Shown here one piece after another: positions 1-64,000 of a DNA stretch of 64,000 bases. The stretch spans positions 1 through 64,000 of the forward strand of contig NZ_JAGHRB010000015.1 of assembly GCF_017743995.1 (NCBI RefSeq), read 5' to 3'. The notes below the pieces were generated by a model. That model was not told where the DNA came from and did not search any database. It was given only the letters and a program-made list of their open reading frames with translations. The DNA comes from Ruegeria sp. R13_0 (GTDB lineage: Bacteria > Pseudomonadota > Alphaproteobacteria > Rhodobacterales > Rhodobacteraceae). The first letter of the stretch is position 1, and every line of letters starts with the position of its first letter. The translations under genes and the position numbers were made by a program.

Positions 1-2
1 GC

Positions 3-1097
3 CTGCGCGAGATCGAGGCCCTGCAACGCGAACGGCAGCCTTACGCGGACGAAGATCGTGCCATCGCGGGCGTGGTTCTGACCATCGGTCATGACGGCGC
101 GCTGCGTGTCGAGAAAGGCCTCGTGCGGCCAGAAGATATCCCCGCTGCGGTCGTCCCGAGCGAAAATAGTGCTGACGCGGGTGATGCCCCGTCTCCTGTC
201 CGCCCGAACGTGACGCCGCCAACCTCCTCGACACCGGTGCCCACCTCCGACCCGGCCGCGACCTTGCGCAAGGCGAACGGGATTTCGGCGAGCCTCGCCG
301 ACGATCTGCGCGCGACGCGTCAGCATATCCTTCGGGCGCATCTGGCGGCGGATTTCGAGGTGGCGTTCGATGCGATGCTCTACGCGCTCTGCGAGCAGGC
401 TCTGGGGCGGTCCTACAACAACGAGGCGCTCGATATCTCGATCCGGCCCTTCCAGGCGCAGAACCGCGAGGTGCTGCATTCGGATACTGTTGCCCAGAAG
501 ATGCTCGAGGCGCTGGAGCAGGGCCTCGCCACCGACTGGATTACGCTGGAGAAGCCCGAAAACTTCCGGGCGATGTCGGCGCTGCCCATTGCCGCCAAGC
601 AGGCGCTTTTCGCCTGGGCGACGGGTCTGGCAGTCAAGCCGCAGCTTTCCTCCGACAATCGCCCCTCCCCGATCATCGAGGAGATCGGCGCGCGTCTTGA
701 CGTCGATGTGGCGGCCTGCTGGCGCCCGACTGCTCAGAATTACTGGGGTCGGGTCAACAAGGGGCATGCGGTCGCTACCGCGCGCAAGCTCATTGGCGAC
801 GATTACGCCGAAGATCGCAATCGCGAGCGTAAGGGCGATATCGCGGCCGCGATGGAGCGGGCCTTCGCGGAAACGGCCGGCGAGACGGAAGGGTTCGACG
901 CCGCAACGGTTGTCAGGACGACGCGCTGGCTGCCCGACGGGATGGTGTTTGCCGGTGCGGCGGAGGCTGTTGCCGACATGGCAGGCGAAGCGCCGGAGAC
1001 CGAGGAGGGGGATGTGTCCGCCGAAGATTCTCTGAGCGACGCCGAGAGCGATGAACCGTCGTCCTTGCCCGCCTTCCTCAGCGAGGATGCGGCTTGA
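3..1097 (+). CDS. ParB/RepB/Spo0J-family plasmid protein, C-terminal part (5' end outside window)
   Basis: The reading frame is open to the left edge of the window, so the N-terminal ParB domain lies outside; about 364 C-terminal residues are visible. The segment around residues 18-40 (DRAIAGVVLTIGHDGALRVE) and the later helical, acidic-tailed region match my memory of the large (about 700 residue) ParB-like proteins on Rhodobacterales plasmids, which carry a ParB N-terminal domain and a long unassigned C-terminal domain. A Pro/Thr-rich linker follows (about residues 55-80), and the last 50 residues are strongly acidic. It is followed by a hairpin terminator. The window also has a separate repB, so this gene is more likely an accessory DNA-binding protein than the replicon's own partition protein. 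The internal GTG at 72 is not the start. Confidence 0.7.
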   Translation: MREIEALQRERQPYADEDRAIAGVVLTIGHDGALRVEKGLVRPEDIPAAVVPSENSADAGDAPSPVRPNVTPPTSSTPVPTSDPAATLRKANGISASLADDLRATRQHILRAHLAADFEVAFDAMLYALCEQALGRSYNNEALDISIRPFQAQNREVLHSDTVAQKMLEALEQGLATDWITLEKPENFRAMSALPIAAKQALFAWATGLAVKPQLSSDNRPSPIIEEIGARLDVDVAACWRPTAQNYWGRVNKGHAVATARKLIGDDYAEDRNRERKGDIAAAMERAFAETAGETEGFDAATVVRTTRWLPDGMVFAGAAEAVADMAGEAPETEEGDVSAEDSLSDAESDEPSSLPAFLSEDAA

Positions 1098-1133
1098 CGA
1101 GCCGCACGCTGACCTGATCACGACATGAGCCTT

Positions 1134-1163
1134 GGGCCGTCCTCACATCGAGGGCGGCCCTTT
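1134..1163 (+). terminator. Rho-independent terminator after the ParB-like gene
   Basis: An 11-bp stem (1134-1144 with 1150-1160, one G-U pair) with a 5-nt ACATC loop is followed by TTT. It lies 37 bases after the ParB-like stop codon. A second hairpin of the same design lies before the gene at 1721. Confidence 0.6.
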
Positions 1164-1223
1164 CCGGCTGACGGGTTACCAACAGCCGATATCGGATCGG
1201 CGGGCCCGTCCCGGAGATATCCC

Positions 1224-1604
1224 ATGACCACCACACTTGACCTCGATCCCGTTAAGGAAGCCGCACTCGTCGCTTCGCAGAATGACGCCTTTCGTCGCTC
1301 TATCCTTGGCAATATCCTCGTCACCGATGCCCCGCAGGGCCAGTTCGTGATGACCCGTGGCGTTGCAGCGCTTGGGCCCGATGCCCAGCTTGCTCTCACC
1401 CGCAGCGTGGCTTCATTTGACGCGTTCAACGCTGACAGCGACCCGCAAGGATGGCACGAGATGGGCGTCATCGACCTCGACGGCACGAAGGTCTGGTTCA
1501 AGATCGACCTGTACGACGTCGACTACACCTATGGCTCGCCTGAGCCCTCCGATCCTGATCAGACGCGCCGGGTCCTGACCCTGCTTCTGCCGTCGGAATA
1601 CTGA
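1224..1604 (+). CDS. DUF3768 family protein
   Basis: This 126-residue protein matches the DUF3768 pattern of small alphaproteobacterial plasmid proteins: an N-terminal NDAFRRSI element, a middle TRGVAALGP segment, the central D-P-x-G-WHEMG block, a VWFKIDLYD strand and a C-terminal TRRVLTLLLPSEY ending. No catalytic motif is visible and the biochemical role of the family is unknown. The ATG at 1224 was chosen because it begins the family-like sequence; the frame extends upstream to 1125 but that part overlaps the preceding terminator. It is flanked by hairpins on both sides, so it is probably transcribed from its own promoter. Confidence 0.75.
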   Translation: MTTTLDLDPVKEAALVASQNDAFRRSILGNILVTDAPQGQFVMTRGVAALGPDAQLALTRSVASFDAFNADSDPQGWHEMGVIDLDGTKVWFKIDLYDVDYTYGSPEPSDPDQTRRVLTLLLPSEY

Positions 1605-1630
1605 CGCCCCTTTTTCACCGACATCGCCAC

Positions 1631-1660
1631 GGATCGCCCTTGCACAAAGGGCGGTCCTTT
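1631..1660 (+). terminator. Hairpin terminator after DUF3768 gene
   Basis: An 11-bp stem (1631-1641 with 1647-1657, one G-U pair) and a 5-nt GCACA loop are followed by TTT. The sequence after the loop (right arm and following 15 bases) closely repeats the one at 1152-1177, and in both places the next ATG lies 47 bases beyond the repeated block. Confidence 0.55.
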
Positions 1661-1720
1661 CGGGCTGGCGGGTTCCAAGGGGCGCGATGATCGTGTCCGG
1701 CCTGCCGCAGGAGACCAGAG

Positions 1721-2017
1721 ATGGCCAAGACACTCGACTACCAGATCACCCTCTATCCCGCACATCGCGATGGCGCCTTCGTCGTCACCCAGTTCCAGAT
1801 GCTGGCGAACTACCCCGAAAAGCGCATCGAGGCCGCGGGCATGGATGATCTGATCGACCAAGTGACGCAGTTCGCGATGGAGCACGGCGAGAGCTGCAGC
1901 GCCTCGGTGCGCTGCCTCGCTCCGCGCAAACCGCCGGGGTTCAAGCGCGCGACCGAGAATTTGTATTTCAACCTGGTTGACCGGACGGCTGAGAAACGCG
2001 GCGACGCTGCGGCCTGA
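1721..2017 (+). CDS. Conserved hypothetical plasmid protein, 98 aa
   Basis: A 98-residue soluble protein that I cannot assign to a named family. It has no signal peptide or membrane segment. The N-terminal half (MAKTLDYQITLYPAHRDGAF) predicts beta strands followed by a helix, and the C-terminus is basic then Ala-rich. A GGAG ribosome-binding site lies 7 bases before the ATG. It sits in a row of small genes separated by hairpins (DUF3768 before it, a DUF6878-like gene after it), the usual neighbourhood of accessory genes on Rhodobacterales plasmids. Coding is supported by the ribosome-binding site, codon use like its neighbours and its position. Confidence 0.6.
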   Translation: MAKTLDYQITLYPAHRDGAFVVTQFQMLANYPEKRIEAAGMDDLIDQVTQFAMEHGESCSASVRCLAPRKPPGFKRATENLYFNLVDRTAEKRGDAAA

Positions 2018-2097
2018 AGCCCCCCAAAGGAAACCTCCGGGGCGCGGCCTGCAAGACGGTCGCCCTCACCCTCCCTCAATTCCAAAGGACCGAAGAT

Positions 2098-2481
2098 ATG
2101 ACACAAGCAAATGATTTCTACGCGCAGATGCTCGAAGCCCAGAGACGGGCAGCCGAACAGCGGGTCGAGACCCGCGCGGCGCTTCTCACCGAACTGCGCG
2201 GCCTCGGCGTGACCGGCCTCGACGTGCAATATGAAGGCTATGGCGATTCCGGCAATGTCGAGGAGGTCGTCGTGACGCCTGACACGATTACCCTGACAGA
2301 AGAGCTGCGGCGACGGGTCGAAGATTTCGGCTGGGACTTTGCCTATGCGCTGAGCCCTGGCTTCGAAAACAACGAGGGCGGCTATGGCGAATTGACCTGG
2401 GCGCTCGAGACGGACAAGATCGATGTCAGCCACTCGAACCGCTTCATCGAGACCGACACCACAGAACATGAGGGGCTCTGA
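2098..2481 (+). CDS. DUF6878-like hypothetical protein, 127 aa
   Basis: A 127-residue acidic protein with a helical N-terminus (residues 5-38, with many Ala, Glu and Arg), then a GVTGLDVQYEGYGDSGNVEEV strand region and a C-terminal WDFAYALSPGFENNEGGYGE segment. From memory this resembles DUF6878 proteins, which have the same G-S/Y-G-D-S-G-x-I/V-E core. The function of the family is unknown. An AAAGGA ribosome-binding site lies upstream. The stop codon is one base from the next ATG (2483), so this gene and the next are almost certainly co-translated. Confidence 0.65.
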   Translation: MTQANDFYAQMLEAQRRAAEQRVETRAALLTELRGLGVTGLDVQYEGYGDSGNVEEVVVTPDTITLTEELRRRVEDFGWDFAYALSPGFENNEGGYGELTWALETDKIDVSHSNRFIETDTTEHEGL

Positions 2482-2482
2482 C

Positions 2483-2959
2483 ATGGCACATCCTCTCCAC
2501 CACGCCGAAAGCTCGGCCCGTAGATTTGGCGGTGTTCCAGATGATTACCAACATGTGCATGACTGGTTTGACTCATCTAAAGAGCACCTAGGTCTCTTTG
2601 TTCACAGAGCCCAAAAACATCATACGGTCGGGATTTATGATGCCGAGCGGGTGTTCGGTCGCAGCCTGATCAACAGCGCGGGCCGGGTCGTTCCGATCCG
2701 CTGGATCGGCGAGCAGCATGTGCGCGAAGACTGCCAGGGGCGTATCCCGTCACTGGCTGACTGGCTCGGACGCATACAACCCGAACCGTGGATGGCCAAT
2801 GGCCGGATCGACAACGACCCGACGCAGATCGGCAGCGATCCGCGTGCGGCCTGGGTCCAGGCGGTTGCGGGTCACCAGACCATTCTTGGCTTTGAGGATT
2901 GGCTTCTCAAGGTCTCTGTCGAGCACGTCCAGCATCGCCAGAATCGCGCCGCCGCCTGA
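2483..2959 (+). CDS. DUF6915-like hypothetical protein, 158 aa
   Basis: A 158-residue protein with a His-rich N-terminus (MAHPLHHAESSARRFGGVPD) and a conserved-looking HDWFDSSKEH / HRAQKHHTVGIYDAERVFG region at about residues 22-55, followed by IRWIGEQHVREDCQGRIPS. From memory this matches DUF6915, a family on alphaproteobacterial plasmids and phages with no assigned function. The His/Asp/Glu distribution could bind a metal, but this is inference. The ATG at 2483 was preferred over an in-frame start at 2423 because the family-like sequence begins there and the upstream gene ends one base before it. Confidence 0.65.
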   Translation: MAHPLHHAESSARRFGGVPDDYQHVHDWFDSSKEHLGLFVHRAQKHHTVGIYDAERVFGRSLINSAGRVVPIRWIGEQHVREDCQGRIPSLADWLGRIQPEPWMANGRIDNDPTQIGSDPRAAWVQAVAGHQTILGFEDWLLKVSVEHVQHRQNRAAA

Positions 2960-3001
2960 TCCGCCGGGCGGCAAACTCACCAACCATCTGATCCCATCCA
3001 G

Positions 3002-3040
3002 ATCGACCCGCCTGCGCCACAACCGGCTTGGCGGGTCGAT
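3002..3040 (+). terminator. Intergenic hairpin before the 3065 gene
   Basis: A perfect 11-bp inverted repeat (3002-3012 with 3030-3040) with a 17-nt loop is followed by TGCGTTT. It can end the transcript of the preceding gene pair and lies directly before the ribosome-binding site of the next gene. Confidence 0.5.
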
Positions 3041-3064
3041 TGCGTTTCGAGAAAGGACATGGAC

Positions 3065-3694
3065 ATGCAAGATCCCGTCTACGAGGAGGTCCACCAGGGC
3101 CACACGATCAAGATCTACCACGACCCCGACGCTGAGGACCCACGAGAGTGGTGCAACCTCGGTACGCTGATCTGCTGGCACCGCCGCTATCGGCTGGGTG
3201 ACAGCCATCAGTACGACAGCCCTGAGGCGTTCCTGCGCGATCTTGCGGGCGTCTCGGATCAGAGCGATCTCTCGATGGATCGTCTGCGGGACCGCGCCGA
3301 GCGGAAGGCAATCATTCTGCCTGTGTTTCTCTATGACCATTCCGGTCTCGCGATGAACACCGTCGGGTTCCACTGCCCGTGGGATTCTGGGCAGGTCGGT
3401 TACGTCTACGTGACGCTCGAAGCGGTCCGAAAGGAATTCGGTGTAAAACGCGTGACCAAGGCCCTGCGCGAACAGGCTGTAGACATCTTACGTGGTGAGA
3501 CCGCCGACTACGATTCTTACCTTGGTGGGCGTGTCTATGGTTACATCGTCGAACAGGGTGGCGAGGAGATCGACGCTTGCTGGGGGTTTGTTGGCGCCTA
3601 TGAGACGCATTGTTTGCCGGAGGCGCGGAATGCCGTTCCTCGGTCCGATCCCCATGCGCCACCCGCGACCGGTGCATTGACCGCATATCCATAG
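3065..3694 (+). CDS. Conserved hypothetical protein (phage/plasmid type), 209 aa
   Basis: A 209-residue protein with no signal peptide. Residues about 95-120 carry a distinctive block (LYDHSGLAMNT, then FHCPWDSGQVGYVYV) that I remember from uncharacterised phage and plasmid proteins, where the Asp-His-Ser and Cys-Pro-Trp-Asp-Ser-Gly elements are retained. A second conserved-looking block is YLGGRVYGYIVEQ near residue 160, followed by a Cys-Trp-Gly-Phe segment. No function is known to me. ATG 3065 is chosen over ATG 3059 because the AAAGGA at 3052-3057 is well spaced only for 3065. A hairpin separates it from the genes upstream. Confidence 0.65.
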   Translation: MQDPVYEEVHQGHTIKIYHDPDAEDPREWCNLGTLICWHRRYRLGDSHQYDSPEAFLRDLAGVSDQSDLSMDRLRDRAERKAIILPVFLYDHSGLAMNTVGFHCPWDSGQVGYVYVTLEAVRKEFGVKRVTKALREQAVDILRGETADYDSYLGGRVYGYIVEQGGEEIDACWGFVGAYETHCLPEARNAVPRSDPHAPPATGALTAYP

Positions 3695-4209
3695 AATAAC
3701 TCGCCGCCACACACCGGAACTATGGGCAGCACCCGATCGCGGACATGCATTGCTGCATTGCAGAAAAGTCATAGCCCGCCCATTGTGCGACTGCAGCATT
3801 GCTCCTATGTTCGCTCTTGTGATCGGTTCTCTCCTCCTCCCTGAGCCGATCCGGAATAATCGGCGGCATCCACCTCCTCCCGGATGTCGCCTTTTTATTT
3901 GCAGATCCCCATTCTGAGCTCTTGCGATTTCTCCTCGTTGACCATTCGGTCCCCGAGCTTGCTGTGTGTCGGGTCCGTTTCGCTGGAGGTGCCCAAAATG
4001 CAGGCACGGCCGTGTCCCAGCAGCCTGGCATGGGTTTGCGCGACAACGCCCACAGCGTCATCCCCAGATTTTGTGGATAAGTTTTCGCTGCCAAGACTTC
4101 AGTTTTCGAGGCCATGAAAGAGTGAGAGACAGGGCGGGAGGGGTGACCCCTCCCGGGTGAGAGAGTGCACGCGGGGCTCGGGGCCAACCCTCAACCCCGG
4201 AGATTGCCG
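3695..4209. other. Intergenic region with leader hairpin upstream of the helicase/methyltransferase gene
   Basis: No convincing gene in 515 bases. The region is less GC-rich than its flanks. It contains clustered GCATTGCTGCATTGCAG-type repeats at about 3747-3803 and a perfect 9-bp hairpin with a TGA loop (4135-4143 with 4147-4155) about 55 bases before the next start codon. It probably holds the promoter of the long gene at 4210. I could not pick -35/-10 boxes with confidence. Confidence 0.5.
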
Positions 4210-7200
4210 ATGAACGCTCACCCCCATTCCGTCCAACTTGCAACCGAGCCCGAAGCCCCTGCCCTGCCGGATGCCCCACGCTTCGCCCAAAACCTGATGC
4301 AGGCTGCGAAAATCCTCGTCCCCGTTTTCGAGGCAGGCAGGTCCATCGACGCCGCCGCACTTCGCGCCGCGATGGAAGATGCTTGCGGTGCCAGTGACAC
4401 AAGTGGTGCCTGGGTCTGGAAAGACGCCTATGAGGCGGCCGAGGTCGCCCAAATCCTTATACTCTCGCGCTACGGCGCGCTGATGCAGCGTCAGGCACTG
4501 TCGCCGCAGGCCTTCCTCACCATGATCGAACGTTTCACGGCTCTGGCCCCGTCTCACACGCGCCGCTCCGAAGACAGTATCCGTCTGCAACAGTTTTCCA
4601 CGCCTTTGCCCCTCGCGGCCATCGTCGCGCAGGCCGCCGGGTTTCGGGACGACGACCTGATGCTCGAGCCGTCGACGGGCACGGGCATGCTGGCCATCTT
4701 TGCAAAGATCGCTGGTGCACGGTTGGCGCTGAATGAACTTGCCGACACGCGCCGCGCCCTACTGGGGCAGTTGTTCCCCGATGCCGCCGTATCTGACCAC
4801 GATGCTGCCTCGATCGACGATCGTCTTGATCGCTCGATCACGCCCTCGGTCGTGGTGATGAACCCGCCGTTTTCCGCTGCCAACCATGTCGAGGGCCGGT
4901 TTAGGCAAGCGACCAGTCAGCATGTGCTTTCCGCCCTGGCACGCCTCGCGCCTGGTGGGCGGCTTGTCGTCATCACCGGCGAAAGCTTCCGTCCCTCTTT
5001 GAAATCCTTCCAGTCGACATTTCAGCGGATCGGCCAGAGCGCCGATGTCGTGTTTTCGGCCCCCATCGACGGCAAGGTCTTCGCACGGCATGGCACCACG
5101 ATCGACACGCGGTTGACGGTAATCGATAAGCGCGCGGCTGGTGCTGAAGAGACCGCACCTGTCGAAATCGAGGCCGTCTATCATCCCATCTGCGCAACCA
5201 CGGGCGATCTTCTCTCCGCAGTGCTCACCCATTGTCCCGCGCGCCGCAACCCCCCGCCCTGCCCTACCAGCGCGGCATTGTCTGTGCCGAACCGCCAGTC
5301 CCGCACCAACCTGTACGCTCTGCGCAACGCAGCACGCAAAGAAACCCGTGCGCTCGCCGAGGAACGCGCGAAGCATCCGTTCGACGACATCGAGACGGCC
5401 CCGCTCGACTACTTGCCAAAAGCCTGGAGCGAACCCTATGGCACGTTGCAGGACACGGTTTACGAGACCTATAATCTTCAGGCGATGCGGATCGGCGGCG
5501 CAGCGGAGCACCCGACAGCACTTGTCCAATCCGCAGCCATGGCGTCTGTCCCGCCGCCCGTGCCGACCTATCGCCCAGTCTTGCCGAAGTCCCTTGTCGC
5601 TGACGGCCTCCTCTCCGCTCCGCAGCTCGAAAGCGTGATCTACGCGGGCAATGCACACGAGGCGCACCTGAAAGGCTGGTTCAAGCGCGGGGAGATCGAG
5701 GGTCAGCTTATGGCCGCGGCGGAGGGTGACGAAGGTGCCTTCCGTCTGCGCAAGGGCTGGTTCCTGGGCGATGGCACCGGCTGCGGCAAGGGGCGGCAGG
5801 TGGCGGGCATCATTCTCGACAACTGGCTCAAAGGGCGCCGCCGGGCCGTTTGGGTCTCGAAGAGCGACAAGCTCATCGAAGATGCGCGGCGCGACTGGAT
5901 GGCCCTCGGGGGGCGTGAAAGCGATATCGTGCCGCTCTCGAAATTCCGCCAAGGGAGCGACATCCGCCTGCCCGAAGGCATCCTCTTCGTCACCTACGCC
6001 ACGCTGCGCTCCGCCGAGCGGGAAGGCAAAGCCTCCCGTCTCGACCAGGTGACGTCCTGGCTCGGCGCAGGGTTCGACGGGGTCATCGCTTTTGATGAAA
6101 GCCACGCCATGGCCAATGCTGCTGGCGAAAAGTCCGACCGCGGCGACAAGAAGGCCTCACAGCAGGGCCTCGCTGGCCTCGCACTGCAAAACGCTGTGCC
6201 TGATGCACGCGTCCTCTATGTCTCGGCCACCGGGGCCACGGTCGTCGGCAATCTCGCCTATGCCTCCCGCCTCGGGCTCTGGGGCACTGGCGATTTCCCC
6301 TTCGTGACACGTGCAGAGTTTGTCGCCGCGATGGAGGCCGGGGGTATTGCCGCCATGGAGATGATCTCGCGCGACCTGAAGGCGCTCGGGCTATATCTGG
6401 CACGCTCGCTCTCCTACGCCGGGGTCGAATACGAGATGCTGGTGCACGACCTGACGCCCCCTCAGATCGCGATCTACGACAGCTATGCCGATGCCTACCA
6501 GATCATCCACACCAATCTTGAGGCCGCGCTTCAGGCGTCTGGCATCTCCTCCGAGACCGGCACGCTGAACGCCCAGGCAAAATCCGCCGCGCGTTCGGCC
6601 TTCGAGAGCAACAAACAGCGCTTCTTCAACCATCTCATCACCGCCATGAAATGCCCCTCGCTTATCCGCGCGATCGAGGCGGATCTGGCGGCGGGGCATT
6701 CTGCAGTGATTCAGGTCGTCTCGACCAGCGAAGCGGTGATGGAACGCCGTCTCGAGGAGATTCCGGCCTCGGACTGGGACGATCTGCAGGTCGATTTTAC
6801 ACCGCGTGAAAACATCATGGACTACCTGATGCACAGCTTCCCGACGCAGCTTTTCGAGCCCTACACCGACGAGAACGGCGATCTGCGGTCGCGCCCCGCC
6901 CTCGATGCTGACGGCAATCCCATCATCTGCCGCGAAGCGGAGCGGCGGCGGGACGATCTGATCGAGCACTTGGGTGCCCTCGCCCCGGTGCAGGGCGCGC
7001 TCGACCAGATCCTCTGGCATTTTGGCGGCGATGCGGTGGCCGAGGTCACGGGGCGCAAGCGGCGCATCGTGAAAACGCGCGAAGGGCGGCTCAAGGTCGA
7101 GAACCGCCCCGCCTCCTCCAACCTCGGCGAGACTCAGGCCTTTATGGATGACGCCAAACGCATCCTGATCTTCTCAGATGCAGGTGGCACCGGGCGCAGC

Positions 7201-8607
7201 TATCACGCCGACCTTGGGGCAAAGAACCAGCGCCTCCGGGTGCATTACCTGCTCGAGCCCGGTTGGAAGGCCGACAATGCCATCCAGGGGCTCGGGCGCA
7301 CCAATCGCACCAATCAGGTGCAGCCGCCGCTGTTCCGGCCGGTGGCCACCAATGTGAAAGGCGAGAAGCGGTTCCTCTCCACCATCGCGCGCCGCCTCGA
7401 CACGCTCGGGGCGATCACCAAGGGGCAACGCGAGACCGGCGGTCAGAACATGTTTCGCGCCGAGGACAACCTCGAAAGCCCTTACGCACGCGCGGCGCGG
7501 CGCCAGTTCTTCTACAAGCTGCGCGCGGGCAAGATTGACGCCTGCTCCTACGCCAAATTCCAGGAGATGACCGGGCTGACGCTCGATGACGCGGACGGCA
7601 CGATGAAGGAAACCCTGCCGCCGATCCAGCAGTTCCTGAACCGCTGCCTTGCTCTGAGGATTGACGTGCAAGACGCAATTTTCGAGGCCTTCGGCGGGTT
7701 CCTCTCGGCGATCATCGAAGACGCGCGGCAGGCGGGCACGCTGGATGTCGGCCTCGAGACCCTGCGCGCGGAGAAGTTCGAGATCGTCGATCGCAAGGTC
7801 ATCTTCGAGCATGAGGCGACGGGGGCGACGGCCACTGCGCTGACCGTGGAGCGCACAGACCGCAACGATCCTCTCGCCCTGCCCCGGGTCAAATCGATCT
7901 GCGCAAACACAGAGGGCGCGACGCTCTGCTGGAACACGACCTCCAAACGCGCGGCGCTGATGGTGAAGGCGCCCGCCTTCATGGACGAAGACGGTGTGCC
8001 GATCCTGCGGGTGAAACTGCTGCGGCCCATGGGAACCGAGATCCTCGCGGCCAGCGAATTTTCGACCTCGCATTGGGAGGAGATTGATGACTCGATGTTC
8101 GAACATCTCTGGCAGACCGAAGTCGCCGCCGTGCCGGAGTTCACCACCTCGAAGATCACGCTGATCTGCGGGCTGCTCCTGCCGATCTGGGATCGGCTGC
8201 CCGCTGACAACATGCGCATCTATCGCCTGCAGACCGAGGATGGGGAACGCGCCATCGGCCGTCTGGTCAGCCAGGATCAGCTTCTCAATGTCTACGCGCG
8301 CCTCGGTCTCGATTGTCAGATCGAGATGGCACCGCAGGAGGTGTTCGGCGCGGTGATGGACGCAAAGACGACCCTCAGCTTGCTCGGCGGTTACCAGTTG
8401 CGCCGGTCGCTCGTGATGGGGCAGCCGAGATGTGAGCTGATCGGCGCGTCCGGTGCGGCCCTGCCCGGTTTGAAGGCTTTGGGCTGCTTCACCGAGGTGA
8501 TCCAGTGGAAGACGCGGGTGTTCATCCCGGTGGACGGCATTGACGTGCTGGCGCGCGTGCTCGGCGAGCATCCGGTTGGCGCAAACGCTGCGAATGCCGC
8601 CGCATGA
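4210..8607 (+). CDS. Strawberry-notch-family helicase fused to an N-terminal DNA methyltransferase-like domain
   Basis: A 1,465-residue fusion. An N-terminal class I SAM-dependent methyltransferase domain has the SAM-binding motif LEPSTGTG at about residues 152-159 and the adenine-N6-type catalytic motif NPPF at about 218. A superfamily 2 ATPase follows: Walker A GDGTGCGKGR near 520, DESH box near 629 and an SATGA motif near 670. The C-terminal half has strawberry-notch hallmarks, FSDAGGTGRSYHAD near 988 and GLGRTNR near 1027. Proteins of this design are frequent on alphaproteobacterial plasmids and phages; their substrate is not established, and roles in plasmid methylation, anti-restriction or replication are inferences. 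The ATG at 4210 follows a GGAG. The downstream TOPRIM gene overlaps it by 4 bases (ATGA), so the two are translationally coupled. Confidence 0.88.
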   Translation: MNAHPHSVQLATEPEAPALPDAPRFAQNLMQAAKILVPVFEAGRSIDAAALRAAMEDACGASDTSGAWVWKDAYEAAEVAQILILSRYGALMQRQALSPQAFLTMIERFTALAPSHTRRSEDSIRLQQFSTPLPLAAIVAQAAGFRDDDLMLEPSTGTGMLAIFAKIAGARLALNELADTRRALLGQLFPDAAVSDHDAASIDDRLDRSITPSVVVMNPPFSAANHVEGRFRQATSQHVLSALARLAPGGRLVVITGESFRPSLKSFQSTFQRIGQSADVVFSAPIDGKVFARHGTTIDTRLTVIDKRAAGAEETAPVEIEAVYHPICATTGDLLSAVLTHCPARRNPPPCPTSAALSVPNRQSRTNLYALRNAARKETRALAEERAKHPFDDIETAPLDYLPKAWSEPYGTLQDTVYETYNLQAMRIGGAAEHPTALVQSAAMASVPPPVPTYRPVLPKSLVADGLLSAPQLESVIYAGNAHEAHLKGWFKRGEIEGQLMAAAEGDEGAFRLRKGWFLGDGTGCGKGRQVAGIILDNWLKGRRRAVWVSKSDKLIEDARRDWMALGGRESDIVPLSKFRQGSDIRLPEGILFVTYATLRSAEREGKASRLDQVTSWLGAGFDGVIAFDESHAMANAAGEKSDRGDKKASQQGLAGLALQNAVPDARVLYVSATGATVVGNLAYASRLGLWGTGDFPFVTRAEFVAAMEAGGIAAMEMISRDLKALGLYLARSLSYAGVEYEMLVHDLTPPQIAIYDSYADAYQIIHTNLEAALQASGISSETGTLNAQAKSAARSAFESNKQRFFNHLITAMKCPSLIRAIEADLAAGHSAVIQVVSTSEAVMERRLEEIPASDWDDLQVDFTPRENIMDYLMHSFPTQLFEPYTDENGDLRSRPALDADGNPIICREAERRRDDLIEHLGALAPVQGALDQILWHFGGDAVAEVTGRKRRIVKTREGRLKVENRPASSNLGETQAFMDDAKRILIFSDAGGTGRSYHADLGAKNQRLRVHYLLEPGWKADNAIQGLGRTNRTNQVQPPLFRPVATNVKGEKRFLSTIARRLDTLGAITKGQRETGGQNMFRAEDNLESPYARAARRQFFYKLRAGKIDACSYAKFQEMTGLTLDDADGTMKETLPPIQQFLNRCLALRIDVQDAIFEAFGGFLSAIIEDARQAGTLDVGLETLRAEKFEIVDRKVIFEHEATGATATALTVERTDRNDPLALPRVKSICANTEGATLCWNTTSKRAALMVKAPAFMDEDGVPILRVKLLRPMGTEILAASEFSTSHWEEIDDSMFEHLWQTEVAAVPEFTTSKITLICGLLLPIWDRLPADNMRIYRLQTEDGERAIGRLVSQDQLLNVYARLGLDCQIEMAPQEVFGAVMDAKTTLSLLGGYQLRRSLVMGQPRCELIGASGAALPGLKALGCFTEVIQWKTRVFIPVDGIDVLARVLGEHPVGANAANAAA

Positions 8608-9650
8608 ACGCGCGGCGCAGCATCGCAGACCTCTCGGCCGATCTGGCAGATCGGGCCGAGAGCTTCTGCCGCCAGTATTTCCCCGAGGGGCGCAAGCAGG
8701 GCAACTATTGGCAGGTTGGCGATACCTCGGGGGCCAAAGGTCAAAGCCTCGCCATCCGGCTGCAAGCTCAAGGTGGCCGCAAGGCTGGGTCCTGGACTGA
8801 CTTTGCGACCGGTGAGTATGGCGACCTGATCGACCTGCTGCAGGAACGGCTCGGGTCGGTCACGCTCAAAGAGACGCTGAGGGAGGCCCGGTCCTTTCTC
8901 GGTGAGGCCCCCTGCCCTGCCGTTCCGAATGCCACTCGAAACCCTGAGCCCCCGAATTCTGCCTCCAGCAAACGCATTGCGCGGGCGCGGAAACTCTTCG
9001 CCGCAGGCAAGCCGGTGCTTGGCACTCTGGCCGCCACCTATCTGCAAGGGCGCGGGATCACACGGCTGGGCCCGGCCCTCCATTATCACCCGCGGGTCTT
9101 CCTGCGGCAAGGTGAGGACGATCCCGATCCGCCGCAAAGGGCCCCTGCCCTGCTCGCAAAGATCACCGACAATCGCGGCCAGGTCACCGGATGCGCGCGC
9201 ATCTACCTCGACCCGTCCACCGGCGGTTTGGCCGAAATCGAGAGCCCGAAACGGATCTTGGGGCAGCTGCACGGCCATGCCATCCGTTTCTGGTCCGGTA
9301 CGGGCCGCTCCGACCTCATCGTCGGCGAAGGTCTCGAGAATACCCTTTCGGTCGGAACGGCCCTCCCTGAGTTCGACCTCGCCTCCTGTCTCACCGCCAC
9401 CCATCTCGGGCTCTTCATCCCGCCGCCGGGCATTCAGCGCATCTGGATCGCGCGGGACAATGACGAAGCGGGACGAACCGCATCACTGAGACTGCGTAAC
9501 CAACTGGAATCGCTTGGTATTGCCTGTGGTGGTCTCGTGCCAAACATGGGCGATTTCAACGACGATCTGCGGGCATTTGGCAAAGATGCGCTGCGCCGGT
9601 CGTTGCTTGAGGCCATGAAAGTACAAGGTCTGGAGATCGAGGACGGGTGA
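8604..9650 (+). CDS. TOPRIM-domain primase-like protein
   Basis: This 348-residue protein has an N-terminal region that resembles zinc-ribbon/primase N-domains (residues 1-90, with a W-x-D-F-A-T-G-E-Y-G-D element) and a C-terminal TOPRIM domain. The TOPRIM glutamate motif is in VGEGLENT near residue 241 and the Asp-x-Asp motif in ARDNDEAG near 283, so the catalytic acidic residues are present. This arrangement is typical of plasmid and phage primase-like proteins that may prime lagging-strand synthesis after conjugation or replication. It overlaps the upstream helicase/methyltransferase gene by ATGA, suggesting the two act together in DNA processing. The exact activity is not shown by the sequence. 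Confidence 0.82.
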   Translation: MNARRSIADLSADLADRAESFCRQYFPEGRKQGNYWQVGDTSGAKGQSLAIRLQAQGGRKAGSWTDFATGEYGDLIDLLQERLGSVTLKETLREARSFLGEAPCPAVPNATRNPEPPNSASSKRIARARKLFAAGKPVLGTLAATYLQGRGITRLGPALHYHPRVFLRQGEDDPDPPQRAPALLAKITDNRGQVTGCARIYLDPSTGGLAEIESPKRILGQLHGHAIRFWSGTGRSDLIVGEGLENTLSVGTALPEFDLASCLTATHLGLFIPPPGIQRIWIARDNDEAGRTASLRLRNQLESLGIACGGLVPNMGDFNDDLRAFGKDALRRSLLEAMKVQGLEIEDG

Positions 9651-9948
9651 GCGCCAGCCCCATAAGTGACGTCCGACAGGGCAAAGGTTCCGCGGGTTCG
9701 ATCTGAACCCGTTTGGAAAAGAGGAGCGATGGACCGGCGGGTCGGAGCAGAGTGCTCCTCGCCCGGACAGCAATGCGCCCCGCACCAGAAAATTCCCCTG
9801 AGCCTTCGGCTCATTCCTCGCGGGAGCAATTTTCCGGCCCTGGGCGCATTCTCCGCTGCGCTCCGATCCTGACGGATGCGGCCCGGTCGCCGCCGGTCCT
9901 GTTATCGCCCCATCCAAATCGGGTCAGATCAATCAGAGGAACCAGACA
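9651..9948 (+). promoter_or_regulatory. Leader region of DUF2493 gene with structured element (copy A)
   Basis: No gene in this 298-base gap. At 9693-9711 there is a 7-bp hairpin (CGGGTTC/GAACCCG). At 9799-9813 the hairpin TGAGCCTTCGGCTCA is flanked by TTCCCC and by ATTCCTCGCGG, and about 45 bases later comes CTCCGCTGCGCTCCG. The same order of elements is found before both DUF736 genes, with a compensating base change in the stem (TGACCC/GGGTCA there). This suggests a shared structured 5' leader. Confidence 0.45.
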
Positions 9949-10860
9949 ATGCCCCATCAGACAGACATCCCCGAGGAAACCGGCGTAACCTCCGCCATCC
10001 TCGACCACCTCGCACTTCATGGCGCAACACCAGGACCCGGCGAGACCGATCATCGCCCCCTGCCCCAGCCTGACGAGGTCGAGCTCGCCATGGCGACACT
10101 TTTCGACACCACTATCGGCCTCCTCACCGGCAGCCAGTTGGAAGACAATCTCGAAGAGATGCTCTGGTCCCTCACCTCGATCTTCCATCGCCGGCTTGCC
10201 CATATCCAGAAGCTTCTCGACGATAACGAATTCGAGGTCCGGGAAAGTTTGGCCATCCAGGACGGTTCCGAGGTCGCTTCGGTTGAACTGGAACGCCTCC
10301 AGTTGATCGGGCTTAAGCTCTGGGACCATCGCGACGCTTTCGAGCAGATGCGCGATCTGGCCGTGGACCACTTCTCGGCCGCCACCGGTTCACCCTGGCT
10401 GCCCCGCACCGGATCCAAGGTCTCGCATCGCGGTCTCACCTCCGCCGTGGTGGACAGCCGGGCCTATCTCTCGGCCAAGCGGCGCAAGGAGACCGAGGTT
10501 CACTGCCCCGAAGGCACGCGGATCGCCTTCTCGGGCGGGGACTATCACGCCTACGACCTGATCTGGTCCGTCCTCGATGCCACCCATGCGAAATACCCAG
10601 ACATGATTCTTTTACACGGCGGCACACCAAAAGGTGCCGAGATGATCGCTGCCCGCTGGGCAGATACCCGTGGTGTCACGCAGGTGGCGTTCAAACCCGA
10701 CTGGAAGAGCCATGGCAAGGCTGCCCCCTTCAAGCGCAACGACAAGATGCTCGAAACCATGCCACAGGGTCTGATTGCCACGCCCGGTTCGGGCATCACC
10801 GAGAACATCGTCGACAAGGCCCGCAAGCTCGGAATCCGCATCAAGAGGATCGGGGCTTAG
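9949..10860 (+). CDS. DUF2493 (SLOG superfamily) protein
   Basis: A 303-residue protein. The N-terminal 190 residues are mainly helical, with no motif I recognise. The C-terminal third is a DUF2493 domain, a branch of the SLOG Rossmann-like superfamily that includes YspA/DprA-like nucleotide-binding proteins: an IAFSGGDYHAYDL strand-loop near residue 196, LLHGGTPKGAE near 222, and FKPDWKSHGKAAPFKRND followed by GSGITENIV. In SLOG proteins the Gly-rich loops bind nucleotide-like ligands; the ligand here is unknown. Such genes are very common on Rhodobacterales plasmids near primase and helicase genes. A structured leader precedes it, and GGGGC-TTAG-GCCCC forms a small hairpin over its stop codon. 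Confidence 0.85.
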   Translation: MPHQTDIPEETGVTSAILDHLALHGATPGPGETDHRPLPQPDEVELAMATLFDTTIGLLTGSQLEDNLEEMLWSLTSIFHRRLAHIQKLLDDNEFEVRESLAIQDGSEVASVELERLQLIGLKLWDHRDAFEQMRDLAVDHFSAATGSPWLPRTGSKVSHRGLTSAVVDSRAYLSAKRRKETEVHCPEGTRIAFSGGDYHAYDLIWSVLDATHAKYPDMILLHGGTPKGAEMIAARWADTRGVTQVAFKPDWKSHGKAAPFKRNDKMLETMPQGLIATPGSGITENIVDKARKLGIRIKRIGA

Positions 10861-10868
10861 GCCCCGGT

Positions 10869-11162
10869 TCACGCCCCGCGCAAGAGGTCCTGTACGACGG
10901 AAGGCTTCTTGGCGATCAATGCCAGCAGAACCTGTGCTGGGCCTGTCGGGTGCCGGCGCCCGTGTTCCCAGTTCAGGAGCGTACCTTTCGCGACGCCAAT
11001 GCTCTTGGCGAACTCGGCCTGGGACAGGCCCGTCCGTTGCCGGACTTCGGCGACATCGACCTCCGCCACGGACACTTCATGCACTTTGGCGTCGGCCAAA
11101 TCGCCATTCGCGAAGGCCAGAGCCTCTTCGAGGCCCTTGGATACAGATTTGAATGCACTCAT
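10869..11162 (-). CDS. HTH antitoxin-like transcriptional regulator
   Basis: A 97-residue protein with a helix-turn-helix of the Xre/HigA/NadS type: VRQRTGLSQAEFAKSIGVAK followed by LLNWEHGRRHPTGPA, the usual arrangement of C-terminal-HTH antitoxins of RelE/HigB-type toxins. ATG 11162 is preferred over the in-frame GTG at 11186 because an AAGGAG lies 12 bases upstream of it. No RelE/HigB-type toxin gene was found on either side: upstream (higher coordinates) is a divergent ATPase gene only about 130 bases away. It may be an orphan antitoxin or may regulate the divergent gene. Confidence 0.75.
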   Translation of the reverse strand: MSAFKSVSKGLEEALAFANGDLADAKVHEVSVAEVDVAEVRQRTGLSQAEFAKSIGVAKGTLLNWEHGRRHPTGPAQVLLALIAKKPSVVQDLLRGA

Positions 11163-11291
11163 TTTGCGTCGATGCTCCTTGGCCACGGCTGTTTTGCTGG
11201 GGCAGTAAGATACTTCGGCTTGAGCAACTAGCTATGGCCGTAGGTAAGATTAACCTTGCAAATCTTCCGTATCGTGGAGTAATTGCAAGGT

Positions 11292-12455
11292 ATGTACAAA
11301 CGCAAGACCCAACAATTCGTTCAGTCTTCCTTGGAGAGCCAAGCGGCTGTGGTCCTTCTCGGCCCCCGACAGGTCGGAAAGACAACACTTGCACTCGACA
11401 TCGCATCAGAGCGCCCATCTGTCTATCTCGACCTTGAGCGTGAGGCGGACAGGCAAATCCTGACTGAACCAGATCTCTATCTGGACGAACAGGCGGGCAA
11501 ACTCGTCATCCTCGACGAGGTGCAGCAGATGCCTGACCTCTTCAGAACCTTGCGCGGCCAGATCGATCAGCGTCGGCGGGCCGGGTTTCGGACGGGACAG
11601 TTCCTGCTATTGGGATCGGCTTCCAATATCCTCTTGCACCAAACGGCGGAATCCCTCGCCGGTCGTGTTCGATATGTTGAAATGCCCCCCTTGCAGCCTG
11701 ACGAGGTGGGGGCCGATCAGTTGAACTTGCTCTGGCTGCGCGGCGGCTTTCCCGACAGCTTTCAGGCCGCGAGCGATCGGGCAAGTATGGACTGGCGTCT
11801 GGATTTCCTGCGCACCTATCTGGAGCGAGACATCCCTGCCCTCGGACCTCGGATTCCGGCAGCGACCTTGCGGCGGTTCTGGACGATGCTTGCGCATGTC
11901 CAGGGCGGCCTTCTGAACGCCGCGGCCCTTGCCGAGGGATTGGGCGTGTCCGGCCAGACCGTTGGGCGCTACCTCGATCTGCTCGTCGATCTCATGCTGG
12001 TGAGACGCCTGCAGCCCTGGCACGAGAATGTCGGCAAGCGTCTGGTGAAATCGCCAAAGGTCTATGTGAGAGACAGCGGCATCGTGCATGCGCTGTTGGG
12101 CATCGGCACGACAGAAGGCTTGCTCGGGCACCCGGTCGTCGGTGGCAGTTGGGAGGGGTTCTGTATCGAGGCGCTTCTTGCTGCCGCCCCTTTAGGCACC
12201 GAACCTTTCTTCTATCGCACTTCGGCCGGTGCTGAACTCGACTTGGTTTTGCGTTTGCCAAGCGGCGACATCTGGGCTGTTGAGATCAAACGGACGACTG
12301 CACCAAAGGTTTCGAGAGGATTTCACACAGGGGCCGAGGACATTGGAGCCAACCGAAAGCTCCTGGTCTATGCCGGTGAGCATGAGGTCCCCGTCGCGAA
12401 GGACATTCGAGCGTTACCACTGGCACATGCAATCGAGTTGTTGAGCGCGCTATGA
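11292..12455 (+). CDS. AAA ATPase with DUF4143 domain
   Basis: A 387-residue protein of the widespread AAA_14/DUF4143 group. Walker A GPRQVGKTT lies at about residues 24-32, Walker B LVILDEVQ near 71-78, and LLLGSAS near 110 resembles sensor 1. The C-terminal part (from about 195) is the DUF4143 domain, with an HVQGGLLNAAALAEGLGVS winged-helix-like segment and then a PD-(D/E)XK-like core: E-L-D-L-V-L at about residue 317 and AVEIKRT near 333. The family is abundant in bacteria and archaea, its role is unresolved, and it is sometimes found near toxin-antitoxin or defence genes. ATG 11292 is preferred to the upstream TTG at 11283. It is divergent from the antitoxin-like gene. Confidence 0.85.
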   Translation: MYKRKTQQFVQSSLESQAAVVLLGPRQVGKTTLALDIASERPSVYLDLEREADRQILTEPDLYLDEQAGKLVILDEVQQMPDLFRTLRGQIDQRRRAGFRTGQFLLLGSASNILLHQTAESLAGRVRYVEMPPLQPDEVGADQLNLLWLRGGFPDSFQAASDRASMDWRLDFLRTYLERDIPALGPRIPAATLRRFWTMLAHVQGGLLNAAALAEGLGVSGQTVGRYLDLLVDLMLVRRLQPWHENVGKRLVKSPKVYVRDSGIVHALLGIGTTEGLLGHPVVGGSWEGFCIEALLAAAPLGTEPFFYRTSAGAELDLVLRLPSGDIWAVEIKRTTAPKVSRGFHTGAEDIGANRKLLVYAGEHEVPVAKDIRALPLAHAIELLSAL

Positions 12456-13010
12456 CCTCGTTTTTATCTCTGGCTCAGGACACTTCCATTGGTCTGAGGA
12501 TAACAGCGACACGCGAAGAATCTCAGAGCCAGGTCTGGCCATTAGTCGGGCACCAGAGCGGATGAGTGTCTGGCAACTCGATGGTATCTGGACGCCTGCA
12601 TCTCCGAATGCGAACGCAAACGCCCCTGTGATGCCACGGAAGGATGGGCGAATGCTCTGCCGTTGCCATCGATTTGTGATCTGACGGCTTTGGTCTTCGA
12701 AGAGTCTTGAAGTTTGGATGGACGAGAAGACAATCCCTACTCCTTGCGGCATCTCTCTCGTCTGTTCCCCTACTTTCCTTCATGGCCACCGCACTTCTCC
12801 CTTTGTCTGAGTTGCATGACATGCTGGTCGCAGCTGTCGTCCCGTCCACAAAGGTTGTCGCCGATCTTTTTCCCCTGACCCTGCGGGTCATTCCGCGCGG
12901 ACCAAAAAGACCGGCGCCTGCCCCTCTCCGCTGCGCTCCGCCTTCGGTGTGGCCGGGCCTTGGCCAGCTGCAAGGTGACCATCATTGCAACGCAAACAAG
13001 GAGAAGAGCA
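12456..13010. other. Gene-free stretch and leader of first DUF736 gene
   Basis: I see no supported gene from 12456 to about 12783. From 12784 onward the sequence is the leader part of the 566-bp direct repeat and contains the structured element (hairpin at 12876-12890) described for copy A at 9799. A good AAGGAG ribosome-binding site lies just before the DUF736 start. Confidence 0.5.
12876..12890 (+). promoter_or_regulatory. Structured leader hairpin, copy B
   Basis: TGACCCTGCGGGTCA forms a 6-bp hairpin, preceded by TTCCCC and followed by TTCCGCGCGG. Compared with copy A (9799-9813), one base pair in the stem is swapped from G-C to C-G, which keeps the pairing. Confidence 0.45.
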
Positions 13011-13349
13011 ATGACCACGAACTGCATCAAATTCACCAGCGCCGACATCGAAACCGCCAAGGGCGTCGGCTCCATCTCGACCCTGACCTTCGACCTCGAC
13101 ATCACGGTCGAACCCGTCGCGAGCTCGAACCCGATGGCCCCCACGCACCGCGTCCTCGGCCGCTCCCCGCGCGGCAAGTTGGTCGAGTGCGGCGGCATCT
13201 GGAAGAAGCAGAACAAGGAGACCGGCGCTGACTACTACACGCTGACCATCCGCGACCACGGCTTCAACGCCAACCTCGGCAAGGCCGCGAACCAGGACGA
13301 TCTGTCCCTGCAGGCCGTCATCCCCTGGGGTCCCAAAGACGCCGCGTGA
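13011..13349 (+). CDS. DUF736 family protein, copy 1
   Basis: A 112-residue protein of the DUF736 family, small proteins encoded on conjugative plasmids and integrative elements of alphaproteobacteria. The sequence predicts mostly beta strands: ISTLTFDLDITVEPV, THRVLGRSP, ECGGIWKKQNKETGADYYTLTI, then NLGKAANQDDLSLQAVIPW. The role is unknown. The ATG at 13011 follows AAGGAG. It differs from the second copy (33400) at only a few residues (for example Val-Gly against Thr-Gly near residue 18 and Ser against Thr near 39). It is followed by a strong hairpin. Confidence 0.9.
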   Translation: MTTNCIKFTSADIETAKGVGSISTLTFDLDITVEPVASSNPMAPTHRVLGRSPRGKLVECGGIWKKQNKETGADYYTLTIRDHGFNANLGKAANQDDLSLQAVIPWGPKDAA

Positions 13350-13356
13350 CGGCTAA

Positions 13357-13383
13357 GGCCGGTCGGTTCTCCACCGACCGGCC
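13357..13383 (+). terminator. Hairpin terminator of DUF736 copy 1
   Basis: A perfect 11-bp stem, GGCCGGTCGGT/ACCGACCGGCC, with a TCTCC loop starts 8 bases after the DUF736 stop codon. It has no clear T-tract, so termination strength is uncertain. Confidence 0.55.
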
Positions 13384-13390
13384 CATCAAG

Positions 13391-13422
13391 ACTCCAATCT
13401 TGAACGCGTTCAAGATTGGAGT
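13391..13422. promoter_or_regulatory. parS-like palindrome upstream of repA
   Basis: This is a perfect 32-bp palindrome (two 16-base arms, no loop) whose core is CTTGAACGCGTTCAAG. The same 18-bp core, TCTTGAACGCGTTCAAGA, occurs once more at 15647-15664 inside repB. Repeated palindromes in and around repAB are the usual centromere (parS) sites bound by RepB in repABC replicons. The arms followed by GTTTTA could also work as a terminator. Confidence 0.7.
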
Positions 13423-13558
13423 TTTAGGGGTGGTGGAGCTTCTAAATAAGCGCCTGAAACTCATAGGCGCGTGGTATCTTTATTTTTCCTCCAAAACCGT
13501 GCTACCATAGAAGCAGAATCGAGTCGAACTCGGACCCAACCGAAGTCAGGGCTTAGGA

Positions 13559-14914
13559 ATGAGCGGTAGTCTAGAACAGTTTTTGACGGACCTGTCACGT
13601 GGGCTTGAGCGCACGATGGTGGCAGTGAACAAGGAACTCACCTTGCGTCAGCGCATCAAGCGCACGTGGTCAATGCGCCAGTGCGCAAGGTTTATGAACG
13701 TCAGTATTCAGTATCTAACCAAGTTCGCCAATTCGAGCGACGACTTTCCCGCGGGCGAATATGTTGGAAGAGAGCGTGTTTTCACGCTTTCCGAATTGAT
13801 GCACATGCGGGCCCTTCTGGCGGCCTCGGCAAAGCGGCCCTACGACTACCTAGCCTGGCGCAAACCCGACGCCCCCTTACCCGTCATCTCGTTTGCCAGC
13901 CAGAAAGGGGGCACGGCTAAGAGCCTGAGCGCCGCGCATTTTGCGCAGTATCTCAGCTTGCATTACGGCATGCGCGTTGGTGTCATGGATGCAGACCCGC
14001 AAAGCACGATAACGCTCTACTTTGTCGGGGGTGAAGGTCTTCCCCAGATGCCCGACGAAAACACCGCCTCCATGGTGGACTTTGCCGGCCTCTTCCAGTC
14101 GGAAGATGCGCCATACACTGATCACGATGCGCAGACGCTCGACAGCTTCTTTCTAAAGACCTCCTGGCCGGGGCTGCGTCTGCTGCCGGCACATGGCGAA
14201 ACGTCTGAGGGAGAGATCCAGATTGCGCGCCTTGTGCGAGAGGCCCCCGCCGGAAAGAGCTTCTATCGCTACCTGCGCGATGCCCTTGATCGCTGGAAAG
14301 CGGGCCACCCGCCAAAAACGCTGCCCAACGAATTGGTAGTCGAGGGCAAGGTCGATCAGCAGCGACTGAACGCTGCGCTGACCGAGACCCTCGATGTCAT
14401 CATCATCGACTATCAGCCTGCGTTGACACTTTTCCAGCTGAATAACGTGATTGCGTCGACTTCGCTGGTCATCCCGCAAACCATGAAGGGGTTTGACATC
14501 GCAACGCTGTCGACCTTTGTGACCGGCCTGCTGGGGATGCTTCAGCATATTCTGGCCCATGAACGGATCGAAATAGGAACTGGTGCCAACATGCTGTTGC
14601 CGACGATCGTCCAACGATCCAATGCGCAGGATCTAAACCACATCGGAAACCTGCTGGAACACTGCCCCACGGAAATTCTGCCGGTGTTTTATCTGCGTTC
14701 CGACGCAATCTCGAATGCGTCGGACGTCTATCAATCCGTATACGAATATGAGCCGGACACGCCGGGAAAACGCAAGGGGATCAACCGGTTCATCACGAAT
14801 GCCGATGCGGTTAACGACGCCATAGTATCGCGACTCTGGCCGGGCTTCGAACGCGGTTATGCCAATACATGGATGGACGAGTTCTATGAAGATGACGGCG
14901 AGGGTGAAGCATGA
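13559..14914 (+). CDS. repA: RepA, ParA-type partition ATPase of the repABC replicon
   Basis: A 451-residue ParA/MinD-family ATPase, somewhat longer than the usual 400 or so. An N-terminal MerR-like helix-turn-helix region (about residues 30-80, SMRQCARFMNVSIQYLTKFA) precedes the deviant Walker A motif QKGGTAKS near residue 115; it keeps both the signature Lys and the phosphate-loop Lys but reads T-A where many RepA proteins have S-G or V-G. Walker A' DADPQ is near 144 and Walker B VIIIDYQPAL near 280. RepA with RepB segregates plasmid copies and represses its own promoter. The ATG overlaps nothing upstream; repB starts at its stop codon (ATGA), so the two are co-translated. Confidence 0.92.
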   Translation: MSGSLEQFLTDLSRGLERTMVAVNKELTLRQRIKRTWSMRQCARFMNVSIQYLTKFANSSDDFPAGEYVGRERVFTLSELMHMRALLAASAKRPYDYLAWRKPDAPLPVISFASQKGGTAKSLSAAHFAQYLSLHYGMRVGVMDADPQSTITLYFVGGEGLPQMPDENTASMVDFAGLFQSEDAPYTDHDAQTLDSFFLKTSWPGLRLLPAHGETSEGEIQIARLVREAPAGKSFYRYLRDALDRWKAGHPPKTLPNELVVEGKVDQQRLNAALTETLDVIIIDYQPALTLFQLNNVIASTSLVIPQTMKGFDIATLSTFVTGLLGMLQHILAHERIEIGTGANMLLPTIVQRSNAQDLNHIGNLLEHCPTEILPVFYLRSDAISNASDVYQSVYEYEPDTPGKRKGINRFITNADAVNDAIVSRLWPGFERGYANTWMDEFYEDDGEGEA

Positions 14915-15933
14915 AACGCAGTATTCCAAGGTCGCTGGTCAGCAAGGCTACTAGTCCCGACACATCCAAGGAGCGCACGCCCGGTCCCGAAGGCCGGGCA
15001 GAAACGGGCGACGCTGTTTCTACTCCTTTCAAGGGGGCCGGCAGTGCTTGGAAATCAGGGGCGCTTGCGCAATCGCAAGCCGCTGTGGAGCGAAGCAGAG
15101 CTGAGCTTTGTTCGGATATCTTAAACGGCCGCCACGAAATAAGCCTGTCGCCAGACCAGATATCAGATCCGATGGGGACAGACCGCCGTCAAGACTGGAT
15201 GTCCCAGGAAGCATTCAGGTCTCTGGTAAACAGCATTGCCTCGAACGGGCAGGACACACCCATTCTGGTGTGGCCCGAGGATCCGGATTGGGAGCCGGAT
15301 CCGTTGGAGCCGTCGAACGTCACTGGTGTTCCATTTGTCATGCTTACAGGACGCCGCCGACTGGCGGCCGCGTCGGAGTTGGGTTTACCTCTTCGTGCAA
15401 TCCTCGCTTCGCCGGAAGCGCGAAACGCCGAGAACAGCAAGTTTGAGATGTTGTTTCTGCGGTTCCGCGAGAATGAGGAGCGCGAGAATCTTAGCCCATT
15501 TGAGCGTTTGGTTTCGATTGGTGAAATGTATGAAACGTTGGCTTCTGGGGCAGACAAGCTGACAGCTGTGGCCTTCGCAAAGAAAATTGGCGTGCATGAG
15601 AGCCTAGTCTCACGAGCGAGGTCTGTTTTCGCTGCGCAGGATCAGATCTTGAACGCGTTCAAGAATGTCTACGACATGAGCTTTCGTGATTTGCAGGGAG
15701 CCTTAGCGAGCTTGGAGAGGGTGAACAAACCCAAGCTCAAACCGAAGGCAAAGCCCAGAAAGCTCACGGTCAAACGCAAGGTGGGCAACCGAAATCTTTC
15801 GGCGACTTCAGTCGATGGAAACCTATCCATCAAGGTTGCAGGTGTGCCGATAGACCAAGAGCGTCTCGAGAAGCTCGGAGATTTAGTCGCCGACTACTTG
15901 AGCGCCGAAGGTTCGGGGAAGGAAACCGACTGA
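14911..15933 (+). CDS. repB: RepB, ParB-type centromere-binding protein
   Basis: A 340-residue RepB protein. The ParB N-terminal domain shows SLVNSIASNGQDTPILV near residue 105, the box I-like TGRRRLAAASELGLPLRAI near 147 and the box II-like RFRENEERENLSPFER near 185. The central helix-turn-helix is TAVAFAKKIGVHESLVSRAR near 220-240. A Lys-rich linker and a C-terminal segment resembling the RepB dimerisation region follow. It binds parS and works with RepA in partition. It overlaps repA by 4 bases. A parS-like palindrome lies inside its coding sequence (15647-15664), which then codes for ILNAFK. Confidence 0.92.
   Translation: MKRSIPRSLVSKATSPDTSKERTPGPEGRAETGDAVSTPFKGAGSAWKSGALAQSQAAVERSRAELCSDILNGRHEISLSPDQISDPMGTDRRQDWMSQEAFRSLVNSIASNGQDTPILVWPEDPDWEPDPLEPSNVTGVPFVMLTGRRRLAAASELGLPLRAILASPEARNAENSKFEMLFLRFRENEERENLSPFERLVSIGEMYETLASGADKLTAVAFAKKIGVHESLVSRARSVFAAQDQILNAFKNVYDMSFRDLQGALASLERVNKPKLKPKAKPRKLTVKRKVGNRNLSATSVDGNLSIKVAGVPIDQERLEKLGDLVADYLSAEGSGKETD
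15647..15664. promoter_or_regulatory. parS-like palindrome inside repB
   Basis: The perfect 18-bp palindrome TCTTGAACGCGTTCAAGA is identical to the core of the palindrome at 13391-13422. Two identical copies of an 18-bp palindrome about 2.25 kb apart within one replicon are very unlikely by chance. Confidence 0.7.
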
Positions 15934-16006
15934 CGACAATGTCAGCGACATATCCTCCAGAACGACGAGGCAAGGAGCAAAAAGGAACGACAATCGAAAT
16001 AAAGGC

Positions 16007-16060
16007 AAAAGAAAAGCCCCCAAGCGGTGTGGCCTGAGAGCTGATCTTAATGGTTTGGTC
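16007..16060 (-). ncRNA. repABC antisense regulatory RNA (incA/ctRNA)
   Basis: A small RNA of about 54 nt is predicted on the minus strand in the repB-repC gap. A strong promoter lies just before it (TTGACA, 17-bp spacer, TATCTT). The RNA ends in a 5-bp stem (AGGCC paired with GGCTT, 16031-16035 with 16014-16018) and a TTTTCTTTT tract. Its position, strand and size match the counter-transcribed RNAs of known repABC plasmids, which pair with the repC leader, keep copy number low and act as incompatibility factors. Ends are predicted to within a few bases. Confidence 0.75.
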
Positions 16061-16066
16061 ACCTTC

Positions 16067-16095
16067 AAGATAAGTCTCGCAGGATTCACTGTCAA
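16067..16095 (-). promoter_or_regulatory. Promoter of the antisense RNA
   Basis: On the minus strand, TTGACA at 16095-16090 is a perfect -35 box and TATCTT at 16072-16067 is a near-consensus -10 box, separated by 17 bases. Transcription would start near 16060. Confidence 0.75.
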
Positions 16096-16159
16096 CGACG
16101 AACGCTCCTGAGCGAACGGCTTTCTTTTGCCTCCACATAAACGGAGGTGAGATACAGGC

Positions 16160-17440
16160 ATGAAACATACAGGTTGGCGCAAGCCGACACCGGGTCTTGG
16201 GGTTGCTGAGCAACTTGCCCAAGCCGGTGAACGGGTAGCAGTACCCAAAACACGGGCATTCGTGGCACTTAAGCGCGTGGGGGCACATATCGGCTTGAAG
16301 GCCGGAGACATGTTGCTCCTCGACACGCTCGGGGCCTTTACCCAGGCCCAGGACTGGGAGGAGGGGCAGCGTCCGATCGTCTGGGCGTCGAACGCCTATC
16401 TGATGGAGCAAACGGGTTTTTCGCTGTCTGCCCTCAAGCGCCACGCGCGGCGCCTTGCTGAGATCGGCGTGATCTCCTTCCAGGATAGCCCCAATGGCAA
16501 GCGGTGGGGCCGCAGAGACGTCGATGGCCGCATCGTCGAGGCCTATGGCTTCGATCTGTCGCCGCTCTCAGCCCGTGTCGAGGAGTTCGAGGAGCTTCAT
16601 GCTGAGTTGCAGGCTGAACGCGAGCTCTGCCTACGCCTGAAGCGCCAGATCACTGTGGCGCGCCGGATGATCCGAGCCCGGATCGAGGCAGCTCTCAGCA
16701 GCGCTCTGCGTGGGCCCTGGAGGCAATTCACGGGGCTTTTTGAGGAGCTTCTGGAACGACTTCCGCGCCGTCATGAAGCTTCAGAGCAGTTGGAGCGGCT
16801 ATTGGCATGGTTCAAGGAACTCCAAGAACGGGTCGAGGCGGCTTATCTTAAGGCGACTGTTGCGACAAAACCTGTGGAAAACACCGATGATAAACACGCC
16901 CAAGTCACGAAGAAGACTCAAGAAATGAACCCCAGGGAGGTCATTTCTGAACCTCATATACTAATTACAAACCAACTTAATCCTGTAACTAGTAATTCCT
17001 CTGAAAAAGAGGAAGCGGCGGGTGTGGTGCCTAATGCCCAACCCGAAGAGCGGGTTGATAGGGAGCTGGAAGACTGGGTTGCCGAGGTACGCAAGAAGCG
17101 GACAGCGCTCGATCTGCCGACAATCATGCAGGCCTGTCCGGAATTCGCATCCTGGGCGCGGAATTTGGGTGGATTCCTGAAAGATTGGGGCGATCTGCAC
17201 CGGGTTGCCGGTCAACTCAGGCCGATGATCGGGATCTCTGAGCATGCCTGGAACGTGGCGCAGGACCGAATGGGCACCCAGGTGGCCACGGCCGCGTTTG
17301 CCCTCGTCTTCGAGAAGCACAGTGCGGGCGAGGTTGCCTCGCCGGGCGGCTATCTGCGGGGCATGGTCGAGAAGGCCGGGGCAGGGGAGCTGCATCTCGA
17401 GCGCAGCTTCTATGGTAGGCTCAGTGGGCAGGCGGCGTGA
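16160..17440 (+). CDS. repC: RepC, replication initiator
   Basis: A 426-residue RepC. The N-terminal domain (HTGWRKPTPGLGVAEQLA at the start, then LKAGDMLLLDTLGAF near residue 47) and the winged-helix region ASNAYLMEQTGFSLSALKRH near 75-95, followed by RLAEIGVISFQDSPNGKRWG, are typical of RepC. A charged coiled-coil-like middle (135-230) and a variable linker (about 235-300) precede the C-terminal MQACPEFASWARNLGGFLKDW segment. RepC binds and opens the origin within its own gene. A strong ACGGAGGTGAG ribosome-binding site lies about 10 bases before the ATG, and the antisense RNA covers the leader, so expression is probably set by pairing with that RNA. Confidence 0.95.
   Translation: MKHTGWRKPTPGLGVAEQLAQAGERVAVPKTRAFVALKRVGAHIGLKAGDMLLLDTLGAFTQAQDWEEGQRPIVWASNAYLMEQTGFSLSALKRHARRLAEIGVISFQDSPNGKRWGRRDVDGRIVEAYGFDLSPLSARVEEFEELHAELQAERELCLRLKRQITVARRMIRARIEAALSSALRGPWRQFTGLFEELLERLPRRHEASEQLERLLAWFKELQERVEAAYLKATVATKPVENTDDKHAQVTKKTQEMNPREVISEPHILITNQLNPVTSNSSEKEEAAGVVPNAQPEERVDRELEDWVAEVRKKRTALDLPTIMQACPEFASWARNLGGFLKDWGDLHRVAGQLRPMIGISEHAWNVAQDRMGTQVATAAFALVFEKHSAGEVASPGGYLRGMVEKAGAGELHLERSFYGRLSGQAA
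16855..17015. other. Probable oriV: AT-rich stretch within repC
   Basis: This part of repC is clearly richer in A and T than the rest of the gene (for example around 16950-17010) and codes for a low-complexity linker. In studied repABC plasmids the origin lies in an AT-rich part of repC. Location is inferred from composition only. Confidence 0.5.
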
Positions 17441-17452
17441 TAGGGCAGGGGC

Positions 17453-18562
17453 TCAGAGACCGGCGGCTTTGGTCAGGTTCACCCGGAACCGGTCCCGGCG
17501 GCGCTGATAGCGGCGGGTCATCTCGGCGGAAGCGTGGCCGAGGTGTTTCTGGACGTAGCGCTCGTCGACTTCGGCGGAGCTGGCGAGACCGGCGCGCAAC
17601 GAATGGCCGGAGAACAGCGCCAGGCGGTCTTTCTCAGGCAGGTCCGACCGGATGCCGGCGTCGAGCACGGTGCGCTTGATCAGGCGCGCGACGTGTTTGT
17701 CGTTGAGGCGTGTCTCCAGCGCCTTCTTGCCGTCCCGCGAGGTGCCGACAAAGATTGGGCCAAAGTCGATCTTGGCGAAGTGCAGCCATTGTTCGAGCGC
17801 ATGGACAGGGCAGGTCTGATCCTTGGAGCCGCGGCCGATCTCGACCTCGCGCCAGCCGGTCTTGGCATTGAGGGTGAGCAGGGTGCCCTTGTCGAACACT
17901 TCAACCCAGCCGCCCGAGTCCGGCGTGTCGTCCTTGTGGACATCGAGGCTGACGATTTCCGAGCGACGAAGGCCGCCGGCGTAGCCCAGCAGCAGGATCG
18001 CGCGATCCCTGAGGCCGCGCAGGTCAAAAGGCAGGGTGGCCACCATCGCAAGGATGTCATCGGCCAGGATCGCTTCCTTTTGCACCGGCGGACGGGCGTG
18101 TTTGCGTTTGATCCCGGCCAGCACGGTGGCGATATGGCGGTTCTTGCGATCGAGGGCAAAGCCGCGCTGCGCATAGTTCCAGGCAAGGCCCGACAGGCGG
18201 CGGTCGATGGTGCTGACCGATAGGGCAGGGGAGGGGCCCGCTCCGGACGCCAGGTCCGCAAGGTAGAGCCCGATCATTTCGGGCGACGGGGGCAGAGTCT
18301 CCGCGCCCTTCATCCGGCACCAGCGCGCGAAATGCGCCCAGTCTTTCGCATAGGCCTTCAGCGTATTGTCCGAGGCCGCGGCGCGCGCATAGTCGCGCGC
18401 GGTATCCACCAGCCGATCGAGCGTGCCTGAACCAGCCACAAAGGAAGGAAGGCTCAAAGCCTCGCTGCTGGGATGATCTCTCTCGTTGTTCTCGCTGACC
18501 GAAGGCCCATTTGGCGGCTTTGAGATCGATTTCTCGTTGTTTTCTGACATGTCGCTGAGCAT
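17453..18562 (-). CDS. Tyrosine recombinase (XerC/phage-integrase family)
   Basis: A 369-residue tyrosine recombinase. The SAM-like core-binding domain covers about residues 40-140 (ASDNTLKAYAKDWAHFARWC). The catalytic domain shows the first Arg in GGLRRSEI near 197, a Lys in the beta-hairpin, H-S-L-R near 319, LGHAS near 342 and the nucleophilic Tyr in RRYQRR near 351, so the active site looks complete. Recombinases of this type next to repABC modules in Rhodobacterales may resolve plasmid multimers or move genes. ATG 18562 is preferred because upstream in-frame codons run into the divergent promoter region. It is convergent with repC, with a 12-base gap. Confidence 0.9.
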   Translation of the reverse strand: MLSDMSENNEKSISKPPNGPSVSENNERDHPSSEALSLPSFVAGSGTLDRLVDTARDYARAAASDNTLKAYAKDWAHFARWCRMKGAETLPPSPEMIGLYLADLASGAGPSPALSVSTIDRRLSGLAWNYAQRGFALDRKNRHIATVLAGIKRKHARPPVQKEAILADDILAMVATLPFDLRGLRDRAILLLGYAGGLRRSEIVSLDVHKDDTPDSGGWVEVFDKGTLLTLNAKTGWREVEIGRGSKDQTCPVHALEQWLHFAKIDFGPIFVGTSRDGKKALETRLNDKHVARLIKRTVLDAGIRSDLPEKDRLALFSGHSLRAGLASSAEVDERYVQKHLGHASAEMTRRYQRRRDRFRVNLTKAAGL

Positions 18563-18675
18563 ATTCTTTGGTGTCCGATAATGCAAACTTATTGGACATA
18601 GCGCGATCTTGCAGGCTGCGGCGGTTCTAACGCTATTTTCTGGTGAAAAGCGCCGCGATGACGTAGGCTCCAAGC

Positions 18676-19560
18676 ATGACATATGCTCGGCTCGATCACA
18701 CCAGCGACCTCGACACATTACCCCGGATGCCCGCCTGGGTCACCTCAGCGCGGGCTGAAAGCCTTGAAGATGTTGCGTTTTTGTCGGGCGCAGCGCTGAG
18801 CCACCTGCATGTTGTGCTGGAGCGCGAGGAGGTGCCCCAAGCCTTGTTGCGGGATCGGCTCGCGCTGCGCGCAGCGGAGGCCTGTGTCGCGTTTTCGGGG
18901 CGCCTGGAGAGAGCAGGGGATCTGCGCGACGCGGTGCATTTGTTGCGTTCTGGCGATCTGCCGGGACCGGCTGGCGAGACCTGCCTCGCCTGGCGGCGCG
19001 CGGTGGAGCGGCCGGTGTCGACCAAGGCTCTGGATCGAGCCTTGCCGGCCTTCGAGTCGGGCAAGATCGCGATGTGGCTCAATGCAGGGAAGGGGGCGCC
19101 GGTGACTCGGGCCGCGATGGTGCTGGAGGCGGTGCTGACGGAGGCGCCACGCGCTGACGTAGCTTCGCTGGTCCTCGCGGATGCGGCTCTCGCCCAAACA
19201 TTCGGTTGGGATCATCTCGTGCCGTTGTTGGCCGCGGGTCTGAAACGTGCCGACCTGCGCAAGCAGGGCGACGATTTGCGTCTCGTCTGTCATCGGGCAC
19301 TCATCTTATCGGCGGTCGAGGCTGTGCGTCTCTCCGCCGACCTCGCGCGTCGGGCGGCACACCTAAAGGCCGTTGCGCCAAAGCTTCGCGCCAAGGGAGC
19401 GGATGCCGCTGTCGAGATGTTCCTCACCCGCGATGCCGTGGCACCTTTGGCCTTGCCCTTGTCGGATCGCGCCGCGCGGCGGCTTTGCGACCGACTGGTC
19501 GATCTCGGCGCGGTGCGCGAGCTGACAGGGCGAGACACGTTTCGGCTCTACGGGGTGTAG
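18676..19560 (+). CDS. DUF1403 family protein
   Basis: A 294-residue, largely helical protein matching DUF1403: an early AESLEDVAFLSGAALSHLHVVL block (residues 28-49), then DLRDAVHLLRSGDLPGPAGE, ARAVERP-like and W-D-H-L-V-P-L-L-A elements. The family is found on Rhodobacterales and Rhizobiales plasmids, usually beside a tyrosine recombinase and an scpB-like gene as here, and has no established function. It is divergent from the recombinase, and its stop codon is 2 bases before the scpB start, so these two form an operon. Confidence 0.85.
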   Translation: MTYARLDHTSDLDTLPRMPAWVTSARAESLEDVAFLSGAALSHLHVVLEREEVPQALLRDRLALRAAEACVAFSGRLERAGDLRDAVHLLRSGDLPGPAGETCLAWRRAVERPVSTKALDRALPAFESGKIAMWLNAGKGAPVTRAAMVLEAVLTEAPRADVASLVLADAALAQTFGWDHLVPLLAAGLKRADLRKQGDDLRLVCHRALILSAVEAVRLSADLARRAAHLKAVAPKLRAKGADAAVEMFLTRDAVAPLALPLSDRAARRLCDRLVDLGAVRELTGRDTFRLYGV

Positions 19561-19562
19561 CG

Positions 19563-20159
19563 ATGGCGAAGGATCGTTCAGAGCCGGACCTGGACCGTGA
19601 GTTGGCCGACCTGCCGCCTGAGCTGCGCTGGCGGGAATGGATGCGCCGGATCGAGGCGGTGCTGTTTGCCTCGGCCTCGCCGGTGCCGCGCGAAGACCTG
19701 GCGCGCGTGGTGGGGCAGGGGGTCTCGGTGGATCTGTTGGTCGAGGATCTCGTCGCCGATCTGGAAGGGCGGGCCTTCGAGATCGCCCAGGTCTCTGGCG
19801 GCTGGATGTTTCGGACGCGGGCGGCCTACGCTCCCGCGATCCGGGTCGCCGCGGATGTCGAGGATCAGCTACTCGACCTGAGTGAATTCGACGTCGCGGT
19901 CTTGGCCGCCATCGCCTATCACCAGCCGATCACGCGCGACGGGCTCAAGGACATCTTCGGCAAGGAGATCAGCCGCGACCTGATCGGTCGGCTGCATGCG
20001 CGCGACTTGATCGGGACCGGGCCACGATCGCCGCGCCGCGGTGCGCCATACACATTTGTGACGACCGAGCAGTTCCTTGTTGCATTTGATCTGGAGACTC
20101 TCGCGGATCTGCCAGAGCGGGAGCAGTTGGAGGACGCAGGTCTGGATGGCGGGTCATAG
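19563..20159 (+). CDS. ScpB-like segregation and condensation protein
   Basis: A 198-residue ScpB-family protein with two winged-helix domains: the first includes IEAVLFASASPVPREDLARV (residues 30-50) and GGWMFRTRAAYAP; the second has SEFDVAVLAAIAYHQPITRD, IFGKEISRDLIGRL and RGAPYTFVTTEQFLVAFDL. Chromosomal ScpB is the kleisin-bound subunit of SMC condensin. No scpA or smc gene is nearby, so this plasmid version may work with host SMC-ScpA or have a separate job in plasmid segregation or with the adjacent recombinase. It is translated with DUF1403 (2-base gap). Its start ATG 19563 removes an out-of-place upstream extension. Confidence 0.87.
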   Translation: MAKDRSEPDLDRELADLPPELRWREWMRRIEAVLFASASPVPREDLARVVGQGVSVDLLVEDLVADLEGRAFEIAQVSGGWMFRTRAAYAPAIRVAADVEDQLLDLSEFDVAVLAAIAYHQPITRDGLKDIFGKEISRDLIGRLHARDLIGTGPRSPRRGAPYTFVTTEQFLVAFDLETLADLPEREQLEDAGLDGGS

Positions 20160-20254
20160 GAATGGTTGCGGGCTGGCGATCCCCGTATTGGCCAAACGGT
20201 GAGGCATGTCGTGGACATTTCGTGACGCTCTCAGTTGTGACTTGTTGAGAGAAC

Positions 20255-21094
20255 TCAGGCTTCGATCCTGAGCCCTCTGAACAGAGCTTCCCAAGGGTCC
20301 CCATCCTCGGTCATCGCGCCCGGTTCCAGGTTTGCTATGTTCTCGTCGATGACTGCGTTGTGGTAGTTCTTGAGCCAGCTGTATTTGCGCCGCACCGTCG
20401 CGTTGGGACTGTCGGCGAGACCGCTCTCCACCAACGTTTTGTGCCTACCCAGAAACTCGATCCAGCCGGCGTATTCGCCGTCGAGCTCGCTCAGACTGGC
20501 GCGAAGATAGTCGATGTAGTGGAGGCCTGACTCGTCCTGGCGCAGGAGGTTGTTCAGGTGACGCTCTTCATCCTCATAGGAATGTCCTTCCCGCCAAAGC
20601 GTTTGGTCCTGTCGGTGGCGTTCGATGACATCTTCATGGATCGCAATGCGCGGGAAGATGACCTCGCCTTCTTCCATGAAATAAGCCTGAACGAGGGCAG
20701 GCCCAAACACCGGACCACTGAAGTCGATGCCGAGATGCATAGGGCCGATGGTCATCGCGCCGCGCACCATTATGCCGTTCGCCACGCATTCGATCTGGAT
20801 GTGCAGCAGATCGATGAGTTCCCAGACCAAAGGGCCAGCCTGGTACTGAGTTTCAATGGTTCTGGTTCTTACGATCGCGTCAGACACGATCTCTGCATGG
20901 ACTTCGCTGATCATCCGCATCTCGTCGGAGCGGGTGGGCGGCGTGGCATCCCCTTCGGACACCCTGCGAAACATCGAAAGCAAGTGCCTGATCTCTGCAC
21001 CGCTTCGCGTGTGCAGGAGGTTCCTGAAACCGAGGACATCAAAAAAGGTCACAAGGCATTCTTCGTAGTCGGGGTCGTTCTCGAAATCAGTCAT
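20255..21094 (-). CDS. Nucleotide-cyclase-like protein downstream of abiE
   Basis: A 279-residue protein not in a family I can name firmly. Its pattern fits a class III nucleotide cyclase fold: FFDVLGF at 17-23 places an Asp (D19) where the first metal ligand sits, IVSDAIV at 69-75 places a second Asp (D72) where the other metal ligand sits, and VRGAMTIG at 110-117 and VFGPALVQAYFMEE at 129-142 mimic the later cyclase strands and helix. Both Asp residues are kept, so catalysis is possible. It begins 13 bases after the stop of abiEii on the same strand, so it is the third gene of that operon. Substrate and role are unknown; it could make a signalling nucleotide or be a non-cyclase relative. 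Confidence 0.55.
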   Translation of the reverse strand: MTDFENDPDYEECLVTFFDVLGFRNLLHTRSGAEIRHLLSMFRRVSEGDATPPTRSDEMRMISEVHAEIVSDAIVRTRTIETQYQAGPLVWELIDLLHIQIECVANGIMVRGAMTIGPMHLGIDFSGPVFGPALVQAYFMEEGEVIFPRIAIHEDVIERHRQDQTLWREGHSYEDEERHLNNLLRQDESGLHYIDYLRASLSELDGEYAGWIEFLGRHKTLVESGLADSPNATVRRKYSWLKNYHNAVIDENIANLEPGAMTEDGDPWEALFRGLRIEA

Positions 21095-21107
21095 CTCTGG
21101 TCCATCT

Positions 21108-22025
21108 TCAGCCGAGGAGCTTCTCCAACTCTTCCCCTTGGGCGGCATGCTTCTTGGGGTTTTCTGCTTTCAGCTTGTTCACGTTGATGAGCTTCCATCG
21201 GACCGCTGGAAGCTCGGCCGCTTGAGGGCGGTCGATCGCGTCGAAGTCTGGATCGCCGTCATGCAGGGTTCTCAGAAACCTCTTCGCGCCCTCATCCAAG
21301 CGGGATTGGATATCACCGATCAGGCGGTCGCGCGTTGAGACCAATTCCGTTAGGTCGACTGCTTCCTTCGTCATGCCCTCGAATTCCCGCGCGTAGGGCT
21401 GATCTAGATCGATCAGGTTTGGATTCAGCAGTTCGTGCGGCGGGCGTGGTGAACTCGCGAGGTAGATCAGAAACGTGCGGAACAACTCGTCGGTAAACCC
21501 TTCGTTCTCGTAGAGCAGTTTAACGTCGTAGAGGTCTCGCGGGTGCTGGCGATCTAGGGCCGCATGTAGCTTGCCGCCGAACAAATCCTCGAAGGAGACG
21601 ATGTTCATCGTCGCATATCCGAACGCCTCCTCGACGGCTTCGGAGACTTCGCGTTGTTCCGGATCATGCACGACGCCCCGGGTAACGGGGGAGGTTTCGA
21701 TTTTGATTTCGGCTGTGCCGAGGCGGGCGAGCGCACGCGTGGCGCCGCCGCCACCGCCGGCAATTCGCTGCGCTTTGGCGCCGGCGATGCCGCCTTCGAT
21801 GGCGGCGGTAATCCGGTCCATCGCGTCGTTGATCTCGACGAGGCTGTCGGCGCGGTCCTTGACAGGCAGATAGGTCAGATCGATATCGACCGAGAGGCGC
21901 GGAAGGTCGCGATAGAAGAGGTTGATGGCCGTCCCGCCCTTGAGCGCAAATATCTCCTCCTTCGCCACATATGGAAGTACCCGTACGAGCAGGGCCACTT
22001 GGGCGGCATAGTCTTCACGCGCCAT
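21108..22025 (-). CDS. abiEii: AbiEii-type nucleotidyltransferase toxin
   Basis: A 305-residue protein of the AbiEii/AbiGii (DUF1814) family, the toxin of type IV toxin-antitoxin and abortive-infection systems. The nucleotidyltransferase motif is ALKGGTAINL (residues 28-36) with the catalytic D-x-D in LSVDIDLTYL (44-53). Motif III/IV elements follow, FEDLFGGKLHAALDR and RDLYDVKLL, typical of the family. Such enzymes transfer NTPs onto RNA (tRNA acceptor stems in related proteins) and stop growth on infection. ATG 22025 has AAGGA 8 bases upstream and overlaps the upstream antitoxin gene by 11 bases. The cyclase-like gene follows after 13 bases. Confidence 0.88.
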   Translation of the reverse strand: MAREDYAAQVALLVRVLPYVAKEEIFALKGGTAINLFYRDLPRLSVDIDLTYLPVKDRADSLVEINDAMDRITAAIEGGIAGAKAQRIAGGGGGATRALARLGTAEIKIETSPVTRGVVHDPEQREVSEAVEEAFGYATMNIVSFEDLFGGKLHAALDRQHPRDLYDVKLLYENEGFTDELFRTFLIYLASSPRPPHELLNPNLIDLDQPYAREFEGMTKEAVDLTELVSTRDRLIGDIQSRLDEGAKRFLRTLHDGDPDFDAIDRPQAAELPAVRWKLINVNKLKAENPKKHAAQGEELEKLLG

Positions 22026-22854
22026 CACCACGTTCCTTTCTTACAAACTCTTCGGGCACCATGATCCTGTAGCGTGGATGTATCTTGCCGCCTTTGACCA
22101 ATGCGCGATCCCCGCTGCCGAGGTCGAAGTCTTCCGGATCGAGACGCTTGCGCCAGGCATGGTCGTGGCGGTCGGCGAACACGAAGAACAGGCGTTTGAC
22201 CTTGATCTTCTTGCAACTTCTGAGCAGTGCCGAGAGGGTTCTTGGGCGCAACGTCGTCAGGCTTTCGAACACCATGTCGAGGTTGTGAAAGCTCTCCTGA
22301 TCCGGCAACTCGTCAAGCGCTTCGAGGATGGCGCGTTCCGGCGAGGACATCACCAGTTTCCAGTCCCATGGCAGGGACGATGCTGTCTCGTTGAGATTAT
22401 TTCGCGCGTCATTGACACCCAACTCTGGATCGGAGAACAGCGATACGCTGCGTGTGCGGAGTTCGGTGTTGAGCGGCAGTTTTTCGAGCCAGTTGGGGAT
22501 TTTTGAGCCGTAGAGCCAGACTGTGCTCTTGTCGCCGAGTGAGAGGTAGTGCGCATAGCCTTGCAGGCCCAATGCCGTCGCCCCCCCGATATGGACAGGG
22601 TAGTGCATGATGTGCTGGAGCGAGAGCAGGCTGGTCTTCCAGTCGAGCGTATTCGTGGTGGCGCTGCTTGGTGCGGGACGGCGGAACACTCCGCGTCCTA
22701 GGCGTTCTAGCCAGCCGCGTTGCACATAGCCGTAGGACGAACGCCGACCTATCCCGTGGTGCTCCAGCCAGGCGGAGTCCACGAGGAACCCCGTGGGGAC
22801 AGCCTCAAGAAGACTCTTTAGTTTTTCGTGTTCTTGTCCACTCATGGGCGACAT
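22015..22854 (-). CDS. abiEi: AbiEi-type antitoxin
   Basis: A 279-residue partner of AbiEii. The N-terminal winged helix-turn-helix covers about residues 10-60 (LLEAVPTGFLVDSAWLEHHGI, then SYGYVQRGWLERLGRGVFRRP), the region with which AbiEi binds inverted repeats in its own promoter. The C-terminal part has the AbiEi C-domain pattern: VHIGGATALGLQGYAHYL near 92 and SSPERAILEALDELPD near 172. The antitoxin blocks the toxin indirectly and represses the operon. Two possible starts, 22854 and 22845, are 9 bases apart and cannot be separated. The AT-rich sequence before it (22855-22870) probably carries the operator. Confidence 0.87.
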   Translation of the reverse strand: MSPMSGQEHEKLKSLLEAVPTGFLVDSAWLEHHGIGRRSSYGYVQRGWLERLGRGVFRRPAPSSATTNTLDWKTSLLSLQHIMHYPVHIGGATALGLQGYAHYLSLGDKSTVWLYGSKIPNWLEKLPLNTELRTRSVSLFSDPELGVNDARNNLNETASSLPWDWKLVMSSPERAILEALDELPDQESFHNLDMVFESLTTLRPRTLSALLRSCKKIKVKRLFFVFADRHDHAWRKRLDPEDFDLGSGDRALVKGGKIHPRYRIMVPEEFVRKERGDGA

Positions 22855-23091
22855 AATGATGTATTTTTAAAGATGCCGCCACTTGTTTCTGTGATAACCT
22901 GTGAGATAGTCCGTCAAGGATCGACAAATTCTGGAATTTTCAAAGAGACTGGTGGTTGTCAGCTCTGAAGCTCACCAGCAAAGCAGGGCGTGGATGCCCT
23001 CGGAGGGCTGAGAAGACATCCGGCCATTCGGATCGAACAGTCGAAGCTATGTGCCCCTGTCGAAGCCGCTGCGCCAAACCAGAGTCAGGTT

Positions 23092-23694
23092 TCACTTTCG
23101 ATTGTGGCGTTCTTTTGCCCATACAAACATCGCACCGACGGCAGCATTGGCTTGCTGCACGCTGAACACTTCCGGTTCGAACGCGCCCGCCCATTGCTTT
23201 GTATCGCGATGTTCCGGGTGGTGTTTGTCGGTCAGCGCGTCGAGAAACTCTTCGTAAGAGTAGGGTCCTCCACAGTCCTCTGGCGGGCAGGCTCGCTCTC
23301 CGTCAACACAGGCGGGAAAGTCCAGATCTGGTCTTCCGGTTGGTTTGCTAAACTTCTCAACGGTGACGAGATGCCGCCAGCCATCGCCGAAATCATAAGT
23401 GTATGTGAACTGACTGCCTTTCTTGACCAGCTTTCCAAGAGTAAACCTCTTCTCGTCCTTCCGCCCATCGGTAGGGTCCCAGCTGTCGTCACTTTCGTCG
23501 CGGGCCTCGAACCTGTCTTCGCCAATCTCGAACTCATGCAAATGATAGTCTTGCCAAGGCATAGCGCCCTGGAGAACGGAATGCAGGATGTCCAAGCTGA
23601 TGTCATTCGGCACGACGATACGGCGCCAGATGGGTGGTTTGATGCCAACCAGTTCGATTTTCAGCTCAATCAAAGTGTGTTCCGCCTGTCTCAA
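23092..23694 (-). CDS. Plasmid pRiA4b ORF-3 family protein
   Basis: A 200-residue protein of the pRiA4b ORF-3/TnpR-like family. Typical elements are LKIELVGIKPPIWRRIVVP at the N-terminus, then LHSVLQGAMPWQDYHLHEF (37-55), the YTYDFGDGWRHLVTVE block near 100 and a DCGGPYSYEEFLDAL region near 142. Members occur on plasmids and beside transposons; the function is not known and they are not recombinases despite the name. The start is a TTG (23694), since no ATG precedes the conserved N-terminus. It is a single gene between the abiE operon and the Shango genes. Confidence 0.85.
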   Translation of the reverse strand: MRQAEHTLIELKIELVGIKPPIWRRIVVPNDISLDILHSVLQGAMPWQDYHLHEFEIGEDRFEARDESDDSWDPTDGRKDEKRFTLGKLVKKGSQFTYTYDFGDGWRHLVTVEKFSKPTGRPDLDFPACVDGERACPPEDCGGPYSYEEFLDALTDKHHPEHRDTKQWAGAFEPEVFSVQQANAAVGAMFVWAKERHNRK

Positions 23695-24089
23695 TGGCCC
23701 TGCCGTTGAAGTAACTTTTGATTCTTAAGTTGAAGCATTCAAGGGGAACATTGGCCCCTCCCGCCCTTTGGCCAGGACCGCGCCCTACTCGGTCGGCTGC
23801 GCGCAGCCGCCCTCCCCGAGCTGAAACGCCGCCTCTCCCTGCGACGTGCCGCTGGCCCGGCCGTCTCCTCCGGAGCCAGCCCGACCAGCCGTCGCATGGT
23901 CGTGGCAACGCTTCATCTCGGCCGTTCCGGTTACGGTCACTGGGGCAGGGGTGTGCCCGCAACGGTGCGAACAGATGTATGTGGCCATCGGCCCAATCAA
24001 GCATAAAGCATGGGAAGTGCTTCAACCATGACGTTAGTCGTTGCAAAGATGGCTGTGCAAAATAGTGTGGTTCGGAGAGGGTTCCGATA
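23695..24089. other. Intergenic stretch upstream of the Shango genes
   Basis: No gene is supported in 395 bases. The middle part (23760-23900) is very GC-rich and may be a remnant of another sequence. The last 60 bases are less GC-rich and carry the GGAGAGG ribosome-binding site for the gene at 24090. Confidence 0.45.
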
Positions 24090-26618
24090 ATGTCTTCAAT
24101 AATCAAGTTTTTCCGAATTACATTCTTTCTCGTCCTGTATTTTTTCTTATGTATGGTCGTGGTGACCACAATGCTTCAGGGTTGGCCGATTGGCGGCCAG
24201 ATGTTGTTTGCATTTGGTGTTCCCGTCATTCTGGTCTGGTGGCAAGAAAAACGGAGATCGCGGAAAGTCGCTGCAAAGGCGCAAGCTGAGGGGAGTTCCG
24301 AAAATCTACCCCCCCGACCTGAGCCGGTGCCGCGCCCAAGTGCCTACGACAAGCGTATCGAGCGTGAGCGCGAACGAACTCGCGAAGCCAACGCGTCCAA
24401 ACAGCCGGCTGCCGTGCAGGCTTACTCCCCACCAAAGCAGGACTACGCTGAAATCGTTCGGGCTGGAAAGTCTGCGGCGCCGGCACTTGCCGCGGCCGCT
24501 GAACGAAATCAGCCCTCGCGAGTGGCATCGAGCGCATCGGTCCGATCATCGAAAAGCGGGTGGGTCCCGTCTTATGAAACAGCTAGCGTCGCCGGCCGCA
24601 ACATCGGCGGGATGGTCTATGTCGGCACGGCTCCCTTGCTGAACACCTACGGGTATCGTGACAAGTGCCGAGCCTATATCGATCCGTCTCTGTCTGTCGC
24701 GCGCTCTGGAGCCGACAAAGCTGGTGAAGGTATGCCTTACTGGCCCGGATACGCGGATATCTCACCTCAGTGCCGGGCGACCTACCTCGACTGGTTGGCC
24801 AGCGGGCGCAACGACGCCTCCTACAACCCCGGATACATGTTCCTGTACTTCTACGGGCTGGAGCGTCGCTTCTTCGTCGATCAGTCCAACGAAGATGCCA
24901 AGGATATCGTCCAGGAAGTTCGGCGGCTGCATTCACTTTACCCTGACAACCACTCCGTCAGGCGCTATTTGGGTGAGTTCCTCGACATTGCGATGCTTGC
25001 CGAAACCGACCTCGACGCTATCGAACCGATTTTCGAGAAGCAGGGCTGGGAACTTCCGTTCTCACTCAAATACGCAATCGGAGCTCGGATCGACAAAGGC
25101 GAGAACCTGACGGCTGACTGGTTGCTGAGTTGGTTCATCTGCCATCCGGAAACAAATCTGAGAACTCCCGCGACGCGGTGCCGTGACGAGTTCGTCGCTC
25201 TTTTCCGTATGCGGTTTGATCGGCGTTTTCCTGATGGGCTCAAAGTGACAAAACCCCGGAAATCACTCACGGCATCCTATCGCGCCGCCTCCAGCGAGTT
25301 TCAGGGGTCAGTCAATCCGACCGTGGATGGCAAACCCGTGCCCGACATCTCCGGCTTGCGCAAGCCGGTCGAGATTGCGCAAGAGCTGGCTGACGAGGTG
25401 ATGAACGACCTCGACAAGCTCAGTCGCTTCCTGGGCCGAAACCCTGACGGCCGCGGAAGTGTGGAAGCGCATGCCTTGCTACCCTCTGAACTTTGGGATG
25501 CTTTCCCATCAGAGGAAATGGACCGCTTGAAATCTTGGGCAAGCGATATCGTCGATCGCGGGGGATTGGTGCCGCTTGAGGAGGTGATCGGACGACTGGA
25601 GGGAGAAACGAACGAGAAGATCGGAAAACGGCAAATGACAGGAGCCGCCGACGCGCTCGCGCGCCTCGGTTTCGGTCTGGCGCCCGACCCTCGGTTTGCG
25701 CTCCGGTCGCCCAAGACGGAGGAGCCTGTTGTGCTGTTTCGTCTGGGCGAACCCATCGAAAGACTGGAGGACGTTTCCGACAGCTATCGAAGCGCCTTGA
25801 TCGAATTGGCACTTGGGTCGTTAGTCGCCCATGCTGATGGTCGCATCGCGGAGCCTGAACGCAGGGCGTTGGAAGATCAGGTTTCTGCCACGGCCCTCAG
25901 CGATCAGGAACGCCGCAGGCTGCGTGCAAACCTTGAATGGTTCCTGGCCGTGCCACCGGACATGACGCTTCTGCGGCGCAAACTGAAGGAGGTGGGCCAA
26001 GACAGCCAAGCCGCTATGCGGGCAGCGCTGGTCGGTGCAGCACATGCCGATGGCATTATTCACTCCGACGAAGTCGCAAGCATCGAGAAAATCTACAAGG
26101 CTTTGGGACTTGATCCTGCGCTTGCCTACACCGACCTGCATGCTGGCGAAGTTGCGGATGGTCCACGCACTGTTCGCGCGTCGCAACCGGGTCGCCCGGG
26201 CGAAGCGATACCCGCGCTCGAAAAAGCCAGCGGACCGAAACTCGACGCTTCACGGATCGCAGCAATTCGTTCGGACACAGAGCGCGTGTCGTCCGTCCTC
26301 GGTCAGATTTTCGATGTCAAAGAGGAAGAAAGTGGTGCCTCCGCGCCTGCCAGCCAAAGCCAGCTGGTAGGGCTTGACCCGAAACACGGCGCCCTTGTCC
26401 TCGAACTGGTCACTCGAGAGCATTGGTCTGAAACCGAGTTCGAGACGATCTGCGCCTCGCATGGGTTGATGGCATCCGGGGCTTTGGAAGTCGTGAATGA
26501 ATGGGCTTTTGAGACCTACAACGAAGCACTGCTCGACGAGTATGATGGATATGACGTGTCTCTGGAAATTGCGGAGGCGGTAAAAGAAAAGATGAGTGCG
26601 GAGGGCAGGGATGTCTAA
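24090..26618 (+). CDS. sngA: TerB-domain protein, Shango defence system (SngA-like)
   Basis: An 842-residue membrane-anchored protein. Two hydrophobic segments lie at about residues 5-30 and 38-52, followed by a basic, Pro-rich linker. A TerB-N-like domain follows (GGMVYVG near 172, then AYIDPSLSV, PYWPGYADISPQCRATYLDW and PGYMFLYFYGLERRFFVD up to about 265), then a TerB-like helical domain (about 570-690, with two SALVA/LVGAAHADG-x-I repeats) and a TerB-C-like end. From memory, three-gene Shango anti-phage systems consist of a TerB protein, an ATPase and a DEAD/DEAH helicase in this order. The ATPase gene overlaps its end by 8 bases. What triggers the system is unknown. Confidence 0.8.
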   Translation: MSSIIKFFRITFFLVLYFFLCMVVVTTMLQGWPIGGQMLFAFGVPVILVWWQEKRRSRKVAAKAQAEGSSENLPPRPEPVPRPSAYDKRIERERERTREANASKQPAAVQAYSPPKQDYAEIVRAGKSAAPALAAAAERNQPSRVASSASVRSSKSGWVPSYETASVAGRNIGGMVYVGTAPLLNTYGYRDKCRAYIDPSLSVARSGADKAGEGMPYWPGYADISPQCRATYLDWLASGRNDASYNPGYMFLYFYGLERRFFVDQSNEDAKDIVQEVRRLHSLYPDNHSVRRYLGEFLDIAMLAETDLDAIEPIFEKQGWELPFSLKYAIGARIDKGENLTADWLLSWFICHPETNLRTPATRCRDEFVALFRMRFDRRFPDGLKVTKPRKSLTASYRAASSEFQGSVNPTVDGKPVPDISGLRKPVEIAQELADEVMNDLDKLSRFLGRNPDGRGSVEAHALLPSELWDAFPSEEMDRLKSWASDIVDRGGLVPLEEVIGRLEGETNEKIGKRQMTGAADALARLGFGLAPDPRFALRSPKTEEPVVLFRLGEPIERLEDVSDSYRSALIELALGSLVAHADGRIAEPERRALEDQVSATALSDQERRRLRANLEWFLAVPPDMTLLRRKLKEVGQDSQAAMRAALVGAAHADGIIHSDEVASIEKIYKALGLDPALAYTDLHAGEVADGPRTVRASQPGRPGEAIPALEKASGPKLDASRIAAIRSDTERVSSVLGQIFDVKEEESGASAPASQSQLVGLDPKHGALVLELVTREHWSETEFETICASHGLMASGALEVVNEWAFETYNEALLDEYDGYDVSLEIAEAVKEKMSAEGRDV

Positions 26619-27918
26619 GTTGAAACCACGTGAACGCGATGCAATCGTACAGGCGCTTCGGGCCGGGGTCGTGCCCAAACTCGGTTTGCGCCATATTCAG
26701 GTTGGCCGCGTCCGAGAGATTGAAGAGCTCGTCAAGGACATGGACCGGATATCCGATGGCGGATCGGCGATCCGGTTCATCATCGGGGAGTACGGATCGG
26801 GCAAGACGTTCTTCATGAACCTGATCCGCCTCGTGGCTCTGGAGAAAGGCCTGGTCGTGATGTTCGCGGATTTAGCGCCAGATCGGCGCATTCACGCGAC
26901 CGGCGGACAAGCTCGCGGGCTGTATGCCGAGATGGCCCGAAACCTCTCGACGCGGACCAAGCCCGATGGCGGGGCATTGGCCAGCGTGGTGGAGCGATTT
27001 GTCAGCCAGGCTCACCGAGATGCTGAAGAACGGGATTTGCCCACGGGGACCGTCATTCGTGAACGCCTTGGCCACTTTGAAGAACTTACCGGAGGGTTTG
27101 AGTTCGCCGAAGTCATCCGTCGATATTGGGAAGGCCATGAGACCGGCGACGACGAGTTGAAATCCGCAGCCCTGAGATGGCTGCGCGGCGAGTTCGCGAC
27201 ACGCACCGACGCGCGCAAAGCACTTGGTGTGCGAACGATCATCGACGACGCCAGTGTCTATGACCATCTGAAGCTGATGTCGGCATTCGTGTGCGAGGCC
27301 GGGTATAAAGGATTGCTGGTCGGCCTCGACGAGATGGTGAACCTCTACAAGCTCACTTCGTCGCAGGCCCGCAATGCAAACTACGAACAGATCCTCCGGA
27401 TCCTGAACGATGTGCTGCAGGGTAGCGCCGAGAACCTCGGATTCCTTATGGGTGGAACCCCGGAGTTTCTGATGAACACCCGTCGAGGGCTCTATAGCTA
27501 CGAAGCCCTTCAATCGCGTTTGGCCGAGAACACCTTCGCGCGGGACGGATTGGTCGACCTTTCAGGACCGGTTGTCCGGCTGGCCAGCCTGACCCCTGAA
27601 GATCTCTTCGTTCTTCTGGCCAATGTGCGGCGGATCATGCAGGACGATGCCGGTGCTCTGCCGGACGACGCGCTCGAGGCCTTCATGGCGCATTGTTCGG
27701 ACCGGATCGGTGAAGCTTACTTCCGCACCCCGCGCAATACGGTGACGGCATTCGTGAACCTGCTTTCCGTGCTTGAGCAAAACCCCGGTGTCGAGTGGAG
27801 CGATCTGATCGAAAAGATCGAGGTCTCCGAAGACCTCGGCGAAGACATGAACGAGGTAGACGAGTCGACTGGTGCCCAAGACCCCGGTGACGATGATCTG
27901 ATCAGCTTCAAGCTCTGA
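26611..27918 (+). CDS. sngB: BrxD-like ATPase (DUF2791), Shango SngB-like
   Basis: A 435-residue P-loop ATPase of the DUF2791/BrxD type, also known from BREX type 2 loci. Walker A is GEYGSGKTF at about residues 59-67, Walker B-like LLVGLDEMV lies near 235, and RNANYEQILRILNDVLQG and GFLMGGTPEF near 275-290 follow. The N-terminal LRAGVVPKLGLRHIQVGR motif is also typical. No BREX methyltransferase (pglX) or phosphatase (pglZ) gene is near, so Shango fits better than BREX. ATG 26611 has a GGAGGGCAGGG ribosome-binding region and overlaps the TerB gene by 8 bases; the helicase gene starts 5 bases after its stop. Confidence 0.83.
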   Translation: MSKLKPRERDAIVQALRAGVVPKLGLRHIQVGRVREIEELVKDMDRISDGGSAIRFIIGEYGSGKTFFMNLIRLVALEKGLVVMFADLAPDRRIHATGGQARGLYAEMARNLSTRTKPDGGALASVVERFVSQAHRDAEERDLPTGTVIRERLGHFEELTGGFEFAEVIRRYWEGHETGDDELKSAALRWLRGEFATRTDARKALGVRTIIDDASVYDHLKLMSAFVCEAGYKGLLVGLDEMVNLYKLTSSQARNANYEQILRILNDVLQGSAENLGFLMGGTPEFLMNTRRGLYSYEALQSRLAENTFARDGLVDLSGPVVRLASLTPEDLFVLLANVRRIMQDDAGALPDDALEAFMAHCSDRIGEAYFRTPRNTVTAFVNLLSVLEQNPGVEWSDLIEKIEVSEDLGEDMNEVDESTGAQDPGDDDLISFKL

Positions 27919-27923
27919 CGCCG

Positions 27924-30095
27924 ATGAGCAGTGCGTTCGACAAACTGGCGAGGCCTGTGCAGAAATGGATACGCCAGAAAGGTTGGCGCGAACTTCGCGA
28001 CATCCAGGCGCGATCCATCCGGACGATCTGCGAATCCAATGCCGATTTAATCGTTGCAGCTTCTACGGCGGGCGGAAAGACCGAGGCGGCGTTCCTGCCG
28101 TTGATTTCACAGGTGCTTGACGAGCCGTCGGGCGGCACCGGCTTCGACCTGCTCTACATCGGTCCGCTGAAAGCCCTGATCACGGACCAGGCCATGCGGC
28201 TGGAGGGCATCTGCCAGGAAGCAGAGCTTCCGGTTGTTCCCTGGCACGGAGATGTCTCGCAATCCATCAAGACGCGCGCGTTGATATCTCCAAAAGGGAT
28301 CCTTCTGATAACCCCAGAGTCCCTTGAGGCGCTTTTCATTCGTCGCGGTTTGGAAATTGCCCGCCTGTTTGGGGCGACACGGGCGGTCGTGATCGACGAG
28401 CTGCACACAGTTCTGGACAGCGAACGCGGTGTCCAGCTTCGTTCACTGCTCACACGGCTCGAGCTCGCGATAAAGCGCCCAATCCGTCGGATAGGTCTGT
28501 CAGCTACGCTAGGCGACATGGACCTCGCTAAGGCCTATCTTCGCCCTGACGCCGCAAACGCTGTCCAGCTGATCGAAGCAGATGGCGGCGAGGCTGAATT
28601 GAAGCTTCAGCTTCGCGGTTACCTTTCCGGCGATGAAGATGAAAACAGCCCATCCGCAACGGACGCGATCGCAGCACATCTTTTCAAACACCTTCGAGGC
28701 AGCGACAACCTGGTCTTCGCCGGAGCGCGTCAACGGGTCGAGATTTACGCAGATCGGTTGCGGGAGCTTTGCGAACGGGAGCACCTGCCACAGGAATTCT
28801 ATCCCCACCACGCGAGCCTCTCCCGAGAACACCGTGACTTCGTTGAGCGGCGCTTGAAGGACCCTGCGAAACCGACGACAGCCGTTTGCACATCGACGCT
28901 CGAGCTTGGAATCGACATCGGTGACGTGACCTGCGTGGCTCAAATCGGTGCGCCATTCAGCGTCGCCGCGTTGCGACAACGGCTTGGCCGATCAGGCCGG
29001 CGTGAAGGACAGCCGGCCATTCTCAGGCAGTATGCTGTCGAAGCCAAGTTGACGCCGGAGAGCAGTTTCGTGGATCGTCTTCGCCTCGGCCTGATCAGGT
29101 CCATCGCGATGATAGACTTGCTGCTGGAAGGCTGGTGCGAACCTCCAAAACCTCAGGCGCTTCATCTCTCGACGCTCGTCCACCAGATACTGTCAGTCAT
29201 AGCGCAGCGCGGCGGTGCGTCTGCAAGCGTGGTCTACAATGTGCTCTGCCGCGAAGGCCCCTTTCGGAAGGTCACAACCGAAGTCTTCGCAGATGTGTTG
29301 CGTGCAATCGGCCACCCAGAAACCGGCTTGATCGAACAGGTCGGCAGCGGGCTGTTGCTTTTGGGACCCGCGGGCGAAAAACTGGTTGAGCATTACAGCT
29401 TCTATGCGGTGTTTCAGACGCCTGAGGAATTCCGGTTGGTCGCAGAGGGGCGGGACCTTGGAACCCTGCCGATCGATAATGTTCTTGCCCCTGGGATGCT
29501 ATTAATATTCTCTGGGCGACGTTGGGTTGTTCAAGAAATCCATGATCGTGAAAAGGTCATCGTCGTCAAACCCGCGAAGGCTGGTGTGCCGCCCGTCTTC
29601 GGCGGCGATGCGGGGGACATTCATGACAAAGTGATCGACCGAATGTTCGCCGTGCTCGAGGGGGATTCCAGCCCAGCTTACATGGATACAGTCTCTTTGA
29701 TGATGCTCGAGGAAGCGCGTGCTCACTATGAACAGCTGGGGTTTAGGGCCAATAACCTACACACCATTGGCGAGCATACATCAGTCATTGCGACGCGGGT
29801 CGGTACTGTGAAGACATCAACCCTCGCGCTAGCACTGAGAAGTGAGGGGTTTTCGGTCGAACTGCATGACGGGTTTCTGATGGTGGAGGCCGGGGACGAA
29901 ACCCCCGATCTTCAAACGGTACTAGCGCACATTCGATCTGGCGAACCTGTCGATCTGTTCGCTGGAGCTGGGAATTTAATGTCGGAGAAGTTTCATCCTT
30001 ACCTGTCGCAGCCCCTCTTGGAGTTGGATGCAATTTCTTCCAAGCTTGCGCCCGATACTCTTACCGCGATGGTCGGTAGAATCGTCCCAGCATAA
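27924..30095 (+). CDS. sngC: DEAD/DEAH-box helicase, Shango SngC-like (Lhr/BrxHI type)
   Basis: A 723-residue superfamily 2 helicase. Motif I is ASTAGGKTE at about residue 45, motif Ia LYIGPLKALI, motif II DELH near 158, motif III LSATLGD near 192, motif IV/V ELGIDIGDVTCVAQIG near 330 and motif VI QRLGRSGRREG near 352. The C-terminal domain (about 480-720) is Lhr-like and unassigned. It is the third gene of a tight operon with the TerB and ATPase genes. In Shango the helicase is reported, as I recall, to be needed for defence. Its end converges with the HerA gene, with only 43 bases between. Confidence 0.85.
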   Translation: MSSAFDKLARPVQKWIRQKGWRELRDIQARSIRTICESNADLIVAASTAGGKTEAAFLPLISQVLDEPSGGTGFDLLYIGPLKALITDQAMRLEGICQEAELPVVPWHGDVSQSIKTRALISPKGILLITPESLEALFIRRGLEIARLFGATRAVVIDELHTVLDSERGVQLRSLLTRLELAIKRPIRRIGLSATLGDMDLAKAYLRPDAANAVQLIEADGGEAELKLQLRGYLSGDEDENSPSATDAIAAHLFKHLRGSDNLVFAGARQRVEIYADRLRELCEREHLPQEFYPHHASLSREHRDFVERRLKDPAKPTTAVCTSTLELGIDIGDVTCVAQIGAPFSVAALRQRLGRSGRREGQPAILRQYAVEAKLTPESSFVDRLRLGLIRSIAMIDLLLEGWCEPPKPQALHLSTLVHQILSVIAQRGGASASVVYNVLCREGPFRKVTTEVFADVLRAIGHPETGLIEQVGSGLLLLGPAGEKLVEHYSFYAVFQTPEEFRLVAEGRDLGTLPIDNVLAPGMLLIFSGRRWVVQEIHDREKVIVVKPAKAGVPPVFGGDAGDIHDKVIDRMFAVLEGDSSPAYMDTVSLMMLEEARAHYEQLGFRANNLHTIGEHTSVIATRVGTVKTSTLALALRSEGFSVELHDGFLMVEAGDETPDLQTVLAHIRSGEPVDLFAGAGNLMSEKFHPYLSQPLLELDAISSKLAPDTLTAMVGRIVPA

Positions 30096-30138
30096 TATGT
30101 GCGGCAATACTCGTTGACTGTTTTCATCGCTCCTAGGG

Positions 30139-31884
30139 CTAGTGATTGCTTTGTCTCCGCCAAGAAAGGACGGCATCTTCCGTTCCCGCAACTGGTGCCG
30201 CGTCACTCCAACGATCCCAGAAATTGACTGTCGCGCTATTGGGCTTGAAGCGCGGCTCGGACACCACAACTCGCGTCGGAAGCAAGCTCGCATCGCCGAC
30301 CACCAATGCCTCACCGATGTCGAGGACCGGTAGAAGATCACCAAACCCGCCGAGGCTGTCAGGCAGCAACCGTTTGATCACGGATTGATCGTCGCCGTTG
30401 GTCAGCCGCATCGCAATGACATTGTTGCACTGGCTCAGAACGGTGCGGTTCACTTCGGATGGTCTTTGGCTGATAACCACTAGTCCAACACCGTATTTCC
30501 TGCCTTCTTTGGCGATCCTCTCGAAAATCCCGACAGAGATCTCATCGGCTGACTCTGACGATGCACGCTCCGGGATATACAGATGTGCCTCATCGCAGAA
30601 CAATGCGATGGGATGACGGTTGTCTGGTGGCGTCCACTGGCTGACTGTGAATATCAGCCGAGCAATCAAGCTGACCATGAGCGGCAGGATGTCGGACGGC
30701 ACTTCCGAGAAATTGATGATCTTGATCCCACCCTTGCCATCAGCTTGCGATCCGCGCCCGCCTATCAGGAAATGCGTTACCTCCGACAGCCAGGCCATAT
30801 CCATACAGGCTGCTGGCGGCTGAAATATGAACCCAAGCCTGCGATCATTTCGTTTGGCTTCAAATCGCGCGATTAAGCGGCTGAGCTTGTCGAAGTATGG
30901 TCCTTGCTTATCCTTGTTGTTAGCGCCCGGAACCATTTGTTCGTTCAAGTCAGATAGTTGCTTGTGGACACTGTCGATATCGAAAGGCACGGGGCTATCG
31001 ATAGTGAAATTTGCAAGAATGTCGGCGTGTTTTCCCGGATCAAGCATTGCGCGCTTCGCATCGGTGATACAGCGCGTCATGAGCATGGCTTGGTTCGGAG
31101 CGTTCTGATCGGACCGATCTACAAACAAAGCGACCAATGCCTCATAGCCGAGAAGCCAGAACGGTAGATGTAGAACACCGTCGGCCAGTCGGCGATCGTG
31201 TCCAATGTCCCCCGGCCCAGCGATGCGTAGATGCCGAAACTCGTCGCTATCGAGGGTCTGGTACTCACCATGGATATCGAACAAGATTACGTTGGCTTGT
31301 GGAAGACCGGCAATCTGGTCTAGGAGCCGCGCAGTTGTGTACGATTTGCCGCTGCCAGTGCTACCGACCACGATGGCATGACGTTGGAACAGACGGTTGC
31401 CGTTCAAGAAGGCCCGCGCGTCCTCGTCCAAAGCATAGCGACCAAGATCAAGCTGCGGGCCGTCGCCGGAAACCTGCGAAATGACCTGCATGAAGTCTGT
31501 CAGGCGCTGACCTTCCAAGGAAAAGCAATCCGCATCGATTTCGGGCACAGTCTCTAGGGTGCGCTTAAAGACGTTCTCTTTCAGCCCCTCCTTGTCTACG
31601 AGTGTTCCAATCAGAGCGACCCGAACGAGGTTGTTTTCGGGGAGCGCGGCTTCCGGATCCTCCTCAGACCCGTCTATTGCAGTTTCGTCACCTGCTTTGC
31701 GTGTGATGCGCGAAACTATCCCGATTAAGTGCTGCCCGGCTTTCGAGCTTCTGATCGCGGTCAACCGATTGACCTGAATCCGTTTGAGGCGTTCAAGTTC
31801 ATCGACTCGCACCGTCACAGTGGCAGTATCGACGGCAATAATTTTGCCGAGACTTTCATCATCGTTGAAATCAAGTATGCCCAA
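30139..31884 (-). CDS. herA: HerA-type ATPase, partner of SIR2 (defence)
   Basis: A 581-residue hexameric DNA-translocase-type ATPase. The N-terminal HAS-barrel-like region has GKIIAVDTATVTVRV (13-27). Walker A is GSTGSGKSYT (174-183), DIHGEYQ lies near 208, Walker B LFCDEAHLYIPE near 435, and the motor ends with ISQRPSEVNRTVLSQCNN, the HerA/FtsK sensor region. HerA proteins paired with SIR2 form large complexes that deplete NAD on infection (SIR2-HerA, also called Nezha). The start is TTG (31884) with a good AGGAGG immediately before it that overlaps the SIR2 stop codon, so translation is coupled. Confidence 0.88.
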   Translation of the reverse strand: MGILDFNDDESLGKIIAVDTATVTVRVDELERLKRIQVNRLTAIRSSKAGQHLIGIVSRITRKAGDETAIDGSEEDPEAALPENNLVRVALIGTLVDKEGLKENVFKRTLETVPEIDADCFSLEGQRLTDFMQVISQVSGDGPQLDLGRYALDEDARAFLNGNRLFQRHAIVVGSTGSGKSYTTARLLDQIAGLPQANVILFDIHGEYQTLDSDEFRHLRIAGPGDIGHDRRLADGVLHLPFWLLGYEALVALFVDRSDQNAPNQAMLMTRCITDAKRAMLDPGKHADILANFTIDSPVPFDIDSVHKQLSDLNEQMVPGANNKDKQGPYFDKLSRLIARFEAKRNDRRLGFIFQPPAACMDMAWLSEVTHFLIGGRGSQADGKGGIKIINFSEVPSDILPLMVSLIARLIFTVSQWTPPDNRHPIALFCDEAHLYIPERASSESADEISVGIFERIAKEGRKYGVGLVVISQRPSEVNRTVLSQCNNVIAMRLTNGDDQSVIKRLLPDSLGGFGDLLPVLDIGEALVVGDASLLPTRVVVSEPRFKPNSATVNFWDRWSDAAPVAGTEDAVLSWRRQSNH

Positions 31885-31893
31885 CTCTTCCTC

Positions 31894-32919
31894 CTAAAAC
31901 CCAATCAATTCGTTCAATGCAGGCAACTCCCAATATTTGCCCCCGATAACAACAATACCGTCTGGGCTGTCACGGTTGTAAACCATCGTCCCCTCATCGT
32001 GGTTCTCGAGCGCGAGGTAGTGACGCCCGGCGTTGTTCTTGAGAAAATCCTTGGCTTCGGGCGTTAAGGTGCGCGCTGCGACAAGGATGGGAACGTCATG
32101 CACACGACAACGCGTCATCAGCTTCGGATGGATATGGCCGTCGCGGAACCCGTATCCTATGCAAATGAATGCGGTCGCGGCACTCAACACACGATCGGCG
32201 CCCTGTATCGCGCTCCGAAAGGGCTCGTCGTGCGTCCGCTGATATTTGCTTACACCTGGCGTGACGATCAACGGAACCAAACCATCGGGCAACTCGCTCG
32301 TCATCGGTAGCGACATCACACCCCCATGCGGGTCTGAAAACCAATCAAGAGACCCGTGGACTTTCCAGACTGTGACCGTCCGCGCCAAATTGGCCCCTTG
32401 TTTGAAAATCAGATTCTCCGCCCCATCGGCCCGTCGCAGATAGCCCGGAAGGAAACCCGTGTTGTGGATGTAGCCGCCTGAATCGGCTGCATACTCTGCA
32501 ACGCGGTCGTAGTTTGTTGTTACGACATGGATATTGCGGTTTGTACTTCGGAATAAACCTGTGAATAGGGTGCGGAGCGGAAAAATGGTCTCGGTCTTTA
32601 TAGCTGATTTGAGCAGGCTATAATCGCCCTGAGCGATGAAGTCCCAGGTACTTCGGACAATCTTGACAACCAAGGAGTCGGGTAGAGGCTTGTTTTCTAG
32701 TGCTGCTTCTAAATGATCTCCAGCGGCCAAGGCTGTTCTAACAAGTGTCCAGGCATCGACTTCCGGTCCATCGTCGGCCTGTACATTATCGCGGAGCCAA
32801 ACGGCCAAATCCCCCATGCCACGAATGCCATGCGGTATCGAGGCCCCGCTGCCCAAGACTATCACTGGGCTATGCTGTGCACAGTTTTGGCACTGCTTTG
32901 CGAGTTCTTCTAGTTCCAA
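31894..32919 (-). CDS. SIR2-family NAD-consuming protein of SIR2-HerA system
   Basis: A 341-residue SIR2 domain protein. The Gly-rich NAD-binding motif is VLGSGASIPHG at about residues 21-31, TTNYD lies at 134-138 (the key Asn at 136), the catalytic-type His is in KVHGS at 186-190, and ICIGYGFRD follows near 255. The NAD-binding and catalytic residues appear intact, so it should be an active NADase. Only one domain is present; the adjacent HerA is the likely activator and scaffold. The start is a TTG at 32919 with GAGG about 10 bases upstream; a later ATG would remove the NAD loop. The HerA gene starts 9 bases after its stop. Confidence 0.88.
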   Translation of the reverse strand: MELEELAKQCQNCAQHSPVIVLGSGASIPHGIRGMGDLAVWLRDNVQADDGPEVDAWTLVRTALAAGDHLEAALENKPLPDSLVVKIVRSTWDFIAQGDYSLLKSAIKTETIFPLRTLFTGLFRSTNRNIHVVTTNYDRVAEYAADSGGYIHNTGFLPGYLRRADGAENLIFKQGANLARTVTVWKVHGSLDWFSDPHGGVMSLPMTSELPDGLVPLIVTPGVSKYQRTHDEPFRSAIQGADRVLSAATAFICIGYGFRDGHIHPKLMTRCRVHDVPILVAARTLTPEAKDFLKNNAGRHYLALENHDEGTMVYNRDSPDGIVVIGGKYWELPALNELIGF

Positions 32920-33399
32920 AGCTATTTTGCCTCACTTCTTGTACTTCGGCTTAGTTTGTCTGTGCCCGAAAACGATTTGGTCCAAAATTTCGCTCTTACG
33001 ATACCCCCGGTAGCACTTCTTTGTCACAGCAAGTTTTCGCTGTCGTCGCAAGGTGGGTGCGTCGGGAATCTGGCAAGTGACATGGATCCGAAAATGCCTG
33101 CTCCAGCTATGATCCATGCATCAACATGCGCCCTCTGGCATCTTTGACGGCTGTTCACCATCCTTCCTTAGCGGCCAACGCACTTCTCCCTTTGTCTGAG
33201 TTGCATGACATGCTGGTCGCAGCTGTCGTCCCGTCCACAAAGGTTGCCGCCGATCTTTTTCCCCTGACCCTGCGGGTCATTCCTCGCGGAGCAAAAAGAC
33301 CGGCACCTGCCCCTCTCCGCTACGCTTCGCCTTCGGTGTGCCCGGGCCTTGGCCAGCTGCAAGGTGACCATCATTGCAACGCAAACAAGGAGAAGAGCA
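32920..33399. other. Gap between defence island and second DUF736 copy
   Basis: From 32920 to about 33172 I see no gene; it presumably holds the promoter for the SIR2-herA pair. From 33173 on, the sequence is the leader part of the direct repeat. Confidence 0.5.
33265..33279 (+). promoter_or_regulatory. Structured leader hairpin, copy C
   Basis: TGACCCTGCGGGTCA is followed by TTCCTCGCGGAGCAA. The downstream part resembles copy A (9811-9829) more than copy B does, while the stem is identical to copy B. Confidence 0.45.
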
Positions 33400-33738
33400 A
33401 TGACCACGAACTGCATCAAATTCACCAGCGCCGACATCGAGACCGCCAAGGGCACAGGCTCCATCTCGACCCTGACCTTCGACCTCGACATCACGGTCGA
33501 GCCCGTCGCGAGCACGAACCCGATGGCCCCCACGCACCGCGTCCTCGGCCGCTCCCCGCGCGGCAAGCTGGTCGAGTGCGGCGGCATCTGGAAGAAGCAG
33601 AACAAGGAGACCGGTGCCGACTACTACACGCTGACCATCCGCGACCACGGCTTCAACGCCAACCTCGGCAAGGCCGCGAACCAGGACGATCTGTCCCTGC
33701 AGGCCGTCATCCCCTGGGGCCCGAAAGACGCCGCCTAA
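33400..33738 (+). CDS. DUF736 family protein, copy 2
   Basis: A 112-residue near-duplicate of the protein at 13011, with the same length and the same beta-rich pattern (ISTLTFDLDITVEPV, THRVLGRSP, ECGGIWKKQNKETGADYYTLTI). Substitutions are few and mostly silent or conservative, so both copies are likely functional and either recently duplicated or from two related plasmids that recombined. It has the same AAGGAG ribosome-binding site and structured leader as copy 1 but a different terminator. Confidence 0.9.
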   Translation: MTTNCIKFTSADIETAKGTGSISTLTFDLDITVEPVASTNPMAPTHRVLGRSPRGKLVECGGIWKKQNKETGADYYTLTIRDHGFNANLGKAANQDDLSLQAVIPWGPKDAA

Positions 33739-33745
33739 GCCAAGG

Positions 33746-33769
33746 GCCAGACCGCTCCGGCGGTCTGGC
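33746..33769 (+). terminator. Hairpin terminator of DUF736 copy 2
   Basis: A perfect 10-bp stem, GCCAGACCGC/GCGGTCTGGC, with a TCCG loop is followed by TATTTCT. It is unrelated to the terminator after copy 1. Confidence 0.65.
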
Positions 33770-34372
33770 TATTTCTCGTTATGAGGAATGGCAGCGGTTC
33801 GGGTCCGAAACCCGTGTCAGAAGGATGCGGCATATTTCGGACGCTGACACCGAGGCGGATAGTCTGACTGGATCGATCGCAGAAGCAGCTTTGATCGTTC
33901 TGTTGAGGGACAGAGTGGATCGCGCGAACCCGAGGGTGAGCCGAAAGTCAGCAGGGGAAAAATGGGAGCCCACTGTGCGAGGTAAGCGCACCCCTTCTCT
34001 CAGTCGAGCAACCCGCGCTTGGGTCGTGTTGGCGAGGCTGCCAGGGTGCCGAACTCACCCTTTGCCGCGAGGGTGTAAACCGCAGATCAACGTCATGCGT
34101 CCGGGGGGCGACGTCTCACGTCAGGGCCACCGTCGCGCGCCTTTCCGTCGACCTGTTGGCCTCTCAGATCGCTAGCCCGGGGTCGAGCGGCCGGCAACGC
34201 TGGGGGCAGGTTTCTGGACGGCTGCGCCTTGAGCGCTGCGGTGCACCGCTCACAACAAACCTGCCCCCGGCGTGCTCCATTTCATTCCGCCCCGTGCCGG
34301 GTGCAGCCCGCTCTCATGCCCCCGGTCTTTTCCACGATCCGTCCAACGACGATCAACGGAAAGGATCACACC
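33770..34372. other. Intergenic region with long inverted repeat
   Basis: No gene is supported in about 600 bases. At 34202-34268 a perfect 12-bp inverted repeat (GGGGGCAGGTTT and AAACCTGCCCCC) encloses a 43-base loop that itself contains the 12-bp palindrome GCGGTGCACCGC (34238-34249). It could be a protein-binding site or an RNA structure in the leader of the small gene at 34373. Confidence 0.5.
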
Positions 34373-34549
34373 ATGACACTCGAACAATCCATCGACCTCG
34401 CCGAACTGCAAGCCGACATGGCCTTTGATGCCTACCTCGCCGCGTTTGATGAAGACGCCCATCCCGAGACACTCGACAGCCTCGAGACCGAGGCGCTGAT
34501 CGCCCGCAGCCGCTACGACGACCTGCGCTCTCAGGGACTGGGTCACTGA
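34373..34549 (+). CDS. Small hypothetical protein, 58 aa
   Basis: A 58-residue acidic, wholly helical protein (LEQSIDLAELQADMAFDAYL at the start, then ESLETEALIARSRYDDLRSQ-like sequence). I recognise no family. It is supported by an AAAGGA ribosome-binding site about 8 bases before the ATG, by a strong terminator directly after the stop, and by codon use like its neighbours. The in-frame upstream extension to 34229 runs through the inverted-repeat leader and is not likely translated. Confidence 0.6.
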   Translation: MTLEQSIDLAELQADMAFDAYLAAFDEDAHPETLDSLETEALIARSRYDDLRSQGLGH

Positions 34550-34556
34550 CCCAGAC

Positions 34557-34586
34557 ACCCCTGCGGGTCTACTGATCCGCAGGGGT
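34557..34586 (+). terminator. Rho-independent terminator after the 58-aa gene
   Basis: A perfect 10-bp stem (ACCCCTGCGG with CCGCAGGGGT) and a 10-nt loop are followed by TTTG, starting 7 bases after the stop codon. Confidence 0.7.
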
Positions 34587-35074
34587 TTGACACCGTCTCT
34601 CAGAAGCTTCGTGACGCCCTCGAATGGTGGGACCCGCGCTATCTCGCGCGGGCCGTTTTCGTGTTCTTCGCGCCCGATCCGTTACCGGCTCGGGCGCTCG
34701 GTTTGCCTGACATCGCGTGCTGCTCCAGCGCAAGTTTAGGCAGATTAATTCGACCAGATTGCCGCGCATCGATGAGGACGGCGGCGTTCCATGTCGCGCT
34801 GCGGAGCAGTCTTGACTGCACCCTATTGCCAGCAAAAAGACACAGCATGCAAAACGTTATATTGCGCAATGTGATGTATTGAAGTATAAGCAAAGGAGAG
34901 AAGGAAGACGTTGGCAGGATATGGCCAATGTTTGCACATTTTGTCCGAGGGGTCTGTCATGGGCGTTTCCCGCAAAGCTGAATGCTCCGCCGCACGCGAA
35001 AGCGATTGCGAGCAATCGCTGCCTCGCGCGCGTCTGCGCATGCAATCTTTTTCTGGCAGCGGGAGAACGCCCTA
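34587..35074. other. Intergenic region upstream of mobilisation genes (candidate oriT region)
   Basis: No gene is supported in 488 bases. The part from 34840 to 34930 is AT-rich compared with its flanks and has the palindrome ATTGCGCAAT (34861-34870), a short inverted repeat around a nick-like site (34911-34928), and it lies just before the relaxosome genes, as expected for an origin of transfer. Confidence 0.5.
34911..34928 (-). other. Candidate oriT nick site (T-border-like)
   Basis: TGGCAGGATAT at 34912-34922 is identical to the first 11 bases of Ti-plasmid T-DNA border repeats, and its complement ATATCCTG|CC fits the nick consensus shared by VirD2 and IncP relaxases. It is flanked by the inverted repeat TTGGC/GCCAA (34911-34915, 34924-34928) and lies about 150 bases before the MobC-like gene and about 770 before the VirD2-like relaxase gene. 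Nicking would be on the minus strand between the bases opposite 34915 and 34914. Confidence 0.55.
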
Positions 35075-35695
35075 GTGCCGAGGCCAGCGAAAAACCTGAA
35101 GCTTGAGCAGCGCATCGAAGTCGCGCGGCGCTTTGCGGCGGGCGAAAGTGCCAAGGAGCTGGCGGCGGCGTTCGGCATCTCTGCGCGCCACGTGAACCGG
35201 CTCGCGAAAGAGGAGGCGGGCGAGGGGATCACGGTGCGCGATCCGAGCGAGACAGTGGCATTCCGGGCAAGCCGATCCGAACTGGAGGCCTTCGATGCGG
35301 AGTGGCGCGAACGGGGTTTTGCCAACCGGTCGCAGGCGTTGAATGCGGTGCTGCGCGGACGGTGCGGATTCCTCGATGTGCCCCGTGATCTGGTCGCGGA
35401 ATTCTGTGCAGCGTGGCGTCAGGCGAAGGATGTGAGCGACGCCGGACTGATGCTCGCCAAGGCGGTCCATCGCGGTCGGCTGGAGGTCTCGGAGGCAGAC
35501 CGCGCGGTGCTGATTGATCTCCTTGATCTGGCGCAATCCATGAGCCGTGAATTGGGCCGGATGAAAGATGCGGCGCAGGCGATGCGTCATCAGGAGTGGC
35601 CACAAAAGGAAGAAGGGCAGGGGGCGGAGAGCGCGGTTCTGGAGGACGGTTCGCCCGTGACAAACGGCGGTCTGAGGCTGGTGCGCAGTGGCTGA
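35075..35695 (+). CDS. MobC-like relaxosome accessory protein
   Basis: A 206-residue protein. The N-terminal part is helix-turn-helix-like (LEQRIEVARRFAAGESAKELAAAFGISARHVNRLAKEE, residues 8-45). The central block VAFRASRSELEAFDAEWRERGFANRSQALNAVLRG looks like a ribbon-helix-helix/MobC region, with an LxG-F-L-D motif after it. It probably binds oriT DNA and guides the relaxase. A GTG start at 35075 is chosen because GGGAG lies 9 bases upstream; the first in-frame ATG (34982) has no ribosome-binding site. The relaxase gene overlaps its end by 8 bases. Confidence 0.72.
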   Translation: MPRPAKNLKLEQRIEVARRFAAGESAKELAAAFGISARHVNRLAKEEAGEGITVRDPSETVAFRASRSELEAFDAEWRERGFANRSQALNAVLRGRCGFLDVPRDLVAEFCAAWRQAKDVSDAGLMLAKAVHRGRLEVSEADRAVLIDLLDLAQSMSRELGRMKDAAQAMRHQEWPQKEEGQGAESAVLEDGSPVTNGGLRLVRSG

Positions 35696-37628
35696 TCCCC
35701 TCGCCCTCTACGCCTCGGTCATGGGCCGGCTCTGGGAGGATGAGCGCATCCGGGGTCAGGCCGCAGCGCGGATCGACGCGCGGCTGGCGGGGCGTCGGCA
35801 GGGGCGGAGTTTCTCGCGCGTCGGATCCATGTCGGCGCGCAACGCGCTGAAGGCTGCGTCGGGTCAGAGCCGGGCGGCGGTCTTCAAACGGATCCGGGCG
35901 GGAGGCTGCAAGACGCGCGCGTCGCTCGGAGCGCAGATCTCCTACATCAACGACAAGGCGGTCTACACCTACTCGACAATGACCAATGCGCTGACCGATG
36001 CGGCGGTGCTGTCTGAGGGGCAGAAAGAGGACATCATCGAGGATTGGGCCGGGACCTGGCGCGGCTCGACCAAGCTCGGCTTCACCTCTCACATGTTGCT
36101 CTCCTTCCCGACCGACGTGACGGTCGATCAGGTGCGCGACATCGCCATGGATTGGACGGAGCATTTTTTCGAGAGCGGCGAATACGGCGATCAGTGGGAC
36201 TATGTGCTCGCGGTCCATGACGACCGGGCGCACAAACACGCCCACATCATCCTGAACAATCGCGGCCTCGAGAAAGGCACCTGGTTCTCTTGCTGGGCCG
36301 AAGGCGTGATGTCGCCGCAGCTCATGCGCGAGAAACAGGCCGAGATCGCGGAACGCTACGGCGTGATGCTTGATGCCACCACGCGGCTCGAGCGCGGCAT
36401 CTTCGAGAAACCCGCCGGGATCGAAGAGATCTACCGCGCCAAGGAAGAGGCCCGCCTACCGCGCGAGATCGCCCTGACGGCCCAGGAAACCGCCATGGCG
36501 CAGGCGCAGGTGGTGGGCTTCGCCAAGGATTACAAGAACCTCGCTGACCTGCTGGACCGGATGGACCAGCGCCACATGGCCCGCGCCCTGCGCGGCATGG
36601 CGGAGGGGCTCGGTTCCGGCGCGCCGTGGAACTTCACCGAAGGAGAGATAGACATGAAGGACATCAAGACCGTCGGTGATGCGATCGACTATTCCGAGCG
36701 CACGATCGAGGCGCTCAGGCTCAAGGCCGAGGAACTGGACCCGGCCGAGTGCGCCGCATTCGAGGCCAAGGCCGCGCCGATCATCGCGGATCTCTCGCAG
36801 ATGGTGCCCGACCCGGAGCTACGGGCGCGCTTCGGCAAGCAGCTTGAAGAACCCTATCCCCCGGGGGCGGGCAGCGTGGTGCTGATCGGCGCGCTGCAGT
36901 CCGGCAATGACGAGGGGTTGCGCGATGTGCTCGAGAGTGCCGAAGAGGCAGGCATGGACAGCGAGGAGCTGGTGGCCCGGATCATGGCCGGCGGCACGCG
37001 GAACTACGGTATGGCGCAGGACTGGGTTGAGCGCGACATGAATGCGGTGCTGGCCAAGGACGGTCTCAGCGTGGAGACCGCGAGTGACGACCAGCTCGAT
37101 GCCGCGCTCGAAAAGGTCGACGGCGTGATGGACGCACTGATGGAGCGGGCGAAGGAACTGGGCGTCGAGATCGGCCGAACCCTCGCGGACGAAGAGGAGG
37201 CGACACTGCCCCTCATCGACGAAGACGACCGGACGCCCAATCCCTACCTGCAGGACCTGGCCGACATGCTTCGGGACGGCAAGCTCACCGAGGAACAGGA
37301 AGAGGTGGTTGAGCGGACCCTGCAATCCGAGCTCTTCAAGGAGTTGGGTGAGGAGGGTTTGGCTGCACTTCGCCGCGGCAACTACGAGGTGCTGGACGCG
37401 GCCCTTCCGAGCAAGCTCGACCAGATCACCGTCACGCAGGAATTCCTCGAGATGACGTTTGAGGAGACCGGCGACCAAGTCTTCACCGACCGCGCCGCCG
37501 GGTTGCAGCAGGACAAGGCGACGGAGGTGGCGCGGATGCGCGGCCAGCAAGAGGCGCAGGAAATGGGGCGTGAACTTGCCCGAAACAAAACACTAGATCG
37601 TGGTCTCGATGACGAGATGGAATTCTAA
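35688..37628 (+). CDS. VirD2-like relaxase
   Basis: A 646-residue relaxase. The N-terminal nuclease domain (about residues 45-230) has an ISYINDKAVYTYS segment near 85 that may supply the Tyr nucleophile, GFTSHMLLSFP, and the metal-binding HxH signature AHKHAHIILNNRG near 181-193, which fits the MOB-P/VirD2 group. The C-terminal 400 residues are acidic and helical, probably for translocation and contacts with the coupling protein. It would nick oriT and carry the transferred strand into the recipient. It starts with GTG inside the accessory gene (8-base overlap), and virD4 follows after 16 bases. Confidence 0.85.
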   Translation: MADPLALYASVMGRLWEDERIRGQAAARIDARLAGRRQGRSFSRVGSMSARNALKAASGQSRAAVFKRIRAGGCKTRASLGAQISYINDKAVYTYSTMTNALTDAAVLSEGQKEDIIEDWAGTWRGSTKLGFTSHMLLSFPTDVTVDQVRDIAMDWTEHFFESGEYGDQWDYVLAVHDDRAHKHAHIILNNRGLEKGTWFSCWAEGVMSPQLMREKQAEIAERYGVMLDATTRLERGIFEKPAGIEEIYRAKEEARLPREIALTAQETAMAQAQVVGFAKDYKNLADLLDRMDQRHMARALRGMAEGLGSGAPWNFTEGEIDMKDIKTVGDAIDYSERTIEALRLKAEELDPAECAAFEAKAAPIIADLSQMVPDPELRARFGKQLEEPYPPGAGSVVLIGALQSGNDEGLRDVLESAEEAGMDSEELVARIMAGGTRNYGMAQDWVERDMNAVLAKDGLSVETASDDQLDAALEKVDGVMDALMERAKELGVEIGRTLADEEEATLPLIDEDDRTPNPYLQDLADMLRDGKLTEEQEEVVERTLQSELFKELGEEGLAALRRGNYEVLDAALPSKLDQITVTQEFLEMTFEETGDQVFTDRAAGLQQDKATEVARMRGQQEAQEMGRELARNKTLDRGLDDEMEF

Positions 37629-37644
37629 GGGGGAGATGACAACC

Positions 37645-39552
37645 ATGACCAAGACACTCCCCCTTTGGGCCGCGCTCCTCTTCGGGGTGATCTGCGGCGC
37701 CGTCATCGGCACCATCGTCGCCGCCTTCTACCTGACCCTGGCCCTGAAAACCGGGTTTGGTAGTTTTGACATGCTGGCGCTCTGGAAAGCCAGCGCGGGC
37801 ACCCGAGCGGCGCATCCCGAAGCGTTCAAGGTGGGGTTTGGCGCCGTAGGCTTCGGGGCGATTGGCCTCGGCGCCCTGGCGCTTGCCTGGACCTGGAAGA
37901 AGGAGCGGGACGACTATGGCTCGGCCCACTGGCAGACCAAGGCGGAGCTGAAGAAGAACGACATGCTTCAAGCGCCTGGCAAGGGCTTTGTCTGTGGCAA
38001 GCTCGGAGCCCCGACGTCCAAAGCTGAGTTCATCTCCTCGACCACCATCCCGCATGTGATGATGGTCGCGCCGACCCGGGCCGGTAAGGGGGTTGGCTTC
38101 GTGATCCCGAATCTTCTGAGCTTTGCGGGCTCGGTTGTGGTGCTGGACGTGAAGGGCGAGAACTTCGAGAAGACCGCGCGGCTCCGGGCGCTCAACGGCG
38201 ACGAGGTCTATCGGTTCAGCCCGTTTGATTGGGCCAATGCCACGCATCGGTACAACCCGCTTGCGCGGATTGCCAAGGCCCCGACATTCGCGCAGCGCTT
38301 CACCGAGGTCTCGATCCTGGCAGACCTCTTCCTCGACAAGGACAACAAGACGCTCGACACCTTTTCCGAGGCCGGCAAGTCGATCTTCGTTGCGGCCTGT
38401 CTGCTGGCGATCCAACGCGGCACGCCGAACCTCGGCGAGGTGAACAAGATCGTCGCCGGGGGCGAATACAAGAACGCCCAGTACAAGACCTATGCCGACG
38501 AGGCCGAGGAAGACATCCTGCGCGAGCTCTGGACCAATGCGGCCTCAGCCTCGTCGCGGCTGCTGACCTCGAACATTCAGGCGCTGATGACGGCCGGTCT
38601 CAAGCAATGGGACAACCCGGCGGTGCGCTCGGCCACCGAGGCGAGCGACTTCGATTTCTCGACCTTCCGGAAGACCCCTCAGTCGCTTTACATCGCGGTG
38701 TCCGAGGATCACATCGCGACGCTGGCGCCGCTCTTGCGCCTGATGTTCGCCGATCTCATCGCCTCGATCCGGCTGAACGAGCCCGGCCCGGACGAGCCCT
38801 GGCCGGTCATGATGATGATCGACGAATTCCAGCAGATGGGGGCGATGCCCTATCTCGAGCGGGCGATCCATTCGCTGGCAAGCTATGGCGGCCGCGTCGC
38901 GATGATCGCGCAGTCGCTGGCTTCGCTTGATCGGATTTACGGGCCCGAGGGCCGTGAAAGTCTCGAGAACGGGGCAGGGCTGAAGCTCTACATCACCCCG
39001 CGGGACCAGCGCACGGTGAAAGAGGTCTCCGCCGCGGTCGGCAGCACCACCCGCGAGGCGGTGACCCGGATGTACGGTCGCAACAAGGGCTTCCTTGGCG
39101 CGACCTCGACCTCGGCGCGTCTGGAAGAGCGGCCGCTACTTTCCGAGACGGAAGCGCGCCTCATGGATCCCGACGAGGTCATAATCCTCGCTTCGCCCCA
39201 GCACCCTATCAAGGCTAGCCGGATCAAGTATTACGACGATCCGTTCTTCAAGGACATGCTGGCCCGCCAGGACGGCAAGCCGTTCCCCTATCCGCCGAGT
39301 GTGCAGGGCGTGGGGCCCTGGGGCGGTGACTTTGAGGTCGGCGCAGACGACCAGGCGAAACTAGCCGAACGTGCGCCTGTCCGGGATCGATCGCAGCGGC
39401 GCGAAGCGCGCGCGATGAGCGTGATGCCGATTGAGGCCGGACGCGGGCAGCCCGAGCCCGAGACGCTCGAAAGGGAAGCCGCCGTGCCGAAGGATTGGAA
39501 GGCGGCGCTCGACCGGCAGGAGGACTTCATCGAGGAATTGTTGGGAGGGTGA
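37645..39552 (+). CDS. virD4: VirD4/TraG-type coupling protein
   Basis: A 635-residue inner-membrane ATPase. Two N-terminal membrane helices (about residues 5-35 and 60-85) are followed by the motor: Walker A APTRAGKG near 142, KGENFEKTARLR, FDWANATHRYNPL, Walker B MMMIDEFQQMG near 389, and AQSLASLDRIYG near 425. The usual GSTTREA-type and LLSETEARLMDPDEVIIL blocks follow. It links the relaxosome to the VirB channel. ATG 37645 is chosen because GGGGGAG is 9 bases upstream. In related plasmids its 3' end faces the virB operon directly; here about 17 kb of catabolic genes lies between. Confidence 0.92.
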   Translation: MTKTLPLWAALLFGVICGAVIGTIVAAFYLTLALKTGFGSFDMLALWKASAGTRAAHPEAFKVGFGAVGFGAIGLGALALAWTWKKERDDYGSAHWQTKAELKKNDMLQAPGKGFVCGKLGAPTSKAEFISSTTIPHVMMVAPTRAGKGVGFVIPNLLSFAGSVVVLDVKGENFEKTARLRALNGDEVYRFSPFDWANATHRYNPLARIAKAPTFAQRFTEVSILADLFLDKDNKTLDTFSEAGKSIFVAACLLAIQRGTPNLGEVNKIVAGGEYKNAQYKTYADEAEEDILRELWTNAASASSRLLTSNIQALMTAGLKQWDNPAVRSATEASDFDFSTFRKTPQSLYIAVSEDHIATLAPLLRLMFADLIASIRLNEPGPDEPWPVMMMIDEFQQMGAMPYLERAIHSLASYGGRVAMIAQSLASLDRIYGPEGRESLENGAGLKLYITPRDQRTVKEVSAAVGSTTREAVTRMYGRNKGFLGATSTSARLEERPLLSETEARLMDPDEVIILASPQHPIKASRIKYYDDPFFKDMLARQDGKPFPYPPSVQGVGPWGGDFEVGADDQAKLAERAPVRDRSQRREARAMSVMPIEAGRGQPEPETLEREAAVPKDWKAALDRQEDFIEELLGG

Positions 39553-39900
39553 GTGATGACTGCTGCTCGCTGCGTAACTCTTGCATTCGTTCAACTTTTT
39601 CAGCCAGCATTGCAGTTGTTGTGGAGCTACTTACCTTGTGCCACCTGCGTTCTAGCAAAAATGCCAACTAGAATTTCACGTGCTGCGGAAGGTTTCTCGG
39701 TGAGACCTGTTTCCAGAAAATCTAAATAGCTGTTTTTCAATTGACGGCGAAGAGCGGCCTGAAACCGGGTCTGACCTTCGCTCGGTTTTTACTGTCCCAT
39801 CTCGCCAGGGTATTATCCAAGACCCTCCCAATCATCGACAGAATCCGGCTCGGGCGGGCAATCTGCATCCATTAGAAACCTGCAGATGTGGTGAGCCCCA
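39553..39900. other. Junction between transfer genes and catabolic cluster
   Basis: No gene is supported in 348 bases. The first 200 bases are less GC-rich than the surroundings. A GGTAT half-site at 39809-39813, like the half-sites near catA, may be part of a LysR-type operator for the catB-ben operon. No clear terminator or transposon end was seen. Confidence 0.4.
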
Positions 39901-41049
39901 GTGACCAAGATTGACCAGATCGAGACCCTGATCCTCGACATTCCCACCATTCGCGGTCACGTGCTTTCGATGGCCACGATGCGTACGCAAACTGCGGTGC
40001 TGGTCAGGGTCAAGTTCTCGGACGGCTCCGAAGGCATCGGCGAAGGCACGACGATTGGCGGGCTGAGCTACGGACCGGAAAGCCCTGAAGGCATCCAGTC
40101 GGCGATCGAGACTTATATCGCGCCCGGCCTGCTTGGTCGCAACAGCGACGATGTGAATGGTGCAATACAGCTCATCGACAAGTTGGTGAAAGGTAACCGG
40201 ATCGCCAAGACAGCTGTCGAGATAGCTCTGTGGGACGGGCTGGGCAAGCGCTTGGGCGTGCCGGTGTCGCAACTTTTTGGTGGGGCCGTTCACGAACGTC
40301 TACCGGTCGCCTGGACGCTGGCCTCCGGCAATTCCGAGACCGACATCGCCGAAGCCCAGCAGATGATCGAAACCCGCCGCCACAACGTCTTCAAACTGAA
40401 GATCGGCAAGCGAGCGGTCCGTGATGACGTGGCCCATGTCGCCCGCATCAAAGAGGCGGTTGGTGATGCAGCCAGCGTGCGCGTTGACATCAACACGGCT
40501 TGGTCGTTGCAGGATGCACGTTGGGGTCTGAGGGGGCTGCAAGAGGCGGGCTGCGAACTTGTCGAGCAACCTGTCCCCGCGCGTTATCGCCGGGCAATGG
40601 CAGAACTGACGCGTAGCTACGAAATCGCCGTGATGGCTGATGAGGCGCTTAACGGGCCTGAGGATGCTCTCGAAGTGGTAACGGCACAAGCTGCGGACGT
40701 CTTCGCCGTAAAGATCGGGCAATCCGGCGGGCTCAAGCGCGCCTCAGAAGTCATAGCCATTGGGCAGGCTGCGGGCCTTGGCCTTTACGGTGGCACCATG
40801 CTCGAAACCGGCCTGAGCACCGTTGCGGCATTGCAGTTGTTCTCTACCGTTGATGACTTGGCGTGGGGCACCGAGCTGTTCGGCCCGCTGCTGCTGACCG
40901 AGGACATTCTCGCAAATCCGATCGTCTACAGAGATTTCTGCGTCGAAATTCCACACGGCCCGGGCATTGGCGCGACGCTCGACCCCGACAAGATCGATTT
41001 CTTCCGCCGAGATGGTCGGCGGAGCATGAAAGCCGTCGCGGGTGAATAG
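39901..41049 (+). CDS. catB: Muconate cycloisomerase CatB
   Basis: A 382-residue enolase-superfamily enzyme that converts cis,cis-muconate to muconolactone. The N-terminal cap has LDIPTIRGHVLSMATM and GEGTTIGGLSYGPESPEGI (near residue 42), as in well-known CatB proteins. The barrel carries the catalytic KLKIG lysines near 161-163, the metal ligands in VRVDINTAW (near 196), LVEQPV (near 222) and MADEAL (near 246), and VFAVKIGQSGG near 266. GLYGGTMLE and AWGTELFGPLLLTEDI follow. A GTG start is used (39901). It is the first gene of a catB-benABCD-transporter series, 66 bases before benA. The residues expected of a chloromuconate enzyme were not distinguished. Confidence 0.92.
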   Translation: MTKIDQIETLILDIPTIRGHVLSMATMRTQTAVLVRVKFSDGSEGIGEGTTIGGLSYGPESPEGIQSAIETYIAPGLLGRNSDDVNGAIQLIDKLVKGNRIAKTAVEIALWDGLGKRLGVPVSQLFGGAVHERLPVAWTLASGNSETDIAEAQQMIETRRHNVFKLKIGKRAVRDDVAHVARIKEAVGDAASVRVDINTAWSLQDARWGLRGLQEAGCELVEQPVPARYRRAMAELTRSYEIAVMADEALNGPEDALEVVTAQAADVFAVKIGQSGGLKRASEVIAIGQAAGLGLYGGTMLETGLSTVAALQLFSTVDDLAWGTELFGPLLLTEDILANPIVYRDFCVEIPHGPGIGATLDPDKIDFFRRDGRRSMKAVAGE

Positions 41050-41115
41050 TCCCGCGACACGAACAACAAACCAGCCGATGCATCCATGCTGAGGCAGTCT
41101 GGAGGAGGATCACAG

Positions 41116-42504
41116 ATGTTCACCCAATCCAATCTCGACGCATTCGAAGCACGGCTCGACGGCGCCATTCAGGACGACCCGGAAAATGGCGTGTTCCGCT
41201 GCCGCCGAGATATTTTCACCGACGAAGAGCTGTTCGAGCTTGAGATCAAGCACATCTTCGAAGGCAACTGGATTTACATGGCGCATGAAAGCCAGATCCC
41301 GAACCCGGGCGACTACTTTACTCTGACCATGGGCCGCACGCCTGTCGTCATCACCCGCGATAAAGACGGCGAGCTGCACGCGCTGGTCAACGCCTGTTCG
41401 CACCGTGGTGCGCAGCTCTGCCGCTTCAAGCGCCGCAACCAGAAAACCTTCACCTGTCCGTTCCACGGCTGGACATTCTCCAACACTGGCAAGCTCCTGA
41501 AGGTCAAGGATCCCAAGGGTGCAGGTTATCCTGAGCAGTTCAACAAGGACGGCTCCCATGACCTGACTAAAGTTGCCCGCTTCGAAAACTACCGTGGCTT
41601 CCTGTTCGGCTCCCTCAATGCCGATGTGAAGCCGCTGGAGGAGTACCTCGGCGAAGCACGCAAGATGGTCGACATGATCGTCGATCAGGCTGACGAAGGT
41701 CTCGAGGTGCTGCGCGGTTCGTCCACCTACACCTATGACGGCAACTGGAAGCTGCAGGCCGAAAACGGCGCTGACGGTTACCACGTCTCGGCCGTGCACT
41801 GGAACTACGTGGCCACGACGGCGCACCGTACCGATGACGGCAAAGAAGACAACATCAAGGCAACCGACGCGTCCAAATGGGCGAAGCAGCGCGGTGGCTT
41901 CCACGCCTACGAGAATGGTCACATCCTGCTCTGGACGGAATGGGCCGACCCGACCAACCGCCCCGGCTATCCGCGTCTGGAGGAATGGACGGAGAAGTAC
42001 GGCAAGACCAAGGCCGAATGGATGGTGGGAGTGCTGCGCAACCTCTGCCTCTATCCAAACGTCTTCCTGATGGACCAGTTCTCCAGCCAGATCCGCGTCT
42101 TCCGGCCCGTCTCGGTCGACAAGACCGAGGTCACGATCTACTGCATCGCGCCGAAGGGCGAGAGCCAGGAAGCACGCACCCGACGCATCCGCCAGTACGA
42201 GGACTTCTTCAATGCCTCTGGCATGGCGACGCCGGATGATACCGAAGAATTCCGGGCCACACAGCGCGGCTATGCCGGTGCGGCACACGCCAAGTGGAAC
42301 GACCTGACCCGCGGAGCAACCCAATGGATCGAAGGTCCCGATGAAGACGCCAAGGCCCTTGGCATCAACCCGGTTATGTCCGGTGCGCGCACTGAGGACG
42401 AAGGGCTCTTCGTCATCCAGCACAGCAACTGGTCCGAGCGGATGGGAGACGCCATCGCCAAGGAACGCGAAACCGCGCCTCAGGCGTCGGTCGCAGCCGA
42501 GTGA
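41116..42504 (+). CDS. benA: Benzoate 1,2-dioxygenase large subunit BenA
   Basis: A 462-residue alpha subunit of a Rieske dioxygenase that oxidises benzoate to its cis-diol carboxylate. The Rieske [2Fe-2S] ligands are C94-x-H96 (CSHRG) and C114-x2-H117 (CPFHGW). The mononuclear iron site is D220-G-Y-H223-x4-H228, with the downstream Asp presumably further on. The first residues and the [15 protein letters not shown] block are close to BenA/XylX rather than to ring-hydroxylating enzymes of larger substrates, but XylX-type toluates cannot be excluded. GGAGGAGGAT lies before the ATG at 41116. benB follows after 12 bases. Confidence 0.93.
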
Positions 42505-42516
42505 GGAGGAAAGAAC

Positions 42517-43041
42517 ATGACAACTGCGACTCTTGAACGCCCTGCAACCGATGTGATGAGCTTCGAAGACATCCAGGCCTTTCTCTTCGCGGAGGCCCGC
42601 GCTCTGGACGATCGCGACTGGGACACCTGGCTGACATTCTACCACAAGGACTGTCCGTTCTGGATGCCCGCATGGGATGACTTCGACACGCTGACGGAGG
42701 ATCCGCAGAACGAGATGTCCTTGATGTACTACCCCAACAAGCAGGGCATCGAGGACCGCGTATTCCGGATCAAGACCGACCGGTCGTCGGCGACCTCGCT
42801 GCCGGAGCCGCGCACGAACCACTATCTGTCGGGTATCGAAGTGCTGAGCCGCGAAGGTAGCGAAATCAAGCTGCGCTTCAACTGGCAAACGCTGAGCTAC
42901 CGCTACGCCGAGACCGATACCCACTGGGGCACGTCGTTCTACTCGATCGACACCAGCGGGCCGAAGCCGCTGATCACCGATAAGAAGGTCGTCCTGAAGA
43001 ACGATCACATCCACCACGTGATCGACGTCTATCACACCTGA
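42517..43041 (+). CDS. benB: Benzoate 1,2-dioxygenase small subunit BenB
   Basis: A 174-residue beta subunit, of the usual length for BenB/XylY. It has the SnoaL/NTF2-like fold pattern: EDIQAFLFAEARALDDRDWDTWL at residues 14-36, FYHKDCPFWMPAWDDFDTLTEDP, the MSLMYYPNKQGIEDRVFRIKTDRSSAT block and HYLSGIEVL. It has no catalytic site and stabilises the hexamer with BenA. GGAGGAAAG precedes the ATG, and the gap to benA is 12 bases. A hairpin lies between benB and benC. Confidence 0.93.
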   Translation: MTTATLERPATDVMSFEDIQAFLFAEARALDDRDWDTWLTFYHKDCPFWMPAWDDFDTLTEDPQNEMSLMYYPNKQGIEDRVFRIKTDRSSATSLPEPRTNHYLSGIEVLSREGSEIKLRFNWQTLSYRYAETDTHWGTSFYSIDTSGPKPLITDKKVVLKNDHIHHVIDVYHT

Positions 43042-43070
43042 TCCCCGTTACTCCGGGAGCCTGAAGACCT

Positions 43071-43096
43071 CCGCGCATCTACGTCTGGGTGCGCGG
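43071..43096 (+). promoter_or_regulatory. Intercistronic hairpin between benB and benC
   Basis: A perfect 7-bp stem (CCGCGCA with TGCGCGG) and a 12-nt loop lie just before the benC ribosome-binding site. There is no T-tract, so it more likely affects mRNA stability or translation of the reductase than termination. Confidence 0.4.
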
Positions 43097-43114
43097 ATAA
43101 GGGAGGAGCATGCC

Positions 43115-44137
43115 ATGACGACCTACAACGTTGCCCTGAATTTCGAAGATGGCGTCACACGCGTCATCCAGTGCGATGACGACGAGAAGGTAACCGATGC
43201 GGCCTTCCGTCAGAAGATCAACTTGCCGATGGACTGCCGCGATGGCGTCTGCGGCACCTGCAAGTGCTTTGTCGAGAAGGGCGAGTACGAGCTGGAATTC
43301 TACATGGACGAGTCGATGAGCGACGAGGAGGCCGAAGAAGGCTACGCGCTCACCTGCCAGATGACCCCAGAAAGCGACTGCGTTGTGCGGGTTCCGGCCT
43401 CATCCGCCATCTGCAAGACCGCGCCCGAGGCAGTGGAAGCCGAAGTGCAGGGCGTTGACAAACTTTCCGAGACATCCTTCGGTCTGCGGGTGAATCTGGC
43501 CAAGCCAATCAACTTCCTGCCGGGCCAGTATGTGAACCTGACAGTCCCCGGTACGGACAAACACCGGTCCTATTCCTTTTCGTCCGCACCGGGTGCGCAG
43601 GAAGCAACATTCCTGATCCGCAACCTGCCCGGCGGTGTCATGAGCACCTATCTTGGCGAGCAGGCGAAGCCCGGCGACGCTCTGACTGCAACCGGTCCGA
43701 TGGGTGCCTTTTACCTGCGGCCAATCGAGCGCACGCAGGTTTGGCTCGCCGGTGGCACCGGTCTGGCGCCGTTCCTCTCCATGCTGGAACAAGTGGCTGA
43801 GCAGGGAGCAGAGCACCCGATCACGCTCTACTATGCCGTGACGCGCGCCGCTGACCTCGTGGAACTGGATCGCGTTAGCGCGCTTGCTGAAAAGATCGGC
43901 AACGTCACCGTGATCACCATTCTGGCCGCCGAAGAAGACGCGCATGAGCGCAAGGGGTTCGTGACCGATCACCTCAGCGGCGATGACCTGTCGGGCGGCG
44001 ATTGCGACGTCTACCTGTGCGGCCCGCCGCCTATGGTCGATGCCGTGCGCGCGCATTTCGGGAAACTGGGCGTCGAGCCCACGAATTTCTACTACGAGAA
44101 ATTCAACCCCACCGAAGAGAAGGCCGAAGCGGCATGA
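43115..44137 (+). CDS. benC: Benzoate 1,2-dioxygenase reductase BenC
   Basis: A 340-residue NADH-dependent electron-transfer protein for BenAB. The N-terminal plant-type [2Fe-2S] ferredoxin has ligands C41, C46, C49 (in MDCRDGVCGTCKCF) and C81. The FAD-binding part has RSYSFSSAP near 151 and GGVMSTYL near 172, and the NAD-binding part GGTGLAPFLSML near 212 and YLCGPPPMVDAV near 300. The order of domains (ferredoxin first) is that of BenC/XylZ. It overlaps benD by ATGA, so the diol dehydrogenase is co-translated. Confidence 0.93.
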   Translation: MTTYNVALNFEDGVTRVIQCDDDEKVTDAAFRQKINLPMDCRDGVCGTCKCFVEKGEYELEFYMDESMSDEEAEEGYALTCQMTPESDCVVRVPASSAICKTAPEAVEAEVQGVDKLSETSFGLRVNLAKPINFLPGQYVNLTVPGTDKHRSYSFSSAPGAQEATFLIRNLPGGVMSTYLGEQAKPGDALTATGPMGAFYLRPIERTQVWLAGGTGLAPFLSMLEQVAEQGAEHPITLYYAVTRAADLVELDRVSALAEKIGNVTVITILAAEEDAHERKGFVTDHLSGDDLSGGDCDVYLCGPPPMVDAVRAHFGKLGVEPTNFYYEKFNPTEEKAEAA

Positions 44138-44913
44138 CAGGCCGTTTCGACAACAAGGTGATGGTCGTCACCGGCGCGGCACAAGGTATCGGCCGCCGCG
44201 TCGCCGAACGAGCGGCAAGCGAAGGCGCACGGGTTCTGATCGTGGACCGCTCGCCCGCACGCAAAGACGTCGTCGCGGCGATCCGCGAAGCGGGGGGCGA
44301 GGTCGAGGCGATCTCGGTTAACCTCGAGACGTGGAGTGGCTGCGACAAGGCCATCGGCAAGGCCGTGGATCTCTGGGGCCGCATCGACATCCTGATCAAC
44401 AACGTCGGTGGCACGATCTGGGCCAAACCGTTTGAGCATTACGAGCCCAAGCAGATCGACGCAGAAGTGCGCCGTTCGCTGTTCCCGACACTCTACTGCT
44501 GCCGCGCCGCCATTGAACGGATGCTACCGCAAGGTAAGGGCACCATCGTCAATGTGTCTTCCATTGCGACCCGCGGACTGAACCGCGTGCCCTACGCAGC
44601 AGCGAAGGGCGGCGTGAACGCGCTCACGGCTAGCCTGTCTTGGGAAGTTGCCGAACGCGGGATCCGCGTCGTTGCAACCGCACCGGGCGGAACCGAAGCC
44701 CCGCCGCGGGTCGTACCGCGCAACCCCAATGCCGAAGAAGAACAACGCGAAGACTGGTACCAGACCATCGTCGACCAGACGATCCAGTCCTCGTTCATGA
44801 AAAGATATGGAACGCTCGACGAGCAGGCAGGTCCCATCCTGTTTCTGGCGTCGGACGAAGCCTCATACATCACCGGTGTCACAGTCCCGGTGGGTGGGGG
44901 CGACTTAGGCTAG
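44134..44913 (+). CDS. benD: Benzoate cis-diol dehydrogenase BenD
   Basis: A 259-residue short-chain dehydrogenase that oxidises and decarboxylates the benzoate diol to catechol with NAD. The cofactor motif is TGAAQGIG (13-20), NNVGG lies near 90, and the catalytic Ser (in NVSSIA near 142), Tyr154 and Lys158 (in YAAAKGG) are all present. The SDR pattern NRVPYAAAKGGVNALTASLSWE and GGTEAPPRVVPRN is like BenD/XylL. The ATG at 44134 overlaps benC. A GGAGGAG ribosome-binding site for the next gene (the binding protein) lies 40 bases downstream, so the ABC importer genes are likely in the same operon. Confidence 0.92.
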   Translation: MTGRFDNKVMVVTGAAQGIGRRVAERAASEGARVLIVDRSPARKDVVAAIREAGGEVEAISVNLETWSGCDKAIGKAVDLWGRIDILINNVGGTIWAKPFEHYEPKQIDAEVRRSLFPTLYCCRAAIERMLPQGKGTIVNVSSIATRGLNRVPYAAAKGGVNALTASLSWEVAERGIRVVATAPGGTEAPPRVVPRNPNAEEEQREDWYQTIVDQTIQSSFMKRYGTLDEQAGPILFLASDEASYITGVTVPVGGGDLG

Positions 44914-44954
44914 GCCCTGAGGAGGGGTCGTTAACCAACTGGAGGAGATACAAA

Positions 44955-46130
44955 ATGAAACGCGCAATCCTGGCGGCCCTTGGGTTCGCCACCAGCTTCG
45001 CTGTGCCTGCTGTGGCAGAAGAAGAGATCAAGGTGGGCCTTCTGCTCCCGTTCTCGGGTGTATATGCGTCGCTCGGAAATGAAATTGAGACCGGGTTCAA
45101 CCTCGGTCTGCAACAGTTCGGTTCCGAGACTGGTGCAACCTTTGAGATCGCCCGTGAAGACACCGAGGTGAAGCCGCCTGTCGCACTTGGCAAAGCCAAG
45201 AAACTGATCCTACAGGACCAGGTCGATGTCATGGTCGGGATCGTCAGTTCCGGTGTTCTGGGTGCGGTGCGTGACATGGTGCATGGCGCAGGTGTGCCAC
45301 TGATCGTTGCTAATGCCGGCAATGATGCAGCGACTGGCGGGTCTTGTTCACCCTACATCACGCGGATGTCGTTTTCCAACGGCCAGATCAACCGTCCGAT
45401 GGGCACCTGGATGGCCGAGCAGGGTGTGAAGAAGGTGTTCACGCTTGCGCCTGACTATGCTGCCGGTCGCCAGATGATCGACGCCTTCACCGAGACCTTC
45501 ACCGCCGCAGGCGGCGAGATCGTCGGGCAGGAATTCACGCCGTTCCAAAAGACGCAGGACTTCGGTCCCTATCTCGCCCAGGCCAAGGCCAGCGGTGCGG
45601 ATGCGGTCTACGTTTTCTATGCAGGCGGCGAGGCGATTTCCTTCGTCAAGCAATATGACAGCTTTGGCCTGAAAGCTGACCTTCCCCTTTATGGCTCGGG
45701 CTTCCTGACCTCGCCGCTTTATGTGAACGCACAGGGCGAGGCTGCCGAAGGCGTCATCACAGCGCTTCACTACGCGCCGACCATCAACAGCGAGGCGAAC
45801 GCCGCTTTCGTGGCCGCGTTCACCGAGGAAACCGGCCGCGCGCCGTCGGAATTCGCCGTCCAAGGTTACGATGCGGCTCGCGCGCTGATTGAGGCAACAA
45901 AAACCGGCGCAAATGACCGTGCATCTTTGGCGACTGCCCTGCGCCAGGTCAGCTTTGAGGGGCCGCGCGGTCAGCTCTCCATCGACCCCGCAACCAACAA
46001 CATCATCCAGCCCGTCTATGTCTACGAAACCGTCGCTGGTGAAGGTGGGCTGACGCAGAAGGTCCTAGCTCAGCTTCCCGCGGAAGCCGACGCGACCAAT
46101 GGCTGCGAGATGGCACCCGACTCCAACTGA
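44955..46130 (+). CDS. ABC transporter substrate-binding protein (LivK-like), likely aromatic acid uptake
   Basis: A 391-residue periplasmic binding protein of the branched-chain amino acid/amide family. A signal peptide with a typical AVA cleavage site covers residues 1-22. The mature part begins EEEIKVGLLLPFSGVYASLG, with GLQQFG, then KLILQDQVDVMVGIVSSG and the C-terminal QPVYVYETV as in the family. Family members bind amino acids, amides or aromatic acids; the position next to benD suggests benzoate or a relative, but the sequence alone does not fix the ligand. A strong hairpin separates it from the permease genes. Confidence 0.85.
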   Translation: MKRAILAALGFATSFAVPAVAEEEIKVGLLLPFSGVYASLGNEIETGFNLGLQQFGSETGATFEIAREDTEVKPPVALGKAKKLILQDQVDVMVGIVSSGVLGAVRDMVHGAGVPLIVANAGNDAATGGSCSPYITRMSFSNGQINRPMGTWMAEQGVKKVFTLAPDYAAGRQMIDAFTETFTAAGGEIVGQEFTPFQKTQDFGPYLAQAKASGADAVYVFYAGGEAISFVKQYDSFGLKADLPLYGSGFLTSPLYVNAQGEAAEGVITALHYAPTINSEANAAFVAAFTEETGRAPSEFAVQGYDAARALIEATKTGANDRASLATALRQVSFEGPRGQLSIDPATNNIIQPVYVYETVAGEGGLTQKVLAQLPAEADATNGCEMAPDSN

Positions 46131-46136
46131 CCAATC

Positions 46137-46166
46137 TGTCCCGGCCGCTCGCCTGCGGCCGGGACA
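46137..46166 (+). promoter_or_regulatory. Hairpin between binding protein and permease genes
   Basis: A perfect 12-bp stem (TGTCCCGGCCGC/GCGGCCGGGACA) with a 6-nt loop, with no long T-tract. Such hairpins after binding-protein genes commonly stabilise the upstream mRNA so that the periplasmic protein is made in excess over the permeases. Confidence 0.6.
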
Positions 46167-46190
46167 TAACGTCCGAGGAGGACTTAGCTC

Positions 46191-47060
46191 ATGGCACATG
46201 ATCTTGGATTCTGGACCCTTCAGGCGCTCAACGCCCTGCAATTGTCCATGCTTCTGTTTCTTCTTTCCATCGGCCTGACGGTCATCTTCGGGCTGATGCA
46301 CTTCGTGAACCTCGCGCATGGCTCGCTTTATGCTCTTGGCGCGTATTTCGCTGCCTCGCTGGCTGCCGTGGGCGGCTACTGGATGGGGTTCTTTCTGGCG
46401 CCCGTGGCGGTCGCCGGGGTGGGGATCCTCCTCTATTCCGGCCTCATAAAGCGCATGCGGAAATCGGGGCCCATGGCACAGGTTCTCGTCACCTTCGGGC
46501 TGATCTTTGTCCTGCTCGATCTGACTCGCATCTTCTGGGGAGATCTGGCTCTCGCCATCGACGTACCCACGCTGCTTGGCGGTCGTCTGACCTTCCTTGG
46601 TGTCGAGTATCCGACCTACCGGTTGTTCATCATCGTTCTGGGTCTCGCCATCTTCGGCGCACTGGCCTTCGTGCTCAGCCGCACCCAGATCGGCGCAATG
46701 ATCCGTGCCGGTGTCGATAACGATGCCATGGCGGCCTGTCTGGGCATCAATGTGGAACGGCTGTTCTTCATCGTCTTCTGTCTGGGCTGTGCCCTTGCGG
46801 GCCTGGCCGGGGCCGTCGCGGCACCGCTTCTCAGTGTGACGCCCGACATGGGTCTGCAGATCCTGATCCCGACTCTGATCGTGATCGTGATCGGTGGTCT
46901 CGGCTCCCTCAAGGGCGCCATCGCCGGATCACTGATCTATGGCTTTGTGCAGACTTTCGGTGCGGTTCTGGCCCCGCAACTGGCCTCTGTTCTCATCTAC
47001 GCGCTTTTGGCTGCGGTCCTTGTGATCAAGCCAGAGGGCCTCTTTCCAGCGAAAGGATAA
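46191..47060 (+). CDS. Branched-chain-type ABC permease LivH-like
   Basis: A 289-residue integral membrane permease with about eight hydrophobic segments (for example residues 10-35, 45-75, 85-110, 125-150 and 185-210). It carries the LivH signature LFLLSIGLTVIFGLMHFVNLAHGSLY at 20-45, GVDNDAMAACLGINVERLF near 172 and VIVIGGLGSLKGAIAGSL near 240. It pairs with the LivM-like permease to form the channel. The gap to livM is 4 bases. GGAGGACT lies before its ATG, after the hairpin. Confidence 0.9.
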   Translation: MAHDLGFWTLQALNALQLSMLLFLLSIGLTVIFGLMHFVNLAHGSLYALGAYFAASLAAVGGYWMGFFLAPVAVAGVGILLYSGLIKRMRKSGPMAQVLVTFGLIFVLLDLTRIFWGDLALAIDVPTLLGGRLTFLGVEYPTYRLFIIVLGLAIFGALAFVLSRTQIGAMIRAGVDNDAMAACLGINVERLFFIVFCLGCALAGLAGAVAAPLLSVTPDMGLQILIPTLIVIVIGGLGSLKGAIAGSLIYGFVQTFGAVLAPQLASVLIYALLAAVLVIKPEGLFPAKG

Positions 47061-47064
47061 GACG

Positions 47065-48069
47065 ATGTTTCGCCACAACACTCTTCGTTACACCGCTCTG
47101 GTCCTGCTCGCAGCCGGTGCCCTCTTTCAGGCTTTCACGGCTGAATATTTCGGTCTGGAGATCCTGACAGAGATCCTGATCCTTGCCATGCTGGTTCTGG
47201 CGCTCGACATCGTTGCGGGCTTCGGTGGCATGGTCTCGCTCTGCCATGGCGCTCTGATGGGGGTCGGGGCCTATGCCTACGCAGTCCTGTCGACCAAGGC
47301 GGGGATCGCACTGCCCGTTGCCATGGCGGGCAGTATCGCGCTGACCGGCGCGGCTGCCTGGGTCATCGGCGCCATCGGGTCGCGCAGCCATGGTATCTAT
47401 TTCATCATGGCGACACTCGCTTTCGGGCAATTGGCCTATTCCTACGTATTCGAGGCGCCGCTCTTTGGCGGCGACGATGGGTTGGGCGGCATATCCCGGC
47501 TGGACTTGAGCTTGATTGGCGTCGATCTGAACAACAGTCGCAGCTTTGCTCTCTTCTGTCTGGCCACTCTCGGGGCGGTCTACGGTGCTTCTGTACTGAT
47601 CCTCCGATCCGGTCTTGGCCGCTCGCTCACCGGTGTCATGCACAATGAGCAGCGGATGCGCGCGCTTGGCCTGACGGTCTGGCGTGTAAAGGCCGATGTG
47701 TTCGGACTGTCCGGCATGATCGCAGGCCTCGCCGGTGCGCTAGCCGCACAACACATCATGTACATCTCCCCGGGTCTGCTCAGCTGGACGGTCTCGGGCG
47801 AAGCACTGGTTGTGGTGATCCTTGGTGGTCTTGGAACGCTTGTCGGACCGGTGATCGGAGCAGCCGCCTTTGTTGTCCTGAAACATGAACTGAGCTCGGT
47901 CACGACCTATTGGCACCTCGTTGTCGGTGTCATCCTGATCGCCGTCGTGATGAGCCGCGCCAATGGCATCTTCGGCTGGATCGAGGCCCGCTGGGGCGGC
48001 GTATTCGACCGCCGTCTCGCCGATGCGACCCGCAAACAGGAGCCTGAGGAGGTGTTGACCGATGCTTGA
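47065..48069 (+). CDS. Branched-chain-type ABC permease LivM-like
   Basis: A 334-residue integral membrane permease. LivM-type motifs are FGGMVSLCHGALMGVGAYAYAVL at about residues 53-75, GIYFIMATLAFGQLAY near 111, and VTVWRVKADVFGLSG-like and LGGLGTLVGPVIGA elements near 205 and 253. About nine hydrophobic segments are visible. The C-terminal 30 residues are charged and cytoplasmic. Its stop overlaps the LivG-like gene by 8 bases. Confidence 0.9.
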   Translation: MFRHNTLRYTALVLLAAGALFQAFTAEYFGLEILTEILILAMLVLALDIVAGFGGMVSLCHGALMGVGAYAYAVLSTKAGIALPVAMAGSIALTGAAAWVIGAIGSRSHGIYFIMATLAFGQLAYSYVFEAPLFGGDDGLGGISRLDLSLIGVDLNNSRSFALFCLATLGAVYGASVLILRSGLGRSLTGVMHNEQRMRALGLTVWRVKADVFGLSGMIAGLAGALAAQHIMYISPGLLSWTVSGEALVVVILGGLGTLVGPVIGAAAFVVLKHELSSVTTYWHLVVGVILIAVVMSRANGIFGWIEARWGGVFDRRLADATRKQEPEEVLTDA

Positions 48070-48797
48070 GACACGTAATCTGGACAAAAGTTTTGGCGCC
48101 GTTCACGTCACGCGCGATGTGTCGCTAAAGCTGGAACGTGGCGAGCGCCGGGTGATCTTGGGGCCGAACGGGGCGGGCAAGACGACGCTCTTCAACCAGC
48201 TTGTCGGCGAGCTGACCCCAGACAGCGGATCGGTGCATCTCGCCGGTGAAGATGTCACAGCACTTCCCGTTGCCAAACGCGCCCGTCGTGGGCTTTCGCG
48301 GAGCTACCAGAAGAACACGTTGTTCGATGGTCTGACGGTCGAGGAAAACCTTGGGCTTGCGGCGGCAGTCCACACCGGCAATGCGACGCAGCTTTGGTCG
48401 GACAGCCTGGCAAAACCCGAAGTCCGTGAGATCGTGGAGGAGGTGGCAAGCCAGGTGAACCTGATGCCTTTCATCCACGCGAAAGTGTCCGAGATCAGCT
48501 ATGGCGTGCGTCGCCAGCTTGAAGTCGGTGTGGCGCTGGCCACGCGGCCGCTGGTTCTGCTGATGGACGAACCGACCAGCGGCGTCGGGCCGGAAATGTC
48601 GAAAGGCTTTCACGACCTGCTGGCGGGCCTGCCCCGCGACCTGACCATGCTGATCATCGAGCATGACATGGACCTTGCGTTTGACGTGGCCAACACGATC
48701 ACGGTGCTGAACTACGGCGAAGTGGTCTTTGATGGTCTGCCCGAAGAGGCACGCGGGTCGAGCCTGCTCAAGGAAATCTATCTGGGGAGCTGGGAAG

Positions 48798-48805
<8 letters not shown>
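48062..48805 (+). CDS. ABC transporter ATP-binding protein LivG-like
   Basis: A 247-residue ATPase with Walker A GPNGAGKTT at residues 37-45, the LivG-typical LSRSYQKNTLFDGLTVEENL near 78-97, the signature-type SYGVRRQLEVGVAL near 146 (the first signature residues read ISYG rather than LSGG, as in many LivG proteins), Walker B LVLLMDEPTSGVG near 164 and the switch His in LIIEHDMD. It powers import through the LivH/M channel. It overlaps livM and the next gene by 8 bases each, so the three are translated together. Confidence 0.9.
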
Positions 48806-49496
<691 letters not shown>

Positions 49497-49529
49497 AATC
49501 TGCGTGCAGGGCCAACGCGCTTTGCACCT

Positions 49530-50432
49530 TCACCCCTTTTTGACAGGGCTCTTTCGCGCGACTTTCTGCGCGATGTTAACGAAATTCTTGACGTGAACGC
49601 CCTGTTCATCGAGGCGGTAATTGACCGAGAGTTCAGTTCGCGCGATCTCGGGTTCGATATTGAGAAACTTCATACCCTTGCGCGGCGCATTGGCGACGGA
49701 TTCTGGGACAATGCACACGCCTTCACCGACCGCAACAAGACTGAGGGCGGTTTGCAGATCCATACACCAGATGCGCAGGGGCGCCTCGAATCCCGCATCC
49801 TCAACCGCCTTGAGAACCATGTCGGCATAGCTGGGCCTGGGGCGTTCGGGATAGAGGATCAAATGGTGGGTCATCAGCCGTTCGAGCTTGGCCACTGTCC
49901 GAGTTCCCGTATCGACGATGTCAGGTAAGGCGAGGATCAGCTTTTCTTCAACCAAATGCTTTGACAGGAACTCGGGATCCTTCAGGGTTGGGCGCGCAAA
50001 TACAACGTCCAGTTCCCGTGACACCAGGGACCGGTGCAGTTCGGCGTTGTTCATCGGGATCAGACTTAGGTTCACGTCCGGGTAATTCGCCCGATACGAT
50101 CTGATGATGTTTGGCAGAATTCCGTATGTGGCAGAGCCGACGAACCCAATCCTGAGTCGTCCTTCCGCCCCTTGTCCCAGCCGACGCACTTCCAGTTGCG
50201 TGTCTTCAAGCTCTGCGAGGATTGTCTTGCCGCGCTTCAGCAACCGCTCACCTGCTTGTGTCAGGGTGATCGTGCTCCGGCCCCTGTTGAACAGGATTGC
50301 GCCGAGGTCTTCCTCGAGCTGCTTGATCTGACGGCTGAGCGGGGGTTGCGCCATATCGAGGCGTTCTGCGGCGCGCCCGAAATGCAGCTCCTCTGCCACT
50401 GCAATGAAATAGGTCAGCTGTTTGAAATTCAT
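49530..50432 (-). CDS. LysR-type transcriptional regulator of the cat/ben genes
   Basis: A 300-residue LysR regulator. The N-terminal winged helix-turn-helix (residues 1-60, MNFKQLTYFIAVAEELHFG and AAERLDMAQPPLSRQIKQLE) has the LHFGRAAERL pattern of the CatR/CatM/BenM/CatR-like subgroup. The ligand-binding domain (90-300) has RIGFVGSATYGILPNIIRSYR. By family it would respond to cis,cis-muconate or benzoate and control catA and the ben genes; this is inferred from position. It is transcribed in the same direction as catA, separated from it by a strong terminator, so it probably has its own promoter in 50433-50478. Confidence 0.87.
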   Translation of the reverse strand: MNFKQLTYFIAVAEELHFGRAAERLDMAQPPLSRQIKQLEEDLGAILFNRGRSTITLTQAGERLLKRGKTILAELEDTQLEVRRLGQGAEGRLRIGFVGSATYGILPNIIRSYRANYPDVNLSLIPMNNAELHRSLVSRELDVVFARPTLKDPEFLSKHLVEEKLILALPDIVDTGTRTVAKLERLMTHHLILYPERPRPSYADMVLKAVEDAGFEAPLRIWCMDLQTALSLVAVGEGVCIVPESVANAPRKGMKFLNIEPEIARTELSVNYRLDEQGVHVKNFVNIAQKVARKSPVKKG

Positions 50433-50478
50433 TTTCGCCGTCCTCCCAAGAACTTACGATATTCTATACCTCTAAACG

Positions 50479-50509
50479 AAAAAAAAAAGGCCCCCGTCTT
50501 GCGGGGGCC
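50479..50509 (-). terminator. Rho-independent terminator of catA
   Basis: On the minus strand GGCCCCCG/CGGGGGCC (8-bp stem, CAAGA loop) is followed by ten T residues. It lies 23 bases after the catA stop and separates catA from the LysR gene. Confidence 0.92.
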
Positions 50510-50532
50510 AGTCTTCAGGGAGGTATCGGGGA

Positions 50533-51408
50533 TTACTCGGCGGCGGTCGCCTTTCCGTTGGCGGCCGTCTTGAGGACGAAATCGAACTCGAAGTGCAGGT
50601 CGGTGCCCAGGTCGGCGGCAGCCGGTTTGAACTTGCCGATCAGGCTTTCCTTGACCGCAAAGACGCTGTCCTCTTCGAGCCATGCGCTGTCGGCGTCGTA
50701 GATTTGGCTGATCAGCGGACGGTAGCCATCCTTCGAGATGATGAAGTGCATGTGGCCCGGGCGGTTCGGGTGGTGGCCCATGAAGCGCAGCAGCTCACCG
50801 GCGGTTTCATCGTCCGGGATCGGGTAGGGGACGGGGCGCACGGCGACAAAAGCGTAATGGCCGTTTTCATCGGTCTCGAACCGTCCGCGCAGGTTGTATT
50901 CGGGCTGGTCGGGGTCGAGATTTTCGTAGACGCCGTTCGGCGCGTCTTCCCAGACGTCGAGCGTCACACCGGCGATGCCGTTGCCGTTTTCATCCTTGAT
51001 GTAGCCCTCGAAGTACGCGGTTTCTTCGTTGTCAAAGTGCTTCTGGATTGTCGAACCGCCCTTGGGCAGAACCGGCGGGTTCTCGCGGTAGAACGGGCCC
51101 AGAACGGTGGATTCGCTTTCGTTGCCTTCGACGGGATTGGTCATCATGTCGACCAGAACCTCGACGCCAAGGATGTCGCCCAGAAGGATGAACTCCTGCC
51201 GGTTGTCATTGCAGAGCTTACCAGCGCGGGCGAGGTAGTCGCAGACGAACAGGAATTCGTTATGCTGCAGTTTCACGTCCTTGATGAATGCGTGCAGGTG
51301 TTTGACCAGGCCAGTCGCGAGTTCGCGCTGGCGGTCGGTGATGTCTCCATGCTTACCGAGGCTCGCGATCACGACGTCGGTGATGTTGTGTTGGTTGACG
51401 ATGCCCAT
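50533..51408 (-). CDS. catA: Catechol 1,2-dioxygenase CatA
   Basis: A 291-residue intradiol dioxygenase that splits catechol to cis,cis-muconate. The N-terminal helical dimerisation domain (1-100) is present. The iron ligands are Y161 (NGVYENLDPDQPEYNLRGRF), Y195 (RPVPYPIP), H219 and H221 (RPGHMHF), in the standard order. ESTVLGPFYREN at about 100-111 is the usual entry to the catalytic domain. Hydroxyquinol 1,2-dioxygenases look similar, but the benABCD/catB context favours catechol. ATG 51408 is preceded by GAGGAGGAAC. It is divergent from the SCP2-like gene, sharing a 265-base regulatory gap. Confidence 0.9.
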   Translation of the reverse strand: MGIVNQHNITDVVIASLGKHGDITDRQRELATGLVKHLHAFIKDVKLQHNEFLFVCDYLARAGKLCNDNRQEFILLGDILGVEVLVDMMTNPVEGNESESTVLGPFYRENPPVLPKGGSTIQKHFDNEETAYFEGYIKDENGNGIAGVTLDVWEDAPNGVYENLDPDQPEYNLRGRFETDENGHYAFVAVRPVPYPIPDDETAGELLRFMGHHPNRPGHMHFIISKDGYRPLISQIYDADSAWLEEDSVFAVKESLIGKFKPAAADLGTDLHFEFDFVLKTAANGKATAAE

Positions 51409-51517
51409 GGGTAGTTCCTCCTCCTGGCAATCTGTAGATCCGGTTACGAGTTGCTTGACTGCCTCTCGTCGCAATACAGACTTTGCCGAGTCCGCAGATT
51501 TCCCCAATGCCCACAAC

Positions 51518-51612
51518 GGTATTGCTTGATACCGACGGTAACCCGAGTCCTGTGAACCGGTGTTTTTCCAAAGACCTCAAGGTAGAGTATTGACCCATAC
51601 CCTTGCCGGTAT
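51518..51612. promoter_or_regulatory. Dyad-symmetric operator candidates in the catA divergent promoter
   Basis: Three linked dyads of the same half-site occur here: GGTAT-N6-ATACC (51518-51533), GTAT-N6-ATAC (51587-51600) and ATACC-N6-GGTAT (51597-51612). Muconate-responsive LysR proteins bind ATAC/GTAT-type dyads, so these are good candidates for LysR binding between catA and the lower-pathway genes. Confidence 0.55.
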
Positions 51613-51673
51613 GGCCGACGGGTTCGCGATCGTGGCAGCTTTTGCTCAACTTATTAACGCATGGGAGGCCAAG

Positions 51674-52054
51674 GTGATCGACACCTTCACGCACATACAA
51701 ACACGCCTTGAGGTAACGCCGCATTTGCTGCGCCTCGGCCGGCTGTTTTCCGAAACCGTGCTCATCGAGGTGGGCGGTGACGAATTTTACCTGACTTTCG
51801 ACAAGGGGCACATCGTATCGGTCGTAGAGGGCCCAAGCCGCAAGACGCCTTGGCGCTTTGCATTGCGGACCGACTCCGAGGCTCTTACCAAATTCTGGCA
51901 AGCGCGCCCCGAACCCGGCTTCCATGACATCTTTGGACTGGTGAAGATCGGTCGCGGTCGGGTCGATGGCGACATTCTGAACCTCGTCAAAAACCTGCGC
52001 TTCTTCAAGGAAGTGCTGACTCTCGCCCGTGCAAAAGAGGAGTTGGTAGCATGA
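51674..52054 (+). CDS. SCP2-like small protein
   Basis: A 126-residue protein resembling SCP2 sterol-carrier-like domains: VLIEVGGDEFYLTFDKGHIVSVVEGPSR in the first half and ALRTDSEALTKFWQARPEPGFHDIFGLVKIGRGRVDGDILNLVKNLRFFKEVL in pattern in the second. Such proteins bind hydrophobic ligands. No catalytic motif is evident. GTG 51674 is chosen because GGGAGG is 5 bases upstream; an in-frame ATG at 51611 lies inside the operator dyad. The alpha/beta hydrolase overlaps its end by ATGA. Its place as the first gene of the lower-pathway operon, where catC would be expected, suggests a pathway role. Confidence 0.6.
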   Translation: MIDTFTHIQTRLEVTPHLLRLGRLFSETVLIEVGGDEFYLTFDKGHIVSVVEGPSRKTPWRFALRTDSEALTKFWQARPEPGFHDIFGLVKIGRGRVDGDILNLVKNLRFFKEVLTLARAKEELVA

Positions 52055-52908
52055 GCATCGAACCGATCACCGGTCGCTATGTAACTGCCACCATGAGCGG
52101 TGCCCCGCGCCGTATCTATTTCGAAGAGGCGGGGCAAGGGCGTCCGGTCATCTGCCTGCACACCGCAGGCGCCGATACCCGCCAGTGGCGTCACCTGATG
52201 AATGACGCCGAGATCACCGCATCGTACCGCCTGATCGCCTTCGACATGCCGTGGCACGGCAAATCGCTGCCGCCAGAAGGCTTCGAGACACAGGAATACC
52301 TCCTGACGACAGAAGCCTACATCGAAACCGTTCTGGCCGTCGTCGACTGTCTGGGCCTTGATCGCCCAGTCCTTGCTGGCTGCTCGATGGGCGGGCGCAT
52401 TGCCCTCCAAATCGCGGCGCTTCACCCGGAAAAATTTAGCGGCTTCATTGCGATCGAAGCGTCGGATTTTCAGCCTGCCTGGTACGACATCGACTGGTTC
52501 CACAGACCCGATGCCCATGGCGGCGAGATGGGTGCTGCTCTCGTATCCGCCAACATCTCACCCTTTGCGCCCAACTCCGAACGCTGGAACACGCTTTGGA
52601 TGTTCATGCAAAGCGGTCCGGGCGTTTTCCGCGGCGATCTGAGCTTTTACACCAAGGATGACAGCCTGATCCCGCGCTTGCCAACGATCGATACTGCAAA
52701 GACGCCGGTGCACATCATCGTAGGCGCCTATGATTTGACCTGCACGCCCGAGGATGCCGAGCGAACCGCCAACGCCATTCCTGGCGCCACTTTGGCCGTC
52801 ATGGATGAACTGGGCCACTTTCCGATGAGCGAACACCCTGAGGGCTTCCGCCCGTTCTTCGTGGACGCACTGGAAAAGATGCCAAGCCCGGCGGCGAAAA
52901 CTACCTGA
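52051..52908 (+). CDS. Alpha/beta hydrolase, possible lactone hydrolase of the lower pathway
   Basis: A 285-residue alpha/beta hydrolase. The oxyanion region is LHTAGADTRQW near 36-46, the nucleophile elbow GCSMGG with Ser112, the acid is probably the Asp in VGAYDLTCTPED near 230, and the catalytic His is in ELGHFPMSEHP near 257. Substrate is not certain. In this operon it may hydrolyse the beta-ketoadipate enol-lactone (the PcaD step) or muconolactone directly. PcaD proteins are usually shorter (about 260) and have a different C-terminal half, so I do not assign pcaD. It overlaps the SCP2-like gene by ATGA. Confidence 0.8.
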   Translation: MSIEPITGRYVTATMSGAPRRIYFEEAGQGRPVICLHTAGADTRQWRHLMNDAEITASYRLIAFDMPWHGKSLPPEGFETQEYLLTTEAYIETVLAVVDCLGLDRPVLAGCSMGGRIALQIAALHPEKFSGFIAIEASDFQPAWYDIDWFHRPDAHGGEMGAALVSANISPFAPNSERWNTLWMFMQSGPGVFRGDLSFYTKDDSLIPRLPTIDTAKTPVHIIVGAYDLTCTPEDAERTANAIPGATLAVMDELGHFPMSEHPEGFRPFFVDALEKMPSPAAKTT

Positions 52909-52937
52909 CCGATAACCCCTGCGCAGGAGGAGGAGTC

Positions 52938-53144
52938 ATGTGCACGAACGCGAAAACCCCGTGTCCCGGATGCAAGAAACATGAAAAAGCCGACGCAGAC
53001 TGGATGTTCTTCACCGATGACGAGCGAAAGGCCACCGAGGCATTGCGCAAGCGTCCGGCACTTTTCGACCGTTCCTTTCTGAAACCTGAACCCGCACATG
53101 CTGGCACCCGTCCGGTCGCATCCAACGGAGAAGTACACCCATGA
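52938..53144 (+). CDS. Small Cys-containing protein, 68 aa
   Basis: A 68-residue protein with three Cys in its first 12 residues (MCTNAKTPCPGCKKHEKADAD), which could bind zinc or a cluster; the rest is charged and helical, with a Pro-rich tail. I recognise no family. It has an excellent AGGAGGAGGAG ribosome-binding site and overlaps the BKACE gene by ATGA, so it is almost surely translated and coupled. It may be a small partner of the BKACE. Confidence 0.7.
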   Translation: MCTNAKTPCPGCKKHEKADADWMFFTDDERKATEALRKRPALFDRSFLKPEPAHAGTRPVASNGEVHP

Positions 53145-54001
53145 CCAATCCCTGCATTATCTGTGTGGCGATCACGGGCAGCCTGCCCACAAAAGCCAAC
53201 AATCCGGCTGTCCCGATCAGTGTGTCGGAACAAGTAGATTCCACACACGAGGCTTTTGAGGCCGGGGCCACCATCGTGCACGCCCATGTGCGCAACGATG
53301 ATGAATCTCCGTCTTCAGACCCTGAGAAGTTCGCCGCGCTGAAAGAAGGGATCGAGAAACACTGCCCCGGCATGATCATCCAGTTCTCGACCGGAGGGCG
53401 ATCAGGCGCGGGTCAGACGCGTGGCGGGATGTTGCCGCTTTCGCCCGACATGGCCTCGCTGTCCGTCGGATCGAACAATTTCCCGACACGTGTTTACGAA
53501 AACCCGCCTGATCTGGTGGACTGGCTGGCCAGCGAAATGCTGACCTACAGCGTCAAACCGGAGATCGAAGCCTTCGACCTGAGCCATATCCTGAAAGCCA
53601 AGGACATGGCTGACAAAGGTCAGCTTGTGGGCACGCCTTACATCCAGTTCGTGATGGGCGTGAAAAACGCGATGCCGGTCGATCGTGATGTGTTCGACTA
53701 CTACATCCACACCGTGCGCCGCCTCTTCGGTGAAGACGCTCCATGGTGCGCCGCGGGCATTGGTGCCAACCAGCTCAAACTGAACGAATGGGCTATCGCT
53801 GCGGGGGGTCATGCCCGCACCGGTCTGGAAGACAACGTTCGACTTGATCGCGACACGCTCGCTCCCAGCAACGCAGCCTTGGTGCGCCGGGCTGTTGAGA
53901 TTTGTGAAAGAAACGATCGCTCGGTGGCAACGTGGCAAGAGGCGCGCCGCATTCTTGGACTGCGCTTGTCTGCGAATGCCTCAAAAGGACGCGCATCATG
54001 A
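53141..54001 (+). CDS. Beta-keto acid cleavage enzyme (BKACE, Kce family)
   Basis: A 286-residue (beta/alpha)8 zinc enzyme of the 3-keto-5-aminohexanoate cleavage (DUF849) family. Zinc ligands H47 and H49 lie in VHAHVRN. The catalytic block R226-x3-E230-D231 (ARTGLEDN) matches the numbering of the characterised Kce enzyme, as I remember it. The family condenses a beta-keto acid with acetyl-CoA to give acetoacetate and a shortened acyl-CoA. With beta-ketoadipate the products would be succinyl-CoA and acetoacetate. The real substrate is inferred from the operon: it is coupled by ATGA to the small protein before it and to scoA after it. Confidence 0.88.
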   Translation: MTNPCIICVAITGSLPTKANNPAVPISVSEQVDSTHEAFEAGATIVHAHVRNDDESPSSDPEKFAALKEGIEKHCPGMIIQFSTGGRSGAGQTRGGMLPLSPDMASLSVGSNNFPTRVYENPPDLVDWLASEMLTYSVKPEIEAFDLSHILKAKDMADKGQLVGTPYIQFVMGVKNAMPVDRDVFDYYIHTVRRLFGEDAPWCAAGIGANQLKLNEWAIAAGGHARTGLEDNVRLDRDTLAPSNAALVRRAVEICERNDRSVATWQEARRILGLRLSANASKGRAS

Positions 54002-54726
54002 ACAAGGTATACAAAACAGCCGCCGAGGCTCTGGATGGCCTCCTGCATGACGGGATGTTGGTCGCGGCCGGAGGCTTTGGCCTCTGTGGCATTCCGGAAC
54101 TTTTGATCGACGCCATTATGGCAAGCGGCGTGAAGGACCTGACCGTCGCTTCGAACAATGCGGGCGTCGATGACTTCGGCCTCGGCAAGCTCTTGGCCAC
54201 CCGCCAGATCAAGAAGATGATGTCGTCCTACGTCGGCGAGAATGCCGAGTTCATGCGCCAGTATCTGAGCGGAGAACTGGAGCTGGAATTTAACCCGCAA
54301 GGCACGTTGGCCGAGCGCATGCGCGCTGGCGGGGCAGGCATCCCCGGATTCTACACCCAGACAGGTGTTGGCACCCAGATCGCCGAAGGCAAGGAAGTCA
54401 AAGAGTTCAACGGCAAAGAGTACATCCTCGAAGAGGGCATTTTTGCCGACCTGTCGATCGTCAAGGCGTGGAAAGCCGATGACACAGGCAACCTGATTTT
54501 CCGGAAGACCGCGCGCAACTTCAATCCGCCCGCCGCCATGTGCGGCAAGGTCTGCGTAGCCGAGGTCGAGGAAATCGTGCCGCGCGGTTCGATCAACCCC
54601 GACCATATCCATCTGCCGGGGATCTACGTGCACCGCCTGATACAGGGCGAACACGAAAAGCGGATTGAACAGCGCACAACGCGAGCGCGGTCCGAAGGGG
54701 CAACACGCAAGCGGGAGGAAGCATAA
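53998..54726 (+). CDS. scoA: 3-oxoacid (acetoacetate) CoA-transferase subunit A, ScoA-like
   Basis: A 242-residue alpha subunit. The motifs LVAAGGFGLCGIPELLI, SNNAGVDDFGLGKLL, QIKKMMSSYVGENAEF and RAGGAGIPGFYTQTGVGT and the stretch LEEGIFADLSIVKAWKAD are those of succinyl-CoA:acetoacetate CoA-transferases (ScoA/SCOT), and differ from PcaI, where the corresponding stretches differ strongly. It activates acetoacetate with succinyl-CoA. It starts inside the BKACE stop (ATGA) and its own stop overlaps the scoB start by one base, so the three are coupled. A role as beta-ketoadipate transferase is not excluded. Confidence 0.87.
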   Translation: MNKVYKTAAEALDGLLHDGMLVAAGGFGLCGIPELLIDAIMASGVKDLTVASNNAGVDDFGLGKLLATRQIKKMMSSYVGENAEFMRQYLSGELELEFNPQGTLAERMRAGGAGIPGFYTQTGVGTQIAEGKEVKEFNGKEYILEEGIFADLSIVKAWKADDTGNLIFRKTARNFNPPAAMCGKVCVAEVEEIVPRGSINPDHIHLPGIYVHRLIQGEHEKRIEQRTTRARSEGATRKREEA

Positions 54727-55349
54727 TGCCCTGGGATCGCAACCGGATGGCGGCACGTGCCGCACAGGAACTCGAAGACGGCATGTATGTGAACCTCGGG
54801 ATCGGCATCCCGACGCTTGTCGCCAACTACGTCGGCGACAAGGATATCACGCTGCAGTCGGAAAACGGCATGCTCGGCATGGGTCCGTTCCCGTTCGAGG
54901 GCGAAGAGGACCCGGACCTGATCAATGCCGGCAAGCAGACGATCACCGAGCTGAACCGAACCTCGTACTTCGACAGCGCCATGTCCTTCGGAATGATCCG
55001 CGGCGGCAAGATCGCCGCGGCAGTCTTGGGTGCAATGGAAGTTTCCGAGAAGGGTGACCTCGCAAACTGGATGATCCCGAGAAAGCTCGTGAAGGGTATG
55101 GGCGGTGCGATGGACCTCGTTGCCGGTGTTGGCCGTGTTGTGGTGGTGATGGATCACACCAACAAGCATGGTGACAGCAAGCTCTTGAAGGAGTGTACGT
55201 TGCCGTTGACTGGCAAAGGCGTGGTCGACAGGATCATCACCAACCTCGGTGTTCTGGACGTGACCCACAAGGGCCTGCACATCGTCGAATGCGCCGATGC
55301 TGTCTCCCGCGACGATATCATCAAGGCGACCGAGGCAACGATTGTCTGA
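54726..55349 (+). CDS. scoB: 3-oxoacid (acetoacetate) CoA-transferase subunit B, ScoB-like
   Basis: A 207-residue beta subunit. The catalytic glutamate is E46 in SENGMLGMGP, the standard motif. VNLGIGIPTLVANYV near 21, FDSAMSFGMIRGGKI near 82 and the LANWMIPRKLVKGMGGAMDLVAGV segment near 111-134 are typical of ScoB/AtoA-type proteins. Together with ScoA it makes a heterotetramer. A Rho-independent terminator follows 37 bases after its stop codon, which closes the lower-pathway operon. Confidence 0.87.
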   Translation: MPWDRNRMAARAAQELEDGMYVNLGIGIPTLVANYVGDKDITLQSENGMLGMGPFPFEGEEDPDLINAGKQTITELNRTSYFDSAMSFGMIRGGKIAAAVLGAMEVSEKGDLANWMIPRKLVKGMGGAMDLVAGVGRVVVVMDHTNKHGDSKLLKECTLPLTGKGVVDRIITNLGVLDVTHKGLHIVECADAVSRDDIIKATEATIV

Positions 55350-55386
55350 AGCATCTAGATATCACGGGCTACGCCTGAATGACATT

Positions 55387-55415
55387 CCGGCTCCGCAATC
55401 GGGGCCGGTTTTCTT
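55387..55415 (+). terminator. Rho-independent terminator after scoB
   Basis: A 9-bp stem (CCGGCTCCG with CGGGGCCGG, one T-G pair) and a CAAT loop are followed by TTTTCTT. It overlaps the region that would code for the first residues of BenE. Confidence 0.8.
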
Positions 55416-55424
55416 GCAGTCCTT

Positions 55425-56549
55425 GTGTCCTACGCCGGTCCGCTTCTGATCTATCTGAGCGCTGCGGAATCGGTGGGCACCTCGAAGGAGGGTTTTTCGT
55501 CCTGGGTCTTCGCAATTTCCGTGGCAGCTGGGCTGTCGAGCATCGGGCTCAGCCTGTGGTTCCGTGTTCCGGTCGCGATGGCATGGTCGGCCCCTGGCAC
55601 GGTCCTTCTGATTTCTCTCGGGACATCCTTGTCACCCGCCGAGATGGTCGGTGCCTATGTCGCTGTGGCAGCGATTCTGGTGCTCATCGGCTTTTCCGGC
55701 GTCTTCGAACGGCTTGTACAACTCCTCCCGCCTTCGGTGACCAATGGAATGATGGCTGGCATACTCTTCGGATTCGGCCTAAAGGCCGCCGGAGGATTGG
55801 CAACTGATCCTGCCGCAATTGCGCTGCTGATCGTCGTCTTCGCCGTCTGCGCGATGCTCTTTCCCCGTTATTCCATGCTTGTCCTGCTGGCCTCGGCACT
55901 GTTGATCAGCGCCGTCTTCTACGATGCATCGGTTGGAACCGTGGGCGTGGTTTTCGCGTCCCTCGAAGTCAGCGGACCGGTCTTTTCAATGGGGGCCATG
56001 CTGAGCCTGGCATTGCCTTTGCTCATCACAACACTGAGCGGACAATACCTTCCGGGGATGGCGATCCTAAGGGCCAATGGCTTCCGGATTTCGGCAAATC
56101 CGATCCTCATTGTTGGCGGCCTTGTCTCTGTCTTGGCCGCGCTCTTGGGCGGAATAACAACCGCTCTGGCCTCGATCACCGCAGCCTTCTGTGCGGGATC
56201 GGATAGCCATGAAGACCCCGACCGCCGTTATGTCGCCGGCATCGCCTGTGGCGTTTTCTTCTGCCTTGGCGGCGTTTTCGCCGGGACCATCGTTGAAGTA
56301 CTGGTGCTTTTGCCGACGGCGCTTATTGCCCTGCTGGCTGGTCTCGCGCTCTTACAACCTATCCTGAAATTCACCGGTGCGATGCTTGCGTCTGAAGATG
56401 CTCAGGCGGGGCTGCTGACGTTCCTGTTCACGGCATCTGGTGTGACCCTGTTCGGAATCGGTTCGGCCTTCTGGGGGGTGGTTATTGGGATCGCCGTCCA
56501 CTTTCTAGGCAGGTCCGCCGAGTTGTTTTCGGGCAAAACACACACCTGA
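55425..56549 (+). CDS. benE: BenE-family benzoate/proton symporter
   Basis: A 374-residue integral membrane protein of the BenE family, with about 11 hydrophobic segments. Typical patches are SSWVFAISVAAGLSSIGLSL, VAMAWSAPGTVLL near 48, NGMMAGILFGFGLKAAGG, and later ALASITAAFCAGSDSHEDP with RRYVAGIACGVFF. It would import benzoate with protons, alongside the ABC importer. The GTG at 55425 is the first usable start, but the same frame upstream (from 55383) still codes for BenE-like sequence (AIGAGFLAVLVSYAG) with no ATG/GTG/TTG. An ATG at 55379 is one base out of frame, so a start frameshift or odd start codon is possible. Confidence 0.82.
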   Translation: MSYAGPLLIYLSAAESVGTSKEGFSSWVFAISVAAGLSSIGLSLWFRVPVAMAWSAPGTVLLISLGTSLSPAEMVGAYVAVAAILVLIGFSGVFERLVQLLPPSVTNGMMAGILFGFGLKAAGGLATDPAAIALLIVVFAVCAMLFPRYSMLVLLASALLISAVFYDASVGTVGVVFASLEVSGPVFSMGAMLSLALPLLITTLSGQYLPGMAILRANGFRISANPILIVGGLVSVLAALLGGITTALASITAAFCAGSDSHEDPDRRYVAGIACGVFFCLGGVFAGTIVEVLVLLPTALIALLAGLALLQPILKFTGAMLASEDAQAGLLTFLFTASGVTLFGIGSAFWGVVIGIAVHFLGRSAELFSGKTHT

Positions 56550-56667
56550 GAATTTGTGTCAAACGTATAGCCTAAGTGTAAGGTCGCAAGCCTTCTTGCT
56601 GTAGGTTACAGGCTTAAGCTTACTCGCTGCGCCAAATGTGTGCAAAGTACGGCTTCAATGATGTAAG

Positions 56668-57648
56668 TCACCACCCCGGCAAATAGAACTCCGTAATCCC
56701 CCGCTTCCCCTCGGCCCGCCCCAGTTGTACGATCACATCGATGGACTTGCGGATGTACTCGCGCACCTCGGCGAAGGTCAGCGGCGTTCCCGCCTGCAGT
56801 ACCATGATCGCCAACCGATCGATGGCGAGTTCCGCGGTTTCGGCGTGGATGGTGGAGACCGAGCCGCCATGACCGGTGTTGATCGCTTCGAGATAGGTCA
56901 AGGCCTCGGCCCCGCGCAGCTCGCCAACGATGATCCGATCGGGGCGCATGCGGAGGGAGGCCTGCAGAAGGGCGTTGGCGCTGCGTTGCGACCCGGCACC
57001 TCGGTCGGCCAGAAGGGCGACGGTGTTCGGCTGACCAGGGAAGAGTTCGAAGGCGTCTTCGATGGTGATCAGCCGTTCGTGTTCACTGACATGGGTCAGA
57101 AGGTGGCGGGCGAAGGTGGTCTTACCGGTCGAGGTGCCGCCGCTGATCAGGACGTTGAGCCGCGCCTCGACAAGAGTTTGCAGTGCGGCCTCGAGGCTTT
57201 CTTCGGCGAGACTGGCGATGTTTTTCATTTTCTCGGCGCGGAGCGCATCGAGCGAGACGGCCTTGCCGAAGAGATAGGCGGGGGCGTAATCCTGGACGCT
57301 GCCCGAGGCGAAGAGGCGGATGGTGATCGAGGCCCCGCGATCGATGGCGGGTGGCACGGCGACCTGGACCCGAAGCGGGCGGCCGGCATATTCCACCTTG
57401 CCGGAGACGAGGGGGTTCTTTTCAGAGACGCGGGCCTTGGCGTCGCCGACGATGGTCTGGGCCATGTTGAGGGCGGTGGTGCGATCCACGGTCTGACCTT
57501 CGTGGCGCATGGTGGCGTCGCCTGCGACCTCGAGCCAGACCTTGCCGTCCGGGTTGATCGCGATCTCGACCACGTCGTCACGCCTTAGAAGGTCGCGGAA
57601 CGGGTCGAGATATCGCTCGAGGTAGGAGGATGGTGACGCCTGATCCAT
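56668..57648 (-). CDS. virB11: VirB11 ATPase
   Basis: A 326-residue hexameric traffic ATPase of the type IV secretion system. Walker A GGTSTGKTT lies near 170, ITIEDAFELF near 196, RPDRIIVGELRGAEALTYL near 234, the His-box region TGHGGSVSTIHA near 258 and RLAIMVLQAG near 275. It docks at the inner membrane and powers substrate transfer and pilus biogenesis. ATG 57648 is chosen over the TTG just before it. It is the last virB gene and lies next to the catabolic cluster, with an 82-base gap to virB10. Confidence 0.93.
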   Translation of the reverse strand: MDQASPSSYLERYLDPFRDLLRRDDVVEIAINPDGKVWLEVAGDATMRHEGQTVDRTTALNMAQTIVGDAKARVSEKNPLVSGKVEYAGRPLRVQVAVPPAIDRGASITIRLFASGSVQDYAPAYLFGKAVSLDALRAEKMKNIASLAEESLEAALQTLVEARLNVLISGGTSTGKTTFARHLLTHVSEHERLITIEDAFELFPGQPNTVALLADRGAGSQRSANALLQASLRMRPDRIIVGELRGAEALTYLEAINTGHGGSVSTIHAETAELAIDRLAIMVLQAGTPLTFAEVREYIRKSIDVIVQLGRAEGKRGITEFYLPGW

Positions 57649-57730
57649 CAATTCGGTGATTCCGGTAATATTGAACCTGGTTTCGCTGCCTCTCGCCTGC
57701 GGCTCGAACGCGAAACCTGATGCTTCTTTT

Positions 57731-59173
57731 TCATTGTGAACCGGAACCCCCGTAGATCACCACATCCCTGTCCACGAGCACGGTGACCGAGGCACCCTGA
57801 TCGACATAGATCGTCGGTGCGATCGAAACCTGCTCGGCGATGACGGACCCGACCGCATCCTGCAGGTCGCTGCCGACATCGCCCAGGACGATGCTTGTCG
57901 TCTCGTTGTTGGCACTTTCCGCCGCCACGGCCGGTGCTGCCCCGATCACGGAAATCAGCGCCGCGCCACCGAAGCGCTCGGCGAACTTGGTGTCCACGAG
58001 ACCGGTGAGGCCTGAGCGACCGAGTTGATCGCCGCCCACGGCGGAGATTTCCATCGAGGTTCCGTCCGGTGTCAGAACGCGGGTCCAGAGGATTAGGATG
58101 CGCTTCTGGTGCATCTCGATGCCGGAGCGGTATTGGCCAAAAAGGCGGGAGCCTCGGGGGATCAGGATCCGGTCCCCGGAAAACGCCGGGACCGGCTCGG
58201 AGACGACCGCCACGACAGACCCGGGTAGATCGCTGTTGATGGCGGTCTGGAGCGCGGCCTGGATGACGGACCCTTGGGTCAGCGTGCGCTCGGGATGGGT
58301 GAGGCGGGCGGCTTCTTGCACTTCGAGCGGTCGCGCGCTCTGCAGGAACTGCTCGTTTCCTGACAGGACCGGCTCCCCGGCGACAGCGGCCGCAGTGTCG
58401 GCCTCCGCCGCTGCACTTTGGCCACCACGCGGACCGTCTGCGTAGACCACGGCGGGGGATTTGATCTGCGCGGTCAAAAGCTCCTCGGCGACCCGTTCGG
58501 CCTCGCGCTGGCGCTGCTCCTCTTCCTGACGCCGGCGCTCTTCGAGAAGGCGCTGGTCGGCGATCAAACCTTCGCGGTCCAACTCTGCCTCCAGTCCCTC
58601 GCGCTGCGCCCGTTCGGCATCGAGCAAGGCTTGCAGCCCTTCGATGCGGGTATCGGTCTGGCGCTGCAGGTTGGCCAGCTCGGTTTCCTTTGCGGTCAGC
58701 GTCGCTTCAAGCGCTTCCTTTTGTTCGTCGAAGGCCTCGCGCAGGTCTGCGACGGCGGACTGGATTTCCGAGTTGCGGGCAGCCTGGCTGGCGGCGAGGG
58801 CCTCGCGGAGCTTGGCGATCTCGGCCAGCACCTCGGCGCTCGGTTCCGGGGCAGGGGCGGCGGGCACGTCCAGCGCTTCCTCGACAGCGATCAGCGCGTC
58901 ATTGACCCTTTGCTCTGTCTCATCGGGTGGAAACTCCAGCCGCCCGCCGGTGCCGGGGCGGCGGTCCTGAAAGGTCTCGACATCGGAGGTCTCAAGCGCG
59001 CTGTCACTTGTCCGAAGCCCGGTGGCCAGGAAATACGCGACGCCGGCGCCACCAAGGGCGAGGGCGGCGGCGAGAGCACCAACCCCGAGGCTGTTGGCCC
59101 GGTGTTTGGATTTGCCGCGCTGGCTGAACTGGTCGAGGCGGTCCTGCAGATCGGGAGGGGTTTGATCGGCCAT
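57731..59173 (-). CDS. virB10: VirB10 channel protein
   Basis: A 480-residue inner-to-outer-membrane channel subunit. A membrane helix lies at about residues 27-48 (SLGVGALAAALALGGAGVAYF). A long, charged coiled-coil-like region (130-255, rich in Glu, Ala, Gln and Arg) fills the periplasmic linker, more than in most VirB10. The C-terminal TrbI/VirB10 domain (from about 290) has LTQGSVIQAALQTAINSDLPG, ILIPRGSRLFGQYRSG and RILILWTRVLTPDG. ATG 59173 is chosen; an upstream extension has no support. It lies 2 bases after virB9. Confidence 0.92.
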   Translation of the reverse strand: MADQTPPDLQDRLDQFSQRGKSKHRANSLGVGALAAALALGGAGVAYFLATGLRTSDSALETSDVETFQDRRPGTGGRLEFPPDETEQRVNDALIAVEEALDVPAAPAPEPSAEVLAEIAKLREALAASQAARNSEIQSAVADLREAFDEQKEALEATLTAKETELANLQRQTDTRIEGLQALLDAERAQREGLEAELDREGLIADQRLLEERRRQEEEQRQREAERVAEELLTAQIKSPAVVYADGPRGGQSAAAEADTAAAVAGEPVLSGNEQFLQSARPLEVQEAARLTHPERTLTQGSVIQAALQTAINSDLPGSVVAVVSEPVPAFSGDRILIPRGSRLFGQYRSGIEMHQKRILILWTRVLTPDGTSMEISAVGGDQLGRSGLTGLVDTKFAERFGGAALISVIGAAPAVAAESANNETTSIVLGDVGSDLQDAVGSVIAEQVSIAPTIYVDQGASVTVLVDRDVVIYGGSGSQ

Positions 59174-59175
59174 GG

Positions 59176-59910
59176 TCAGTTGCTCACGTATATGGTGCGC
59201 TCGTCGCGCCAGGCGCAGATCACCTCGTCGCCAATGCGCAGCGTCCAATAGGTGTTGACCCCGAGGACCCGGACGGTGTTGCCTTGTTGGGTCCAGTTCA
59301 CCGTGCGTTCGCGGCCTTGATCGTCGGCCTTGAAGAGGGCGGGTTGGCGACCGTTCTCCGGGAAGACGAAATACGTGTAGCGCCCGTCGTCATAGATATG
59401 GCTGGGGCGGAAATCCCCCTCGCCCGAGACGCGGTAGTTGTAGTTGCGCGGGGCCTCAAATCCTTTGGGCTGTGTAGCACCCGCCGCGCGGCGCTCCTCG
59501 TCGGGGTAACGGAAGCGCACCTCGAAGAACATGCCGGTGCGGTTCGGGATCGAGCCCTCGCGCAGATGGAAGGAATAGGTGCGGCGGTTGGTGATCACCG
59601 TCATGTTGGTCGAGGCATTGGCCACATGCGGTTTAATGGTCAGCACATTGCCCAGCTCGGGGATCGGATCGACCTGGAAGCTCTCGGTGTCGCCGACGAT
59701 CACCGCTTCAAACCGCTCGCCCGCCCCGAAATGAATCGTGGTCGAATGCCTGAGATCGGTTTCGATCCGGTAGACCTGGTTTTCGTTATAGACGGCGGTG
59801 CGGATCCGGATGTCGAGCGGGCCGCCTTGCGGTGTGGCCTCGGCGAAGGCGGCAACAGGAAGGGCAAGCGCTAGGAGAAACGTGGTGAGGAGCGCGGGCA
59901 GGGATTTCAT
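59176..59910 (-). CDS. virB9: VirB9 outer-membrane channel subunit
   Basis: A 244-residue periplasmic/outer-membrane protein. A signal peptide covers residues 1-23 (LLALALPVAAFAEA). VirB9/CagX motifs are DIRIRTAVYNENQVYRIETDLRHSTTIHF in pattern at 33-61, LTIKPHVANASTNMTVITNRRTY near 90-112 and NYNYRVSGEGDFRPSHIYDDGRYTYFVFP in pattern near 155-183. It forms the outer-membrane core with VirB10. It lies 5 bases after virB8. Confidence 0.92.
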   Translation of the reverse strand: MKSLPALLTTFLLALALPVAAFAEATPQGGPLDIRIRTAVYNENQVYRIETDLRHSTTIHFGAGERFEAVIVGDTESFQVDPIPELGNVLTIKPHVANASTNMTVITNRRTYSFHLREGSIPNRTGMFFEVRFRYPDEERRAAGATQPKGFEAPRNYNYRVSGEGDFRPSHIYDDGRYTYFVFPENGRQPALFKADDQGRERTVNWTQQGNTVRVLGVNTYWTLRIGDEVICAWRDERTIYVSN

Positions 59911-59915
59911 CTTGG

Positions 59916-60596
59916 TTAGTTCTCCAGGGTCTCGGCGTCGACGCGGTAGGAGGTCACCACGAAGCCCAAGGGGTTGGCCCAGACGTCCTGAAGGCGCTGG
60001 CGGGTTTCGGGTTGGAAGTCGTAGCCGACGGTGGCCACGTAGGATCGGGTCACGGTGCGGGTGTCGCGGGGACGGCGCAGCGTGCGGGTGAAGCGGACCT
60101 GGGCCACGCCGCGCTCGATCTGATTCACGGACTTGATGACCACTTCGATCTTGGCGTCACGGCCATATACGGTGATCGGATAGTCCTCATTGGTAGATGA
60201 CCAGAGATCGCGCAATGTGCGGGCGGCATCGCCATCCGAGCGATCGAGCACCGAGTTGATGCGTTGCTCGCCATCTGTCAGGTCATAGGTCTCGCGGTCA
60301 TCGACATAGGCCACGAGATTGGCCTGGATGATGGCGTCGCTTTCGGAAAGGGTCAGCGCCTGAACAGCGGCGACCCGGTCCATCTCGCCGGTCTCCTTGT
60401 CGACGACGACGACGAAGGTTTCGGTCGATTTGAGCGGAAAGAGGCTCGCGCCCGCGACCATGCCGGCCACGCCGACCAGCACGCCGGCCGCCGCGACGAA
60501 CCAGGCGAAACGCTCGCGCCGCCGCGGCCCGTAGATGAAATCCGCTTCAAACGCGTCGCGGTCAGGCGCGGAGGAACTAAGTACCTTCTTCTTCAA
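59916..60596 (-). CDS. virB8: VirB8 inner-membrane assembly factor
   Basis: A 226-residue bitopic protein. One membrane helix lies at about residues 31-55 (WFVAAAGVLVGVAGMVAGASLF), followed by a VirB8 periplasmic domain (KSTETFVVVVDKETGEMDRVAAV, LVAYVDDRETYDL, WSSTNEDYPITVYGRD and ARVRFTRTLRRPRDTRTV-type strands). It nucleates the channel. The start is a TTG at 60596; no ATG or GTG is available upstream before the stop at 60609. GAAAG lies a few bases before it, and it is 17 bases from virB6. Confidence 0.9.
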   Translation of the reverse strand: MKKKVLSSSAPDRDAFEADFIYGPRRRERFAWFVAAAGVLVGVAGMVAGASLFPLKSTETFVVVVDKETGEMDRVAAVQALTLSESDAIIQANLVAYVDDRETYDLTDGEQRINSVLDRSDGDAARTLRDLWSSTNEDYPITVYGRDAKIEVVIKSVNQIERGVAQVRFTRTLRRPRDTRTVTRSYVATVGYDFQPETRQRLQDVWANPLGFVVTSYRVDAETLEN

Positions 60597-60613
60597 GTCA
60601 ATCGTCTTTCACA

Positions 60614-61627
60614 TCAGGGTTTGCGGAAGGCCTTGGCGGCGGAGAGGAGCGCGCCGGGGCTTTGCCGGATCATCTCGCCGGTCTTCACCACGCCCGCATT
60701 GGCCATTTGGTTCAGCTCCTGCGGCGATTTGCCGGTGACGAGGCGCGAGGCAGCACCCGTGCCATACTCCCGCGTGTTCACGAAACCCTGGCGCGCGAGG
60801 CCGGTCAGCCCCACGGCATTCGAGGCAATGCCGACCACGCCGGTGAGGTTGGAGGCGATGTAGGGGACCGAGGCCATGATCCCGGCGCTAAGGATCAGGA
60901 TGACGAGAAAGGGCAGGATGAGGCTGACGGTCTCGACATCGCCCGGATCGGCGGAGGCGTCCCCGATGGCCTCGGCGATCGCGACGATGATGCCCGCGGC
61001 CCCTGCGGCGGCGACCGGCATGAGCGCATAGCCGATGGTGGCGCGAGTCCAGGCCTCAAAAAGGGATTGCGTCGGTTTAAAGAGCGAGGTCACGATCATG
61101 AAGGGAGCGATCACGATCATCAGCGCGAAGACAATGCGGGCGAAGGCGATGATCCCTGCGGTGACGGCGGCGAAAACGGCGGAAAGGACGAAGAAGATGG
61201 CACCGAGGACCGCGCCGAAGACCCAGCCCGCGCGATCGCCGATCGTGTCGCCATAGGCGGTGATGCGGGCGACCATGTTGTCGAGGCTCTCATAGACGCC
61301 GGCCTCGTCGCCCGAGCCGGTGAGCGCAAGGATCGAGGCTCCGACGGAGTCGGGCACGCGCGTGACGATGTCGTAGATCATGCTGAAATTGTCCCAGCTC
61401 TGCGCGAAGATCCCCACGAGCGCGATCTTCATGCCGAAGGCAAAGCCGGTGCCGAAGGGCAGGGGGCGGAGTTGCATCACCGCGTTGATCCCGAGGAGCA
61501 CGACAAGGAGCGCGGCCCCGGCAGAAATCACGTCACCGACAGCACCTGCCGAGGAGACAAAGCCGTCCTGCGCCACGGTATCCACCGCCGCGTCGACCTG
61601 GCTCAGGATGTCGCGAATAACACCCAT
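60614..61627 (-). CDS. virB6: VirB6/TrbL-type channel protein
   Basis: A 337-residue polytopic inner-membrane protein with about six to seven hydrophobic segments between residues 28 and 260 (for example AAGAVGDVISAGAALLVVLLG and AGWVFGAVLGAIFFVLSAVFAAV). The conserved Trp-containing YALMPVAAAGAAGIIVAIAEA region near 200 is VirB6-like. The C-terminal 60 residues are cytoplasmic. It forms part of the inner-membrane channel. It is directly adjacent (0 bases) to the 144-residue protein upstream. Confidence 0.88.
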   Translation of the reverse strand: MGVIRDILSQVDAAVDTVAQDGFVSSAGAVGDVISAGAALLVVLLGINAVMQLRPLPFGTGFAFGMKIALVGIFAQSWDNFSMIYDIVTRVPDSVGASILALTGSGDEAGVYESLDNMVARITAYGDTIGDRAGWVFGAVLGAIFFVLSAVFAAVTAGIIAFARIVFALMIVIAPFMIVTSLFKPTQSLFEAWTRATIGYALMPVAAAGAAGIIVAIAEAIGDASADPGDVETVSLILPFLVILILSAGIMASVPYIASNLTGVVGIASNAVGLTGLARQGFVNTREYGTGAASRLVTGKSPQELNQMANAGVVKTGEMIRQSPGALLSAAKAFRKP

Positions 61628-62062
61628 CTACTTTACACAGGCCTCCGCAACTTGCGCCTCGAACGCGTCGGCCTGCGCGTAGAGATCGAGCACCTTGAAG
61701 GGCAGGCGTGGATTGTCCGAGGTCTGGAACCGGGGCAGGGCGATGAGTGCCTGGTCCCAGGTGAAGTCGTCCAGCAGGCAGGTGCAGTTCTCTGTGGCCA
61801 GTGCCTCTTCGGCGATCAGGATGCGCAGGATCGCGCGGTAACCATTGCGCAAGTATGCGGTCTCGGCGAGATCCACCGGGGGTTTGGGGACGCGGCACGC
61901 ATCGGCGTCATCCCGTGCGATTTCCATCGAGGTGAAGGGACGATCCTGACCCAAGGCCGGGTCGGGCAGGACGAGGAGACCGACCGGCAGGGCAAGCGAA
62001 AGGCTGAGGAGGCCAGCTTCCATCAAGGTGAAACAGCTCGGGGTGAGTTTGGACTTGCTCAT
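61628..62062 (-). CDS. Small secreted protein in virB operon, VirB7 position
   Basis: A 144-residue protein with a signal peptide (hydrophobic segment at about residues 15-34, cleavage near ALGQ) and several Cys residues (C56, then ENCTC near 91-95, and one near the end), suggesting disulfides in the periplasm. It lacks a clear lipobox, so I do not call it VirB7. It lies between the VirB5-like and VirB6 genes, overlapping the former by 4 bases and abutting the latter, so it is a likely structural or accessory part of this secretion system. I recognise no family. Confidence 0.6.
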   Translation of the reverse strand: MSKSKLTPSCFTLMEAGLLSLSLALPVGLLVLPDPALGQDRPFTSMEIARDDADACRVPKPPVDLAETAYLRNGYRAILRILIAEEALATENCTCLLDDFTWDQALIALPRFQTSDNPRLPFKVLDLYAQADAFEAQVAEACVK

Positions 62063-62826
62063 GGATCCACCGCCATCGAGCGGAACTTGCGCTCATCTGC
62101 CAGCGTCGCGGCATCGACAACGCCGAGTTGACCGGCACTGACGCCCTGGGCCGCTTCCAGCCGCCAGATCTGGGTCAGGATGATGCCGAGCTCGGCGGTG
62201 ACGCGGGTATTGAGATCGACGGCGGCCTTCAGCCCGTCCTGATCGTCGATGAGCCCGACCATGGTCTCGAGCCGTTCGAGGCTTTGACCGGCCTCCTCGT
62301 GGCTTTCCTGCGCCGCGACCGACAACATGGCGCTGGCCCCGGCGGAAGCGGCGATGCGGTTGTCGGCGGGTTGATCAGAGCCCGAGAGCGTGCTCAGGCG
62401 CTCCGAGGTGAAACCGCTGCCAGACAGCACCCGCTCGACCGAGGCCGAAAGCTCGGCGCCGGGATTGAACCCGCTCAGAAAATCGCCACTCGCCAGCGAC
62501 TGTGCGGTATTGAGGGGCGCAACCAGCTTGCCGCGGAGCGCGCGGAATTCTTCGACCGTGGCAAAAAGCTCGCCCAGCCCACTGCCTTCGATCAAGGAGG
62601 TCAGCTGCGCCTCGAGGTTCGTCAGTTGCGACAACTGGGTCTCCAGTTCCAGCCGCATGGTGGCGAGCTGCTGCATCTGGACATTCAGGTCCTCGGCCAT
62701 GTGCTCGAGCTGTGCCACGAGCTTACCAAGCTGTGATCCATCGAAGGTCGGCACGCCTTGGGCAGCAGCGGGCGAGGCAAACCCGAGTGTGGTGACCGCA
62801 GCTACGGTCAGGAGAAGCTGTCTCAT
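62059..62826 (-). CDS. virB5: VirB5-like pilus-tip protein
   Basis: A 255-residue periplasmic protein of the VirB5/TrbJ family. A signal peptide covers residues 1-22 (ending ASPAAAQ). The long helical hairpin covers about 28-80 (GKLVAQLEHMAEDLNVQMQQ) and 165-235 (LERLETMVGLIDDQDGLKAA, LNTRVTAELGIILTQIW), with a small globular part between. VirB5 sits at the tip of the conjugative pilus. It is homologous at both ends to the next upstream gene, which carries a lytic transglycosylase domain between the same helices. It overlaps both neighbours by 4 bases. Confidence 0.85.
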   Translation of the reverse strand: MRQLLLTVAAVTTLGFASPAAAQGVPTFDGSQLGKLVAQLEHMAEDLNVQMQQLATMRLELETQLSQLTNLEAQLTSLIEGSGLGELFATVEEFRALRGKLVAPLNTAQSLASGDFLSGFNPGAELSASVERVLSGSGFTSERLSTLSGSDQPADNRIAASAGASAMLSVAAQESHEEAGQSLERLETMVGLIDDQDGLKAAVDLNTRVTAELGIILTQIWRLEAAQGVSAGQLGVVDAATLADERKFRSMAVDP

Positions 62827-63935
62827 TCGGGAACTCCCATCTGCATGAAGTCGCGCTCGGCCAGCCGGTCGGCGACGAGGTGCTGCGCATAGGCCGCCTC
62901 GCGCTGCTGGTTGGCGGCCATCAGCCGGACGCGAAGGTTGAGGATGCGGCCGATCTCGGCCTTGGCGTAGGTGTTGAGCTCCCAGGCCGCCTTGGCATTG
63001 GGCTGCGCATCGATCTGCAGGATGATCGCGCGCAGGCGATTGATCACCTGTTCGGTGGTGGCCAAACTGTCGGCGGCGTAATAGACGCCCGCCTCGGAGA
63101 TGCTGGCATATTCGGCCAACGCAAAGTCCGAGGGCGAGAGTGTGCCGAGCGCGTCGGCGCCGCCCACCACGGCGAGGTATTCGTTGTAGAACTTCGAGAT
63201 ATTGCGCACGTAGCCCTGCGTCTCGGCAAAGGGTGGCACGCCGCCATATTCAATGACCCGGCCCGGCCCCGCGTTATAGGCTGCGAGCGCATGGGGGATA
63301 TTGCCGAAGCGATCGAGCTGGGTCGTGATATAGCGCGCGCCGCCGCGCAGGTTGTCCTTCACGTCATAGCGGTCAACGCCGAGGTCGGAGGCCGTGCCGG
63401 GCATGAGCTGGGTCAGACCATAGGCGCCGACCGGGCTTTGTGCCGCGACGTTGAAGCGGCTCTCCTGCTTGATCAGGGCCTGGAAGAGGCAGCGCCACTG
63501 GGTGGCCGAGAGACCGGCGCGGGCCACACCGGGGGCACTCGCGAACTCGCCCGCAACTTCGACGATCATCATCTCGACGGTCTCACGGCCTTCGCCGAAG
63601 AGACGGCTGTTCATGGGGCTTGGATCGGTGTTCGGGTAGACCGCCGCCACCCCGAAATCCGCATTGCCCTCGAGCGCGCGGATATCGAAGCCGGGACCAG
63701 TAATTGCGGCGGTCATCTCCTCGAGGACGCGCAGCTGGTCGGCTTGTACGTCCGCCAGAGTGGACTCCGTCCGATCCTTGTCCTGCTGGACGCCCAGATC
63801 CTCTGCGAGCGCCGTCACCCGCGCGATCGCGCGGCCGATCGCGGAATTGTCCTGCGTCGGCACGCCCTGGGCATGCGCGGGCAGGGCACTGAGGCCGAGG
63901 CAGAGCCCGGCGGATATGATCGCGGCGCGGCTCAT
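62823..63935 (-). CDS. virB1: VirB1-like lytic transglycosylase set in a VirB5-like scaffold
   Basis: A 370-residue periplasmic protein. A signal peptide covers 1-22 (LSALPAHAQ). Residues 24-60 (GVPTQDNSAIGRAIARVTALAEDLGV) mirror the VirB5-like start of the next gene. An SLT domain covers about 148-250, with the catalytic Glu158 in ALIKQESRFN, GAYGLTQLMPGTA and AAYNAGPG. The C-terminal helices (285-370, INRLRAIILQIDAQPNAKAA) again mirror VirB5. It would cut peptidoglycan to let the pilus through. It overlaps the VirB5-like gene by 4 bases. Confidence 0.87.
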   Translation of the reverse strand: MSRAAIISAGLCLGLSALPAHAQGVPTQDNSAIGRAIARVTALAEDLGVQQDKDRTESTLADVQADQLRVLEEMTAAITGPGFDIRALEGNADFGVAAVYPNTDPSPMNSRLFGEGRETVEMMIVEVAGEFASAPGVARAGLSATQWRCLFQALIKQESRFNVAAQSPVGAYGLTQLMPGTASDLGVDRYDVKDNLRGGARYITTQLDRFGNIPHALAAYNAGPGRVIEYGGVPPFAETQGYVRNISKFYNEYLAVVGGADALGTLSPSDFALAEYASISEAGVYYAADSLATTEQVINRLRAIILQIDAQPNAKAAWELNTYAKAEIGRILNLRVRLMAANQQREAAYAQHLVADRLAERDFMQMGVPE

Positions 63936-64000
63936 TCCGGACGGGGCAGGAGCTCGAAGCTGCAGTCGGGTTTGCTTCCTTGCTTAACCGGTGCGCCCAT
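63932..64000 (-). CDS. Upstream virB-operon gene, C-terminal fragment at window edge
   Basis: The last 22 codons plus stop of a minus-strand frame are visible, overlapping the virB1-like start by ATGA (63932-63935). It presumably encodes the preceding virB gene (virB4 would fit the usual order), but too little is visible. The codon at the very edge happens to read ATG, so a tiny separate gene cannot be excluded. Confidence 0.4.
   Translation of the reverse strand: MGAPVKQGSKPDCSFELLPRPE

Follow-up and report, generated by a model that had tools for sequence, protein, structure and literature searches.

A candidate SCP2-fold protein and hydrolase pair in the place of CatC in a Ruegeria benzoate operon that ends in BKACE and ScoAB

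How is muconolactone carried to beta-ketoadipate, and beta-ketoadipate to central metabolites, in a benzoate operon without catC? The beta-ketoadipate pathway, a standard example in textbooks, also serves as a chassis in lignin and muconate engineering, and the canonical catechol-branch set comprises catA, catB, catC, pcaD, pcaIJ and pcaF. The question is raised by a 64,000-nucleotide stretch of Ruegeria sp. R13_0 (the window; positions 1 to 64,000 of NZ_JAGHRB010000015.1, our contig C6): catC is absent, and PcaD and a pcaF-type thiolase are encoded elsewhere in the genome. Taking an SCP2-hydrolase gene pair and a BKACE/ScoAB end jointly as the explanation, we consider it probable that the genes form a benzoate/catechol operon of the ortho-cleavage type, with two deviations from the textbook pathway.

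On the forward strand, catB (muconate cycloisomerase; 39901-41049; TIGR02534 505 bits, cut-off 335) is followed by benA, benB, benC and benD (41086-44913; about 41119-42504, 42517-43041, 43115-44137 and 44134-44913), with Rieske/ring-hydroxylase, ferredoxin-reductase and SDR domains in benA, benC and benD; the four are 83-92% identical, with order kept, to the benABCD genes annotated on the Sulfitobacter D7 plasmid p5SUD7. The reverse strand carries a LysR-type regulator gene (49530-50432), which adjoins catA in most related loci and whose D7 counterpart is annotated as LysR family, and a catA-like intradiol dioxygenase gene (50533-51408), the product of which scores over the PF00775 and PF04444 cut-offs and below every NCBIfam equivalog cut-off. 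Between catA and the BKACE gene, again on the forward strand, sit the GTG-started gene of a 126-aa protein of predicted SCP2 fold (51674-52054), with which the operon begins, and an alpha/beta hydrolase gene (52051-52908; PF00561 75.9 bits), the two overlapping by 4 nt. A 68-aa DUF1289-like ORF (52938-53144; PF06945 E 0.005, below cut-off; present in 14 of 80 loci) and the genes for BKACE (53141-54001), ScoA (53998-54726), ScoB (54726-55349) and the benzoate/H+ symporter BenE (55425-56549; TIGR00843 315.1 bits, cut-off 203.4) complete the forward-strand series. The first-pass annotation had described the hydrolase, BKACE and transferase genes as coupled start to stop, which is true of BKACE and scoA (4-nt overlap) and of scoA and scoB (1 nt), but the DUF1289-like ORF parts the hydrolase gene from the BKACE gene and rules out their direct coupling.

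No match to CatC (PF02426) was found in the Ruegeria genome even at E 10, an absence that the first-pass annotation had overlooked. It is unlikely that this model misses CatC widely, since it scored over cut-off in 16 of 292 genomes sampled from the order (two further matches under cut-off were not counted) and in 2 of 14 control genomes. The 126-aa protein has no Pfam or NCBIfam match. Its AlphaFold model (pLDDT 81.8, pTM 0.69) gave 25 Foldseek matches at E <=0.001, led by 1wfr (E 3.7e-6) and followed by UbiJ and other SCP2 proteins, and the predicted fold places it in the SCP2 superfamily. The SCP2 model PF02036 itself did not match the Ruegeria protein, and matched its relatives weakly if at all (2 of 13 aligned members, best E 0.0092; 1 of 8 further proteins, at 15.1 against 21.3 bits). 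A distant CatC was rejected as the identity of this protein, given the lack of a PF02426 match, a best PDB sequence match of E 0.62 and the SCP2 fold. It would share with CatC a position in the pathway, between CatB and beta-ketoadipate, while differing from it in fold and sequence.

The hydrolase likewise resembles PcaD, the 3-oxoadipate enol-lactonase, in its family, its conserved Ser, Asp and His and its presumed place in the pathway, but it scored 75.3 bits with the PcaD model (TIGR02427; cut-off 255.85), and none of the loci checked had its gene without an SCP2-like partner. Its triad would consist of Ser112, Asp228 and His256, which are unchanged in all 12 relatives of alignment A4. The structural model was too poor (pLDDT 64.2, residues 140-202 below 50) for Foldseek to show more than an alpha/beta hydrolase. 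A PcaD probe found nothing in 17 fetched pair clusters, an absence that holds for the stretch searched because these clusters span 13-19 kb and some lie at contig ends; a PcaD-like gene was present in 7 of 10 genomes with both CatC and catB.

The distribution of the pair was then compared with that of CatC in one draw of 292 genomes from the order, 32 of which had catB over cut-off. Eighteen of these 32 carry the pair, 10 carry CatC, 4 carry neither and none carries both; the four with neither imply that other solutions exist. A strong SCP2 protein (at least 175 bits) was found in 18 of the 292 genomes, all of them among the 32 with catB (three weak matches of 38.7-45 bits, in G175, G206 and G286, were left out), and 10 of the 16 CatC genomes likewise fall among the 32. 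No PF02426 match appeared in any pair genome at E 0.01. The hypergeometric probability of this exclusion is 1.6e-5 with relatedness ignored; corrected for relatedness, the data reduce to four independent pairs, in which CatC went the opposite way in one or two and the same way never, with p at least 0.5. A class-wide survey of 357 genomes held only three with catB over cut-off, the two others having CatC beside catB, so the order-wide exclusion could not be replicated at that level.

The hydrolase gene directly follows the SCP2 gene in all 18 pair genomes, and at least one of catA and catB shares a stretch with the pair in each of the 18 (in G019, catB is about 2.2 Mb away). In distant loci the two genes were neighbours in all 21 that were checked, once as a single fused ORF. 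The CatB proteins associated with the pair form two separate groups. Beyond these genomes, the family reaches a haloarchaeon, and distant SCP2-family members were found in a further 27 genomes of the class, all of which lack catB over cut-off and 18 of which were inspected at one place each. Three of these 27 (G312, G336 and G443) also carry a PF02426 protein over cut-off, indicating that the small-protein family does more than the muconolactone step.

A gap at CatC has been reported for Sulfitobacter D7, a strain able to grow with benzoate as its only source of carbon; in the accessible text of the report, every catechol-branch gene but CatC was found, a PcaD is named and no enzyme is given for the CatC step (PMC9873259). 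The accessible text of another paper presents the ordinary case (PMC12062540). In our searches D7 carries the pair and has no PF02426 match. Its plasmid, identical over 18,969 bp to one of our loci (L167), shares with Ruegeria the arrangement catB-benABCD-transporter-lysR-catA-SCP2-hydrolase, whereas it has no BKACE or ScoAB gene after the hydrolase gene and carries a pcaF-type thiolase gene on the same plasmid. With PcaD over cut-off on contig C2 in Ruegeria and a PcaD named for D7, the hydrolase may share the lactonase role with other enzymes.

On the basis of this genomic context, which reflects few independent origins, we infer that the pair carries muconolactone to beta-ketoadipate. CatA and CatB would make muconolactone; the SCP2-fold protein, by itself or tightly bound to the hydrolase, would shift the double bond, and the hydrolase would open the enol-lactone, the two together replacing CatC and PcaD. 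The full form of this proposal, in which the pair is an undescribed two-part enzyme and a non-orthologous replacement with a catalytic SCP2 fold, and the wider family a general lactone-processing module, has in our judgement about an even chance of being right. We know of no catalytic job of such a kind for an SCP2-fold protein, of no SCP2-fold isomerase and of no assay of either protein.

A tentative alternative, clearly less likely, is that a bifunctional hydrolase performs both the muconolactone isomerase and the lactonase step by itself, the SCP2 protein being only its chaperone or binding partner. The adjacency in the distant loci, with its one fusion, fits this reading too; the hydrolase is the better conserved across distant relatives (columns of A4 average 66% identity, those of the SCP2 alignment A2 53%); and the Foldseek matches include UbiJ-type SCP2 proteins, which are accessory proteins. 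Against this, conservation is also high in the cat-type SCP2 protein, where 24 sequences agree fully at 56 of 126 columns, a weak point as the sequences are close relatives.

It is unlikely that an unrelated isomerase encoded elsewhere, or slow spontaneous isomerisation, supplies the CatC activity instead, with the pair performing the PcaD step or another job. The PcaD on contig C2 shows that pathway genes can be scattered, and five of six distant plasmid pairs adjoin tricarballylate or succinate-semialdehyde dehydrogenase genes, so that a more general role as a lactone hydrolase is conceivable. However, besides the constant linkage to catA or catB and the lack of PF02426 matches in the 18 pair genomes, plasmids of Rhizobium jaguaris, R. 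hidalgonense and Shinella have the order catA-catB-SCP2-hydrolase-lysR, in which only the pair stands between catB and the regulator.

With beta-ketoadipate formed by the pair as proposed, the next step would fall to BKACE. Positions 53141-54001 are a real ORF whose product is a member of this family (Pfam BKACE 306.8 bits; best PDB sequence match 3FA5, E 1.4e-156), and His47, His49, Arg226, Glu230 and Asp231, which we take to have zinc and catalytic roles, are all intact, as the first-pass annotation had stated. Its suggested action on beta-ketoadipate is backed by family membership, as the protein passes the equivalog cut-off for 3-oxoadipate:acetyl-CoA acetyltransferase (NF053568, 496.2 bits, cut-off 350), the activity that Bastard et al. 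in 2014 reportedly described for BKACE. The public annotation name, the lysine-fermentation enzyme Kce, was rejected (NF052387, 242 bits against a cut-off of 382). Five BKACE genes are present in the Ruegeria genome.

The two subunits that follow, both full-length, score over the cut-offs for 3-oxoacid CoA-transferase subunits A and B (ScoA, TIGR02429 245.1 bits, cut-off 128.5; ScoB, TIGR02428 312.4 bits, cut-off 243.55). They resemble the housekeeping enzyme, and their identity to the second ScoA and ScoB of the genome, on contig C2, is 81.5% and 87.0%; in a tree, ScoA groups with its C2 counterpart, and one supported branch (99/95) parts it from all six PcaF-adjacent transferases. The sequences therefore support the earlier reading of an acetoacetate-type ScoAB rather than PcaIJ. 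The genes do not lie beside pcaF, the nearest pcaF-type thiolase being about 22 kb away, and no PcaI-type transferase was found, because the one further protein of the genome over the TIGR02429 cut-off likewise belongs to the ScoA type.

In the pathway's last part, BKACE would convert beta-ketoadipate and acetyl-CoA into succinyl-CoA and acetoacetate, ScoAB would move CoA from succinyl-CoA onto acetoacetate, and a housekeeping thiolase would then split acetoacetyl-CoA. The net reaction would be beta-ketoadipate + CoA -> succinate + acetyl-CoA, the same as with PcaIJ-PcaF, and an acetoacetyl-CoA thiolase would still be needed. The reported lack of a thiolase holds for the window, where no TIGR02430 match was found at E 0.001, but not for the genome: a pcaF-type thiolase is encoded at C6:77272-78462, 13 kb past the window end (669 bits, curated cut-off 597), in a cluster with ETF-like (by eye), flavin-monooxygenase-, GMC- and aldehyde-dehydrogenase-like genes.

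That the notable part of the locus is this BKACE/ScoAB end is doubtful. The family assignments, the tree, the absence of a PcaI-type transferase over cut-off and the recurrence of BKACE with ScoAB beside pca genes (Donghicola L071 and L085; the Phaeobacter inhibens plasmid match H49) speak for the end itself, as does the way BKACE and pcaF complement each other among the 18 pair genomes: the four without pcaF over cut-off all have BKACE in the fetched cluster, and the three without BKACE there all have pcaF. However, pcaF is over cut-off in 14 of the 18, Ruegeria included, 11 of which also have BKACE in the cluster. In G107, counted as lacking pcaF, a thiolase relative (43% identical) lies in the locus. 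ScoAB, moreover, is optional: of 22 informative loci, 14 have it after BKACE and 8 lack it. Two loci with too little sequence beyond BKACE were excluded from this count, and five short ones with a visible scoA were kept, which favours scoA (9 of 17 without short loci on both sides). Four of the 56 BKACE loci without the pair were read gene by gene. Nor is a BKACE-ended route new: a curated NCBIfam equivalog exists, and Methylobacterium pca operons with a DUF849/BKACE gene in place of pcaIJF, proposed there as its substitute, are described in the accessible text of two papers (PMC8963497, PMC12379598). Ruegeria differs from these known systems in that its BKACE stands in the catechol branch with ScoAB after it.

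Finally, it is very improbable that ScoAB acts as PcaIJ on beta-ketoadipate, with the C6:77272-78462 thiolase finishing and BKACE running in parallel: ScoAB is the only TIGR02429 transferase found on its contig, which also holds that thiolase, and one PcaF-adjacent transferase (G565) lies near the ScoA side of the tree and is 62% identical to ScoA, but the other five are only 40-43% identical, far below the C2 copy, and the thiolase belongs to a different, cyclic-ketone-like cluster.

The BKACE/ScoAB end is thus part of the best explanation; the BKACE reaction was already known, and the SCP2-hydrolase pair is the more surprising part. The pair, carried by 18 of 32 genomes with catB in the sample of 292, is a candidate for the CatC gap reported in a benzoate-growing Roseobacter, and its occurrence cautions against annotating such pathways as incomplete. 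If the proposal is true, it would give an unnamed two-gene family, met in bacteria and in an archaeon, its first function.

The operon lies in the first 64 kb of contig C6 (96.9 kb; genome 4.68 Mb in 56 contigs), with all its genes on the forward strand. The first is a 126-aa ORF starting at a GTG at 51674, followed by an alpha/beta hydrolase (52051-52908), a DUF1289-like ORF of 68 aa (52938-53144), BKACE (53141-54001), scoA (53998-54726), scoB (54726-55349) and finally benE (55425-56549). Neighbouring genes overlap by 4 nt at three junctions (126-aa ORF/hydrolase, 68-aa ORF/BKACE and BKACE/scoA) and by 1 nt at a fourth (scoA/scoB). A catA-like dioxygenase gene and a LysR gene lie divergently upstream of the 126-aa ORF, and benABCD and catB are located farther upstream; the ben names were assigned by synteny with Sulfitobacter D7. 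The D7 plasmid p5SUD7 (81,709 bp), which is contig C6 of survey genome G193 (identical over 18,969 bp), shares the first two genes with the window and has them annotated as a hypothetical protein and an alpha/beta hydrolase, and the accessible text of the D7 paper (PMC9873259) names PcaD, PcaIJ and PcaF. According to that paper, D7 can use benzoate as its sole carbon source, and every gene of the catechol branch was located but CatC. Within Ruegeria, BKACE was 100% identical over 286 aa on a contig of strain THAF57 (L015), and the best place on the THAF33 plasmid NZ_CP045388.1 covered 81% of the operon query at 100% nucleotide identity. Relatives of the 68-aa ORF were found in 14 of 80 loci, and it sits between the hydrolase and BKACE in all six clusters showing it. 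Elsewhere in the window, two 129-aa ORFs about 20 kb apart (12960-13349 and 33349-33738) have nearly identical starts.

BKACE scored 496.2 bits against NF053568, the NCBIfam model for 3-oxoadipate:acetyl-CoA acetyltransferase (curated cut-off, 350), and retains His47, His49, Glu143, Arg226, Glu230 and Asp231. Its score against the model for Kce of lysine fermentation (242; cut-off, 382) was too low for that assignment. The closest solved structures, 3FA5 and 3CHV, were both deposited as DUF849 of unknown function. An Arg follows the STGG motif, and our guess is that it binds the far carboxylate. The use of a BKACE at the end of the beta-ketoadipate pathway is already published: the available portions of three papers report pca clusters of Methylobacterium in which DUF849 is present and pcaIJF absent (PMC8963497, citing Bastard et al. 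2014), growth of M. extorquens PA1 on protocatechuate and vanillate after joint transfer of pcaHGBL and kce from M. nodulans (PMC12379598), and beta-ketoadipate among the substrates of BKACE family groups (PMC4922564). The genome also encodes a second BKACE, 81% identical to that of the window (contig C54; L099 8004-9708), directly after another catechol-dioxygenase-like gene and a ring-hydroxylase-like gene; these genes probably form a further aromatic route ending in beta-ketoadipate.

A second ScoAB pair of the genome, on contig C2, shares 81.5% identity with the window ScoA and 87.0% with ScoB. When 28 ScoA-like proteins were placed in a tree, all six PcaF-adjacent ones were set apart from the rest by a single branch (99/95); of these six, five were distant from the window ScoA (40-43% identity), and the sixth, from G565, was 62% identical and close to the ScoA side. 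Among 22 informative loci, 14 had scoA after the cat-type BKACE (two more loci were too short); the count was 9 of 17 when short loci were dropped on both sides. BKACE and scoAB also occur together in pca-type clusters of Donghicola (L071, L085) and Phaeobacter inhibens; L071, read gene by gene, has a PcaC above the cut-off and a best match to PcaB below it, and pcaD and pcaG are annotated in the P. inhibens cluster. This repetition at cat and pca-type loci makes the coupling of BKACE to ScoAB, as read in the first-pass annotation, plausible and recurrent. By arithmetic, the net equation of BKACE, ScoAB and acetoacetyl-CoA thiolase is that of PcaIJ and PcaF. The end route proposed in that annotation is probably correct, but for the most part known already.

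The pcaF model found no match in the window, but a thiolase at C6:77272-78462, past the window end on the same contig, scored above the pcaF cut-off. It belongs to a cluster (L095 5984-19090, or C6:69783-82889) with genes for ETF-like subunits, a Baeyer-Villiger-like flavin monooxygenase (both labels assigned by eye), GMC and aldehyde dehydrogenases and an alpha/beta hydrolase, and these neighbours suggest that the cluster degrades a cyclic ketone via an adipate-like acid. Of the 18 surveyed genomes bearing the pair formed by the 126-aa protein and the hydrolase, 14 have pcaF above the cut-off. The four that lack it (G081, G107, G122 and G265) each have in their fetched cluster a BKACE of 72-91% identity, joined in G107 by a 43%-identical thiolase relative; the three without BKACE in the fetched cluster (G193, G245 and G247) have pcaF, and the remaining 11 have both. 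BKACE and PcaF therefore look interchangeable.

Even with the threshold relaxed to E 10, the CatC model PF02426 matched nothing in this genome. In one draw of 292 genomes of the order (completeness at least 90%), catB was above the cut-off in 32, CatC in 16 and a strong cat-type protein of the 126-aa family, which has a predicted SCP2 fold (at least 175 bits), in 18, all with catB. CatC occurred in 10 of the 32 catB genomes, none of which combined it with the strong SCP2 protein, and in six more genomes without catB above the cut-off. With kinship ignored, the hypergeometric probability of this zero overlap is 1.6e-5; corrected for kinship, only four independent pairs remain, with CatC running opposite in one or two and the same way in none (p at least 0.5). 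In the CatB tree, which carries long-branch warnings, pair-bearing proteins fell into two separate groups, and the supported branches require at least four label changes, some via rows with neither.

Four catB genomes (G034, G087, G254 and G260) had neither CatC nor the SCP2 protein. Glutathione transferases include cis-trans isomerases, so the glutathione-transferase-like gene directly after catB in G087 and G254 (L189 9313-9948, by Pfam; L190 about 9303-9960, by likeness) may be a third solution to the missing CatC step. The single-contig genome G260 has a benABCD-catB set close to that of the window (L191, C1:2516000-2535000); the pair and CatC were not found in this genome, nor catA in that stretch, possibly a remnant or partial pathway.

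The hydrolase lay directly 3' of the SCP2 gene in all 18 pair-bearing genomes, with BKACE within the stretch in 15; the G223 stretch was without catA and that of G019 without catB. A PcaD probe found no match in 17 fetched pair-bearing stretches, and TIGR02427 gave nothing above the cut-off on C6, whereas 7 of the 10 genomes with CatC and catB had a PcaD-like gene. Thioclava, inside the order, has SCP2-hydrolase-catB, the last annotated as muconate cycloisomerase. Outside it, plasmids of Rhizobium jaguaris, R. hidalgonense and Shinella carry catA-catB-SCP2-hydrolase-lysR, near PcaIJ- and PcaF-like genes in Shinella. Plasmid hydrolases of Xanthobacter dioxanivorans and Ancylobacter (L110, L199) were 82% and, over the aligned part, 81% identical to that of the window; no cat genes were found in these stretches, and the pair, adjoining monooxygenase-, alcohol-dehydrogenase- and ferredoxin-like genes, may act on a different lactone in these two hosts.

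By tblastn, the small protein was found on 33 plasmids, reaching Rhodococcus, Peribacillus and the haloarchaeon Natrinema. An alpha/beta hydrolase followed it immediately at six of six distant plasmid loci (Agrobacterium, Martelella, Peribacillus, Natrinema, Rhodococcus and Palleronia), five of which adjoin tcuAB or succinate-semialdehyde dehydrogenase genes, and at 21 of 21 further distant loci; in G376 (L206) the two are a single ORF. The Pfam SCP2 model did not match the small protein; its predicted model has an SCP2 fold (pLDDT 81.8) with Foldseek matches to 1wfr, UbiJ and 2cx7. Ser112, Asp228 and His256 of the hydrolase were invariant in 12 aligned members. The middle of the pathway, which lacks CatC, is the new and testable point of this locus.
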